Assembly (NCBI GenBank): GCA_902728285.1
Contig: CACVBU010001357.1
Coordinates: forward strand, 114,719 to 178,718
Source: Clytia hemisphaerica
Taxonomy: Eukaryota > Cnidaria > Hydrozoa > Leptothecata > Clytiidae
Reading direction: 5' to 3'
DNA: 64,000 nt
Shown: positions 1 to 64,000 of the stretch, one piece after another
How positions within the stretch are numbered: the stretch's first letter is position 1
How the letters are laid out: each line of letters starts with the position of its first letter
Notes under the pieces: generated by a model
Database searches by the model: none
Seen by the model: the letters and a program-made list of their open reading frames with translations, nothing else
Told to the model about the DNA's origin: nothing
Position numbers and translations under genes: made by a program

Positions 1-379
1 GGCACATTGATGACGTCATTGGCATGTCAGAAAGCTGAGAGTTTTCCGCTTATTATAAACTGTGCGTATTCAGGCTAAGATAGATTTTCCGACTTTTGGA
101 GAAACTCTATTGGAGAAACTCTATTTATATATCGAGGACAACAAAGAGAGCATTTGACTTAACAGAACTGAGTTGAAATTTTGCTTTTGAAAGACGTTCG
201 GTGATTTTTTAGCTTTTCGCCGATGATCATTATGCTAGCCTTGAATGCAGAAAGTAAAAGAAAAAGTTTGGAAAAGGGGTAAAATTAGATTTTTAATGCA
301 AGTAACTAAAATTTTAGTTCATCTTGTTCTCCCTGCTTTTGATTGGTAATTGGTGATATTTTTCTTCATTTTAGAAAGC
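1..379 (+). promoter_or_regulatory. Upstream region and 5' splice acceptor of homeobox gene
   Basis: No coding exon is seen here. A palindromic CRE-like TGACGTCA lies at 11-18. A pyrimidine-rich tract ending in TTTTAG at about 361-374 reads as a 3' splice acceptor six bases before the likely ATG at 380, so the gene probably has at least one upstream 5' UTR exon whose donor I could not fix. The ATG at 350 lies inside this acceptor tract and is unlikely to be the start. Confidence 0.4.
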
Positions 380-1249
380 ATGACGACCTCAGATGGAAAC
401 AAATCTGCTGACACAGCATTTGGAGTCAACCAAAATGGTAGCACAGCTACGACGGCCACAAACCCTCAAAAGAAGCAAACAACACGAAAAGTTTTCAGCC
501 ATGCAGCTCAACTAGAACTCGAAAACGCTTTTCGTATGTCACCCTATTTGACAGCTTGGAAACGACAATGTCTCTCACAAAAATTGAGCCTGACCGAAAG
601 ACAAGTTAGAGTATGGTTCCAAAATCGACGCATGCGTATTAAAAGTGAGCGCGGACGTTGCGGTAAACCATCACCAACGAAAAAACACGTCGAGACAAGC
701 AGCACCAAAGCGTCACCTCCACCCGATTACAGCACAGCCACAACGACCACAGGCTTTCCGAACAGTTTAATGCCTTATACTTCTTTCCAGCCTAGTTTCC
801 AATCTCCTTTCAATCAAGCTCCAATCTACACAGCCACTTATCAAAATGGAGCATTTTCAGAAGGATTATCGTTGCCTTTCAACGTATTATCGAGCAAAAT
901 CAATCAAATTTCGAACAATGATTCTACAGTTTCGACGACTAACTTTCCAATTACGACCAATAGTTATCCTATTACCACATCCAACACATTTTACGATACT
1001 AAAAACACAGACTGTTTACGGCTTCCATGCTACGCCACCAGTAGCGAAAGTTACGAGCAACAACAAAATCAGTTTCTTGAACAACAGAAAGGACAACAAA
1101 TTCAACAAAACACTCAACAATTTTTTCAACAAGATAATGAAACTGCTCAATTTATAAACAACTTTGATATTACAGAATTGAGAGCGTTGACAACCTGCTC
1201 TTACGAATCTTCTTTAGCTGATGTGATGACTTATGGGAATGTTATTTAA
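380..1249 (+). CDS. Divergent ANTP-like homeobox transcription factor
   Basis: Single open exon of 289 codons. A complete 60-residue homeodomain lies at about residues 32-91 and keeps the family hallmarks: R5, the L16/F20 core (LELENAF), W48-F49-Q50-N51 and R53 in the recognition helix (WFQNRRM). Gln50 and the helix style fit the Antennapedia class (Hox/ParaHox/NK-like). The first two helices are unusual (VFSHAAQLELENAF, AWKRQCLSQKLSL), so I cannot place it in a named subfamily. No hexapeptide is visible upstream. The C-terminal two thirds is Thr/Ser/Asn-rich and then Gln-rich, typical of activation regions. It is expected to be a nuclear sequence-specific DNA-binding protein. ATG 380 is chosen over ATG 350 because a splice acceptor ends at 374. 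Homeodomain identity is certain; the subfamily is not. Confidence 0.9.
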   Translation: MTTSDGNKSADTAFGVNQNGSTATTATNPQKKQTTRKVFSHAAQLELENAFRMSPYLTAWKRQCLSQKLSLTERQVRVWFQNRRMRIKSERGRCGKPSPTKKHVETSSTKASPPPDYSTATTTTGFPNSLMPYTSFQPSFQSPFNQAPIYTATYQNGAFSEGLSLPFNVLSSKINQISNNDSTVSTTNFPITTNSYPITTSNTFYDTKNTDCLRLPCYATSSESYEQQQNQFLEQQKGQQIQQNTQQFFQQDNETAQFINNFDITELRALTTCSYESSLADVMTYGNVI

Positions 1250-2261
1250 AACTGTTATCTAGGATCTTCAGCCCCAGCTGTAATGTGGAAACCATGCCAG
1301 CGTAATTAGACTTACTCCATTGATGGTGGTTTCTACATAATAGTAAGAAAAAGTACACATTGAAAGCTAACAGACTCTAAGGCATAAATCTTCTGACCTG
1401 CAGCTTCCCGAGTTCAAATTTTATCGCCTGAAGGAACAGTGTTGGATAATTGCAAGTATTGATCCAGTCTAAATGAATCCTTCTAAAATCGAACTCGAAC
1501 CCTTTAGAAAAGGTTTTAAGGGATAAAAGAGATGTATTTAGTCAGCAAAAATGAAAATGGGGAATACAGTGTTTGTTTTGGGTCGTTTGAAGGAACTCAA
1601 TTAGATTTAGAATTTATTAGAAGATGGTATTTGCTGAGTTTATTTGGTAAAGATTATCTAAAACTCAAAAAGAGAAATGGACTACAATTCAGATTTCTCA
1701 TTATTCTTTTAGGTTGTACATAATTTACTCAGAATATCTATGTATATAATTTAGGTTTTTTATCAAAGTTTTTTTCTTAGAATATTTTTTTGAATACTTA
1801 GTAAGAATATCAGACAAGATGTACAGTCTTTCCTCTCTTGGAACTAAGAATGTTCGGGTGTTCTTAGGCATGCTCTCAACATGCAATGCTGGACAAAAGG
1901 TTGTAGACAAATGAAATTTCAGTGAAAAATGATGAGAAATAGAGCAAAATGACTCTTCACTGTGTCTGAAAGGGGATGGAAGTTAAGAAAAACACTTTTG
2001 AAGTCGTTTCATTGCTTTTGAATTGCTTTTGAGGAAACCACAAGCAAAAAATCAGCGTTTTGATACTGGTGTAAGCCAGTTAATCAAGCCCTTGTGGTTT
2101 GCCCTTGCGGTTAGACTGCAGTAGGTGACTTTGAGAGACTGAACAGCTTTGGATGGGTTTGGAAAGCACCCAGAACCTCTTGGGAACTTGATTGATATTG
2201 AAGTATTTTGCAAATATTGCAGAAGTCTACAAACCTTTTGTCCAGCATTGTGATTTAGAGT
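1250..2261. other. Intergenic, no gene seen
   Basis: This holds the 3' flank of the homeobox gene; no convincing exon was found. The only structure noticed is an inverted pair of about 24 bp (about 1882-1907 against 2226-2251, sharing GCTGGACAAAAGGTT), possibly the arms of a decayed foldback element. Confidence 0.4.
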
Positions 2262-2861
2262 ACACGTTTTTTAATAAGAACAAACTATATAAGGACATGA
2301 GGCTTCAAAGTCAAAAAGTTAACATTTAAATGCTTCGTGGAATCTACTCTTGTCTCCCGAATAGACGGGGGGGTCCGAATAAGCAGGGGGGTAGGAAAAC
2401 TTTCTAAATTCTAATAAGCGGGGTGGATGGAATAAGAGGGGGGGGGGGGTAATTTGAAGACATAATTTTTTTTAACTGATATCAATTTCAACAACAAAAG
2501 TGAAACTTTAACAAATGAACACGTAAAATAAGAACCAATACTAACAAAAAGGAAAATTTTAACAAGTTTAAGGTCTATCTACACTGTAATGAAATATTGA
2601 ATTATTCGAATTTAATTAGCGGGGGGGTCTTAATAAGAGCGGGGGGGATGGATTTTTTTGTCTCGTAACAATTAGCGGGGGGGACGTCTATTCGGGAGAC
2701 AAGAGTAATCTAAAATGACCGACTTTCTAAGAAAACGCCCAAAAATACTCACACAATGGTGAAAATAAGAACATGCCAAGAACATTTTTAGACTTAAACT
2801 CCAAAAATTAAGAACATCCAAAGACTTTAAAGATTTCCAATATTCTTATAAAAAAACATGT
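2262..2861. mobile_element. MITE of the ACACG/GTTCTTATA family, split by a second MITE
   Basis: The left end (ACACGTTTTTTAATAAGAAC, then ACAAACTATATAAGGACAT) and the right end (ATTCTTATAAAAAAACATGT) are imperfect inverted repeats. The same ends recur at about 28156-28343, 34293-34497, 60136-60391 and 62209-62453. The element is interrupted at 2346-2706 by an unrelated MITE. Removing that leaves about 235 bp, the size of the other copies. Confidence 0.7.
2346..2706. mobile_element. MITE with 22-bp TIR and 5-bp target duplication
   Basis: Perfect 22-bp terminal inverted repeats beginning ACTCTTGTCTCCCGAATAG are flanked by AATCT at 2341-2345 and 2707-2711. The interior is non-coding and carries five or more G-runs of 5-13 bases in AATAAGCGGGG-type contexts near both ends. 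It lies nested inside another MITE (2262-2861), so it is the younger insertion. Confidence 0.85.
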
Positions 2862-5099
2862 TTGATAACGAATTTTGAGCCTCAGCTTTTGGTTAAAACG
2901 AGTCGTGCGTGTTCTTATAAAATAAATCTGATAAACAAATGGTAGTGTAATGGTAATTTGGTTCCGACCGATCATAAAATAGTTTTTATTGCAGATAGTA
3001 AAAAAATAATTTTGAAAATTGGTCGTGGGATGTGGTTAATCAGATAACATTTGCCAAGTAAATAAAATAAAGTAATTTCAGTTATTCACAAAGATCCCTA
3101 CTGCTATTTCTGCTGGGTTCTTAGCTATAAAATTATGAGAGTAAAGCTCAAAAAATAAATACTCAAAATTACTTCGTAAACGAAGTCTAAGTATAATACG
3201 ATTTTAAAAAGCCTTACAAAACAAGTAAAATGTTTTGGAACCGGGGAGTCTTTCCGGTTTACAAGGAATTTCTAAAATTTACGGAAAATTTAGAGCGATA
3301 TTTCAGTAAACGCACCTAAATCAATTCTTGGAAGCAATTTTCAAGGAAAGACAAATGCTGAAATATGTTATGTGACATGAAGAAAGGCATTAAGGGTGAA
3401 AAAAATTATCTTCAAGAGTTTACATGGATGGGAGGAAATGAAATCGCTCAAAATGTGGTTAATAATTATCAATTCTAAAAGTGAAATAAGAATTTCAAGA
3501 TACTTCATAGTGATGAATGATAGCACATCAAAATATTGATGAATCACCACTTTCCCATTACATTAACGACATTATCGCATAATCTATCACAATCAGCAAG
3601 ATTTCAACAAATTTCAATATTTTGAGAAATCAAAAGGAAATTAAAAAATTTCGCCATTGGGTAATCGTCTTCAACTTCAGAAACAAGAAGCATAACAAAG
3701 TTGGCAATTCGTAAAACATTTATTCGTAGACTTTATCGCAGTTTCACAATGAATGAAGTATTACTTCAGAATTAGGATAGCCTAATGAATCCCGGTGGAA
3801 TTTTTCCGGTAGGCAGTACCTAGGAGTGCCGCGATCCAGACCGCCTTGTTTTAAGACCCCGCGCCCAAATAAAAACTCGAAATCGGCATTTTTCTTACTT
3901 TGGTAGTATATGCACATTCGAACTCAAACAAGAAGCCGAACAAAGCGGTATGAAGGCCCAGTGACAACCATAGTCCAATGTTTGTTCGCAATGTTACGAA
4001 GCGCCGTTTCTTCAAAAATGAACTTGAATTGATCAAGCGCTCCTTTTTTCAAAAAGGGACATGTTAATGAAAGGCCCGATGCTGGGCCAAAAATATTTGA
4101 AAATGAGTCAATGATAAACCAATAGCTTCTTATATTTGAATGAACCTCTTACTGATGTTGGAAAATGACCTAACCAATTTGTACGCTTTCGATTGCACGT
4201 AATGTACGTAATTAATGAAAACAGTATTAAACAAATTGTTAACATTCTTTTAACGAGCTGACCATGTGACAATTAATTATGTAACTATTATACAATGAGG
4301 AAACCACTATCTTTCTGAAGACGTAACTGTTCTATTGCAGGAATTCTGTTTACCACCAAGTCTGGTTCTGGGAATTTGATGGAGGGAGTGAGGTGACCAT
4401 GTCATGTAAAATTCTTATCAGATAAGCCATCATAAACATATTTCAAAGACACAGATAGATATCAGAGATAGAATCGATATATTACGTGGATAGCTCAAGA
4501 GTGAAAGCCTTTTAGAGAGACTTTCGATTGTTTCCAAAGATTCAACGGTCAGTCAACTCAGCTACATATCCAATTGAACAAAGGAAGTGACTAGGATTCA
4601 GACCAGGAATTCAGACCAGTCGGCCATTGCTCCAACGCAATCGGGCAAAGTCACACTCTTATATCAAGATGTACTTTATTTAAAGTGACATAATCAAAAA
4701 ATATTGTCTACATTTAAGAGGAACTCAATTTACGATATGGAATCTAGGAATACTTCAAGTACCAATATTAAAGGGTCCGTAATTTCCTTAGCTGCAAAGA
4801 ATACCTGGTAAACACCACGAAAAATTAAAAGAAAGACTCGGACACGAGAAAATAAAAATTTGAAAGTGTCTCGGAAAACTGTTTTATGAAACAAATCAAA
4901 CTTATACAGCCAAATAAACCAGGTTGCTATGGGTTACTGCATGCATGAATGCACAGCACAATTGAATGAAAACGAGCTTTGCTCAAGGTGAGTTTTCCGC
5001 GAAATTTGCAAAAAAAAGTAAAATTACATCTTGAGCTGTGAAACTTTAAAAACAATTAAACAAAACAAAAACAATTATATGTTGGATTTGTCAAAATTA
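2862..5099. other. Intergenic, no gene seen
   Basis: AT-rich DNA between the homeobox gene and the PA14 gene. I found no exon with good splice sites and no clear repeat. Short open frames here have no coding character. Confidence 0.4.
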
Positions 5100-5107
5100 T
5101 GACGTCA
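5100..5107 (+). promoter_or_regulatory. CRE-like palindrome upstream of the PA14 gene
   Basis: TGACGTCA lies 44 bp upstream of the predicted start codon at 5152. It is a candidate CREB/ATF site by sequence only. Confidence 0.3.
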
Positions 5108-5151
5108 TAAAAATGAGATTCGCTCACATGAGATGACAGTTGTTTTGAGTA

Positions 5152-8100
5152 ATGGAATTTCATATATTTGTCGTCATCGCCCTGTCATTGGTTCAAATTG
5201 TGTGGGCCAATAAGAACGAGGATGTGGGTAAGTGTTTGAAGCTTGGGATGTTTGTGAAGGCTTTATAATGTATGTAGGGATACTCTTGACATTTCCAGAT
5301 TACGCAACATTCTCGGAGCTATCCAAAAGGTCAAGAAACTGAGTTCGAGAAGACGTTTATCTGCACCCAATAGTCCATTTAAAGATCCTCAAATACTTGC
5401 TATCATATCGATTGGAGTTTACCAAAGACGGCAAAGTCAACAAGTTTGAGGCTGGAGCTTCAAGGCCACTCAGATATAACTACACTACTGTAAACTGGAG
5501 GTGGGCTTGGATAGGGAGAACAGCTTAATGTATAACACAAGTGCAAGTAGCCATCTTGATCTTTGAGAGTATTACTTGTATATCAGAACTAAAAAATAGC
5601 TCTTTGAAATCTCGATGTTTTCAAATTCGTAAGCTTTAAAAACACGTGAAAACACAAACTCTCGAAAATAGAGGAGAATTGCAGAAAACTGATATTTACG
5701 AGATTTGATAACTTTGTTTATAGGTGTAGTGAGAGAGATCTGGTCTAACGTGCATGGAAGTGATCTTCAAGATTTGTTAGCAGACTCGAGGTTTCCACAT
5801 CAACCGACTGTGGTTTCGTTCATCAAGAATTTCGATGCACCTCCTGCATCACACCAGAAGAATATTGCACAAAGAGTCAAAGGTAGGTGGAAAATCTGCC
5901 ATCGAATTTGTCCTTACAGCTTTTGTAAAAAGCTTGATTTCTTTTCGATTTTTTATGAAATTTACAGTCATTTTAAAGATTACGTTAGTTTGGTCAATTT
6001 TAGTAGCATTGAAAGACAATTTCTAAAAAATTCTTCAAGTCAACAAATTTGGCCAATCTTTTGGAACATGGCCAAATTTGGCAGCATATTTGCGCTTTTC
6101 ATGTCTAAAGAGTTACCCCAAGTAATGTTATTATCTAAGTTATGTTCTAAAGATTAGATTCCCCCTGCCAATATCAAGTATAGCCATCAAGGAGTGTGTG
6201 TTGATCTACGGAATCTTATCTTCATTTAATCTTTAGTATGCTAGTGGGGAAGATAACAAACATGGTCTTTTGTTGAATGTGGCTTGGCTTGTCAAAATTG
6301 TAGAACCAGCAGTTTATAAATGTAATATGAGTTCTTCTTATAGCTTGAATAATGCAATTATTACCGATCTTCTTTCAATACAGGTTATTTCGTAGCACCA
6401 CAGAAAGGAGAATACAAATTTTACAGTAGTTGTGGTGGTTCATGTGAGGTCTTTCTTGGTTTGGATGGGACCGAGGGTGAAAACCATCGCATCATCAACC
6501 AACAACGCTCAACGCGTAGAAACCAGTTTTTAAAGTAAGTCTGTATGTAAAGAAAATCCTTTCTCGTGTTTCTGGGCTGACAGTTTTTTTGTTTCTTTTT
6601 TTGGAAGGGGAAGACCTCTGATGGTATAAAATAAGGCATACTATACTTTTCTGTGTTATAAAATGGTATCTGCAAAGATCACCACCGTGAGATTTGATAA
6701 TCAAGATTCTCGATTAAAGTTTGGAGATTACTATATTCTATTGAAGTAAGAGAGTGTGGTATAGCAAAATCGAAAGTTCTTTGATCATATGGGCCGAGAT
6801 ATAGATGAAGGTACCTAATCTCATTTGCTACTAAAGAAAAGATGTCAAGCAAGGTTTTTGTTCAAATTTCAGGTATCCAGAGCAAGTTTCACATACAGTC
6901 ACGCTCAAGAAGGGACAGATCACTTATCTTGAAGCCATTAATAAACAAGGTACCGATAGTGATAGCCTCAGTGTGGGTGTTGAGCTACCAAATGGAGACA
7001 AATTGTTCCCAATTCCCCATGATCTTTTACGGAAAAGTAAAAGTTCAGGTGAGAAATTAACTATTTCATTTTAAGTGAAAGAGCGAACGATGTTTTGGAT
7101 CGCACAACCTAAAAAACTCAAACAGCCAATGATAAGCGAACTTTCTAATAACAGAGAAGTTACATTTATAAATAGATAGACGTAGCTGTAATACCATAGC
7201 AACGCTAGGGTGCAGGCGTAAATGTTCCTTTAGGAATATTTGATCCAGTAGAGGGGCAACTATTTTTTGAATTATCTCAACACGATATTGTAAGTTAAGA
7301 ATGCTGAATTTCTCTCACTTTCAGCACAAACTTACGTATCAAAGAAATCAACATCCCTCCGGAGACGAAATCTTAAGTCAGGAAGTGGGGCCATCCTTGA
7401 TTTAGAAGGAAAACACTTCAAGAATAAGGATGCTTTAGAACCAGGAATAAACATTTTCCAAGATTCAAAGGATGTTATGGATTCAGGCGATTTAGGTAGC
7501 GGTGATTCTGAGGATAAAATAAGCGCAGTCGATAAAAATGCATTGAAGACAAGTGATATAATATCAAACGATGATATTGAAAGTATAAACTTAAGTGAAA
7601 ATAAAAAACTTACAAATGACAAAAACAGCAAGACAGCTCACGAGAAAATGACTAAATCACCGGTTCAAGAGCTTACCGGAAGTGAACGTCAGGTAGTCGG
7701 CATAGGTGCTGATCCTTTAACTCATGGCCATATGCTTGGACCCCAGGTCGGCCTCCCTTTGATTCATCCACCGACGCGAGAAGACCACCATCCTGATGAT
7801 ATCACGTTAACCGGAGCTCATCTCGGTAATCTACCAGCTCAGCCGTTACGGCATACCGGTAAAGTTGCTTTAGTCCCAGCTATTTTACATAAAACTGAAT
7901 ATTATGATCACGCAACGGGTTATTCCAGACCCGGAGAAACTCGGATCGAGCCGGTCATGAATGCACATCCGGTGGAAAATTGGAATCACGATGTAAATGC
8001 TGCAGGGGATCTGGAGCACGCCCTTGGCGAAATGGGTGGTCCTGTTGGATGCGGGCAACCACCTTGCGGTGCTCCAATACATAATGAATGCGCTATGCCA

Positions 8101-11100
8101 CCCTGTGGCGCCCCAATACATAATGAATGTGCAACGCCACCCTGTGGCGCCCCAGCTGTGGTTCCTGTATGTCGGACTCCGCCCTGCAATTTAGACCACG
8201 TGGATGTACATCCATTTCACGAGTCAGCACCTCAACCTAAAAAGAAACCGGATATCGTGAAAGTAGAATTTGTTCCTGAAGAAGCGGAAGGCATGAAAGC
8301 AGCAGGTTTGTAAACTGTCAAATATCATATGTGAAAACAGCCGAAAATAAAGTCATTTAGAAATCCAAAATTGACCTATAATCCTAGTTTTGTTTTTAAG
8401 TAAAAATAGCTCCTGAACTATATGAATATTGAAAGACAGTGATCAATAGTAGGTTGTTACATAGCTCTCTTTTCTTTTTATTAACCGCCTTCACTCTGGG
8501 TTTGACTAAATGTTTCTAATTTTGTTCAAATGAACTATGACACCAAATTATAGGAAATACAAAAGTTGGGTCAAAGAAAGGAGGCTCAGTCAGAGTCCAG
8601 TTCATTCCCGGTGAAGTCAAACAACCTGCAAAGACTATGACACCTGAAGCAAGAGCTGGTCCTGCTAGTTCAAATCAGGCGGTCACTCAACCGCCAAAGC
8701 AACAGCCGAAAGCGGCTTCAATATCGACCGGTGCAATCGCATCGAAATTGAAAGACAAAATGGAGGGCAAGGAAGAGGTATGTTACAAAATATGAACTTC
8801 TAGAATCATATGAGATCAGGCGGATTCAGCTAAAACTTCGCCTAAGAATAATCCGAGCCTAATGTTTGAAAATTTTTCAGAAAATGTTGATTTTAAGCCA
8901 CTTTAAGCCTTTCATAATAAAGGAACTAATTTTACTTAAAACATTAGTTTTAATATGATATTTTTGGAAAAAGAACAACCGAGCTAAAGCAAAAATTTCT
9001 TTTTAAGGCGTGTATGCATGAATAACAACGTTTCCAGTCAGAGGGGTTTGAAATGAATTTACATCAGGAATTCTTTCATAGAGTACAGTCTCTCTAACTC
9101 GAATACGCACAGGGAATTAGACTAGTTCTATAAGGGTTTATTGTCCGAGTTAAGCAGGATATTCGAGTTATGGAGGTTCGAGTTGAGAAGACTCTACATT
9201 ATTTTATTCCCTTCTCACAGGGAGTACAGTCTCTCTAACTCGAATACGCACAGAGAATTAGAGTAGTTCTATAAGGGTTTATTGTCCGAGTTAAGCAGGA
9301 TATTCGAGTTATGGAGGTTCGAGTTGAGAAGACTCTACATTATTTTATTCCCTTCTCACAGGTGAAAGAACCTAAGAACGATCAACAACCACTGAAACAG
9401 CAGAAACAACCAGTACAACAGCAACGATATCAACAACCTCCACAACAATACAATGCACCATCACCACAACCAGGTCAGTTTATTACAATATTTCAAGGGC
9501 GGCGCCCTCCTCTAACCTCCTTCTGATAGATAACTTTTAAAAGAGGAGCCTTCTGGTTTCTTCTGACTGCGGTCGTATATTCTCTTTTTACACATCTCAT
9601 ATTAAACTATGTTCTACCCTAGTCGTATAAGGTCAAAAATCAAATAATCCTAATCATTTTAATTCGTCGGAATTCATTGCTTGTGGTTCTAATCAAAGTA
9701 ATCGAACCTTTATATTTCCTTGTTATTTTTATTTGAAATGCAAGGAGATGATTATTTTTAGGTCATGTTTCTTTTTATACTTTTTGAAATTGTCTAGTAC
9801 TACTGAATTCTAATCTTGTAAGTTTTCAAAATTGCTGAGTCAGATAATGTAGAAACAAAATTCAGTTGCGTTTGCAACAGTTTGCCTTGAATATCTTTCT
9901 AACCAAACTTCACAGAAATCCAAAACACGACTGGTCAGAAGCCAACAACAATGAAATACTCATATCAGACACAGCCTGACAAATCATCATATTACAGACA
10001 GAGTAAGACGCATGCGCACGAAAACAACAACTAGTCTAGATTTTTAGTGGAATATTAGATCTTAGATATTTAGATAGAAGTTGATTATCAATTAAAATTT
10101 AATCCGGGAAAATGAACTTTTATTGCAAGAACTGCTTGCCAATGAAGCTGGAGCTGAACTTAAAGGTTTAACCAACTCCCATACCAGTACATTATCGGTT
10201 TTCCGATGTTTTCTGATGGCACCAAATATTACTATCTGACGTCCATCAGTGTCTTTTAAAAACACTGGAATACCATAGGGCGAACTTCACGGTTAACATT
10301 TATTCACATCCTAGTTTCTCTTCTCTACTATAGAACACAAAGTTATCAAAACAATAAACGGTTACGAAGCAGACCCACAACTCCCTTCAATGAACAAACC
10401 AACCGCACCAGTGGCCAACAGCTTTGGTAATGGTGGAGGTCCTAGTGGTGAAGTACCAGCATCTGCTGGAATCACTAGAGAACCTGAGCAACCAAAACCG
10501 CAGATCTACCAAACACCCGCTGGACAACCGACCAGTGAATTAAGACCAGGAGAGGAAAAAATCGACCCACCTTTTACAGCACGTAAGATATATTAATCAG
10601 GTAGAATTGCATAACTACCTGGAAAAAAATGGTGTAAAGATAAAATTTTGCACAGAGGTCCAAGAACATGTCAGGAATCACCAAAAAAAAATCGCCACCT
10701 CCAGGAGGTTGGGAACACCTCCAAATCCATAATGGCAGCCACAGTAGTGAAAAATGCAAAAAAGTGGAAAAATTCTATTTTTCAACTTCAAAACTTTGGG
10801 GCAGCCTAGAGACTTCAAAAATGGTTGGATTTGGCTGAAATTTGGCACACTTAATCTTTGGATAAATATTTGGGGTTGTTTTTTGAATTTTTCAAAAATT
10901 TTTGATTTTTGGGGCCTGGGGACGAGTTTTTCGCCAAAACGAGGCTAAAACTTTGGGACAGCCTGGAGACTTCAAAAATTGTCGGATTTGGCTGAAATTT
11001 GACAGACTTATTCCTTGGGTGAGTATCTAGGAGCAATTTTTTCATTTTTTCAAAATTTTGATTTTTGGGGCCTGGGGACGAGTTTTTCGCCAAAACGAGG

Positions 11101-14100
11101 CTAAGACTTTGGGGCAGCCTGGAGACTTCAAAAATGGTTGGATTTGGCTGAAATTTGGCACACTTGTTTCTTGGGTGAATATTTATGGGTATTTTTTTCA
11201 TTTTTCAATAATTTAGATTTTTGGGGCCTGGGGACGAGTTTTTCGCCAGAACGAGGCGAGGACTTTAGGGCAGCCTGGAGACTTCAAAAATTGTCCGAAT
11301 TGGCTGAAATTTGGAACACTTCTTCCTTGGATGAATATCTTTGGAATATTTTTTTCATTCATCCCTAATTCATCCCTGACATTTGGAACTCACTTCTACT
11401 GCGAAAGCACCAGCTCCTGTTATGAGCTTAGACCTGCTGTGGAAAGCATCGTGGCTGTTCCGAAAATCAAACTCAAACTAGTCGGGGTTCATGCAAACAG
11501 CGACAAAGAAACAGGATGAGTCATTCAAACGAGATGCAATAGAATTCTTACCAATCATCGACATGGACCCAAATGATGAAACCTGCATTCATTTGACATT
11601 AGTTTTCGTCATCAACGAAGCAAAGCGTCATGACATACCAACACCCTGTATCACCTTCGACCAACCACTTTACCAAAAGGCGTCTGGAATCATCAGAACT
11701 GAGGAATTCAATATGGTTTGTAGACTTGGTGGCTTTCACACTCTCATGAGCTTTTTGGGAAGTATTGGTAACATGATGGGTGGTTCGGGCCTTAAAGAGT
11801 TGTTAGAGGAGGTCTACGCTGAAAATTCAGTACCGCACATACTTTCTGGTAAGGCCTATTCAAGAGCGCTACGGTCACATCTTCTTGCGCAAAGTGCCCT
11901 TGTCAGCCATATTATTGAGTTTGTTGTAGAAGATGAAAAGATCGAACTGAAACCCCTGGAAGTAATGCACAACAATGCAAACGATGTTGGTCTGACAGAT
12001 GAAGAGATCAGGCGTCTTCAGACAGATGACATACTCGACAAGTTGAGAAAAGGTATTGAGTCGTATTGCAAGAAAAAGAAAGAATCATCACGCACAGCAG
12101 CCTTGTGGATCCAATATATTGAGTACGTGGATATTATCAAAGAATTTATTTGTGCTGAGCGAACCTCTAATTGGATGCTGCATCTGCAGGCGGTGACGAA
12201 AATGGCCAATCTCTTCGCGGCTACAGGGCATGTCAACTACGCTCGATACACGCGTATGTACGTACAAGACATGCTAGATCTTTCTAACAGTCACCCCTGG
12301 CTACATCAAAAATTCATGGACGGTCATCATGCAATTCGTTGATCTGACAGGTTCTGGGCGGGTCTCTGGTCAGATTTAGTCATTGAACAAACCCTGATGT
12401 GCTCCTTAAAAAGCAAAGGTGGTCTTACACGTGGTAGAGGATTCACAGAGAATGTGCGAAACCTCTGGATCTGGTCTATCAGCCATTCAGTTGCTGTGCA
12501 TGAAGCCATGACAACATTATCTGGTATCAAAGCAAAGAGTAGTGAGCAACACGTGGAGATGATTGACAAACGAATGCTGATTGATACAAACGACCACATG
12601 AAGTTTTATCGGTGGCTCGAGGCACGCAACCCATTCAATATGGAAGATGAACACCTGTACTCTCTATCAAGCGGGTTGGTCTCCATTAAAGGCGAAGATG
12701 ACGTCAATGCAGAGAATGCTGAACAAATTGGTTTATCAATTCAAGAAAGTCTTGACGGTGTTTCATTTGCAGATGCGAAGATAAAAAAGAAATCAAAGTT
12801 GAAATCGCTAGATTCCTTGAGTGAAATCGTAAAGATACCAGGTGATAAAGCTCTGCAGCTCAACCCAGAAAATCTCTTCGTCCGTTTGGCAGCTGTTACA
12901 CAGAGAGAAGAAGATGTTGAACGATACTTTGAATACGAGATGACCAACTATCCAATGTCTATTTTCAAAGATAATATTATGAGAAAACCAGATAAAGCGT
13001 CACTCAGGAAAGTTGTCCTCCAGGAGAAAGATGAAACACCAATAAAGAAGTTTAAAGGAAAGATTGTTCTGGACGGAGGTGCTCTATTACACCGAGTTAG
13101 CTGGAATAAAGGAATGAAATTCCAAGACATTGCAAAGGAATATGCAAAATACATTAGAACGAATTATGGGCAATCATACATTGTTTTTGATGGTTATGAA
13201 GACAAACAATCCATTAAATCTACCGAGCACTTTCGCCGTGCAACCAAAAATGGTTCAGCAAGATGCGTCGTGATCAATGAAGAAAATGAGGCACCATACA
13301 CGAAAGAAAGATTCTTTCGAACACAGAAAACAAGAAGAGCCTGATTTCACTTTTATCAACCAAACTCAGAAGAGATGGTCATAACGTTCATGTATGTACT
13401 GGTGATGCAGATACAAAGATTGTTTCAACTACCCTCGAAGTATCGAAAGATCAAGAAGTTATGGTCGTAGCTGATGATACTGATGTTGCGGTTATGTTAT
13501 TATATCACTGGAATAAAGAGCTTTGTGACATCAAATTCCATACTGAGCGGGGAAAGAAGACCTGGAGCATCAAAGAATCGCAAAAACCTCTGGAAAATAT
13601 CAAAGAATGCATCCTTTTCGTCCACGCCTGGTCAGGCTGTGATTCAGCGTCGTCTATTTTCGGGAAAGGAAAACAGTCCTTTTTCAATCTTGTATCCAAG
13701 TCTTCATCGATACAAAGAAACGCTAAAATCATGTCTGATGTTTTGGCAACACAAGACGAAGTTGCAGAAACATCCATAAACTTGTTCAAAGAGCAATACG
13801 GTGGCAAATCTGAGGAAACTTTGGCAAGAATGAGGTATAGATTATATTCATATTCTTCTTGACTCTGAAAACAAATCTCGCGAAAATAACTTTGTTCGTT
13901 AATGCGTTCACTTTGAGGTATGATTCCTTTAATTATCTAAACCATGTAATCATTGTTTGAGGCTGCGTAAAACTTCTAACTATTTCAGGTATCTTCGTTA
14001 CCAAAACATGGTCTGTAATGGAAAATGTTGGAATCAACTCTCACACCAACTGATTGGGGACGGCGAGAGAAAACACAACTGAACAAAACATACCTGACCC

Positions 14101-17100
14101 CATTAACAACAACAAAACCCATCGCTCCAGAAAATGTGTTAAAAGTGATACGTTGCAAATGCAAGTCGACAAAACGTCAGTGTGAGACAAATGTTTGCAC
14201 ATGTCGTAAGCATGGGATCAGGTGTATGACTGCTTGTGGTGGATGTCATGGTGAAACGTGTAACAACAAGATGGTTAGTATTCTATGAAACGACTTAATT
14301 GCGTTCACAATGATAAGTACATATACTATCGTTGTGTTAATATTTGTTAATATTTGTTCTTAATCTTTACTTCAATAGGACCAACAACCCGTACAGGACG
14401 ATGGAGTCGACGTAAACGAGGAAAGACAACCTGACACAGACACTGCTGAAAGCTATAATGATTCGATTCTAGAACGTAACATCTTTGACGATTTTAACAC
14501 CAAAATTGACGTGACTTGAAACAATAAGACGGTTAGTAAATTTCTATCTAACAAGTTATGAAACAAGTTAAATTAATCTCTGTGAAAAAAGTTCATTGAT
14601 GCTGTATAAATTTAAGTCACCTTAATCTAATACCCTATTTTGATTTTTACTTTTAACAGGACAACCCACTTACCTCAAAGCTCGCAATCGATGCTTCAGA
14701 ACGCTTATTAAAAGAGCAGCAGCCACGATGATAAGACACATGGATGGATATAATATTTTTTATAAAACTTTTGTTCTATGCTCTTATCATTTTAACTTGT
14801 AATTATATGATGAATAAAAATGGAACTTAAAAAAGCTCATTCTATAATCTAAAATGCTTTTAACTACTATTATTTACCATGAGTTGTGTAGAAACATTTG
14901 ATGTGGTAATATAAGTGCTCCAGAATTTGGAAAAGGCAGAAATGTGTCCAATTAATAAGCACTTTTTTGAATTTTTGAATTTTTCACTACTGTGTTCCAA
15001 CCATTTTTGAAGTCTCCAGGCTGTCCCAAAGTCTTAGCCTCGTTTTGGCGAAAAACTCGTCCCCAGGCCCCAAAAATCAAAATTTTGAAAAAATGAAAAA
15101 ATTGCTCCTAGATACTCACCCAAGGAATAAGTCTGTCAAATTTCAGCCAAATCCGACAATTTTTGAAGTCTCCAGGCTGTCCCAAAGTTTTAGCCTCGTT
15201 TTGGCGAAAAACTCGTCCCCAGGCCCCAAAAATCAAAATTTTTTGAAAAATTGAAAAAACAACCCCAAATATTTACCCAAAGATTAAGTGTGCCAAATTT
15301 CAGCCAAATCCAACCATTTTTGAAGTCTCTAGGCTGCCCCAAAGTTTTGAAGTTGAAAAAATTGTATTCTATTTTCCACTTTTTTGCATTTTTCACTACT
15401 GTGGCTGCCATTATGGATTTGGAGGTGTTCCCAACCTCCTGGAGGTGGCGATTTTTTTTTGGTGATTCCTGACATGTTCCTGGACCTCTGTGCAAAATTT
15501 TATCTTTACACCATTTTTTTCCAGGTTTTGGTGGGTTTTGACCTAATTCTACCTGATTATATTATACAAGTAACAGTCTAATTTCTATACAGGTATCACA
15601 GATGAGGAGCGCAACCCTCCTAAAATTTCTCTACAAAAGATCCACTCAAAATAATCATCATTTTCCAAAAACTACAGTCTGCCTGGAAATGTCGGGAATA
15701 AAAACTCCGCGCAAATAATGGTTTTTCATTTTTCATAGTGATCACTCATATACTCATAAATGTCATTCCTCTACTTTTTCGCATTTATAGTTGGTCAGAA
15801 ATATCCAGAAGGGATTACAACAGAAGAACGTGATGCGACCGCAATGGGAGAACATAAACCTGATCTCCCTGTAGCGCCTGGTACGTTGTAGATTTAAACT
15901 TTTGGATCATTTGATGTATATTTTGTTGGCTCTAAAGTATAAGATCCGCACGTCAGAACATCCCAAGTCGTCTTTTGAGTTTTAGCGAGAAAAACAACAA
16001 TATTCGGATAGAAGGTTTTTTTAAATGATGGAGTAATATAATGTGCTCATTTTCCCATTTTTCAGGCCAAGAGCGCGTTTTCTTTGGTGGTAACGGGGAG
16101 CCAGGTCAAAGCGGTATGCCAAACACTGCCACACCAGAACAAAGGAATTTCGAAGGTCCTCCTGGCGCTGATATTCCACCAATGTCTAGCCCTGAGGCCT
16201 CACAACCGGACCCAAATCCGACGCAAAATGCACCAAATACAGCTACAAGTGCCAGTGGTGGTATCAACCCGGTAGCTGGGGAGCTTAGCAATGCTCTAGC
16301 TGAGAATAAAGTTTCTCCTGAAGAAGCGCTACAGATGATGAATGATTTCGTGTCTGGCAACCAGGATATGAACAAAGCTGCCAAAAATATTGAAGGTAAG
16401 TGAAAGAAGAGTTAGGTATACAAATTCGTGAACATTCTGTCACAAGTTGGGTCTGCTGGCCTTCGTTGGCCCCCTTCAAAAACGTTTCAAAATTCAATCT
16501 ACTTTCAAACCAATCGGATGCTGTCACGCCCCACGAAATGTTACGGATCCTAAGTTTTAGCCTGCTAGATTATCTAGAATAAAAGGGCAGGTCAGGCTCA
16601 GCGAGTTTGTCGAGATCAAACATTCTTTCAAAAATACTTCTGAATTTAAGAAGATCACCTGTGTTCAGAACAAATAATAAACAAATAATCATCAAATTTT
16701 CCTTTAAGGCATGCTTGGTCAAATCGCTCATACTCGACATCACGCACCAGGAGCGGCCGAAGGTGCCAGTGCCTCAGCACCGTCCTCGTTGACGCCAGAG
16801 CATCCATTACTTCAACCTCCAGCAGATGTCGCTTCTCCACTCAATGATGACACTCATAAGTTTGTTTCCAATCCAAACGACATTGCAGGTCTTAACACGG
16901 GATTCAGTGACCCAAACTTGGCCATGGGATTCCATAAAGGTTCGCCAGAGCTAGCACCAGGTAATTTTAGACTTAACAATCTTGTTGTTTTCGTTTTGTT
17001 TTGATCTACATGAGGTGGATGTTAATGTGAGATTCCTTGATCCATTTTTATCGACATAAAGAAAATGAGTCTTCTCACGGCTTTAGAAGAAGATCGAAGC

Positions 17101-20100
17101 AACGATGAAATACACTGTAAATTCTAACATTTTCGATAAAAAAGCGTGTAATAAGTTTACCAGAATCCTTTTTGAATCAAATAAAATAGGACGATCCAAG
17201 ATAGTATGAAAAGCGCATAAGCATATTGAGTTTCTTCTTTTCCACCGCCATCAGGTATGGACACATCAGTCATCAAATCACCCGACTTGGATCCTTCTAT
17301 GGCTCAACCTGATGGCAGCAATGGTGGTGCTCCAGTCTTCATGGGAGGTGCACAAGGTGATCTCAAAATTCTTTCACCATGCTAAAAACCTCTATAACCA
17401 GAGCCAATTCAATAAAATTAGGTTTATTTAGTTCACTGTCTCGCAACTCTCCTAATCGTAACAATGATTTATCAATATCATAAACCCTTCGGAGTAGTAG
17501 ACACATCATTATTTTCTATGAAACAGAACTTTTGATTTTACATTTCATATATTGAACATAAGGTAAAAACATATCTCTCTCTTTAGGTGAAACAGCTCCG
17601 AAAATGGATATGGATGGCGAAGGAAAACAAGCCATTCACATGGACGGTGAAAATGGTATGGTAGCGCCAGGTGGTGGACCTCCAGGTAGGTGTTCCTTGA
17701 TATATTTTTATAAGAAAAAATCCAAAATCCGTATATATTACATGTACAGAGTGTCCGGAAGAATGTATAATATCCAAACAGATACAAAAGTGGAAAATTT
17801 AGCGTTCTTCTCTCTTTTTTTAATACGCAATAATACAAAGAACTATCTCCACTCATGTTTCGATATTATAGTCTTTATTGCGGACACAACCCTGCTTCTC
17901 GGTTTAGGTGAAGGACCATCATCGTCAGTTCCCATCGAACAGGAGGAACAGAACTTCCGTCCTCCAGAAGAGGAGGCTCACTACCAACAACCACAGGGAG
18001 GGATACCATCCGAACAACCACAGGGAGGGATACCATCCGAAGAACCACAACGTGTTCAAGAAGAAGCACCTCCTGGTGGAGGAGGTGGTGGAGGAGGTGG
18101 TGGAGAAGCAAATGTTGCGGGTGGCTCACAACAAGGAGAAAGCCGACAACAGGTAAATTTGTTTTTAATTGTTCTGGTAATATGTCTCTAGTGAAATTTT
18201 GTTTGTTTTGTCTTTTGTCTTTTAGGATTTTGGGTTGTTAAAATTCATTGGTCATTTGATAGTTGGCATATGATGTTGGAAAAGTTTTAGTGTTTTCCGA
18301 AATTTGATTAGCGTTGTACAAGGGTACAACTTTGTTAAATCATGAAGTCTCTGCCGAGATATTATGATCTCTAATATAGAAATTATGAAGTTTTATAAAA
18401 CAAGTTCAAGAAGCATCGTTATAAACAAGTGATAAACAATGCGTTTCTAGTTCCTGGTTCGAATCCCAACTATAAAGATAGTTGAGTCTATTAACCTTGT
18501 ATCCAGTGAAAGCAATCGAAAGACAAGCCTAAAACGTCGTCCATTACTGGGCTATTTATTTAAAATATCGACTCTTGCGGTGTTGATGGGTAATTAACTC
18601 TCACAAACTATTCTTACATTCTAATCTTAAACTAGGTCATGGCTAAATTGAACAGCTTTTCAACTAATGGCCCACCACCGCCAGTGGACGTATATGAGGG
18701 TCAAGTCCCTGAGCTAAATGGTCTGGTCCATCCACAGCCACAAACACAGACTGGCGAGACTCGATCACCAACAGTCCACACGTTACCTCCACAAAACTAC
18801 CACAAACCCAACAATATGGTAATGGAAGCTTTCAAAGCACCAGATGATGGTTACGCTAACCCACAATTTGAAAACCCGAGTGCCAAAATAAGAAAACTTA
18901 TTCCAGATATTTCTTCTGATAAAACACCGACAGCTCAACTCCTGGATAAAATGGATCCACATGAAATAGCAGGTCAAGTAGATCCATCCTCCATGAAGCA
19001 CGACTCCTTCTCAGATTACACCAGTTCCTTACTAGAAACAGGGGGAAGCAAATTTGATCAAAGACTCGTTAAAGGTATTGAAGGTGATCTTTTCCAACAC
19101 AACAAAGATATTTCAACCATGTTTTCGAAACCAATTAACAGCGAGTTTGGAGATGAAGTCAATCAAGCTATAGGAAGACCGATGCCAAGTTTCGCCAATG
19201 AGGATATGGGCTTAGCAACATCACAATTTGAACGTAAATTCAAAACTCCACATCCAGTGGCCGTTAGACCAGCTGTCCGAAAATCAAAACCTAACCCGCA
19301 AGTGTCCGGTAAAAGACGGAACATGTTAGCTGATATGTATGCAGATTCGTTATTCCCCGAAGATAATATGGACATCGCATCACTCCAAGGAAGTCTGCAA
19401 GGACGATTCAATAACAAAGGTTACTATCTTTTCCCTTCGCCTGACAAGTTCATATTTAATACCATGTTTTGTCTATCAAAAGTTACCCCAACTGATTCTT
19501 GGTAAGAAATTAAGGTAGTCAAAAGCATTCGTCGATTCTGATCGGAAGCATGGACGATTTCATCACTTCGTTCGATGTGACCTCCATAGTTAATTTCCAA
19601 TAAGGTAATAAGATTCCTGTTCAAGCAACAAGACGAGTTGGATAGCTTGTAACAAAAGCTTTTCTTACATATTTTTCAGTGCGTTCGAATGTACCTACTG
19701 CTAAACCAGGACAACAAAAGCTTCCTGTCAAACAGGGAAAACTAAAGACATCTAAAGGACGAAAATTTCCAATCACCAAAAAATTGAATTCGAAAAATCC
19801 AAAACAAACAAAAGAACAAAGCAAGCAGAAGAAGAAGAAGACTCAGACGAAGAAGATACACAATAAACGGGCGATGAACATGAAACCACGTCGCAAGCTG
19901 TTCAGGTAGGTTTAAGCATACTAGAAATGCTCTATTTCAAGCTTCGGATATAGCTGGAATCAAAAGGCTTCATAGTACATACATCTGTAAACAAATTGAG
20001 TTTCTAGCATTAAAGGATAAAAAGTTAATTTTTCCACTTCATTTTATAAATTTTTTTGACTTGTTTTTTTTTTAATTAAAGTGCTCTGAGTTATCTTTTC

Positions 20101-22150
20101 AGCGGTGTGAGTGGACTTTAGTTCTTAGGTTTTTGCCGAAATTGAGCCTCGTGTTTTTATAATAATGTTCTTATCGATCAAGAGAAACGTGGCTCGGTCA
20201 ATTTGTGAAACAATAACAAAGCTTTATCTCCTCCTTTTCATTTTCAGGAAACGAGCCAACATTTCCCACAGACCACAATCACAACAATCAAATACAAAAA
20301 GGACCTGGATTCCAGCTTTCAAACGTAAACACAAGGGTCTGTCGGCACAACGACGACAACGTGTCAATCAGATCAAAACAGACCATGCTTCAATGAGGAT
20401 ACCAGCATCGTCAGCCGATAACCACAAGCAACACGCAGAACATAGCCTTATTACTGGTGGTCGCACAGGCTTGAGTGATCAAGTAGCAAAACTTAGCGAA
20501 GATACAAACAAAATTGCTTCAACGCTAAACGGAGGTTAGAATAATCAGTAGCCAATTTTTTTTTCAAGAATCCATTATTACCTTTCTGATTCTAAACATA
20601 CACCAGCTTGATATCTGGCAAATGACGCCGTTTCAACGTTCATCAAATGTCATAATCAAGGACCTTGAGACGTTTAAAAAACGTTTTGATTTATTCAATC
20701 CGGGTTATTCAAGGAAGATTTTTAGCCCCGTGTTGAGAAAGTAATTTTTCCGTCCAGGGGAACCATGAAAAAACCAAGAGGTGAGTGAACTCACATGAAA
20801 AATTCAGGGCGGAGGTTGAGCTTCAAAATATGTCCTCCTCGACATGGGGAAGGGGTAAAGATTTCTTCTGGGATAGCAAGTTTGATGGGTAAATTGTGAT
20901 TTCAATTTCAGAGCTTCCACAACAAGAACACGCATCGTTAAGAAAGCTGGTGACAGAACTGAAGAATGTATTACACGAGATCAAAGAATCACCACAATTG
21001 AATAACAACAAGAAACATACTTTCCTCAATGGTGAAAGGTATTTATTGAGTGAACTTAAGTTTAATTGAATTAAGATTTTATCATTGTCCAAAAAGGTTT
21101 GACTGGAACCATTAGCCAGAAATAGCAATAAATTGACAACACACAGGGGGGGGGGTGAAATAAAATAACAAGAAGTCCAATGGGTTCGTGTAATAATCGA
21201 GGTAATATCTATTAATGGTCTTATAGAGGTCGAAACCAAAAATACTTTGGCGAGGACGAAAAATCGCGAAATTCATGACATTTACTTTCGCGAATTTAAC
21301 GGAAAAATATTTTTCGCGAGCATAAATTTTCGCGAATCAAGACGTAAAATTGAGAATTTTCACATGAAAAGTTGGCTTAAAAGTTACATTTTATTCTAAG
21401 TTTGAAGTTTTACAGATTTTCTGTTTTGTTGAGAACTTTCGCGAGCATGAACTTCCTCGAATAGCCCTTCCTAGAATTTTTAAAGACATTTACTTTCGCG
21501 AAAAGGGCCAAAATTCGCGAAAATCGCGAAAGTTTCTTCTCGCGAAAGTTTGTACGCCTAAAGTAATCGATTCAGAACTTCACCAGTTTACCAGAGAAAA
21601 CAACTGAAAGAAAAACAATAATTTCCATTACAGGCAATTGACAGAAAGTGATATATTGAACTTGGAAGATGTGACAAAATCAGATTTACTGAGCGCATTT
21701 GCCAGCATTAAGAAGGTAAACGAACAAAGAGAAGACCAGAGTTTCATTCATTCCAATGGTATGGATGGACATCTACCGCAGGAAGTTTATGAACCACCAG
21801 GCTTTACCAGTGGTGAGTTTGTTTTATAGCTGACACTTGTTTCGACGTTCATCAAACGTTATATGGAAGTTTGCTATCTGAAAAGTATTTTGCACAATGA
21901 ATGGCTAGATAAATTTGATTTATAGAGAAACACCAAAGCGGTAATCTCTTTCAACGTTTGAAATTAAAAGTAACCGAAGATTTATGATATAGACAGCCCA
22001 CTTAAAGTGGCCACAGTGAAACTGTCAAAAATAAGTCTGTTTTTCATAGAAAAGAACCTCAAGTTTGAGAATGCAATAAACTTTATTTTTTTAGGTCAAG
22101 AATGGAAGCGAGGAAAAATTCAATCCAAAGTATTACTGAAGAAAACCTAA
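5152..22150 (+). CDS. Secreted PA14-domain protein with long low-complexity tail (21 coding exons)
   Basis: Exons: 5152-5227, 5724-5882, 6384-6534, 6873-7048, 7325-8305, 8554-8777, 9362-9473, 9916-10002, 10334-10582, 15791-15880, 16066-16395, 16709-16960, 17255-17356, 17587-17685, 17908-18152, 18636-19419, 19680-19905, 20248-20534, 20912-21038, 21634-21812, 22095-22150. All join in phase to 1,663 codons plus stop. Exon 1 encodes a hydrophobic signal peptide (MEFHIFVVIALSLVQIVWA). Exons 2-4 form a PA14 fold: GVVREIW start, GYFVAP followed by a Cys pair in SSCGGSCEVFLG, and SVGVELPNG near the end. PA14 folds bind carbohydrate or peptide in many extracellular proteins. The rest is Pro/Gln/Gly/Asn-rich, includes Cys repeats (8037-8195), a Gly run (18074-18105) and a very basic segment (exons 17-18). 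No enzyme domain is seen. Probable extracellular-matrix or capsule protein (inference). Confidence 0.8.
8037..8195 (+). repeat. 39-bp coding repeat (PPCGAP...NEC) in PA14 gene exon 5
   Basis: Two near-identical 39-bp units encode PPCGAPIHNECAM/T and are followed by further PPC motifs, giving about seven cysteines in 50 residues of an otherwise Cys-poor tail. Even Cys spacing suggests disulfide cross-linking, as in other cnidarian structural proteins (inference). Confidence 0.75.
9081..9362. repeat. 141-bp tandem duplication of MITE-like DNA carrying the exon 7 splice acceptor
   Basis: Two almost identical 141-bp units (9081-9221 and 9222-9362). Each begins GAGTACAGTCTCTCTAACTC and ends with the pyrimidine tract and CACAG acceptor. 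The outer half resembles pogo/Tigger-type MITEs (CTCGAA / TTCGAG inverted ends). The second copy's acceptor gives the in-frame exon at 9362. Use of the first acceptor would meet TAA after five codons. Confidence 0.8.
10593..15560 (+). mobile_element. 5-kb transposon with long inverted repeats inside PA14 gene intron 9
   Basis: The outer ends match as inverted repeats starting TAATCAGGTAGAATT, and the arms (about 10593-11370 and 14990-15560) continue inverted for roughly 0.6-0.75 kb. Each arm is built of about 150-bp tandem units sharing GGGGCCTGGGGACGAGTTTT: four on the left, three on the right. A 3-bp TAT flanks both ends and may be the target duplication, but the exact edge is uncertain by 1-3 bp. 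The interior carries a broken nuclease-like gene. The left end begins only ten bases downstream of the exon 9 donor (GT at 10583). Confidence 0.8.
11380..14519 (+). pseudogene. Decayed PIN/FEN1-like nuclease family gene of the long-TIR element
   Basis: Coding blocks lie at about 11491-12342, 12343-13320, 13320-13842, 14024-14275 and 14379-14519. They resemble a large uncharacterised protein family that I recall as abundant in cnidarian and other invertebrate genomes. Motifs in order: FDQPLYQKA, RLGGFHTLMSFLG, LDGGALLH, VFDGY, GDADTKI, ADDTDVAV, HAWSGCDSASSIFGKGK, then a Cys-rich tail (RCKCK...CTCRKHGIRC...CGGC) like CXC/tesmin motifs. The spaced acidic residues and the GCD...GKGK loop suggest a PIN/FEN1-type nuclease fold (inference). 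Breaks: in-frame TGA at 12343-12345, a one-base frameshift near 13320, and missing sequence or a frameshift around 13990-14024. A GT-AG intron may lie at 13834-13989. This copy is probably inactive. Confidence 0.65.
15593..15654 (+). CDS. Candidate alternative terminal exon of the PA14 gene
   Basis: An acceptor (TTTCTATACAG) is followed by a phase-compatible exon that extends exon 9 by 19 residues (ITDEERNPPK...) and ends at TAA 15652-15654. AATAAA lies at 15697-15702. Its start resembles the next exon (GITTEERD at 15791), suggesting exon duplication. Splicing to it would give a short form ending after exon 9. Exon 9 also splices in frame directly to 15791, which I take as the long form. Confidence 0.45.
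18446..18460 (+). other. Pol III B-box-like motif in intron
   Basis: GGTTCGAATCCC matches the tRNA/SINE B-box, but no tRNA cloverleaf or convincing A-box can be drawn around it. Possibly a worn SINE. Confidence 0.2.
21243..21565. mobile_element. TTCGCGAA-rich MITE in PA14 gene intron 19
   Basis: The ends TACTTTGGCG and CGCCTAAAGTA are inverted, probably with a TA target duplication. The interior is crowded with TCGCGAA motifs in both orientations and is non-coding. It lies between exons ending at 21038 and starting at 21634. Confidence 0.6.
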
Positions 22151-22303
22151 AGACGCCCGAATAATAGACATTATGTTATTGATGAAAAGTTCTTAGGAAA
22201 AAGAAATCCAACTCGTTATCAAAAGCCTCAAGCGGATAGAAGTGTAGTGGACACCAAGCAAGGCCAAGGTGGCTTCTCAAAATTTGGTCAGAACTCCGCA
22301 TAA
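22151..22303 (+). other. In-frame 50-codon extension beyond the PA14 gene stop
   Basis: After TAA 22148-22150 the same frame stays open for 50 codons (RRPNNRHYVIDEKFLG...GFSKFGQNSA) to TAA 22301-22303. Its Lys/Arg/Gln/Gly-rich content resembles the preceding exons. It could be a recent nonsense change, stop readthrough, or chance. Confidence 0.45.
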
Positions 22304-23054
22304 AGACTAATTAAAATCTAATTTGCATGACAAATCTTATACACATGCAACCTCGCAATAACTATCACCAATTTTCGGAAATTTTATTTTAACTGGAAAT
22401 TTAGATTATTTTGAATTTTTGTAAATTTTAATATTTCAATCAATTTAAAAAATTGTATATGTTTATTAAATTAAAAGAATAACAAAAAAAATCGAAGCCT
22501 ATCGAATAGCCTAGGTATCAAAAATTTGTCTAAACATAATCAAACATTTTTAACATCGAGTAGCCGCCAAAAAAAAAGATGAGACTGGTTTCCACATAAC
22601 AGCAAGAGAAATTGCACACTTTAAAGCGAATGAACTCAAATAAACTGCACGACTTATATGTGTCACCTGCATTGAGTTTAAAGCCCTAAGGGCTAGAAGA
22701 GAATCTTTAACCTTTCTTAGGCAAGAAAAAGTGAAGCCTTAAGACATGCGTCGTATTTTTGACGACGGATTGGATCTAGCAATTCTTTTGTATTCATGTG
22801 ATATTTTTTTCGAAATTTAGCAGTAAATTTTAGTTCCAATCTGCCATTTGTGTAAAAACTAGGCGGACCGTGTTAGGCCGCGCAACTTTGGTAGGATTTG
22901 TTGGCTTCAAATCCTAACAAGGAGATTCGATTCTAGCCCTTCGGGCTTATACTTTATTGGTCACCTGGTAGAAGGGCCAAACCAATGTAGAAGATAATTA
23001 TTCATGATACCAAATTCAGAAAAAAGGGAATACCTTTTGTAGCAAAGTGTTCTT
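22304..23054. other. Convergent 3' ends of the PA14 and ZGPAT genes
   Basis: AT-rich region between two tail-to-tail genes. ATTAAA at about 22468 could serve the + strand gene. An AATAAA on the - strand (22953-22958) lies about 97 bp beyond the ZGPAT stop. Confidence 0.4.
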
Positions 23055-26000
23055 CTAAAAGATGCTCAATTTCTTGGACTGGTTTTTCATGTACACTTTG
23101 TTTTGAAGTGATTTTTCAACTTGACGTAATTTCTCAATTTCCTTCTCCGTTTCATCAATGTTGTATTTCAGAGTACGCGAAATACTCGTCTCCCTGCCCA
23201 AATGAAAAGATGACAAAAATTGTAGTTACTTCAAACTGATGGGGTGTATTGGACTGTTACCAGAGTGACCTAATACTAGCTATCAATCAGGTGTTTCTTT
23301 AGTGGGTTTATTTCTAGTGGATCTAGATAGATCGATGACTGCAGTAATTTGGGTACCATAATACTCGTGACCAAGGTTGGTGGACGATAAATCAGTGTAC
23401 TTGGGAGTACTTTGGGTAAAGATAGACCAAGGGCAGTTCGCAAGGTGGACGGCGGACTAACGAGACTCTAAGGTCCCGAATAACGTAGAGACGCACTAGT
23501 AAAATTCAATTATGATCAATTTATCTTCAAATTAAGATGTGAAAGATATACACTTTGTATAGCAGAAAGGCTGATAAATATACAGTACGACAACCACGTA
23601 TTTGACGTCATCATAAGTTTTTAGTCAGGGGAAAAGCAAAAAGCCGTCGCAGGCGAATCATCAAAATTAATCCACCTTAAAGTATCTTACCTTAATCAAT
23701 AATCTAATGAATGTTTCAGAACTTCTGTTACAGATTATGGCGGAGATAATGCTATTAAGAATGATCGATCCTTAATAGAAATTTACGTCTAATATCATAA
23801 GTAGTATGGAATCCCATTCAAAATTGTCGAAAATATTTTTGTGTCTACACTACTAGACTGGTTCAAGCACACTAAACTAAAAAAGTCAACGGATTGAACC
23901 CAAGCATACTAAAGTATATACTAAAGATAATGACTTTTGAAAGTAACTGGTAAATTAGAATTGTGTGATTCCCCGTTAAAGCTTTCTCATCCTTAGAGGT
24001 CGGTTGTTTTTCAATTCCCTATTCAGTTCAACATAAATTATGGATTTTCAAGTGTGGGAACTTTCTTCATAAAATTTAAAAAATAGTCGAAAATATTCCA
24101 ACTCGAACGGGAATTCTAATTCGCTCGAATTACAACACGATTCGAATTATAGAAAGTATTTTACGAGGTTTTCCCTAGGGGCTGAGAATTAGTTCGAATT
24201 ATAGAAAGATTTGAACAATAGAAGATCGGATTAGCGAGTCAACTGTAATTTGTATAAAGAAAAAAAGTTTCCAATTATTGTTTTTGTCAAGCATATTATT
24301 TTGAGCAGTTTTGGTAAAGTATTCAATTTAGCTTAAAAAGGATTAAAGTGAAACACATCCTTTATCCATTCCAAAATTCGTTAAAAATCCATCAAGCCAA
24401 GACAATTCAAGAAAAAAACAAAAATATGTTTCAGAGGCGGTTCAGAGAATGACCCCTGTTGAAAACAATCTACAAAGCAAGGTTAAAGAAACGCCCTTAA
24501 AGGAAGGGCGTTGATTGATATAAATTATTTGGATTTTGATCAAGTCAACCAGACACAATAAAGATGGCAAGCTTAGTAGAGAGTGTCCGTGAAATTTTAT
24601 CGGTATCGCAGAAAACTCGATATGATTCATTCTCCGATCGATACAATCGCATTTTCATGGTGAAGGTGATGATCGTTGGGACTTTGTTCTTGGGTTTTAA
24701 TTGGTACGCAGATAAGATTCACTGCATGGTCTCACCTGACGTCAAATTATCGTATGATTTCGTGTCGGAAGCCTGCTGGACGCAAGGCTTCTACATTTAC
24801 CCCTCCATATTACCAGAAAAAGATACCGTCGCTTATTACGGTATACCGACAAACCTGGACAATGACGGCCGATATGCTAGCAACGGCAAATTCTGCGTCG
24901 CCAGCCCGACCAGAGGGAATTCAAAGGATGAAGAATGCGTGCCAATGAAGAAACGATTTTTTCTGCAATATCAATACATGCCTTTCTTCGTTGCTGCTCT
25001 TGGATTATTCTTCTATCTACCTTACGTTATCTTCAAGCTGGTCAACACAGATCTGGTGCTCCTCAAATCTGACATCAAATCCATGCAAGATGCTGATAAA
25101 ATCCTACAAGCATATTTCTGTCGTACCTCACAGAATCATCTCAATCAAATGCGTGCCAAAGTCATCGCCAACTATCTGATCAAGATGCTATATATTTTTT
25201 CCAATTTGTCAGCTTTCTTCCTGGTTAATGAGATTTTCGATGGGCGTTTCATTGCTTATGGAGTGTCGTGGTCAAACTGGCAAAACATGGCTAACGAAGT
25301 GGCGTATGATTATATGGGAAGGAGAGAACAACCACGCCCTGGTAATATTGTCATGCCAACCTTCGGTATATGTGAGGTGAGGTTTAATATTACTTTAATT
25401 ATGTCTACTGACCAAATTGAGATCTAGGCCTCATCGTCTAGAAGATTATGAGAGATTGAAAAGGAACTAACCTAAAAACTCGCCTTTAAACAAAGCTAAT
25501 GAAATTAGAAAATGTCGCAGAAATAGGGAAATCAGAAAAAACTAATGAGAAAATCTTGAGAAAATCCCGAAAAACAGCTTTTTTCAGGATATTTCCAGGT
25601 TTGGCAAGGTTGTGCAACTTATCAGAAAATCCGCCATTACGGAATAAAATATTCTACCGAGTGTACCACAAAAAAGGTTAAGACAAATTTGTCAACTTAT
25701 ACAAACATCAAAGAAATGAATCTTTCGCATTTGAAAGATTAACTTGAATTTTAATGGTATTTTAACAAATTTGGCCTAGTAGATAAAAAGTTATGATCAA
25801 ATTAATAAAAATTTGTTTTCAGAAAGTGCTCAAAAATCGGCACATTAAACTTATTTGCAAACCAAACCGCACTTTCATTCAAAAGCTCATCATAATTTTT
25901 TTTGACCAAATTTAGTGAATGACCTTGCAATCTTAAAGTGTATCTTCCTTCCTTCTAATGCAAAAAAAAACATAACATTCTTCCTTACATTTCATAGAAC

Positions 26001-29000
26001 TTTTGAAAATTGAATCCAAAGTGTTTAACTTTGTTACGTTAATTAGGGTAACCTTCCATTATAATGCCGCAAAAAAAAAATCATTTCCAAAAACGAAATA
26101 TTTTTCAACTTTTACTAATTCAACTTTTAGATCCATGAAGGAGCGAGAGATTTCCGAGCCACAATCACCAATAAACATAAATTCATTTGCGAATACAGTC
26201 AACACGTGTTTTACCACTACATATTGGCTTTGTTGTGGTTCGCGTTCATGACTGGACTTTTCATATCTACTGCAGGATGGGTGTACGCGACGGTCGAATT
26301 TCTGTACGTCAAAACTAGGTTCTGTCAACAGGTAAAGTAGTCAATCTACAAATATTCCTAAGGGTATATAATAGAGTGGAGTCTCTTTAATTCGGGCATC
26401 TATAACAGTTGAGCAAGTTTCATGGCCCCTTCAGTTAGAACTGCCTTATACCCAATAACGCGAAATTTCAATAACTTGAATAGATTTGTGTTCCTTGTGC
26501 GTTGTATGACATATTTTTCACATAAAGATATCACTATTTACTGTGTATCATGTTCGCAAAACATTCCATAAGAAGCTACTTGGAAGAGCCTAGAACAACG
26601 ATAGCCAATCGAGCTGAAATCTGATCTAAACATTTTTAACGAGTAGAATATGATTTACGCCAAGACTGAACTGTCTGATTGAACGCCGGATATCCCAAAC
26701 CATCTGATTATCCAATTAAATCTACTTTTTCAATCTCCATCAACAGGCTGGGTTTGATCGAAGGATCAGTGAGTGGCTATCATACCGTGAGTACGAATAT
26801 CTCAAAATCATCAGACGAAAACACATTGGGATCTACTACCAAATCATTGATCGGTTACAAGAACAAAAGAGAGGTGGTTCCCTTCAAAATCCACGGCAGC
26901 CGATTGGAGAAGGTACTTTAGATAGGAAAGCCTTTCAACAAAAGAATTATGAAAAACAAAATGGTTATGTGTGAAAGTAGGAGCCAAGCTACGGTTTATG
27001 TTTGTGATGCAAAAAGAACATTGTTAAAAAATTATCTTTTCAATTTCAAACGTTCTAATCCAGTTTACCAGATGATGCTAGAGACCACTGACCTATGAAT
27101 AACCCTGGAAACAGTTTCTCAATACTAGCCAATTAAAATCTTTGATTGACCGTTTAAAAAATGAGGCTATAGCTTCTGTAAGATCAGCCCAAAAGATTCA
27201 TATAGCTCTCGGAAAGATTTATTTCGAACGAACCGCTAATATTTTGAATTCTGTCAGGACCGATCAGGAAAAGAATAAACTGTATACCAGGAAAATTTAC
27301 CACATTGTATATAATAATTATGTTTCGAAACCCTATAAAAAGTAATACGAATGACGTGTGCATATTTATGTTAATTTATGATTAACGCTTGATCCAGTCG
27401 TGTAATTATCTATTAATTTATTCCGTAATTATAATTATGTAAGATAATCTCTTTGGTTTTTGGAAATCGAGTTCCTCATTTTATTGTCTCGTGCGATGAC
27501 GAAAACAACTCCTTTAGTAGAGCTTCCTGGTTTTTCAAAATAGAATTCATATTACCTCAAACCCATACTTAACCTTTCCAGTGCGCATTTTTTTTAATTT
27601 TCACGATATCAGCGCGCAACATTTTTTCGGAAAGTAGACATGCTCGGTTATTTTGTCATAACTCAAGAACTAGAAATCTTTAGAAAAAAAGTAAGGTATC
27701 CCTGAAAAAGCTAACTAAATTCTATAACTTTTAGAACAAGTATCAATCCAAATAAAATATTCTAACAAAAATGGTAGCTTCACGTAAACCAAAGCTTTTT
27801 TCACATTTTCCGGTAATGTCACTTTTTTTTACATTTTTCACATCTAATGTAAAAAAAAGTTTATTAAAAACATTGCATCATCATATATCAACGGAAAGCT
27901 TAGAATCTCTACTTTTCGTTTCTCTTTATTTTGTAAGTAACGCTAATGGGAGAAATATAGCTTAAAAGATAGCATGGTTAAAATACGACTAAACACGTCA
28001 CTCGGAACCGAAAGGTAAAGTATATCCCTAATTTTGAGTATACACGCAAAGATTTTTACTTCAGTAATATCATATGATGCATATTTTGAACCTGGCAGCG
28101 TAGAAAAAATGCTTCACCAAAGGAATAGTCCTTTTTGATCTCCTCTCTCTAACATACACGTCTTCTGAAAAGAACAAACTATACAAGAACATAAGACTCA
28201 TGGCTAAAATATTATGAAAGAGTTAAGAACATTTCAAGGCTTTGCGGACTCTAGAGCAATAAATTGTTTAGAGAAATAAACAAAATACTCCTATACTAAC
28301 CATTCAAAAATTTTGGGACGTTCTTATAGAAAAGGAACGTATACAGGAATAAATAAGGTTGTCGATTAATTTCCTGCTCGTGATATAAAATGTCCGAATC
28401 ACTGAAACTCTTTTGCCATTTGGAACGAGCTTTGATTGGTAGGAAATGTGAACAAAATGAAGTCTGTCAATTTTGTGAACGCTCATTTTGGAAGATCAAA
28501 AAAACATTGACTACAAGGAACCATTCCATTTTATATCCATACAGGAGGGTGGACGAACATTTCCAGATGGTAATCCAAGTAAAATTTCCGGGGGGTGTTT
28601 TTTCATTCTTCCAAGGGGGTAAGTTACTCGAAAATTTTCAGGGGGTAAAAGACTGGACCCCCACTTTAAGGTATGAAAAGAATTTTTCCAAGAGTATTTT
28701 TGCAAATTTTGCCATTTTCCAGACATACATTTTCAATATTTTTTTTTTGACTTGAAGAGGTTCGTCCACCGCCCTGCATGGTTTTTTAATGGAACAGCCC
28801 AATTTGTAACAATACAGCTAAAATGAAAAGACGCAATAAATCTTGCAGCAGACAGAGGTTAGACAGAGGTCACGAGTAGTACTTGTTCATGAGGTTTGTA
28901 CGCGTTATTTTGATGTGAGCAAATGAACCATTATCTTAACTGATGAGGTATGTTAATATAAAAATGCAGCATAACTTGAGGTCGTCAAAAGACAACGTCA

Positions 29001-32000
29001 AATTAGAATGACGTTTTAGAAAGTTGTATATTTTCTATAATCGTGCATATTTAAAGTTTGGCATTTAAATAAGAGACAGTTTAAAAGGGAAATTAGTTTC
29101 AACCACATTTACATTACGGTCTATTGTACTGTAACGTCACTCTTTATGTAACGAAAGTACTTCAAGAAATCAGATTTTTATCAAAATACACCAAAGAACA
29201 ATAACAAGTCAAACTCCTCTTCAGGAGACAGTTACTTGTAGTTGGAATCTTATTACCCTCCCTACCGTCCAAAGGTGCGACGCTGGGTGACGGCTAGTTG
29301 TTACTAAAAGTAATTACCACTGGTTCCCAACTGATATCTACGCCCTTTTTGATTGGTGAGAGTTCTGAAAGAGGTGTAGACTCCCGGGGAAGAAAAACAA
29401 AAATCCCTCTTTGACCAAACCAGGATCCTTTTCATGGAGGACCCCGTAAAAGGTTGCGATAAAATCTATATTGTCTTTGTCCTTAACCGTTTTACCATGA
29501 AAAAATTTCCTTCAAATAGGCTAAAAAGCTGTTTGAAGGTTGGGAAAATATATGGAAAGTTTGAAACATAGAACTTGACAAATAAACAAAATTTTCTAAC
29601 AATCGTGGATAATCGTTATTGATTTAGGAGAGCTTTTAAAAAAGATTTTTGAATGTTTAAGAAAACTGCAGCCTTTGGAAAATCTGGTATTTAAAACAAT
29701 CCTCAGACCATCTCTATTAACATTCTGCCTGTTCTGCTTTCATACTAATAGGCATCACAAAGTCTCTAAACAAGGTCTTTCGCAGTAGAGTCTCTACAAC
29801 TCGAACACGCAAGGGGGCACAAATTTGTCCGATATTGTTAACTGATGGCACGAGAAAAGTTGTTCGAGTTAGAGAGACATTCATGTTATGGAGGTTCGAA
29901 TCGAGCTAAAGAGACTCCACTGTAATATGAAATAAAATGAAAACGGTCTAATAAAGCATACCCTGGGTTGCGTTTAAAATGAAAACGGTTTAATAAAGCA
30001 TACCCTGGGTTGCGTTTAAGATGAAAACTACTGTCTAATAAAGCATACCCTGGGTTGCGTTTAAAATGAAAACGGTCTAATAAAGCATACCCTGGGTTGC
30101 GTTTAAAATGAAAACGGTTTAATAAAGCATACCCTGGGTTGCGTTTAAGATGAAAACTACTGTCTAATAAAGCATACCCTGGGTTGCGTTTAAAATGAAA
30201 ACAGTTTAATAAAGCATACCCTGGGTTGCGTTTAAAATGAAAACGGTCTAATAAAACATACCCTGCGTTGCGTAAAATGAAAACGGTCTAATAAAACATA
30301 CCCTGGGTTGCGTAAAATGAAAACGGTCTAATAAAACATACCCTGGGTTGCGTTTAAAATGAAAACGGTCTAATAAAGCACACCCTGGGTTGCGTTTAAG
30401 ATGAAAACGGTCTAATAAAGCATACCCTGGGTTGCGTTTAAAATGAAAACGGTCTAATAAAGCATACCCTGGGTTGCGTTTAAAATGAAAACGGTCTAAT
30501 AAAGCATACCCTGGGTTGCGTTTAAGATGAAAACTGTCTAATAAAGCATACCCTGGGTTGCGTTTAAAATGAAAACAGTTTAATAAAGCATACCCTGTGT
30601 TGCGTTTAAAATGAAAACGGTTTAATAAAGCATACCCTGGGTTGCGTTTAAAATGAAAACGGTTTAATAAAGCATACCCTGGGTTGCGTTTAAGATGAAA
30701 ACAGTTTAATAAAGCATACCCTGGGTTGCGTTTAAGATGAAAACGGTCTAATAAAGCACACCCTGGGTTGCGTTTAAGATGAAAACAGTTTAATAAAGCA
30801 TACCCTGGGTTGCGTTTAAGATGAAAACAGTTTAATAAAGCATACCCTGGGTTGCGTTTAAAATGAAAACGGTCTAATAAAACATACCCTGGGTTGCGTA
30901 AAATGAAAACGGTCTAATAAAACATACCCTGGGTTGCGTTTAAAATGAAAACGGTCTAATAAAGCACACCCTGGGTTGCGTTTAAGATGAAAACAGTTTA
31001 ATAAAGCATACCCTGGGTTGCGTTTAAGATGAAAACAGTTTAATAAAGCATACCCTGGGTTGCGTTTAAAATGAAAACGGTTTAATAAAGCATACCCTGG
31101 GTTGCGTTTAAAATGAAAACGGTTTAATAAAGCATACCCTGGGTTGCGTTTAAAATGAAAACGGTCTAATAAAGCATACCCTGGGTTGCGTTTAAAATGA
31201 AAACGGTCTAATAAAGCATACCCTGGGTTGCGTTTAAATGAAAACGGTCTAATAAAGCATACCCTGGGTTGCGTTTAAGATGAAAACTGTCTAATAAAGC
31301 ATACCCTGGGTTGCGTTTAAAATGAAAACAGTTTAATAAAGCATACCCTGTGTTGCGTTTAAAATGAAAACGGTTTAATAAAGCATACCCTGGGTTGCGT
31401 TTAAAATGAAAACGGTTTAATAAAGCATACCTTGGGTTGCGTTTAAGATGAAAACAGTTTAATAAAGCATACCCTGGGTTGCGTTTAAGATGAAAACGGT
31501 CTAATAAAGCACACCCTGGGTTGCGTTTAAGATGAAAACAGTTTAATAAAGCATACCCTGGGTTGCGTTTAAGATGAAAACAGTTTAATAAAGCATACCC
31601 TGGGTTGCGTTTAAAATGAAAACGGTCTAATAAAACATACCCTGGGTTGCGTAAAATGAAAACGGTCTAATAAAACATACCCTGGGTTGCGTTTAAAATG
31701 AAAACGGTCTAATAAAGCACACCCTGGGTTGCGTTTAAGATGAAAACAGTTTAATAAAGCATACCCTGGGTTGCGTTTAAGATGAAAACAGTTTAATAAA
31801 GCATACCCTGGGTTGCGTTTAAAATGAAAACGGTTTAATAAAGCATACCCTGGGTTGCGTTTAAAATGAAAACGGTTTAATAAAGCATACCCTGGGTTGC
31901 GTTTAAAATGAAAACGGTCTAATAAAGCATACCCTGGGTTGCGTTTAAAATGAAAACGGTCTAATAAAGCATACCCTGGGTTGCGTTTAAAATGAAAACG

Positions 32001-35000
32001 GTCTAATAAAGCATACCCTGGGTTGCGTTTAAGATGAAAACTGTCTAATAAAGCATACCCTGGGTTGCGTTTAAAATGAAAACGGTCTAATAAAGCATAC
32101 CCTGGGTTGCGTTTTAGATGAAAACGGTCTAATAAAGCATACCCTGGGTTGCGTTTAAGAGAATCCTTCAATTTGGTCAGCTTTTTGTTCAGTGTTGAAA
32201 TCTTTTCGCTGTTTTTGAAAATTTGGATGTTGACATCCGAAGATGCTCCTTTTGATTGTTTGTTCTGCGTTTGTTTGCCTGTAGAAAGAATATCAAGCTT
32301 ATATTTTACGGTTGAATCAGGAATCACAATAGAATTATATTCAATGTTTTCTTAGTAGTGAAGTGGATATAGAATGTCCAGAGACATTGGTAAGCGCTCA
32401 TTTCAACGAAAAATCAAAAAAGTAACTCAGGGGTCCCATTTAGCAGGAAGCCATAAAAAGCTTCTAGGATAAGAACGCAAAAACTAGTGGATACGCAGAT
32501 AGCATAGGACATTGAAGTCTCAATTGAACTACCTCTTGAAGAGCCTTGGCCAGTGGTATCTTTCTGTTTAGATCTGTGTTGCTTCATTGACTGGTAAGTT
32601 TCTTCGATACTTGAACGTGTGTTGACATGGAAGTGCGACGAAGACGATCCTGTTTTGGAAGTTTTCATTAGATAGGAAATTAGATTTTCATGAAGAAACT
32701 AGATAACCTTGAGACATATCAGATTCAACTGATATCCAAATTTACAAGGAAGATTTCAAAATTACCACTTGTCTTTTGATTGAACGGATCAGAGTGAGAT
32801 CGAGGGCAAATGTTAGATAACAAAAGTGTAGCCGCATTGACATAGGTTGACAGTGGCAATATTTTGCATCTATTTATCTGCACAGCCTGGATTGTCAATT
32901 AGGGCAATCAGCGACGCTAGAGGTGACCTCACTATACGTGATCGAGTGGAACTCGAACCGACAACCTTGCCAGCGACTATGTGGCGAATCCAAAAATTCC
33001 AAATTCATGACAGAGAATGTTGCCAATTCCAAATTCATGACAGAGAATGTTGCCATCATCCCAAACGCCCAATATGATAAGATTCAAGATCGGGCTGAAG
33101 ATATTTTTAGCCGTACCTGTTTTTCCCTTTCGGTTAGTCAACCCATCAATCAAATCAAAAGTGGCTCGTTCTTTTTCCTAATGAGAAAAGGAACACGATG
33201 AAGTTCAATAAAATTGGTAATGGCATTTAAACCAGGATCAAACATTTAAGATTCAGTCCTGTACCTAGTTATATATAAAGAACGCTTAAAATGTTCAACG
33301 CTTTTCAATTAAGTCAATTTAACAACATGTAAATAAAACTTGGCGAGTACCTCAACAAACACAAAATAACTGGAAATGTAATCTTGTTTCAGCGTCAAGA
33401 AAAAAGCTGTATCTAGTCAAGGCTCTACAAAATTACTTACTTCCTTATTTTTGGTACGTATTTCAGCGGCAATTTGTTTCTTTACGCTTTGATTTTTCCT
33501 CTTGGTTGGGTCTTTGATATATCCTTTCTCACGAAGTTCAGCGATTTTGTCTAAACTTTTACCTATGAAAGGAAAGAAGAGATCTAGAGAATACTGGAAC
33601 TGTATGGTTAAAGATTTCAGAAAGAATTGGTATTTCAAGCACTTCAAGTATAGAGATTCTAGACATTCAGGTATCTAAATATAAAGTATTGCCGTATAAA
33701 AATATTGCTGAAAACTTGATAAAGATCTGTAAAGATCGTAATATCGTTCGAAGAAAATGTGTTTTATGTTTTGATTATAAAAATATCAAATGTGCAATAA
33801 TTACCTGGTGGTAGCAATCGAATTTCGACAGGCTCGATGCGTCCTTCACTATCTTTGCCCAGTCCTTTGCTAAAATGATTGAAGCAGTCAGTCAAAAAAA
33901 AACATGAAAAACAGAACAAACAACAACTAAACAACACAAAAAACAGTTTCCAAAAAGGGTCCTTCTCAATTCATTCACGTATAATTCATTTATCTTAGAT
34001 ATTACATTTTCATATCACAAAGACTGCGGAAATCAAGAATTAAGCATGGGTAGAATGAGAAAGTAAAGGCTCACGTTTACAGCCGCCCCAAGTAAAGTTG
34101 CCAAAGATAAGTTTATTTAACATCGAAAAAGTTTCACTGATAACAATTTCAAAATACTTACCCAAAAATGTAACCCATTTTGGCGAGAAGCTTTGAACCG
34201 ATTCCCTAAAAGAAAAGAAAACCATATATAACATTGATTTAAAGAATATTTTGTCTACTTTCTTTATATTTTATTACTTCATTACCTCTAAGACATTTTA
34301 TTTATAACAACGTCCGAAATTTTCGAGGCTTTTGGATGTTTTTTATGAACTTCAAGTCTAAAAATGTTCTAATAATGTTTTTATTTTCACTATTTTCACT
34401 ATTTTGTGAGCGTTCAGAGTCCGTGAAGCCTTAAAATGTTCTGAACATTTTGGTAACTAAGTCTTATGTTCTTACAGTTTCTTCTTATGAACAGGACAAG
34501 GATTTAGTCTCATAGAGAAGGCAATAAAATCTGAATAAGAAACCTTTGTGTATTGTTCCCATTCTCCTAAGGGATCTTCTCAAAAATATAATCGATTTTC
34601 GATTATTAAGTTCGATTAATGATTCGACTATTTAATCGAATAGCTGCCGTCGTTTAGTCGAATAGGTTCGACTATTTAATCTCCTATATTCGATTATTTA
34701 ATCTCCTTTATTCGATTATTTAATCCTTGTATTCGATTAATTAATCCTTTTTTGCTTATATCTTAGGGATCCTCTCAAAAATACCGAATTTTGGTAAAAT
34801 GGTTTTCGGTTAAACTCGGCTGTTTGTTTTGGACAATTTTCCCACCCATCGCAAGTGAAAGAGGATAAAAAATGCTAAAAAATGATATATAAAAAAGTAC
34901 AGGTTGTAATCCAATTTTCATCGATATTTTTGCCTTGAAGTTATATCTTTTTTCAACGTCAATTTTAACTTCACGTTTCAATGGAAGCGCAATTTCGAAA

Positions 35001-38000
35001 AAGAAATCCCTTTATTTTACAAATCACCGACACATATCTACTCATTCTCTTTAGCATTTTTTACCTCCAAAATAAATAAAACTTACTGGTTATCCTTGGG
35101 AGTTTTTGATATCCAAAAATGAATCACCATTAATAAAAACAAAGTTTAGATAAATAAAGGCTCCCATCGAAAACTGAATTTCGAAGGGAGGAAAGTCTGT
35201 AGTGAAAACTGAAGCAAACAAAGCATTCCATTTCCATACATACATACCTCTTACAACCATATCTCAATGTAATAAATTTTATAACTTTCTGTTTCAAAGT
35301 CTTTTCAAAAATACAAAATATGAATAAAATCACAATATTTTAGGTTTAAAAAATTTTTAGAAAATGTTTTCTTCTCAAAACCAAACTCACAAATGAATTC
35401 AATGTTTTGATTGCCACATTTTCGAATCTTTCGAATGCGTGACGCAATTTGATTGGCAAAAAATAGAACTCGCGTGAAAAACAATGCAACGACTTCATTT
35501 TTTAGATGAGAAAAAGTGCAACAACATCAATAATTCTGCGCGATGATTCGATCTCTTATCTAGCCATTAAAAAAAACCTGGATGTAAAATTCGAATCCAT
35601 TTTTGCAAACAGAATAATAGAGCATGACGTAACTTGTAAGAAAAAAATGTTGCATTGACCAATCAAAATGCCATGATTGACGTTTGCGAACAGAACAATA
35701 GAGCAAAAGATTGTTTTCTTCCTGCTTTTATATGACGTAATGACGTATTCTTGATCTTGTGAGTGCTCTCCCTTTTATCCTTTTATCTTTTGTTTTGCCC
35801 TTTTTGATTTGAACATGAACACAGCGATGGAGTGCTATTTTCGAATCGAAAAACAATAACAAAGACATAAGAAGCAACTGTGTTGAGAGGAATTCCGTGT
35901 TGAGAGGTTGATCACAGAGAAAAAGTGTGTGGAAATTAAAAAGATAGAAAAAGATAGAAGTACTTTATCGTGGAGAGATCGTGGAATTGTTATCCAAACA
36001 TTAAGAAACTTAAAGATGATGCGATAATGTGATTCACAAAAGGATTATTTTATCATTTCATAATTTATGATGCCCCTTGGTAGATCAAAAATCCTTAAAG
36101 GTAAGAAGAATTATGCAGTCATTGGTTGATTTGACTACGGCTTTTTGAAAATATTTTTTTCTTCTGTCTTTCAAATCCACAGTAGACAAAGGCTTGTTTG
36201 TGCTGTTTTCGATCTACGTAAGAAAAAATAACCGATATTCGACTATCTTTTGGAAAAAATTCGATTATATTTTGGAATCAAAAGGATTAATTAATCGAAT
36301 CATAAAATTAAATAGTCGAACCGAGGGGACTAAATAATCGAACTGAGGGGACTAAATAATCGAACTGAGGTGACTAAATAATCGAATTTCGATTGTTAAA
36401 TAATCGAAGTACTTCGATTATTTAAGCGAATTTTTCGCTTAAATTCGATTATTTAAGCGAATTTATTTTTGAGAAGATCCCTAAAGGACCGGTCATTGAA
36501 GATGTCTTGTAAGATAATTGAACAAAACTTTCCCCGTCACCAGTCTCCTCGTTATCACTTTCACTTTCGTTTTCAGAGTTCGTTTCTGGTGAGCTGCTTT
36601 CCTCTAAAGTAAAACAAAATTAAAAGTTCTCTCGTATTTAGATGGTTTAACAAAATCTTGTTTAAATCTCATATAAAGAGACATGAAATTTTTAGGTCTC
36701 GATCTTTTTAACAAAGGTCATTCGCTCATTCACTACTTCTTTGATAGTGCATTTTATCACAATGTAAAAATGAACGTAAAAGACCTTATTCAATTTCAAT
36801 GTGAGAGCGTATATAAACAATACTTGAAAATAACCGAAATTTGAAAGATACGTCATAAATCGTTAAGTAAAATGGGTCTTAAACCCTATTTCCTTTCATC
36901 CAGAAATAGAAGTCAGTAATTTTGAAACTCTTAACCAAAACACCAAGAATGTGGTCCAGCCTATATCGTCCCTAGCCTATAAGCCAAATCCCAGGCTATG
37001 GATATCATACCCCTGCATATTATTTCACAAATTTCCAAATCCTCCACCAAAATATTACGAACCCTTTGTAAAAAGGGGGCACACCATCTCAACCAGATTT
37101 AAAACATTATAAACAAAGTAACATAGCAGCATACCGAGAGGAACGATTTCATGATAGTCCACAGTTTTGGATTCATTCTTTGTATCGAAGCTCACAGTCA
37201 CTTCGTCTTCATTCATATCACTGGAATGATAAAAAGGAATAGGTCATTTCATAGTCACAAAGCGTAATAGGTAATCAGGACCACTGTGCGCTTATGACGA
37301 TTTACTTTTGGTCCAAAGTTAAAAGATTAAAAGATTTTTGCGCCTAGCCAGCCTGAAATCGTTACTATAGCACAACCAGTCCTGATTACCCATGATTCAT
37401 TTCGACAGTGATCTTTTTGGAAAACCCATGAGCATTTGTTACTCTACTTCATCCTTGTTATATACACAATAAAGAACTTAAAAGTCAATGTAGATTTGTG
37501 TTCAACAAAAAACACAGAGTATCAAAAGTGTTGTTCGATGTTTACACGGTTGTCGTTTCATAGTTTGTTTATAATATATTTAAACATCGAATGCTTGTTG
37601 TTAAGAAAATGATCCCTTCCAAATAAAAACTTCTTCCAAACAAAGGGAAACTTGAGAGGTTTACTTATTACTTTCATGCAAAGGCGTCGTAAACTGGAGT
37701 GAAATAAAATTGAGAAAAATACACGTTTTTTTCGAGGCTGATCTTGAATTTGATGAAATCAAAAACTTTTTCGTACTCGATTTTGGCTTTATACCACACT
37801 CCATCGTGGAATTTTGCCAGACAGGGTTCACCAACATACAGTTTCCTATAACACGAATGAAATTGTAAATAACATTTGGTATTATCGAATAATTTACATT
37901 TTGAAGGTAATCTGAAACCTCGCTATCGCCTAATCAAGTCCAAAAAAGATCAAAATCTTTAGATAACTTTATATTACCTCATATATGATTACCTGTAGAA

Positions 38001-41000
38001 TATTCAAGCCAGATATAGAATCAGGTTCTAAATTCGATTTTTTGAAAAAAGAATTTGCATCGCTTAGTGAAGTCTAGCAGTGATAGTGTAAACGATGAGA
38101 GTTGCTTGCACATAATAATCATAATAGCTAAGCCTTACGTAAAATCAGGTTCTTTATATTCTTGCAGCTCGTCAGTAGGTACTAGAAAGCCATGCGAAAA
38201 TCTAAAAGAAATATGGCAGTTGACTAGTTTAAAAATCATTGAAGGTCGTATCTCTACTTTTTCTTTCAAAGTTCTTTAATCTTATTGATAATTCAAGTCA
38301 GAATTGTCTTTCCATCAGCTTATAACTTAAAAAAAAAAAAATATTAAAAATAGCGAAGTATTCAAATACTTTTGAGGCAGACTTTAAATGAAGCTTCTCA
38401 GAGAAGACCATTTTTCATTCCCAAATTCTCAAATTTGAAGATTTCACAGAAGCGTGAGACTATATTTCGTTCCTTAAAATACACAAACCTGCAGTCGTCA
38501 TCAGCATAATTACATTTACCATCCAAATAAAATTTGCATGTCACCATTGACTTATGAATGGGATTCAAAAACAAAACACGTGCCTAAAATATAATATAAA
38601 TATCCCTCGAAAGCAATCACACAATGTCTTACAGCCAGGGGGTAAAAAAATGTATAAAAATTTCTAAAAACATCATTAAAACTGAATAAATCAATCCTTT
38701 CATACATCTTGAGTAATAGATTTAATAACAGAAGCTGCTTTTGGTTCATTTTGAAATTTATTCTTATTTTAAACGTTTCGGCCATGAAAACTGATATCAT
38801 GAGGGAAAAATCCCTCAAAAACGGATATTTATGAGGCTGAAGATTTGTAAACATCGATCAACTGAAATCGCTGTGGATGGAAAAGAGACTCGTCAATTGA
38901 GTGCCTGATGGAAGAAAACTAGTAGTAATGTTTTAGGAACATTCTAAAATAGATTTTTACCATCAAATTTGGAACTTCATCCTTTAGGATTTCTTCTTCA
39001 TTAGTGAGATTGACTGGCTTCTCTTCTATACACATCAACATAACATTGTGAAATTGAAAAGTTCCCCATTCCTGTATAAAAAGGTAGAGTGCAGAGTGTG
39101 AAAATATTTGGAATCTGACATTCAGCTTTTGATGAATATTTCTGTCCAACTTAGAAGCTTTACAGCTTATTCCAATATTCTTAGACTTAAAAAAAACACA
39201 AAATATACAAAGAGTAATCAACCTGTGTATATTTGACTCTGTATTTTTGACATATTATATCTTCACTTTCATTGTGTTCTTCATTTACTTCTGTTGGCTA
39301 GTGAAAAAAATAGAAGATAAATAAGTTTTGATTCGTCAAGCACCAAACCAAAACATATCTTTATGTTTATATTTTAAAGGGAACATTATATTGGTTAGTT
39401 GACTGGTCTTACTACAATTAGAATTAATTACGTCATATTTCCACAGTCATTAGATACGAACATAATAATGTTATTGAGATTGATGTCTCATAAAATCATC
39501 ATCTTCTATTCAATCTAACTAGCATTGTCAAATGAAATGAAAATTCTTGAAATTAAAATCAAACTTTCACCTCTGTATTTTCTCTCTTGGAATTTTCATC
39601 AAAGGCTTTTGTATTTGAATCATTTTGTAAAGGGTATTTATTTATATCTTCACAGACTTTGAGTAAAGACTCTTTCTTGAGTGTCAGAAGTTGTTCTAAA
39701 ATGTATATACAGTAATGATGTTATGACTTGTAACAACGTTTAGATAGAAAAAAGGGCAATTCAGATTTTCAGTGGTGAAGAACTAGGAACTCTTCCCACA
39801 ACTCGAGTGTGAATAGGAAATATCTCATTATACTATTTTAGGTAAAAGTGACTTAAGCATCAGCGACTAAATTAAATGGGATACAGGGATACATGATCTT
39901 ATAAAAGGGTAAAGTCATGATAAATTGATAATAACCCAGCAATACCTTACCTTGAGTAACAGATATCAACTCTTTCAGATCTTTTTCCAAATCATACAAT
40001 TCTAATTTGGTCAACTCGTCTGCTGTCGGAAGTATTCCCCCAATTTGCTCAAGCTTGAAATGAAAACACAAAAATAAATATTACTAGAAGAATCGAGAGA
40101 AATTTTTCAGTTGAGTACACAGCGGCATTTTCTCTTTCATAAACTCAGTATTTTTAACAACACAAATGAGCCAACATAACTGCAGCAGAGACTGTGACAA
40201 ATGAAATTTCACTGTTAGCCTACTTTTTTGATTTTTTGTTGTTTATTTTCAAAATTACTGAAGCGGATTGGATAGAGAACCTGCCTCAAAACCTCCCACC
40301 GCCCCAATACAGATTACCAGCGTGTAATTTGCCTTGCAGGTGACGTCATCACAAGTGTTATGTCGAAGCCAAAATAGTTGTGTTCTACGAAGAAGCTCCA
40401 AATTCCTGAGTGTACAGGAGCACAAAATCAAAAATTCAAAATGGCGGCCAAGGCCAGGCTGCCAATTACGAAAATCTCCATTTTCTAACCAGCTGGTTAA
40501 GTCCAAGAAATGGTTTGAAAAAAAAACGAACCTTGAAACTATCAAGAAATTCATTGGAAGTGATGGTTACATTTCAAAATAAAAACATTTCCAACCCAAC
40601 GTAAAGGCAGTATCTGCCAACTAAACCAGATCTCACTACGGGGTCACTTCAAACTATAGATTCCAACTCTAGTATAGGCTGTGATTAAACTGCAAAATAA
40701 ACTGTATTTAAACTACTTTCCAAGTAGAACCTTAACTTGAGAAAATGACATTACCATCTAGTACCACCACAGTAACCTGAGATCAGATTGTGGTTGTTTT
40801 CTGCCCACCACACTGGAGTTCTAAAGAGATGGCTGAAGACATAACAATCTGACGAATATGTGATCTCGAAATCGTACCGTGAAATTGGGTAACTTGCATC
40901 AGTGGAGGCTAACATGCATAGCCCTCAAATGAAAGACCTGGCTGGTCATTAAAATACAAAATTAAATCAAAACAAATGGTAGAGTAGGGCTGCAAGCAAA

Positions 41001-44000
41001 GCTGCGTAGTTGTATTTTAATGACCAGCCAGGTCTGTCATTTGAGGGCTATGCACGTTAGCCTCCACTGATGCAAGTTACCCAATCTCACGGTAAGGACC
41101 GCATTCGTAAGGACTGGGGATGACAACAAAGTTGCGTGATTGAGTTTCAGAATGTGCCTTAGGCTCGAAAAAAGCAGACAGGAGGTCTGGGGCCTTGTAA
41201 ACAGCCCAACCAACTGGTCCAGGACAGTCCTGGTGTGGTCTACGGGGCAAAGCCCCAAGAAAATTATGCCTTTTTGCGGAATTAAGTGCTATAATATCAA
41301 ATATTTGAAGACATTTTTCACTCATTTACCTTTTTCCATATCAGATTTTATTTTTCATAAAGATTGAGTTCCAAAACTCAATTAAAGATTCAGAAACCCC
41401 GTATCAGTTTTTGACTTTCTGGCGCACAACAAGATTCTTGTTGTGAAATTTTGCCTGAGAGGACTATTTTCCGAGGACGTTTGATTTTCAAGCGCACCTT
41501 CATAGGTTTACCATGCGCGTAAGAAAATTATAAACAGCTGTTATCAGGTTACACCACAGGGGTTCTGTTTTTTAAAATAAACTTGCAAATAAAATTGTTA
41601 ATCCATGGTCAGTTTATAAAGTTATACTAAAAAAATCACCATGTAAAATACATAACTAAAAGTTTCATGCTGCATGTGCAATCATCAGATACATCTGTTC
41701 AAACAGCTGTTCATAATTTTCTTACGTGCATGGTAAACCTCTGAAGGCGCTTGAAAATTAAAAAACATCTGAGGAAAATAGTTCTTTTATTACTTTAAAT
41801 AGCACTTGAAATTAAGAAATTATACCGGGATGAAAGTCTAAAATGTGCAACGCGAGACACACAAGACATACAAGAAAGTGTTCAAAACAGATGATATGGT
41901 AGGTTTTTATATTTTGAAAAAAGAATAAAATAATGTTCCATTTTTGGTCACCAACCCACCAACCCATTTTTTCTAGTTTCTAGGACACAAACCAAACAAT
42001 CAATAGGGGCCGGCCCAGGTTATATCAAGTTGTTTTAATTAAGCATTAAAGAATTTACTTTAAAAGGCTCACAAACCACCCCCTCAAAATTTTTTGCGTA
42101 TATGGCAGGCTTGGGCTGCTTTCGGTGGCAGTTTTCTATTCCCTTTTGGTGCAGCTTTGCAGTTAGGAACATTTGGCGAGTTCTTGTATGCGGCCGCAAT
42201 CAAAAAAATCATAACAACACTCATTAAAAAATGGCATTTGTGTCTTTTCTCACATTTTTTAGCCTAGAAGATGTAGCAAACAAAGTAAGTATAAGCACAC
42301 TGTGCTTTTAATTGGCTGAAATTTTTTTTCGCGTTGGAAAAACTTTTTCAAACTTTCAGCAATGATTGACCAAACTGTTATAATGAAAATTATCCAGCAC
42401 ATTCTTTATCTTCTAAACCTTCTTCAATTTCAATGAAGCACTCAAAGTTTACTGAAGGTAAGCACATAAGATGTGTTCGTTGTGCGCTGAGGTGGAGTGC
42501 GTGACGTAACTCGCGCAGCAACTAACTCTCCTTCTGTTGAGTTGGAAGATCATATTGGGCAGGGCTCGAAATAACGGTCGGACATCGAACATTGTCCGAC
42601 CCAAATGGCTTCATGTCCGACCCAAAAATCATAATTTTCAAGCTAAAGCAACCCTGATCGGACATTTTGTCCGACCCACTTGAAATTGTTATTTCGAGCC
42701 TTCTTGGGTGTTTTGGCGTTATCACCCTTGAAGCAGCGGGCGCCTGAACACAGTCAAAAATTGTGTGACATTTTTGGAAAGTCAAAAAATTGCTCTTTTT
42801 GGTAAATTTAGAATAACATCATAAATAATCATTTTTAGGCTTTGAAATTTTACACCCAGGGTCGATGTCTTAGCAATGTATTGTCATAAATTTTTTCGGA
42901 AGATTTTTGAATTTTAAAGATTCTGATTTCTTCTACTTCTAATAATCCATCTTGAGATGTGATTTAGTTTATGATTTGATGTTATAGTCATGCAAAACAA
43001 ATAATATTGATCTTTGATTAATAGCCTTATTAGCTTTAGCTTAACACAGGATTACAGTGAAAATGGTGCTTTTCTACAAGAGTAACCTTAAATATACAAC
43101 CTTTTTGTTTATCAGTCATAATTTTCATGATGAATTTAGCTTCTATTACCTTTATCAAACCAATTCCCAACAAAATATCCACTTTTTTTGAAGCCAATTA
43201 GATGATAAAGGGGTTTATGAAAATTGTGAATTGGTAACCACAATTTAGCCCCAAAAATACAGCTTATAAGAAATCCAAATTAGTTTTTGCTTAGAATGAG
43301 GCCTACTTGAGGCATATTTAAATTTTGAGCAATTTTGCTTCAGTAGGTATTGATTTATAAGCTTTAGAATGAGGTAACCTCATTTGGGTAACCTCACGTT
43401 AACCACAACATATTTCTAAGTATTACTCAGGATTGAAGTAACCTCTTAAATTCGTGTTTCTTCTAAAACAACGAGAAATTTCTATACTTGAGTTCTTCAA
43501 AGTTTTGATATGGTAACCTCAAAATTCCACCAGATATGGTATCAGATATGACAGAAGGTAGAAATGTCACAAAACCCCCCTTTATTTTTGACTGTGTTCG
43601 CCTCTGTCTTTCTGCAACTCTTTCCACCATTTTAGATGGCCTTAAAAATAGATCCAAAAGGGCGCCATAATCTTGGAAGATAATTTGTTTTGGTCTCCGG
43701 CTTTGGGAAGTAGCAATGTTTTTGGTTGTTTTCGATGGGAAATAGTAAGAAACTTATATTATTTACAAGTTTCATTTAGTTTGTGCTGGCTTCTTATATA
43801 GAATGGCAGGATCCTGGATGGTTTGCCTAACTGCTTTTGGCTATGCCAAATACGCCTCCGGCGCAACATTTTCCTCCTTTCCAGACACGACCCTGCCGGT
43901 ACACCCGACAGTCGGGTGTTGTCGGTTGTTTTGTCGGGTGCTGTCTGAAATTTCTAAATTTGCAAAAACACCCGACAAGCGCACCCAACAGTCGGGTGCT

Positions 44001-44846
44001 AAAATTCCTAACTTTGTTACATGTCGGGTGCTGTTAAAAGCTCCCAAGATAAAAAAAAGTCCGAAAAATGGCGATTTCGATGATGTCAGCATTATTAGTG
44101 ACAGTAAAGAATTAAAACGTCGACCAGTCAGGCACATCCTGGCAAATGAACGGGGTGAGCATTTGCATGGGGTATTCGTCACCCAGTGTAAATGAGATAG
44201 GACGTCTCAGGCTAAAAGCGTGAAAATGAATAAAAATGAACTTCAAACTGAAAAAGGGAAAAAAGGAAGAAAACTGGGAACTTTATTTTTTCGTTAAAAG
44301 TTTCTTCAATCTTCGAAGCCAAAATTGACCCATGGAAAAAAAATTTCATCTATGCAGTTCTTTGAAATGAAGCAAAATATTTCCAACCCGGTTCAATTAA
44401 ACTGGGTATTCGGCGCTATTACGTCACTTTCGTTTTCGACCCCGTTCATTTGCCAATGGTCGCAAGTGAAAAATACCCCGTTCATTTGCCAGGATGTGCC
44501 TGACTGTCGACCAGCTCATCGTGTAGCCCTGATCATAGGTCTGTAGGTTTTCAGCAGAAAAGTATACATATGGTCGGGTGTTCAAATTTCTATCTTCAAA
44601 CACCCGACATCTAACTTCAAACACCCGACAACAGCACCCGACTGTCGGATGCACCGGCAGGGTCGTTTCCAGACTGGTAAATGGCCCACTATATCTGACT
44701 ATTATACTGTCCAACAAACTTTTTTTCAGTAGAAAGCCTGTATCACGAAGCTACATAGCCCCTGTTATATGGGCAATAATACTTACTTGTTCTTGGTAGG
44801 CAAGAATAGCTGCTTCAAGTGAAGCCTCGTTTGTTTCTGATTCCAT
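23055..44846 (-). CDS. ZGPAT: ZGPAT homologue (CCCH zinc finger and G-patch protein), 17 exons, exon 10 split by a transposon
   Basis: Exons in transcript order: 44787-44846, 39951-40053, 39571-39695, 39223-39297, 38961-39071, 38489-38583, 38139-38201, 37777-37845, 37135-37220, 36603-36482 joined to 34567-34544 (interrupted), 34162-34205, 33805-33869, 33441-33562, 33117-33177, 32533-32649, 32143-32278, 23055-23193. All phases agree; with the insertion disregarded the length is 538 residues, against 531 in human ZGPAT as I recall. Seen: N-terminal helix (MESETNEASLEAAILAYQEQ), CCCH finger C174-C182-C189-H193, Tudor-like segment about 210-260 (CLAKFHDGVWYKAKI), acidic stretch, G-patch about 312-341 (GIGSKLLAKMGYIFGKGLG), FDLIDGL, and a C-terminal coiled coil to KKLSIF. 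ZGPAT is a nuclear protein linked to transcriptional repression and splicing. As assembled, translation into the element stops early and loses the G-patch unless it is spliced out. Confidence 0.88.
23194..24563. other. ZGPAT last intron, upstream of the nested innexin
   Basis: No exon seen. A worn pogo/Tigger-like MITE lies at about 24090-24252, recognised by repeated TTCGAATTATAGAAAG-type motifs and an end reading RC of CAGTTGACTCGCTAATCCGA. Confidence 0.4.
24564..26974 (+). CDS. Innexin gap-junction protein (3 exons), nested in a ZGPAT intron
   Basis: Exons 24564-25376, 26131-26331 and 26747-26974, all phase 0, give 413 residues. Innexin features: N-terminal RYDSFSDRYNRIFM before TM1 (about 31-50), extracellular-loop cysteines C54 and C71, a conserved Pro at the start of TM2 (YQYMPFFVAALG, about 137-160), TM3 at about 203-225, then GICE and KFICE cysteines of the second loop and TM4 (exon 2, WFAFMTGLFISTAGW). 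Innexins form intercellular channels at the plasma membrane; among cnidarians they are characteristic of hydrozoans. The stop at 26972-26974 gives a normal family length. The gene lies wholly within intron 16 of ZGPAT on the opposite strand. A possible extra 3' exon at about 27118 does not fit the phase. Confidence 0.9.
27118..27345 (+). other. Coding-like open stretch downstream of innexin
   Basis: Open frame of 75 codons, starting after AACAG at 27117 and ending at TAA 27343-27345, rich in Lys/Ile/Arg (SLIDRLKNEAIASVRSAQK...). Family unknown. It would need an incoming phase of 0, whereas the nearest donor after innexin exon 3 (GT at 26912) leaves phase 1. It could be an exon of an alternative transcript or chance. 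Confidence 0.25.
28156..28343. mobile_element. MITE of the ACACG/GTTCTTATA family
   Basis: The left end TACACGTCTTCTGAAAAGAAC continues ACAAACTATACAAGAACATAAGACT, and the right end is GACGTTCTTATAGAAAAGGAACGTA. It is diverged from the copy at 62209-62453. Confidence 0.55.
28524..28794. mobile_element. MITE with about 35-bp TIR (GGTGGACGAAC family)
   Basis: The two ends share TTCCATT and CCAT(A/G)CAGG(A/G)(G/C)GGTGGACGAAC in inverted orientation. The interior has G-runs and T-runs and no gene. Target duplication is unclear. Confidence 0.6.
28795..29782. other. ZGPAT intron 16, no gene seen
   Basis: AT-rich intronic DNA without recognisable exons or repeats. Confidence 0.35.
29783..29922. mobile_element. 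pogo/Tigger-type MITE abutting the minisatellite
   Basis: The ends CAGTAGAGTCTCT and AGAGACTCCACTG are inverted, with internal CTCGAA / TTCGAA blocks. It ends 12 bp before the 42-bp array begins. Confidence 0.6.
29935..32142 (-). repeat. 42-bp minisatellite array (about 53 units), each with a 5' splice site of ZGPAT exon 16
   Basis: Units on the - strand read CGCAACCCAGGGTATGCTTT then ATTAGACCGTTTTCATTTTAAA. Period is 42 bp, with a few 40-bp variants lacking two bases. The first unit is the end of ZGPAT exon 16 (donor GT at 32142-32141). Translation gives KRNPGYALLDRFHF per unit, open in frame for about 13 units until a 40-bp unit shifts the frame near 31650. A higher-order repeat of 752 bp is visible (about 30480-31231 and 31232-31983). 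Confidence 0.92.
32996..33053. repeat. 28-bp direct duplication
   Basis: Two adjacent copies of a segment containing CCAAATTCATGACAGAGAAT lie in a ZGPAT intron, next to exon 14. Confidence 0.7.
34293..34497. mobile_element. MITE of the ACACG/GTTCTTATA family
   Basis: Inverted orientation relative to 2262. It starts near AACGTCCGAAATTTTCGAGGC and ends TTATGTTCTTACAGTTTC. It lies in ZGPAT intron 10, about 47 bp from the 3' end of exon 10. Confidence 0.5.
34571..36481. mobile_element. PIF/Harbinger-like non-autonomous element inserted in ZGPAT coding exon 10
   Basis: 1,911 bp with terminal inverted repeats GGGATCTTCTCAAAAATA, flanked by TAA at 34568-34570 and 36482-36484. TWA target duplications and TIRs starting GGG are typical of PIF/Harbinger. 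Subterminal arrays of TTCGATTATTTAATC-type motifs face each other at both ends. No transposase is recognised in the interior. A second TIR-like copy (GGGATCCTCTCAAAAATA, preceded by TTA) lies at 34766-34783. Confidence 0.88.
40054..40876. other. ZGPAT intron 1 (proximal part)
   Basis: No exon seen. About 40255-40560 is more GC-rich than its surroundings and looks repeat-derived, with a CRE-like GTGACGTCATC. I cannot assign it to a family. Confidence 0.3.
40877..41092. mobile_element. TA-flanked foldback MITE, copy 1
   Basis: Near-perfect inverted arms of about 85 bp start CCGTGAAATTGGGTAAC and CCGTGAGATTGGGTAAC, with TA on both sides (40875-40876, 41093-41094). The same element is at 54548-54765. 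TA duplication fits Tc1/mariner-type mobilisation. Confidence 0.85.
41459..41789. mobile_element. Foldback element with about 80-bp inverted arms
   Basis: Arms share TCAAGCGC(A)CCTTCA(T/G)AGGTTTACC and CGTAAGAAAATTAT(A/G)AACAGC in inverted orientation. Non-coding. Confidence 0.65.
42563..42700. mobile_element. Short MITE with GGCTCGAAATAAC ends
   Basis: 138 bp with 13-bp inverted ends GGCTCGAAATAAC. Internal inverted GTCCGACC / GGTCGGAC motifs recur four times. Confidence 0.65.
43878..44672. mobile_element. Inverted-repeat element rich in CACCCGAC palindromes
   Basis: The ends share ACGACCCTGCCGGT in inverted orientation, followed by multiple CACCCGAC / GTCGGGTG motifs. A second internal inverted pair contains CAGGCACATCCTGGCAAATG. 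No gene inside. Confidence 0.65.
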
Positions 44847-47584
44847 CAAAACTTTCGTTCCTTTTGTTTGTGAGCTTGGAACTTTAGAAAAGTGACTTTT
44901 ATGGATTTTTATCGCGCCATTTTTGATATTCGCGGGCTTTCACTTCTCGGATACCATTTTAATTTTTGATGTAATTATTGCTCCACAACCAAGTTTTATT
45001 TTTCTCCCATTCCTTTTTTGTACTCTCAGTATACATAACTGATGTTATGAGTGCCCCTGCCTGTAACACATAGAGGACTTTTTCTCGACACCAACAGAGT
45101 GATAAAAATCGCGTAATGGGATAGATAGGGAGTAAGGCTATAGACCCCCGAGTAAGGACTAAGAAGGATGGGTAAATTATCTTCTTCTTTTCTTCTTCAA
45201 GTACACTAAAGTCTGTCTCTCCCAATATATTTTGCAGTTAAGACAAAAAAGGCTGTACTTTTTGATAGAATTCGAATTGGATAGCGGTTTTGTGCTCGTT
45301 AAAAAGCTAATCCAGAGTGGAATATTATCAAACAGAAAAAAATAAAAATGGAAAACAAAGATGAAAATTGAAGAAGAAGAGAATCAACTTCTTGCAGAAT
45401 AATGCTAAGATCTCCATTTTTACATCAGAAATTCTTCAATATTAGAAAGTCATAATGTGAAAAAAAATCAAAAAATATTCATTCAGTCAAATAATACAGC
45501 TTAAAAATTTGCCCTGGTTGATTTAAAAACGGCTCTTTTTTATGCTTTTTGATTGTTTTTGAAGTCAACCATTGATAAACTTTGGACTATATCTCTCGAT
45601 GGAATAAATTTCTTTGAAAAATGTTTTCACATTAATGAATTTCTAAGTTCAAAGAATCACTCATGTGAAAATGATAATTATAGCACAATTATTGAAGAAG
45701 TTGATTTTCTTCTTCTTCATTTTCAATCTTCGCTTTCCGATCTTTTATGAGTTTTTTCTTTATGATAAAATTCCACTCCTGTTTGTCTTTTCAACAAGCA
45801 CTAAACCACTATCTAATTCGAATTTTATCAAAAATTACAGCCTTTTTTGTCTCCACTGCAAATTATATTGAGACAGACTTTAGTTTTCCAAAAGTCTTAG
45901 TGGCTCTTCTTAGAGGTATCGCTGGTGGTCCCTTCTCTTCAAGGATTCAACAAATATGTCAAGGAGTCGCAAATTTACTACTTATTGGTTTCATATCATC
46001 GCAAAAAGAGTAAACTTTAAGTCGCAGTCGTTTAATTACTAAATGTGAGATTCACGGAATGTTCGGCTTTGGGCGACTGTCAATCTCTCTTAGCTCAAAT
46101 TAGTTATCTTATGGTATGATTCACGGAAGTACCATCTACATTCAATGGTAAAAAAAGTCTAGTAGTATGTTTTGAATGACATTAATGACAATCTTTGGGG
46201 TGATTGGGCCGTTTCTTGCAATTTGATTGTTTTAAAATAAATATATTAGGATTCAGAGTCCGAATTTTGTTAGGGCTCAGAATTTGTCTTTCAGGATGCG
46301 ATTTTGCCTGAGCTTGAGTATTACATTGTATGAATATTACACTGTGGCGACAAATAAAGGCAATGTTTCAGCGCGCACTCAGCAAATACTATAAGTTACA
46401 ATGGCAATTATCTGGGATCTTTTAACCAAATCACAGATAAGATACTTAGAAAAGATTCAATAACGAATTTATAAGTCTCAGAAGAATTGAATAAAGCTAG
46501 ACATATGTAATGATATAAACTTCTTGAGGTTAAAATGAGGATATGTGTTCTCCCTTCGATTCTTGAGATAGTAATGTAGCAGAGATTTGCTTACAGTCCA
46601 TCCACACAGGTTAATTTTAGAGAAATCTAAACTGTATAGGGTACTAGGTAACACCTTCGATTTCATTCCATTCATTTTCTTCAGACAATGAGATCTTACC
46701 CCTTCCAAAAGTCAATTTACTGATGAAATTCATGAAATATGTTAAACAATGATCACTTATCTTGAACCCTTTACTTTTTGTCTCTGATGGACATCCCTAA
46801 AGCAAAATATTGTGAAAAGTCAATGTAAATCATAGGCTTATATATTGGTTTACAAAAAAAATGAGATAATTCAAGATTTTACAAAATATTCCATGTACCA
46901 AATTACAAAGAAGATTTATTGATTCAAATTATTTATAAATACGCAATCTTTTGGATTTTCCTAAACCTGTAAAACTTAAGAGGAATAGGATTAAAAATTT
47001 GCATCTTTTTTATAGCAAGAGCCGTCAAAACATTATATTGAGTCTCAGAAGTAGTCTCGAGTATCATTTTGGGCTAAAGAGCAGGTTAAAGCTTGATGTT
47101 TCCCTAGGTTTTAGGTTGACCATAACATCATTTTCGGCTTGCTTAGAAGTCGATAGAATTTATTTCACCGATAAACGGCGAGGGGAATAAATTCAAATAA
47201 ATATCGATAATAAAAAAACCATAAATCCGTAAAACTAAAAGTATTATAATTATCCCAAAACAAGTAAATAAGAAATTACTACCAACATGCAACAAATTTA
47301 AACATCTCAAAGAAATCTTGACAGAACAGAAAAATGTTGAAAACCTATACCTGAAATAAAGCTATATCTAGTTCTAAACCCGTCACAAATAATAAAAACG
47401 AAAATTAAGTTAAAACGAAGGATTGGACTGAAAATGAAAAACACTTTCCAACAACAACAAACATTTACATAGAAAAAATGTTGAACAAGCTAAAAATATT
47501 CAACAAACTTTAACAGTAAAAATTTCTGCAAAAATTTTTATCCAATTTCAAAATTTCAAACTGTCAAATAAGAGGTGCGAATCA
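44847..47584. other. Intergenic between ZGPAT 5' end and ELAV 3' end
   Basis: Contains the presumed ZGPAT promoter, a large foldback at 45205-45884 and the presumed ELAV 3' UTR next to 47585. No further gene is recognised. Confidence 0.4.
45205..45884. mobile_element. 680-bp near-palindromic foldback element
   Basis: The two halves (about 45205-45545 and 45546-45884) are imperfect reverse complements along almost their whole length. Shared outer motifs include ACTAAAGTCTGTCTC and GACAAAAAAGGCTGTA. The short open frames within are by-products. Confidence 0.75.
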
Positions 47585-52067
<4,483 letters not shown>

Positions 52068-54512
52068 GACTTTGATGTGTTAGAATCCCTGGAACTTATC
52101 TACGTAGATTTAACGGGTTCTGATCGTGCAATATAAAGTGGTGCGTGAAATGCGTGATAAACCACCGAAGACCAAACAAACAAACAACAACAAATCAGCA
52201 AAAAGACCACAGTAAGCAAGTATACAAAAACAGAAATTAAATAAACTTGCAAAAAATGAAAAAAATGTTTTGGTTTTTTCGTGATGAAGACCTTACATTG
52301 GTGGTTCATAAAAGTAAGAGTGTATTACCAGGTCTTCTGATGTGCTTTTTACGAAAAGGACGCCTTATTTTTCCTGATCTATTGTCATTTAGAATAATGA
52401 AAGAAAGGGCAAGGGATAACAAAACATAATAATAACGTTCCTGTAGAATAAAATGCTCTTCTATTGGTTAAAAACCTTATGCATAATTCATACTCGATGG
52501 AACTATTTTATCTTTCTTTTTCGTTCGTTCGTCCCTTATCTTTTTTTCAACTTACATAAATTTCTTTTTGAAGAAAATGATGAAATTTTAGGATATTTTT
52601 TTTGTAAATGGGAGTTGAGGAGAGGAAAGAGGAGAAATTTCTTTGACTATAATAAACTCCGTAAGATAAGGTAGGGAAATACAGAGAATGAAAAAAGCAT
52701 AAAATATAGAATCGATTTTGGTCTATGAATCCACGAAAAACGGATTCTTTAGTTTATTGTATTACTTTAAATATAAAGGAAAAATATTCAATAATTGATT
52801 AGTCTAGTGGTATTTAGTCCCCCAGAAGCTTTTATAATAATAATGTACTTTTTTATATTTCCGAAGAAAAGAAAAAATCTGTAAGCCTAGCTGGATATGA
52901 ATCCTTTTCACTCAATGTTTTTAAGAGAAAATAAAAATCATTGTAATCAAGGAAAAAATATGTGAAGATTTTTTAGAGTGAAATTAAGGAAATAAAATTT
53001 TATATCTTTGATGATAATATGTTCCCTTTAATATTATACAAAACAGTCTATAAAATAAAGAAAAGAAAGGTTTTTTATTTTCTAGGATTAGTAATCCACT
53101 GAAATAGAGCAGTTTCATTTGGTAAAGACACCCCCTTCTCACAAACCCACTTGGAACCCTTTCCACTGGAAAAATTGTCTAAAATATTGTCCCCGGTGGG
53201 AAATTATACTCTAATTTTTGTCCCCACTGAAAATAACTAGATAAGCAAATCCTCACTGCAAAATATTGTGCGACTTTGTCCATCCCCAATGAATTTTCTG
53301 GCTAGAAAATAATGAAATCCAAGTCTCCAGCCATAAAAAATATGAGAATATCAGATAACAGTATTGGTCCGTTATTCTTACCCCCACTGGCTGATAAAAT
53401 CCCACCGGGTCTGTGAGAAGGGGGTGTGTTTAAATTTTCTGGCAAGAACCTCTATTCGGCCTCTCTACTAACAGACTTTATAGCACCATACCCATGGCTC
53501 AATGACCCGATGATAATGTTCAAGTCGACAACCAGATATCTATGAAGTTGAAAATCTTTTGATTTTGGATTCTACTGTTGAAAGTTAAAATTCCAGTGAG
53601 GTTTCTTAAAATTATATACAGTGTCCTTCCCGGCGAGAAGTGAAGAACTAATGTTTTTTCCGATTGGGGATGAAAACTTTTTTCTTATTGGGATACGGGG
53701 GAGCAAATGCATTTGACTTCTGTTATTCGAATCTTTCTTTAATTTGAACTAATTCACAGTTTCCATCAAGAGGAAGCTTTAATCAAATAATTTCTATAAT
53801 TTGAGCAAAAACCAGACTTCGAATTAGTAACAGTTCAACTGTATCATTCTCACCTTTAAGGAGCCAGTTAGACCTGGTGTCATTATAGGTTTTTCATCTT
53901 TATCAGTTTAAAAATAAACTGGTTGGAAAGGAGTGTAAAGGATATATTAGGCGGCAGAATTACCTGCCTTGTAATCTTTGGTTTGAAAATTGTGGAATCT
54001 TTAAACATCAGAATTTAAGTAATTTAAGCTACTATTTATTGAATTTTTCATTTTTTACTGAATATATTATGATAAAACTAGCCATAGCTTTCACTAACTG
54101 CCACCCGCTAATTAATACAAATGCTTGTAAAACTAATTAATGCTAATTAAGACTTTTTAATGCTTTATAGCAAAAGTTTGGAAATGATTTGGAATAGTTA
54201 GAATGATTCTTCTCAGCATTTTCTTTGAGATATCAATGAATAAGCTAACATAAATGAGACATTTTTTTTCTAAAAATATGAATTACTTTTTACAAAGAAT
54301 AAAATAAGAATCTTAAAACATTCATTAGGAAAAGTGTCCAGGTAGAATCAATTACAGACAGTTACAGATTTGTTTTTTGTTTTTGTGTTTTTGTGTATAC
54401 TAAACCAGACAAAAGACATGCAACTATATTTATTTCAACCAATTTGAAATAGGTATAAATGAAACATAGTAGAACCAAACAGCATAAGAAATGCTATGAG
54501 CCAAAAACATAA
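52068..54512. other. Upstream of ELAV, no gene seen
   Basis: Presumed ELAV promoter side and AT-rich DNA. Contains a 300-bp inverted-end element at 53128-53427 and a worn pogo-like fragment at about 53700-53845. No exon recognised. Confidence 0.4.
53128..53427. mobile_element. 300-bp MITE with ACACCCCCTTCTCACA ends
   Basis: 16-bp perfect inverted ends ACACCCCCTTCTCACA, followed by (A/G)ACCC. Target duplication is not evident. The interior has CCCCACTGA-type motifs in both orientations. Confidence 0.65.
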
Positions 54513-55127
54513 CGAGCAGGAACCAAAAATTGACAGGTAACAACGTACCGTGAAATTGGGTAACTTGCATCAGTGGAGGCTAACATGCATAGCCCTCGAA
54601 TGAATGACCTGGCTGGTCATTAAAATACAACTACGCAGCTCTGCTCGCAGCTCTGCTCTACCATTTTTGTTTTGATTTAACTTTGTATTTTAATGACCAG
54701 CCAGGTCATTCATTTGAGGGCTATGCAAGTTAGCCTCCACTGATGCAAGTTACCCAATCTCACGGTACTTAGGAGTTTTTCCAACTGTTTAACAAAGGAT
54801 ATCGTGATCCAAAATTGTTTACAATAAATGGATTTACCAGTAATCTAGAAGCTGTAACAGCGTTGTGTAAAGGATGGAAGATGATAGGACGTAACGTGGT
54901 AATAGTATCAGTAACGAGGCAATATTGATGAGCAGGAAGCAGGTATTAACAGGAAATAGCGTACATTCAGGACTTTTTCCAACGGCATGATAAGGGATCT
55001 CACGGACAAAATTGTTTACATTAAAAAGATATGCCAGTTATCTTGCTGTTGTAACAGCAACATCGTGTAGAAGGATGGAAAATCATGACGTAACGTGGTA
55101 ATAGTAGCAGTAACGAGGTAATATTGC
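54513..55127. repeat. Tandem duplication of about 196-199 bp; first unit carries a MITE
   Basis: Unit A (54513-54928, including the 218-bp MITE) and unit B (54929-55127) share GAGCAGGAA, TTTTTCCAAC, AAAATTGTTTACA and ACGTAACGTGGTAATAGTA blocks in the same order. Confidence 0.75.
54548..54765. mobile_element. TA-flanked foldback MITE, copy 2
   Basis: Same family as 40877-41092, with CCGTGA ends and TA at 54546-54547 and 54766-54767. Unit B of the surrounding duplication retains the empty site (GTA at 54961-54963). Confidence 0.88.
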
Positions 55128-55512
55128 GTTGTCAAGGTAAACGAATCCTCATTCATAAAAAGCTTAAAGGGAAAATAAGAAACATGAAATTAGATGATAT
55201 GCGATATGGTGAGTGTACTGCTGAAATTTCCTCAAAAATAGTTCACCAAAAGTTTCTTTCAATCTTTGATAATAATTTCCCAAATAGTGCCTGGTAAGTA
55301 TCAACAAGAACACAGACCTGTGTTAAACATAAAAGATTAATAAAACCAAGTCTTATAAAAGTACAGAAAGAAAAAAATATTTATACTTACTGTCGAGAAG
55401 TATATTTACCATAACACAGGATTTTTAAGCATTCTTGTTGAGAGTAGAGTATGTTGAATGACGATTGTCGAATAAATTTAGTTACAGTGGAATTTCGTTG
55501 CCAATTCAACCA

Positions 55513-56311
55513 GGGTTGGTCTAAAAAGCAGGGTAGCCAATTGGGGTAGCCAATTGGGCTAGGTTGTGGGGTACCTAAATATTTTACAGACCAGAATAGA
55601 AATACCGAAAATGAATGCATAGAACCACATTTTACTGACCAGGGAGCATGAATCTGATTGATACTTAGATTGATCATGTATGATTCCAAAGATAAACAAA
55701 GATATAAATTACCACGTGTTAATGCACGAGGAGTAAGAAATAGAGTTTCATTATAATAGAGCTATTTCAAAAGACCTTTTGTATATACCTATTATAAGCT
55801 TCCATATTTAAAAATTTTGAAAGAAATTAATTGTGTTTGAAACATCTAAACATGATTTAAACTAAACAATAGATTCAATAACAAAGGATTGTTAAGATAT
55901 GACAAGATTAGAGATCATATGGCCCAAAGGCGATTCCAAAGCTATTATCATCGAATTACAGCTTCATGGAAATAACAATTAGAAACATAAATAAAATCTA
56001 AATCTAAAAATTGTTTTGTATATATTTTTTATTCGGGTCTGTAAATTTTCAAACGAAGCCAAGAAGGAAGACAAAATGGCGCCAGGTCTCTTGAGAAGTA
56101 ACAAAGTTCAGTACCTTTGGAAAAAAGGCTATTGTGGCTGAAGTTCGAAAGGAATCTTAAATTCTATTACATGGAATCATTAACAAGATGTTGTAATAGT
56201 TATTTCCACATTAAACAGGTTTCAGATTTCAAAAGTTTAGGCAAAAAGAGGTACCCCATAACCTAGCCCAATTGGCTACCCCATTGGCTACCCTGCTTTT
56301 TAGACCAACCC
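55513..56311. mobile_element. MULE-like non-autonomous element, copy 1, 9-bp target duplication
   Basis: 799 bp with about 60-bp inverted ends starting GGGTTGGTCTAAAAAGCAGG, flanked by ATTCAACCA at 55504-55512 and 56312-56320. No transposase gene. A 9-bp duplication with long TIRs suggests Mutator-type (inference). Confidence 0.85.
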
Positions 56312-56513
56312 ATTCAACCACCAACAATAATCACTTTTGTCCATATTCAATCATTGTTCTACTATTATCATTTTAATCATTGTTCATTATTATTGCTATT
56401 GGGGACAAACTGTTTGGATCGAAAAATGAATCAATCTCCTGAATGTCTAAGACAGGAGACAGATTGTAATTTGACTGTCAGCAAATACACTGATTGGTAT
56501 ATGTATACATCTT

Positions 56514-56570
56514 GTTTAATCCGAAAGTCAAAAGTAAATGCATACAAGTATTTTGACTTTCGGATTAAAC
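56514..56570. repeat. Perfect 20-bp inverted repeat with 17-bp loop
   Basis: GTTTAATCCGAAAGTCAAAA at 56514-56533 is exactly complemented at 56551-56570. It lies between the two MULE-like copies. Confidence 0.85.
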
Positions 56571-56626
56571 GAAGAGAGAGCTTGAATTTAAAAAAACTTC
56601 CAGAAACTTCTCCATTCCATTTCCTG

Positions 56627-57429
56627 GGGTTGGTCTAAAAAGCAGGGTAGCCAATTGGGGTAGCCAATTGGGCTAGGTTGTGGGGTACCTAAATATTTTA
56701 CAGACCAGAATAGAAATACCGAAAATGAATGCATAGAACCACATTTTACTGACCAGGGAGCATGAATCTGATTGATACTTAGATTGATCATGTATGATTC
56801 CAAAGATAAACAAAGATATAAATTACCACGTGTTAATGCACGAGGAGTAAGAAATAGAGCTTCATTATAATAGAGCTATTTCAAAAGACCTTTTGTACCT
56901 ATTATAAGCTGCCATATTTAAAAATTTTGAAAGGAATTAATTGTTTGAAACATCTAAACATGATTTAAATTGAACAATAGATTCAATAACAAAGGATTGT
57001 TAAGATATGACAAGATTAGAGATCATATGGCCTAAAGGCGATTCATCCAAAGCTATTATCATCGAATTATAGCTTCAAGGAAATAACAATTAAAAACATA
57101 AATAAAATCTAAATCTAAATATTAAAAACTGTTTTGTATATATTTTTTATTCGGGTCTGTAAATTTTCAATCGAAGCCAAGAAGGAAGACAAAATGGCGC
57201 CAGGTCTCTTGAGAAGTAACAAAGTTCAGTACATTTGGAAAAAAGGCTATTGTGGCTGAAGTTCGAAAGGAATCTTAAATTTTATTACATAGAATCATTA
57301 ACAAGATGTTGTAATAGTTATTTCCACATTAAACAGGTTTCAGATTTCAAAAGTTTAGGCAAAAAGAGGTACCCCATAACCTAGCCCAATTGGCTACCCC
57401 ATTGGCTACCCTGCTTTTTAGACCAACCC
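56627..57429. mobile_element. MULE-like non-autonomous element, copy 2, 9-bp target duplication
   Basis: 803 bp, nearly identical to copy 1 throughout and in the same orientation, flanked by CATTTCCTG at 56618-56626 and 57430-57438. Different duplications show two independent insertions. Confidence 0.87.
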
Positions 57430-57928
57430 CATTTCCTGCATGTTGACCAATCGGGCAAAATTCTACAAGCGGAATAGAATCTACTGTCGAAAGCTGAGTA
57501 AAATGCCCGCGGCGCCTGCTATTATAAAGAAAAAGTTTTTAGGCTAGCAACTGCCGTCCCTGAAAAAAAACCGAACATTTACGGAAGAGATTAACTACGG
57601 GTAGGCTTGCGCGACAAAACAAAACAAAACAAAACAAAAAACGCAAAAATTCGAGATTCCAGTCCAATATCTATGCGTGAAACTATAAGTGCCTCCTCGT
57701 CGCTGCGCTCCTGCGGGGGCAAATACAACTTGAAACTAAAAAAAGTACAACTTTAAAGTATGTTTAGAAATTTTAAATACTAGTAATAATTTAATATGTA
57801 CTAACCCTATTTGGCATAAAAACAATTTACAAAACCTGGGAGTATTTCAAAACCACGAAATTAAGTTTTTTACCGCTCTCGTCATCAAAAGATAGTTCTC
57901 AAATCAAATAGTTCTCAAAAGATAGAGC

Positions 57929-59467
57929 TCATACTTTAATGTAGTCGTTTTGGTTTCGAGTATTGTCTGAGCGACTTTTCTCCGGCTCGCTTAAAAAGGT
58001 TTGTACCATCGATGATCGTGACTTCAAAATTCGTGGTTGCCTTAAAGGCTCCTGTCGAGGTTTGTGTCCGGATATCTTGTTAACAATGCCGGAAATCCAA
58101 GCATACATTTGGAAACGGAATTGTGGAAATTTACCGGAGTAAACAATAATGTTCATAATGGAACCGGACAGCATTAAAACGCCTAACCATTCATTTAGCA
58201 TCACCAAATGTTTGCCATGCTCTTGATCAATGTTTTTAACATCTGGTGAATATAGATATATGCAAGTTATCACGAAATAGTTTATATTGTACGGGACCGA
58301 TGTTAACGCGAACATGAGAACTGAATAAAATAAAGCGCTAATAATGTCGCGGTCTTTCTTGTTACGGATCCCGAATCGACGTCCTACATCAAGCGACGGA
58401 CGATGAGACGAGTGGTGCTTGACGAATTTCTTGAGGTGTGAATAACTAGCACGTACTAGATTCTCTGACGAGTTTGAAGAAGATGGGTTTGAATTGAACA
58501 CAGATTTAGTGTTTGAATCATTAGCATCTGCTTCTGATAGACTCTCAAAGACGTCATCTGGACAACTGCTGTTACCACTGTACAATCTACCTCGATGAAA
58601 AGCAAAGTGTACTCCATTTTTGGGCTGCTTAAGTTCAGATTGTCTTCCTCTTCGGTGTGCATGCGTGAAATTGATGTAATCGATTGAGCCTTCTGATTCG
58701 TTTTCGTCAAGAGTGATTAGTGGAGGTGGGCTAAGGGGTGGTTTCCATTTCGGTGTTGGCGGCGCGCCCATTCCTGAATAAAACGATGGCGTACTGCTAC
58801 GGCGTCGTCGGCTTTCTAAAACGGTGGACGTATCGACATTATTTCTGAATGAATCGCTTTCTTTAAGAGCGCACGTGATTCGGAAGAAGAAGATGGTCAG
58901 TAAGAGTAAAGGAAGAATGCTCTCGAAGACCAGGAATGAAAGCGCGATCAGAACATGTTCCAGGGCATTTGAAGATAACAATAAACAATGCTCATCGTAT
59001 ATCTGAAGACGATTCATAACGGGAACTTTCAACAAGATGCATAAAAACCAGATCCCAAAAACAATCATATTGATAAAACGCTTAGTCAGGCGTTCTTTGA
59101 AAGGATGGCAAATAGCTCTGAACCTTTCGTATGCCATGAAGCAAAGAATCAGTGCACTGACATTCACAGTTATGGGACCTATGTAAGTCATTTTACAAAG
59201 AGTCTGACCTAAATGCCATTCCCCACCGGAAATCATTAGATAAAGCATTTGTACTGGAGTCATGATTGAATAAGTACAATCAGCGATCGCTAAATGGATA
59301 ACAAACCAGCGGAAATTTGCCGCTCGCTTCATCTTGAAACCAAAGAAGAACATAACGAATATATTTCCAACGATTCCAAAGATCATAATGAAACCATAGA
59401 TTCCACTACGGACATATATATCTGCGTCCTTCAACTCCATTCTCAAAATGTAATCTCGATTCCCCAA
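57929..59467 (-). CDS. Rhodopsin-class (class A) GPCR, intronless
   Basis: 512 residues in one exon with seven predicted membrane segments. TM1 has GIVGN (N35), TM2 LAIAD (D63), and C91 and C161 can form the TM3-loop 2 disulfide. TM3 ends YERF in place of DRY (E114-R115-F116), TM6 is near 374-402, and TM7 has MNIIVY (N439-I-I-V-Y443) in place of NPxxY. Intracellular loop 3 is unusually long (about 198-372), rich in Ser, Pro and Arg, with many possible phosphorylation sites. The N-terminus is short (about 20 residues), fitting a small-ligand or peptide receptor. The ligand cannot be inferred. A second Met at residue 10 could be the start. Intronless GPCRs are common in cnidarian lineage-specific expansions. 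Confidence 0.9.
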   Translation of the reverse strand: MGNRDYILRMELKDADIYVRSGIYGFIMIFGIVGNIFVMFFFGFKMKRAANFRWFVIHLAIADCTYSIMTPVQMLYLMISGGEWHLGQTLCKMTYIGPITVNVSALILCFMAYERFRAICHPFKERLTKRFINMIVFGIWFLCILLKVPVMNRLQIYDEHCLLLSSNALEHVLIALSFLVFESILPLLLLTIFFFRITCALKESDSFRNNVDTSTVLESRRRRSSTPSFYSGMGAPPTPKWKPPLSPPPLITLDENESEGSIDYINFTHAHRRGRQSELKQPKNGVHFAFHRGRLYSGNSSCPDDVFESLSEADANDSNTKSVFNSNPSSSNSSENLVRASYSHLKKFVKHHSSHRPSLDVGRRFGIRNKKDRDIISALFYSVLMFALTSVPYNINYFVITCIYLYSPDVKNIDQEHGKHLVMLNEWLGVLMLSGSIMNIIVYSGKFPQFRFQMYAWISGIVNKISGHKPRQEPLRQPRILKSRSSMVQTFLSEPEKSRSDNTRNQNDYIKV

Positions 59468-60135
59468 TATCTTATTTTATTGTTTTTTTTTATAGATTAT
59501 TAGTCATTGACAAGACTGCCAAAATGAATATCCAGGTCCCGAGTTCGTTTTTTTTGCTTTTTCTGTAAAATACAAAGATTATTAAAAATAATGAATAAAA
59601 AGAGAGACATATAGCTCTTTTATGACTGAAAAGGCCCTATCCAGGACAAAACTCACTATCTTAGGATAGGGGATAGGAAACCAACTCTTGCTCGCGATAT
59701 ACAGCAATAGAAAAAGATGATTACACACGACACACATCACGCAACACGCAAACCACTCTAGGCCTCTGTTATCATCTCTGCTGCATGCAAAATGTCACCA
59801 ATATTATTATATTGTAATATTTTTTGACAGATGCCCCCCGTACTAAAAAGATCCCTCGGCAAAACAAAATGAATCGAGATAACATCTGATACAAAGTAGT
59901 CAAGTTAATTTAAACAGTTTCTCATAAACCTTTAACAAAGTTAGTGCATAATTATACAACAAAAATTTCATTGTCCCTCTATTCAATTATGAGGATTAAG
60001 AATTGGAAATACAATTTGCAAAGGATAATACCTCCAAAGTAATGGATACTTTATGAGACAATTATCGGATTAGGATTGTTGCGCTCAATCAATTCTATTG
60101 CTCTTTTTTTGTTTTTTTTCTCTGGCGCGGTTCAA

Positions 60136-60391
60136 CTACGTTTTTTATAAGAACGTCCAGTATTTTCGAAGCTTTTGAGTGTTCTTAGCTTTCTGATTTT
60201 AAAGTCTGAAAATGTTCTTAAGATGTTTTTATTTTCAACATTTTGTGAGTATTTTAGTGCAATTTTTCTAAGACCTTGGGTGTTTTAGAGTTCGCAAAGC
60301 CTTAAAAAATGCTCCTTTGTTCTTAATACTTTGGCCATCGAAGCCATATGTTCTTATATAGTTTGTTCTTTTTAAAAGTACAATAATGGAT
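60136..60391. mobile_element. MITE of the ACACG/GTTCTTATA family
   Basis: Inverted orientation. Left end ACGTTTTTTATAAGAACGTC; right end ATAGTTTGTTCTTTTTAAAAGTA. Confidence 0.6.
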
Positions 60392-62208
60392 AGTAGAGAT
60401 ACGTCATCAAAAGTATGTATGAGGCAGCGTGAGATTTTGTTAGCACTGTGAGAAAAATTACATAGTATCAGTTAGCAAATTATGACCTTACAAGAGATAG
60501 TACCTCATTTAGGTCCTGTATAGTCTAAACCTATATATTGATGTGTAAATTCATTCTCATCAGTTGCAATTTCACTATCTAACATTCAAATTCGACTTAA
60601 AACTGAGCCAGAACTACTAAACAGTAATAACCAATCAAATTCGGTTTTGAAACAACCTCTGAAGCTTGCTTTGAATTCAATCAAATTACATTTTAGCATG
60701 ATATAATCCAGATTGGCTTAGGAAAAGTATCAATGAGGATGATATCCAAGGATGATCTTCTTACTTTCAACTCCATTGTCTCTTAAGCGTAAAATCTAAG
60801 GTTCTTGCAAATCAGATCAAGGTCAGGAAAAAACAGAAAAATCCTTCTACTTTTGTTTCGATTTGATCAAATAGGAAGGAACAAGATTTTTTGAAACAAT
60901 TTGTTAATTCCCTTGTAAGAATCTTTGACCTTATTGAGACATTGATTTAGGAATTAAGAATATTTTTGTAAATTAAAGTTGTTGAATTATTTCCTTCTCG
61001 TCGACAACTTGTCCTGTCCCAGAGTCAAAAATGTTCTATAAAAAGAAAGTTGAAAATAAGCCGGAAAACACAAACATTGACAAATTTGGCTCTAAGTACT
61101 CGCTCAAAAAATAGATTCTCCGAGCAAAGCTTTTGAAAATACAGCCATGAGCCCCAGCAGCCGATTTTTTGAAAGCCCCCGAGAGGCCACTTAAATCTGC
61201 AGCTTTCGGTCAAAAAGAAAGAAAATCCAAAGATTTTCGTGCTTGCTTCCCAAGCGTAATTATTCTAAAGATAGTTTTAATAATAAGGGGTGCCAATATG
61301 CTTAGTTTGAAACAACTGCTTCTCCTAGCTTGCCCCCAATTTCGGTGGAACCAGCACGGTACTGGTTGCACAGTATACTTCTTAATCTTGGGGTAAATGC
61401 GTTCCCTGAACTCCAATGCTAAGTCAAAAAAACTTATAAAAATCATGCGTACCTCAAACTCAGATCATCCTGCTAACAGTAAATCAAAATTCTTTTCAGA
61501 AATCATCAACATTATTACGTGAGAGTCAAAATACTGAATTTTTCTGAAGTAATAAGCAGTGCTTTTTATCCATAATTAGATTTCTCCTTGTTTTTTCGTC
61601 GCACAAGGAAACGATCAAGAGAAATCGTACACGGAAATGCGTTTTTCCGGGATTCACTAAAATTGCCAGACTAAATCGATTAATATGATAAATTGCATTT
61701 TGTCTCACTATTAATTTTATACCAACCTATGCACACCTATGTTGCCGACCTTCTGAGAAATACTACCCTTAAAAAAATCGGTCAAAAATCCTTTCTGGTG
61801 TCATCGCCCTTAAATGATAAATTTTAATAAACTCCTTATTAGTTTTCTGAGCTACTATACGATAAAATTCCCAACCTTGAAATACGAATTATCTTCAATC
61901 TCAATCATCAATATTATTCCCACTGGATGGAAAGATCCTTACCTGATCGCAGAGAATTGTACGTATAAGATGTCCACTGTGAGAAAGCTCGTCTCTTCCT
62001 AAATACTCTCTCTCTCTCCCTAAAAACTGTTTTCAAACAATTAAGCCTGGAAGCATTTTGCTAAGTATAATCATCAATCAACAAATTTAAAAAGAAACTT
62101 AATCTAAACTTATTTGAACATACCCTCTAAGAACCTGAATCCAAATTGAGTCGTTTGAGTTAATGATGATGAATATATAGCTGGAAACTATATACAATAC
62201 ACGTTTTT

Positions 62209-62453
62209 TTTTATAAGAACAAACTATATAAGAACATAAGGCTTCGAGGCCCAAAAATTTAAGAACATTCTAAGAACATACTAAGGCTTTGGAGACTTAA
62301 AAACATGCAATTTCTTAAGAAATTACATCAAAATGCTCAAAAAATGCTGAAAATAAGAACATTTTAAGAACATTTTTAGGCTTCCAATCCAAAAAACTAA
62401 GAACATCCGAAGGCTTCGAAAATTTTTGACGTTCTTATAAAAAAAAAACGTGT
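62209..62453. mobile_element. MITE of the ACACG/GTTCTTATA family (best-preserved copy)
   Basis: 245 bp with inverted ends ACACGTTTTTTTTATAAGAAC and GTTCTTATAAAAAAAAAACG. The interior repeats AAGAACAT and AAGGCTT. Confidence 0.75.
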
Positions 62454-63167
62454 AAATCGCCAAAACCAATTGGCGGGTTTTGAATTTTAGAGGCTCTAAA
62501 TTTGCATCTGAAAGTATTTCTGATATAAGGCTGATAAATAATGGTAAAATCTTTACCATAAATTGAACCCGGATGAATAACAGTCAGCCACTACATCAGA
62601 CAATATCAAATGATCTTTCAAACTTCTACATTTACAAAGTAAAAATATGCTTGTCTCAAGTAATAGACTACCGGTATCCGTTACTTTGCTTTCAAGTCAA
62701 GTACTTTGATAGTGATAGTCATGATATACATTCGCTATCGCATTACTCACCAGAAGAAAATATCACAAAAAATAAAAAAAACTTTCTATAAAGAACCAGT
62801 AGCTTGTCAACAGGATATCAGGATGTAAGATCGATGGATTCATTCAAAAAATGTATTTCTGATAGGATTGGTACTAAGCAAACAAAAAGTATAGCATGAC
62901 AATTCAACTTTTTAGTCCTAAATACCATCTTGTTTATTTAGCACTTTCTCAATTAAATTCAGATAGCAAATTGAAATTTTTTGTCAAAATTGTAAAACGA
63001 GGAACTTTTGGTCCTTTACTCCAAAAACGGCAAAAATCAATGAAAGATAGTTCGGTTAAAAATCTACAGAATTGAATTGAAATCTTCAAGTCTAAAACCA
63101 CAAGCGTTTAAAATAATTCTATGCAACTTTACATAATAGGCGTAAAAGCCATTGCACCGTCAACGCG

Positions 63168-63277
63168 CTACTGTCCCACACGGCACACAACGTCAAAACA
63201 ATGTCCATGTGACATTCATAACGTTCAAATAACGTTATTTGAACGTTAAAACAACGTTGTGTGTCAGCTGGGGTAGT
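63168..63277. mobile_element. Small palindromic MITE with AACGTT core
   Basis: A perfect 28-bp palindrome (63220-63247, AACGTTCAAATAAC at its left half) is centred in imperfect arms sharing CACACAACGT, with outer ends CTACTGTCCC / GGGGTAG. Confidence 0.55.
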
Positions 63278-64000
63278 ATTGATAATTAACTTCAATCTAA
63301 AACACAAGGGTTCTCTCACGCAGCACCGTAAAAGTACCTTGGGATCAGACTTGTACGTTTTCTGATTGTCTCGATCTCAATATCTTATCGGTAAACTACG
63401 TGATAATTAAAGATAATCAAGATTAAACAAATAGGCGGAATCTACGACTGATAATTGACTATGGTGAAACGTTATCTCAAACTAAGATATTAGTAGTGTT
63501 TATATCGTACTAAACTCGTCTTTTTTGCTTAGGACCCTTTCACTTCAAATATCAATGTATACATTTATAAGTTTTAGGCTGATTTGACTCTGGTGTTGAT
63601 TCCTTCTTTAGAAGAGAGAAGTTCGAAATGAAAATGAAATTAAAAGAGATCAGTTGAAAATCAATATCGTTCAAATTTATATGCAATTATAAATCTAAAT
63701 TACACATTTAATTGTTCATAAATTGATTTAAAACTAGTTATCTAGAGAGACGGAACCATTTTGAAGAAAAATGGAGGTCTTTAGAACAATTAAATAAACC
63801 GACATTTTAAGGTTCAATCTTTCAGTCTCGTACCCCTCAAAGTAAGTTATTTGTTTGAAGAGTGCATTTTTCATTTCAAAAAGATTATATTTCTAGCATA
63901 TTTTAAAAGAGAAAAAAATATCATAAATTGGTAAATTACGGTAAAGAGTATTTCCTTGGTTTGGTATTTTTTTTTAAACGATGACTTACCAGAAAACTTT

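Follow-up and report, generated by a model that had tools for sequence, protein, structure and literature searches.

The human gene IFI6 (6-16, G1P3) carries a minisatellite that we take to consist of about 26 copies of a 12-bp unit. In PMC4526556 this array is described as a splice-donor minisatellite, two downstream units of which are used as donors, so that three mRNA species arise; the original reference is Turri, Cuin and Porter (1995, NAR 23:1854), an entry also present in PMC2572611 and PMC2915984. A second human array, the intron-18 VNTR of ABCA7, immediately flanks its exon, the first GT being the exon's own donor, and according to PMC5954066 (Acta Neuropathol. 2018) people carry between about 12 and 427 copies of its 25-bp unit. 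The same source puts the isoform retaining one unit, which must shift the frame because the unit measures 25 bp, at 2 ± 1 % regardless of array length, and links longer arrays to reduced expression and to more frequent skipping of the exon that follows. Related to these cases is an intron gain in a potato RdRp gene, for which PMC4974935 describes a tandem duplication across an intron-exon boundary that carried the splice signals along.

Here we describe a minisatellite of 5' splice sites in the ZGPAT gene of the hydrozoan Clytia hemisphaerica, found in a stretch of 64,000 nucleotides, hereafter the window. Like the IFI6 array it begins, in the predicted gene model, at an exon's own 5' splice site and offers a plausible donor in every unit, but it resides in another gene and is built of 53 copies of 42 bp. 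With ABCA7 it shares the first GT as the native donor of the exon, whereas the ABCA7 array begins at the GT and the ZGPAT units each hold 18 bp of exon sequence. Skipping of the next exon as in ABCA7 would be impossible in the same way here, because our model has exon 17 as its final coding exon. The potato event is a single duplication that made a new intron, while in ZGPAT a 5' junction is repeated 53-fold. Splice-donor minisatellites are hence a known class represented by IFI6 and ABCA7, and the view of the initial annotation, which knew of no comparable case, does not stand against PMC4526556 and PMC5954066. What is new in ZGPAT is the longer unit, a period that is a multiple of the codon, the exonic part within the unit and a host gene linked to splicing; a splice-donor array in ZGPAT itself was not found among the matches listed for open-licence papers, searched by titles and abstract starts. 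The features of the locus are as follows, a slash marking the exon-intron boundary in sequences.

33117..44846, minus strand: ZGPAT exons 1 to 15 with their introns, encoding the CCCH finger, the region matched to 4ii1 and the G-patch (hand-made model)
32143..32278, minus strand: ZGPAT exon 16, 136 bp, whose last 18 bp supply the exon-derived portion of the repeat unit (boundary read by eye)
32141..32142, minus strand: GT dinucleotide of donor 1, which is exon 16's native 5' splice site, CCCAGG/GTATGC (score 6.8)
29933..32158, minus strand: minisatellite of 53 tandem units, mostly 42 bp, with a copy of the 5' splice site in each
29780..29927, no strand assigned: diverged short element adjoining the distal edge of the array (ends read by eye)
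23055..23193, minus strand: ZGPAT exon 17, the last coding exon, with acceptor TTTGGGCAG and the C-terminus KKLSIF followed by the stop codon

The array is confirmed as real: TRF returned a period of 42, 53.1 copies and 94 % matches over 29933-32158, in line with the roughly 53 tandem 42-bp units first reported, with the reservation that copy number depends on the assembly, in which a collapsed array could make the figure of 53 incorrect. Anchored on the donor, 46 of the 53 units are exactly 42 bp long, the others measuring 40 bp (four units), 41 bp (one) and 45 bp (two). Each of the 53 units carries a minus-strand GT in donor context, variant units included, as had been noticed before; the donors follow GG/GT(A or G)TG(C or T) except for one AAG/GT form and occur as AGG/GTATGC (40 units), AGG/GTATGT (7), AGG/GTGTGC (5) and AAG/GTATGC (1). 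Searching the window with an 18-base pattern at up to three mismatches gave 53 sites, all of them within the array and on the minus strand, and the same pattern found no match in any of 100 shuffled sequences.

The exons of the surrounding gene were pieced together manually, guided by open frames and GT/AG sites, resulting in a predicted minus-strand gene of 17 exons with a joined CDS of 1491 nt that remains in phase throughout and encodes 496 amino acids plus stop. Residues 92-247, comprising the CCCH finger and the following region, match PDB 4ii1 (E=5.2e-29), the molecule name of which is zinc finger CCCH-type with G patch domain-containing protein and which is a solved ZGPAT structure, presumably the human one, and residues 307-348 form a G-patch (PF01585, E=6.6e-12). 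By these homologies the predicted gene is a ZGPAT orthologue, as initially proposed. The Pfam family zf_CCCH_4 matched one exon ORF at E=0.0018, below its curated cut-off, and was absent from the whole protein at E 0.001. The peptide KRNPG, encoded by the repeat in the frame of exon 16, sits where human ZGPAT presumably has RN-x-G, and the C-terminal RN-x-G and coiled-coil tail of the model agree with the human tail as we assume it to be. The model is open across all 496 codons, including the in-phase junction of exon 16 with the last exon at 23055-23193, and the GT of the exon 16 donor (32142-32141) lies in unit 1; both points uphold the initial annotation. Intron 16 thereby spans about 8.9 kb between the end of exon 16 at 32143 and the start of exon 17 at 23193. 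The donor of exon 9 likewise reads GTATGC, as in the common array unit. The least certain part of the model is the junction of exons 10 and 11 (36490/34566), where the donor scores 0.73.

Matched by eye, the unit is composed of the last 18 bp of exon 16 and the first 24 bp of intron 16, the exon end reading ...GGATTCTCTTAAACGCAACCCAGG/GTATGC... and the units ...CAT(T or C)TTAAACGCAACCCAGG GTATGC.... Because the unit unites an exon end with the intron start that follows it, the array most likely arose in place. Unit-like sequence was absent from the rest of the window once the array was masked (best E 1.9), a result that speaks for an origin on the spot rather than the arrival of a dispersed repeat and, as far as the window reaches, leaves a dispersed transposon or satellite family unsupported. 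In the proposed course of events, the 42-bp stretch over the exon 16/intron 16 junction would have been tandemly duplicated between the short matching ends TCTTA in the exon and TTTTA in the intron; the array would then have expanded to 53 copies, in part through block duplication, and every copy would have inherited the native donor. Later block duplication is shown by the succession of unit types, ABCBBBDDEEFGHEEIEJDKCLBBDDEEFGHEEIEDDKCBBMFGNOPQDBQDB, in which the 13-unit string BBDDEEFGHEEIE appears at unit 5 and once more at unit 23; compared at an offset of 18 units, 18 of 35 coincide. The order and direction of the duplications given here are those we consider most likely. The diverged element at 29780..29927 includes pieces 28-47 nt long that agree at 79-86 % with sequence in 9082-9328, and 27 nt that match 26368-26394 in inverted orientation.

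Donor strength was judged with a matrix built from approximate donor frequencies. Donor 1 reaches 6.81 and ranks seventh among the gene's 16 donors, the other 15 spanning 0.65 to 11.36; of the 362 GTs scored in 23200-29900, seven reach this value, so that the common donor stands above 355 of them. Its U1 pairing of -5.1 is bettered by 10 of the other 15 donors, equalled by one (exon 7) and worse in four, and 37 of the 362 background GTs in the same interval pair with U1 as well. All four donor forms of the array have plausible matrix scores, while no plausible donor besides donor 1 is present in 32100-32290, where two other GTs score -1.0 and -6.3. Given the middling matrix rank and the weak U1 pairing, the array donors look usable yet not strong. 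The three kinds of donor change in the array all raise both the matrix score and U1 pairing; these score-raising changes lean toward selection, and three kinds are too few to weigh.

The consequences of using each donor were derived from the reading frame, which divides the array in two:

31680..32142, minus strand: donors 1-12, in-frame part of the array; would yield full-length protein with 0-11 extra units of 14 amino acids
29960..31640, minus strand: donors 13-53; frame lost, stops as computed for each donor

Each extra unit would insert 14 amino acids at RNPG in the C-terminal tail, their consensus being YALLDRFHFKRNPG and some units carrying variants of it. The initial annotation expected donor n to add units without a frameshift; the frame map upholds these 14-codon extensions for donors 1-12 and contradicts them for donors 13-53, since units of 40 and 41 bp break the frame. 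Donor 13 would lead to a frameshift with a stop inside exon 17, donor 14 to a stop 12 nt upstream of the last junction and donors 15-53 (39 of 53) to stops 54 to 1649 nt upstream of it; a message retaining intron 16 would end at codon 628. In vertebrates, a stop lying more than about 50 nt upstream of the last junction marks an mRNA for decay. By this rule donors 15-53, with stops at least 54 nt before the junction, would be decay-marked, and we infer that mRNA from distal donors, if these are used, would be mostly of the decay type.

We regard it as probable that the exon 16 junction was duplicated in place and that donor 1 dominates, the few donors directly after it receiving a minor share by leakage. 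Donor 1 would serve most of the mRNA and give the 496-aa protein; a minority of splicing would take place at donor 2 and a few beyond it, each unit lengthening the tail by 14 aa at RNPG, and distal donors, if used, would give out-of-frame and mostly decay-bound mRNA. The minor leakage is predicted after the two human arrays, namely the downstream donors used in IFI6 and the retention of around 2 % in ABCA7. Donor usage and decay are the inferred parts of this explanation, in the form we find most likely.

Predicted RNA structure bears on how accessible the donors would be. Pairing is possible between GCAACCC in one unit and GGGTATGC in the same or the preceding unit, and when donor 1 is folded together with 60 nt to either side, seven of its nine positions pair with unit 2 at a probability of at least 0.97, two being free. 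A local folding model puts the probability that all nine positions are free at no more than 0.0001 for donor 1, at a median of 0.001 (largest 0.009) for the other 52 array donors and at 0.0001 to 0.187 for the donors of exons 1-15; the mean pairing of the exon 16 donor, 0.77, is not extreme and is exceeded in exons 2, 6, 10 and 12. Folding beyond that of shuffles was obtained for two multi-unit stretches (z -2.77 and -3.44) but not for two short ones of 70 and 24 nt (z -0.43 and -0.45), all in single-strand models, which take no account of proteins or of folding during transcription. An excess over shuffles is what a repeated near-palindrome should give in any case, and structure as a special feature was rejected; no Rfam family was detected in the window at the gathering threshold. 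The weak U1 pairing and the predicted pairing of donor 1 with unit 2 both count against the reading in which donor 1 dominates with minor leakage.

The alternative that survives best is an inert minisatellite, in which splicing never uses any donor but the first, the remaining 52 being silent parts of the intron; we consider it unlikely, though a credible competitor. It agrees with the outcome of our tests for selection. The initial annotation had pointed to retention of the GT as a sign of function, which fails here: across the 46 units of 42 bp no variation occurs in 33 of 42 columns, which puts the chance that two given columns are both invariant at 0.61 and makes the invariant GT uninformative, and donor columns vary no less than others (3 of 9 versus 6 of 33), for which reasons selection on the donor was rejected as evidence. 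Selection for an open frame was rejected as well, because repetition in the frame of the exon leaves 417 of 560 42-bp windows spanning the gene's 16 donors without a stop. Good evidence of selection was thus not found in the array, and the predicted folding of multi-unit stretches onto themselves would also suit silent repeats. However, neighbouring units do see some use in IFI6 and ABCA7, according to PMC4526556 and PMC5954066, and the plausible scores of all four donor forms speak against complete silence as well.

It appears improbable that several of donors 1-12 are used appreciably to produce a functional ladder of C-terminal tails, the length-variable protein suggested by a period of 14 codons and by twelve donors that would keep the protein in frame and full-length. 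The frame is lost at unit 12, and the intact run before it is ordinary: with five frame-breaking units among 53, none in the first 11 has a hand-calculated chance of about 0.3. Moreover, the sole Pfam match to the repeat ORF, BRK (E=2.5e-7), was discarded as a repeat artefact, as no stretch of the ORF passes on its own.

A regulatory sponge, in which the many donors lower productive splicing, distal use leads to decay-prone mRNA and the level of ZGPAT feeds back on the choice of splice site, is quite improbable. The autoregulation idea derives from the human protein, which associates with the 35S U4/U6.U5 tri-snRNP and stimulates DHX15 according to the review PMC13111387. Consistent with a sponge are the predicted stops of donors 15-53, the direction of the donor changes, and the lower expression and exon skipping seen with longer ABCA7 arrays in PMC5954066. 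The splice-site sponge put forward in the initial annotation nevertheless fits poorly with a donor of only seventh rank by matrix, against which 10 of 15 others pair better with U1, and with donor columns as variable as the rest; the predicted pairing of neighbouring units across the donors also argues mildly against a strong sponge. Very improbable, in our estimate, is an elaboration in which the units act as a rheostat, zipping up and hiding donors while the level of U1 or ZGPAT would shift use from donor 1 to 2-12 and on to 15-53, array length setting both output and tail length.

Only a slight chance is given to a plus-strand role, with the array supplying 53 AATAAA signals (53 on the plus strand, 0 on the minus strand) to an innexin gene that lies on the plus strand inside intron 16 from 24540 onward, since the last innexin-like ORF, judged by eye, ends at 26974, about 3 kb away, and the hexamer is merely part of every unit. 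Recursive splicing, with AG-next-to-GT units as ratchet points in the 8.9-kb intron, is the least credible of all: CAG does precede G/GT in the units and donor 18 (31430) reads CCCAAG/GTATGC, but 52 of 53 units are AG-G-GT rather than AG/GT and the pyrimidine tract is poor by eye.

With the ZGPAT locus comes a single pre-mRNA in which natural 5' splice sites, nearly identical to one another, stand in a long array. It would be surprising only if distal donors were used; if the donors are used, the array would constitute a natural test of how the spliceosome chooses among dozens of equal donors. The locus also indicates that a minisatellite can take its start from the junction of an exon and an intron.

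Several features lie in and around ZGPAT, a minus-strand gene with 17 hand-predicted exons:
9081-9362, short element made of two tandem 141-bp copies (98% matches)
10793-11359, array of a 156-bp unit
14996-15348, array of a 156-bp unit
23690, minus strand, strong donor-like site AAGGTAAGA in ZGPAT intron 16 (score 10.1)
24540-26974, plus strand, innexin gene nested within ZGPAT intron 16
24735, minus strand, strong donor-like site CAGGTGAGA in ZGPAT intron 16 (score 11.8)
29780-29927, short element adjoining the donor array
34567-36489, ZGPAT intron 10, with near-matching inverted ends

The innexin gene matches PF00876 with E=1.2e-19 (segment 24540-25424), and ORFs at 26131 and 26720, picked out by eye, suggest further innexin exons downstream. 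The two donor-like sites possibly mark unmodelled exons. The donor array, a minisatellite with one minus-strand splice donor per unit (29933-32158), carries 53 AATAAA hexamers on its plus strand. The short element beside it and the one at 9081-9362 have diverged pieces in common (28-47 nt at 79-86%).

By eye, the consensus sequences of the two 156-bp-unit arrays are apparently reverse complementary. They flank plus-strand ORFs at 11482-13862, of which the two tested (11482-12339 and 12343-13341) had no Pfam match; arrays and ORFs together are perhaps one mobile element.

In ZGPAT intron 10, inverted arms of 28 nt (34570-34597 and 36455-36482) are 89% complementary and, by eye, adjoined by CCTTTAGG/CCCTTAGG, and the modelled donor, GTCCTT, is very weak. 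This intron looks as if a terminal-inverted-repeat element had been inserted into an exon and then turned into an intron.
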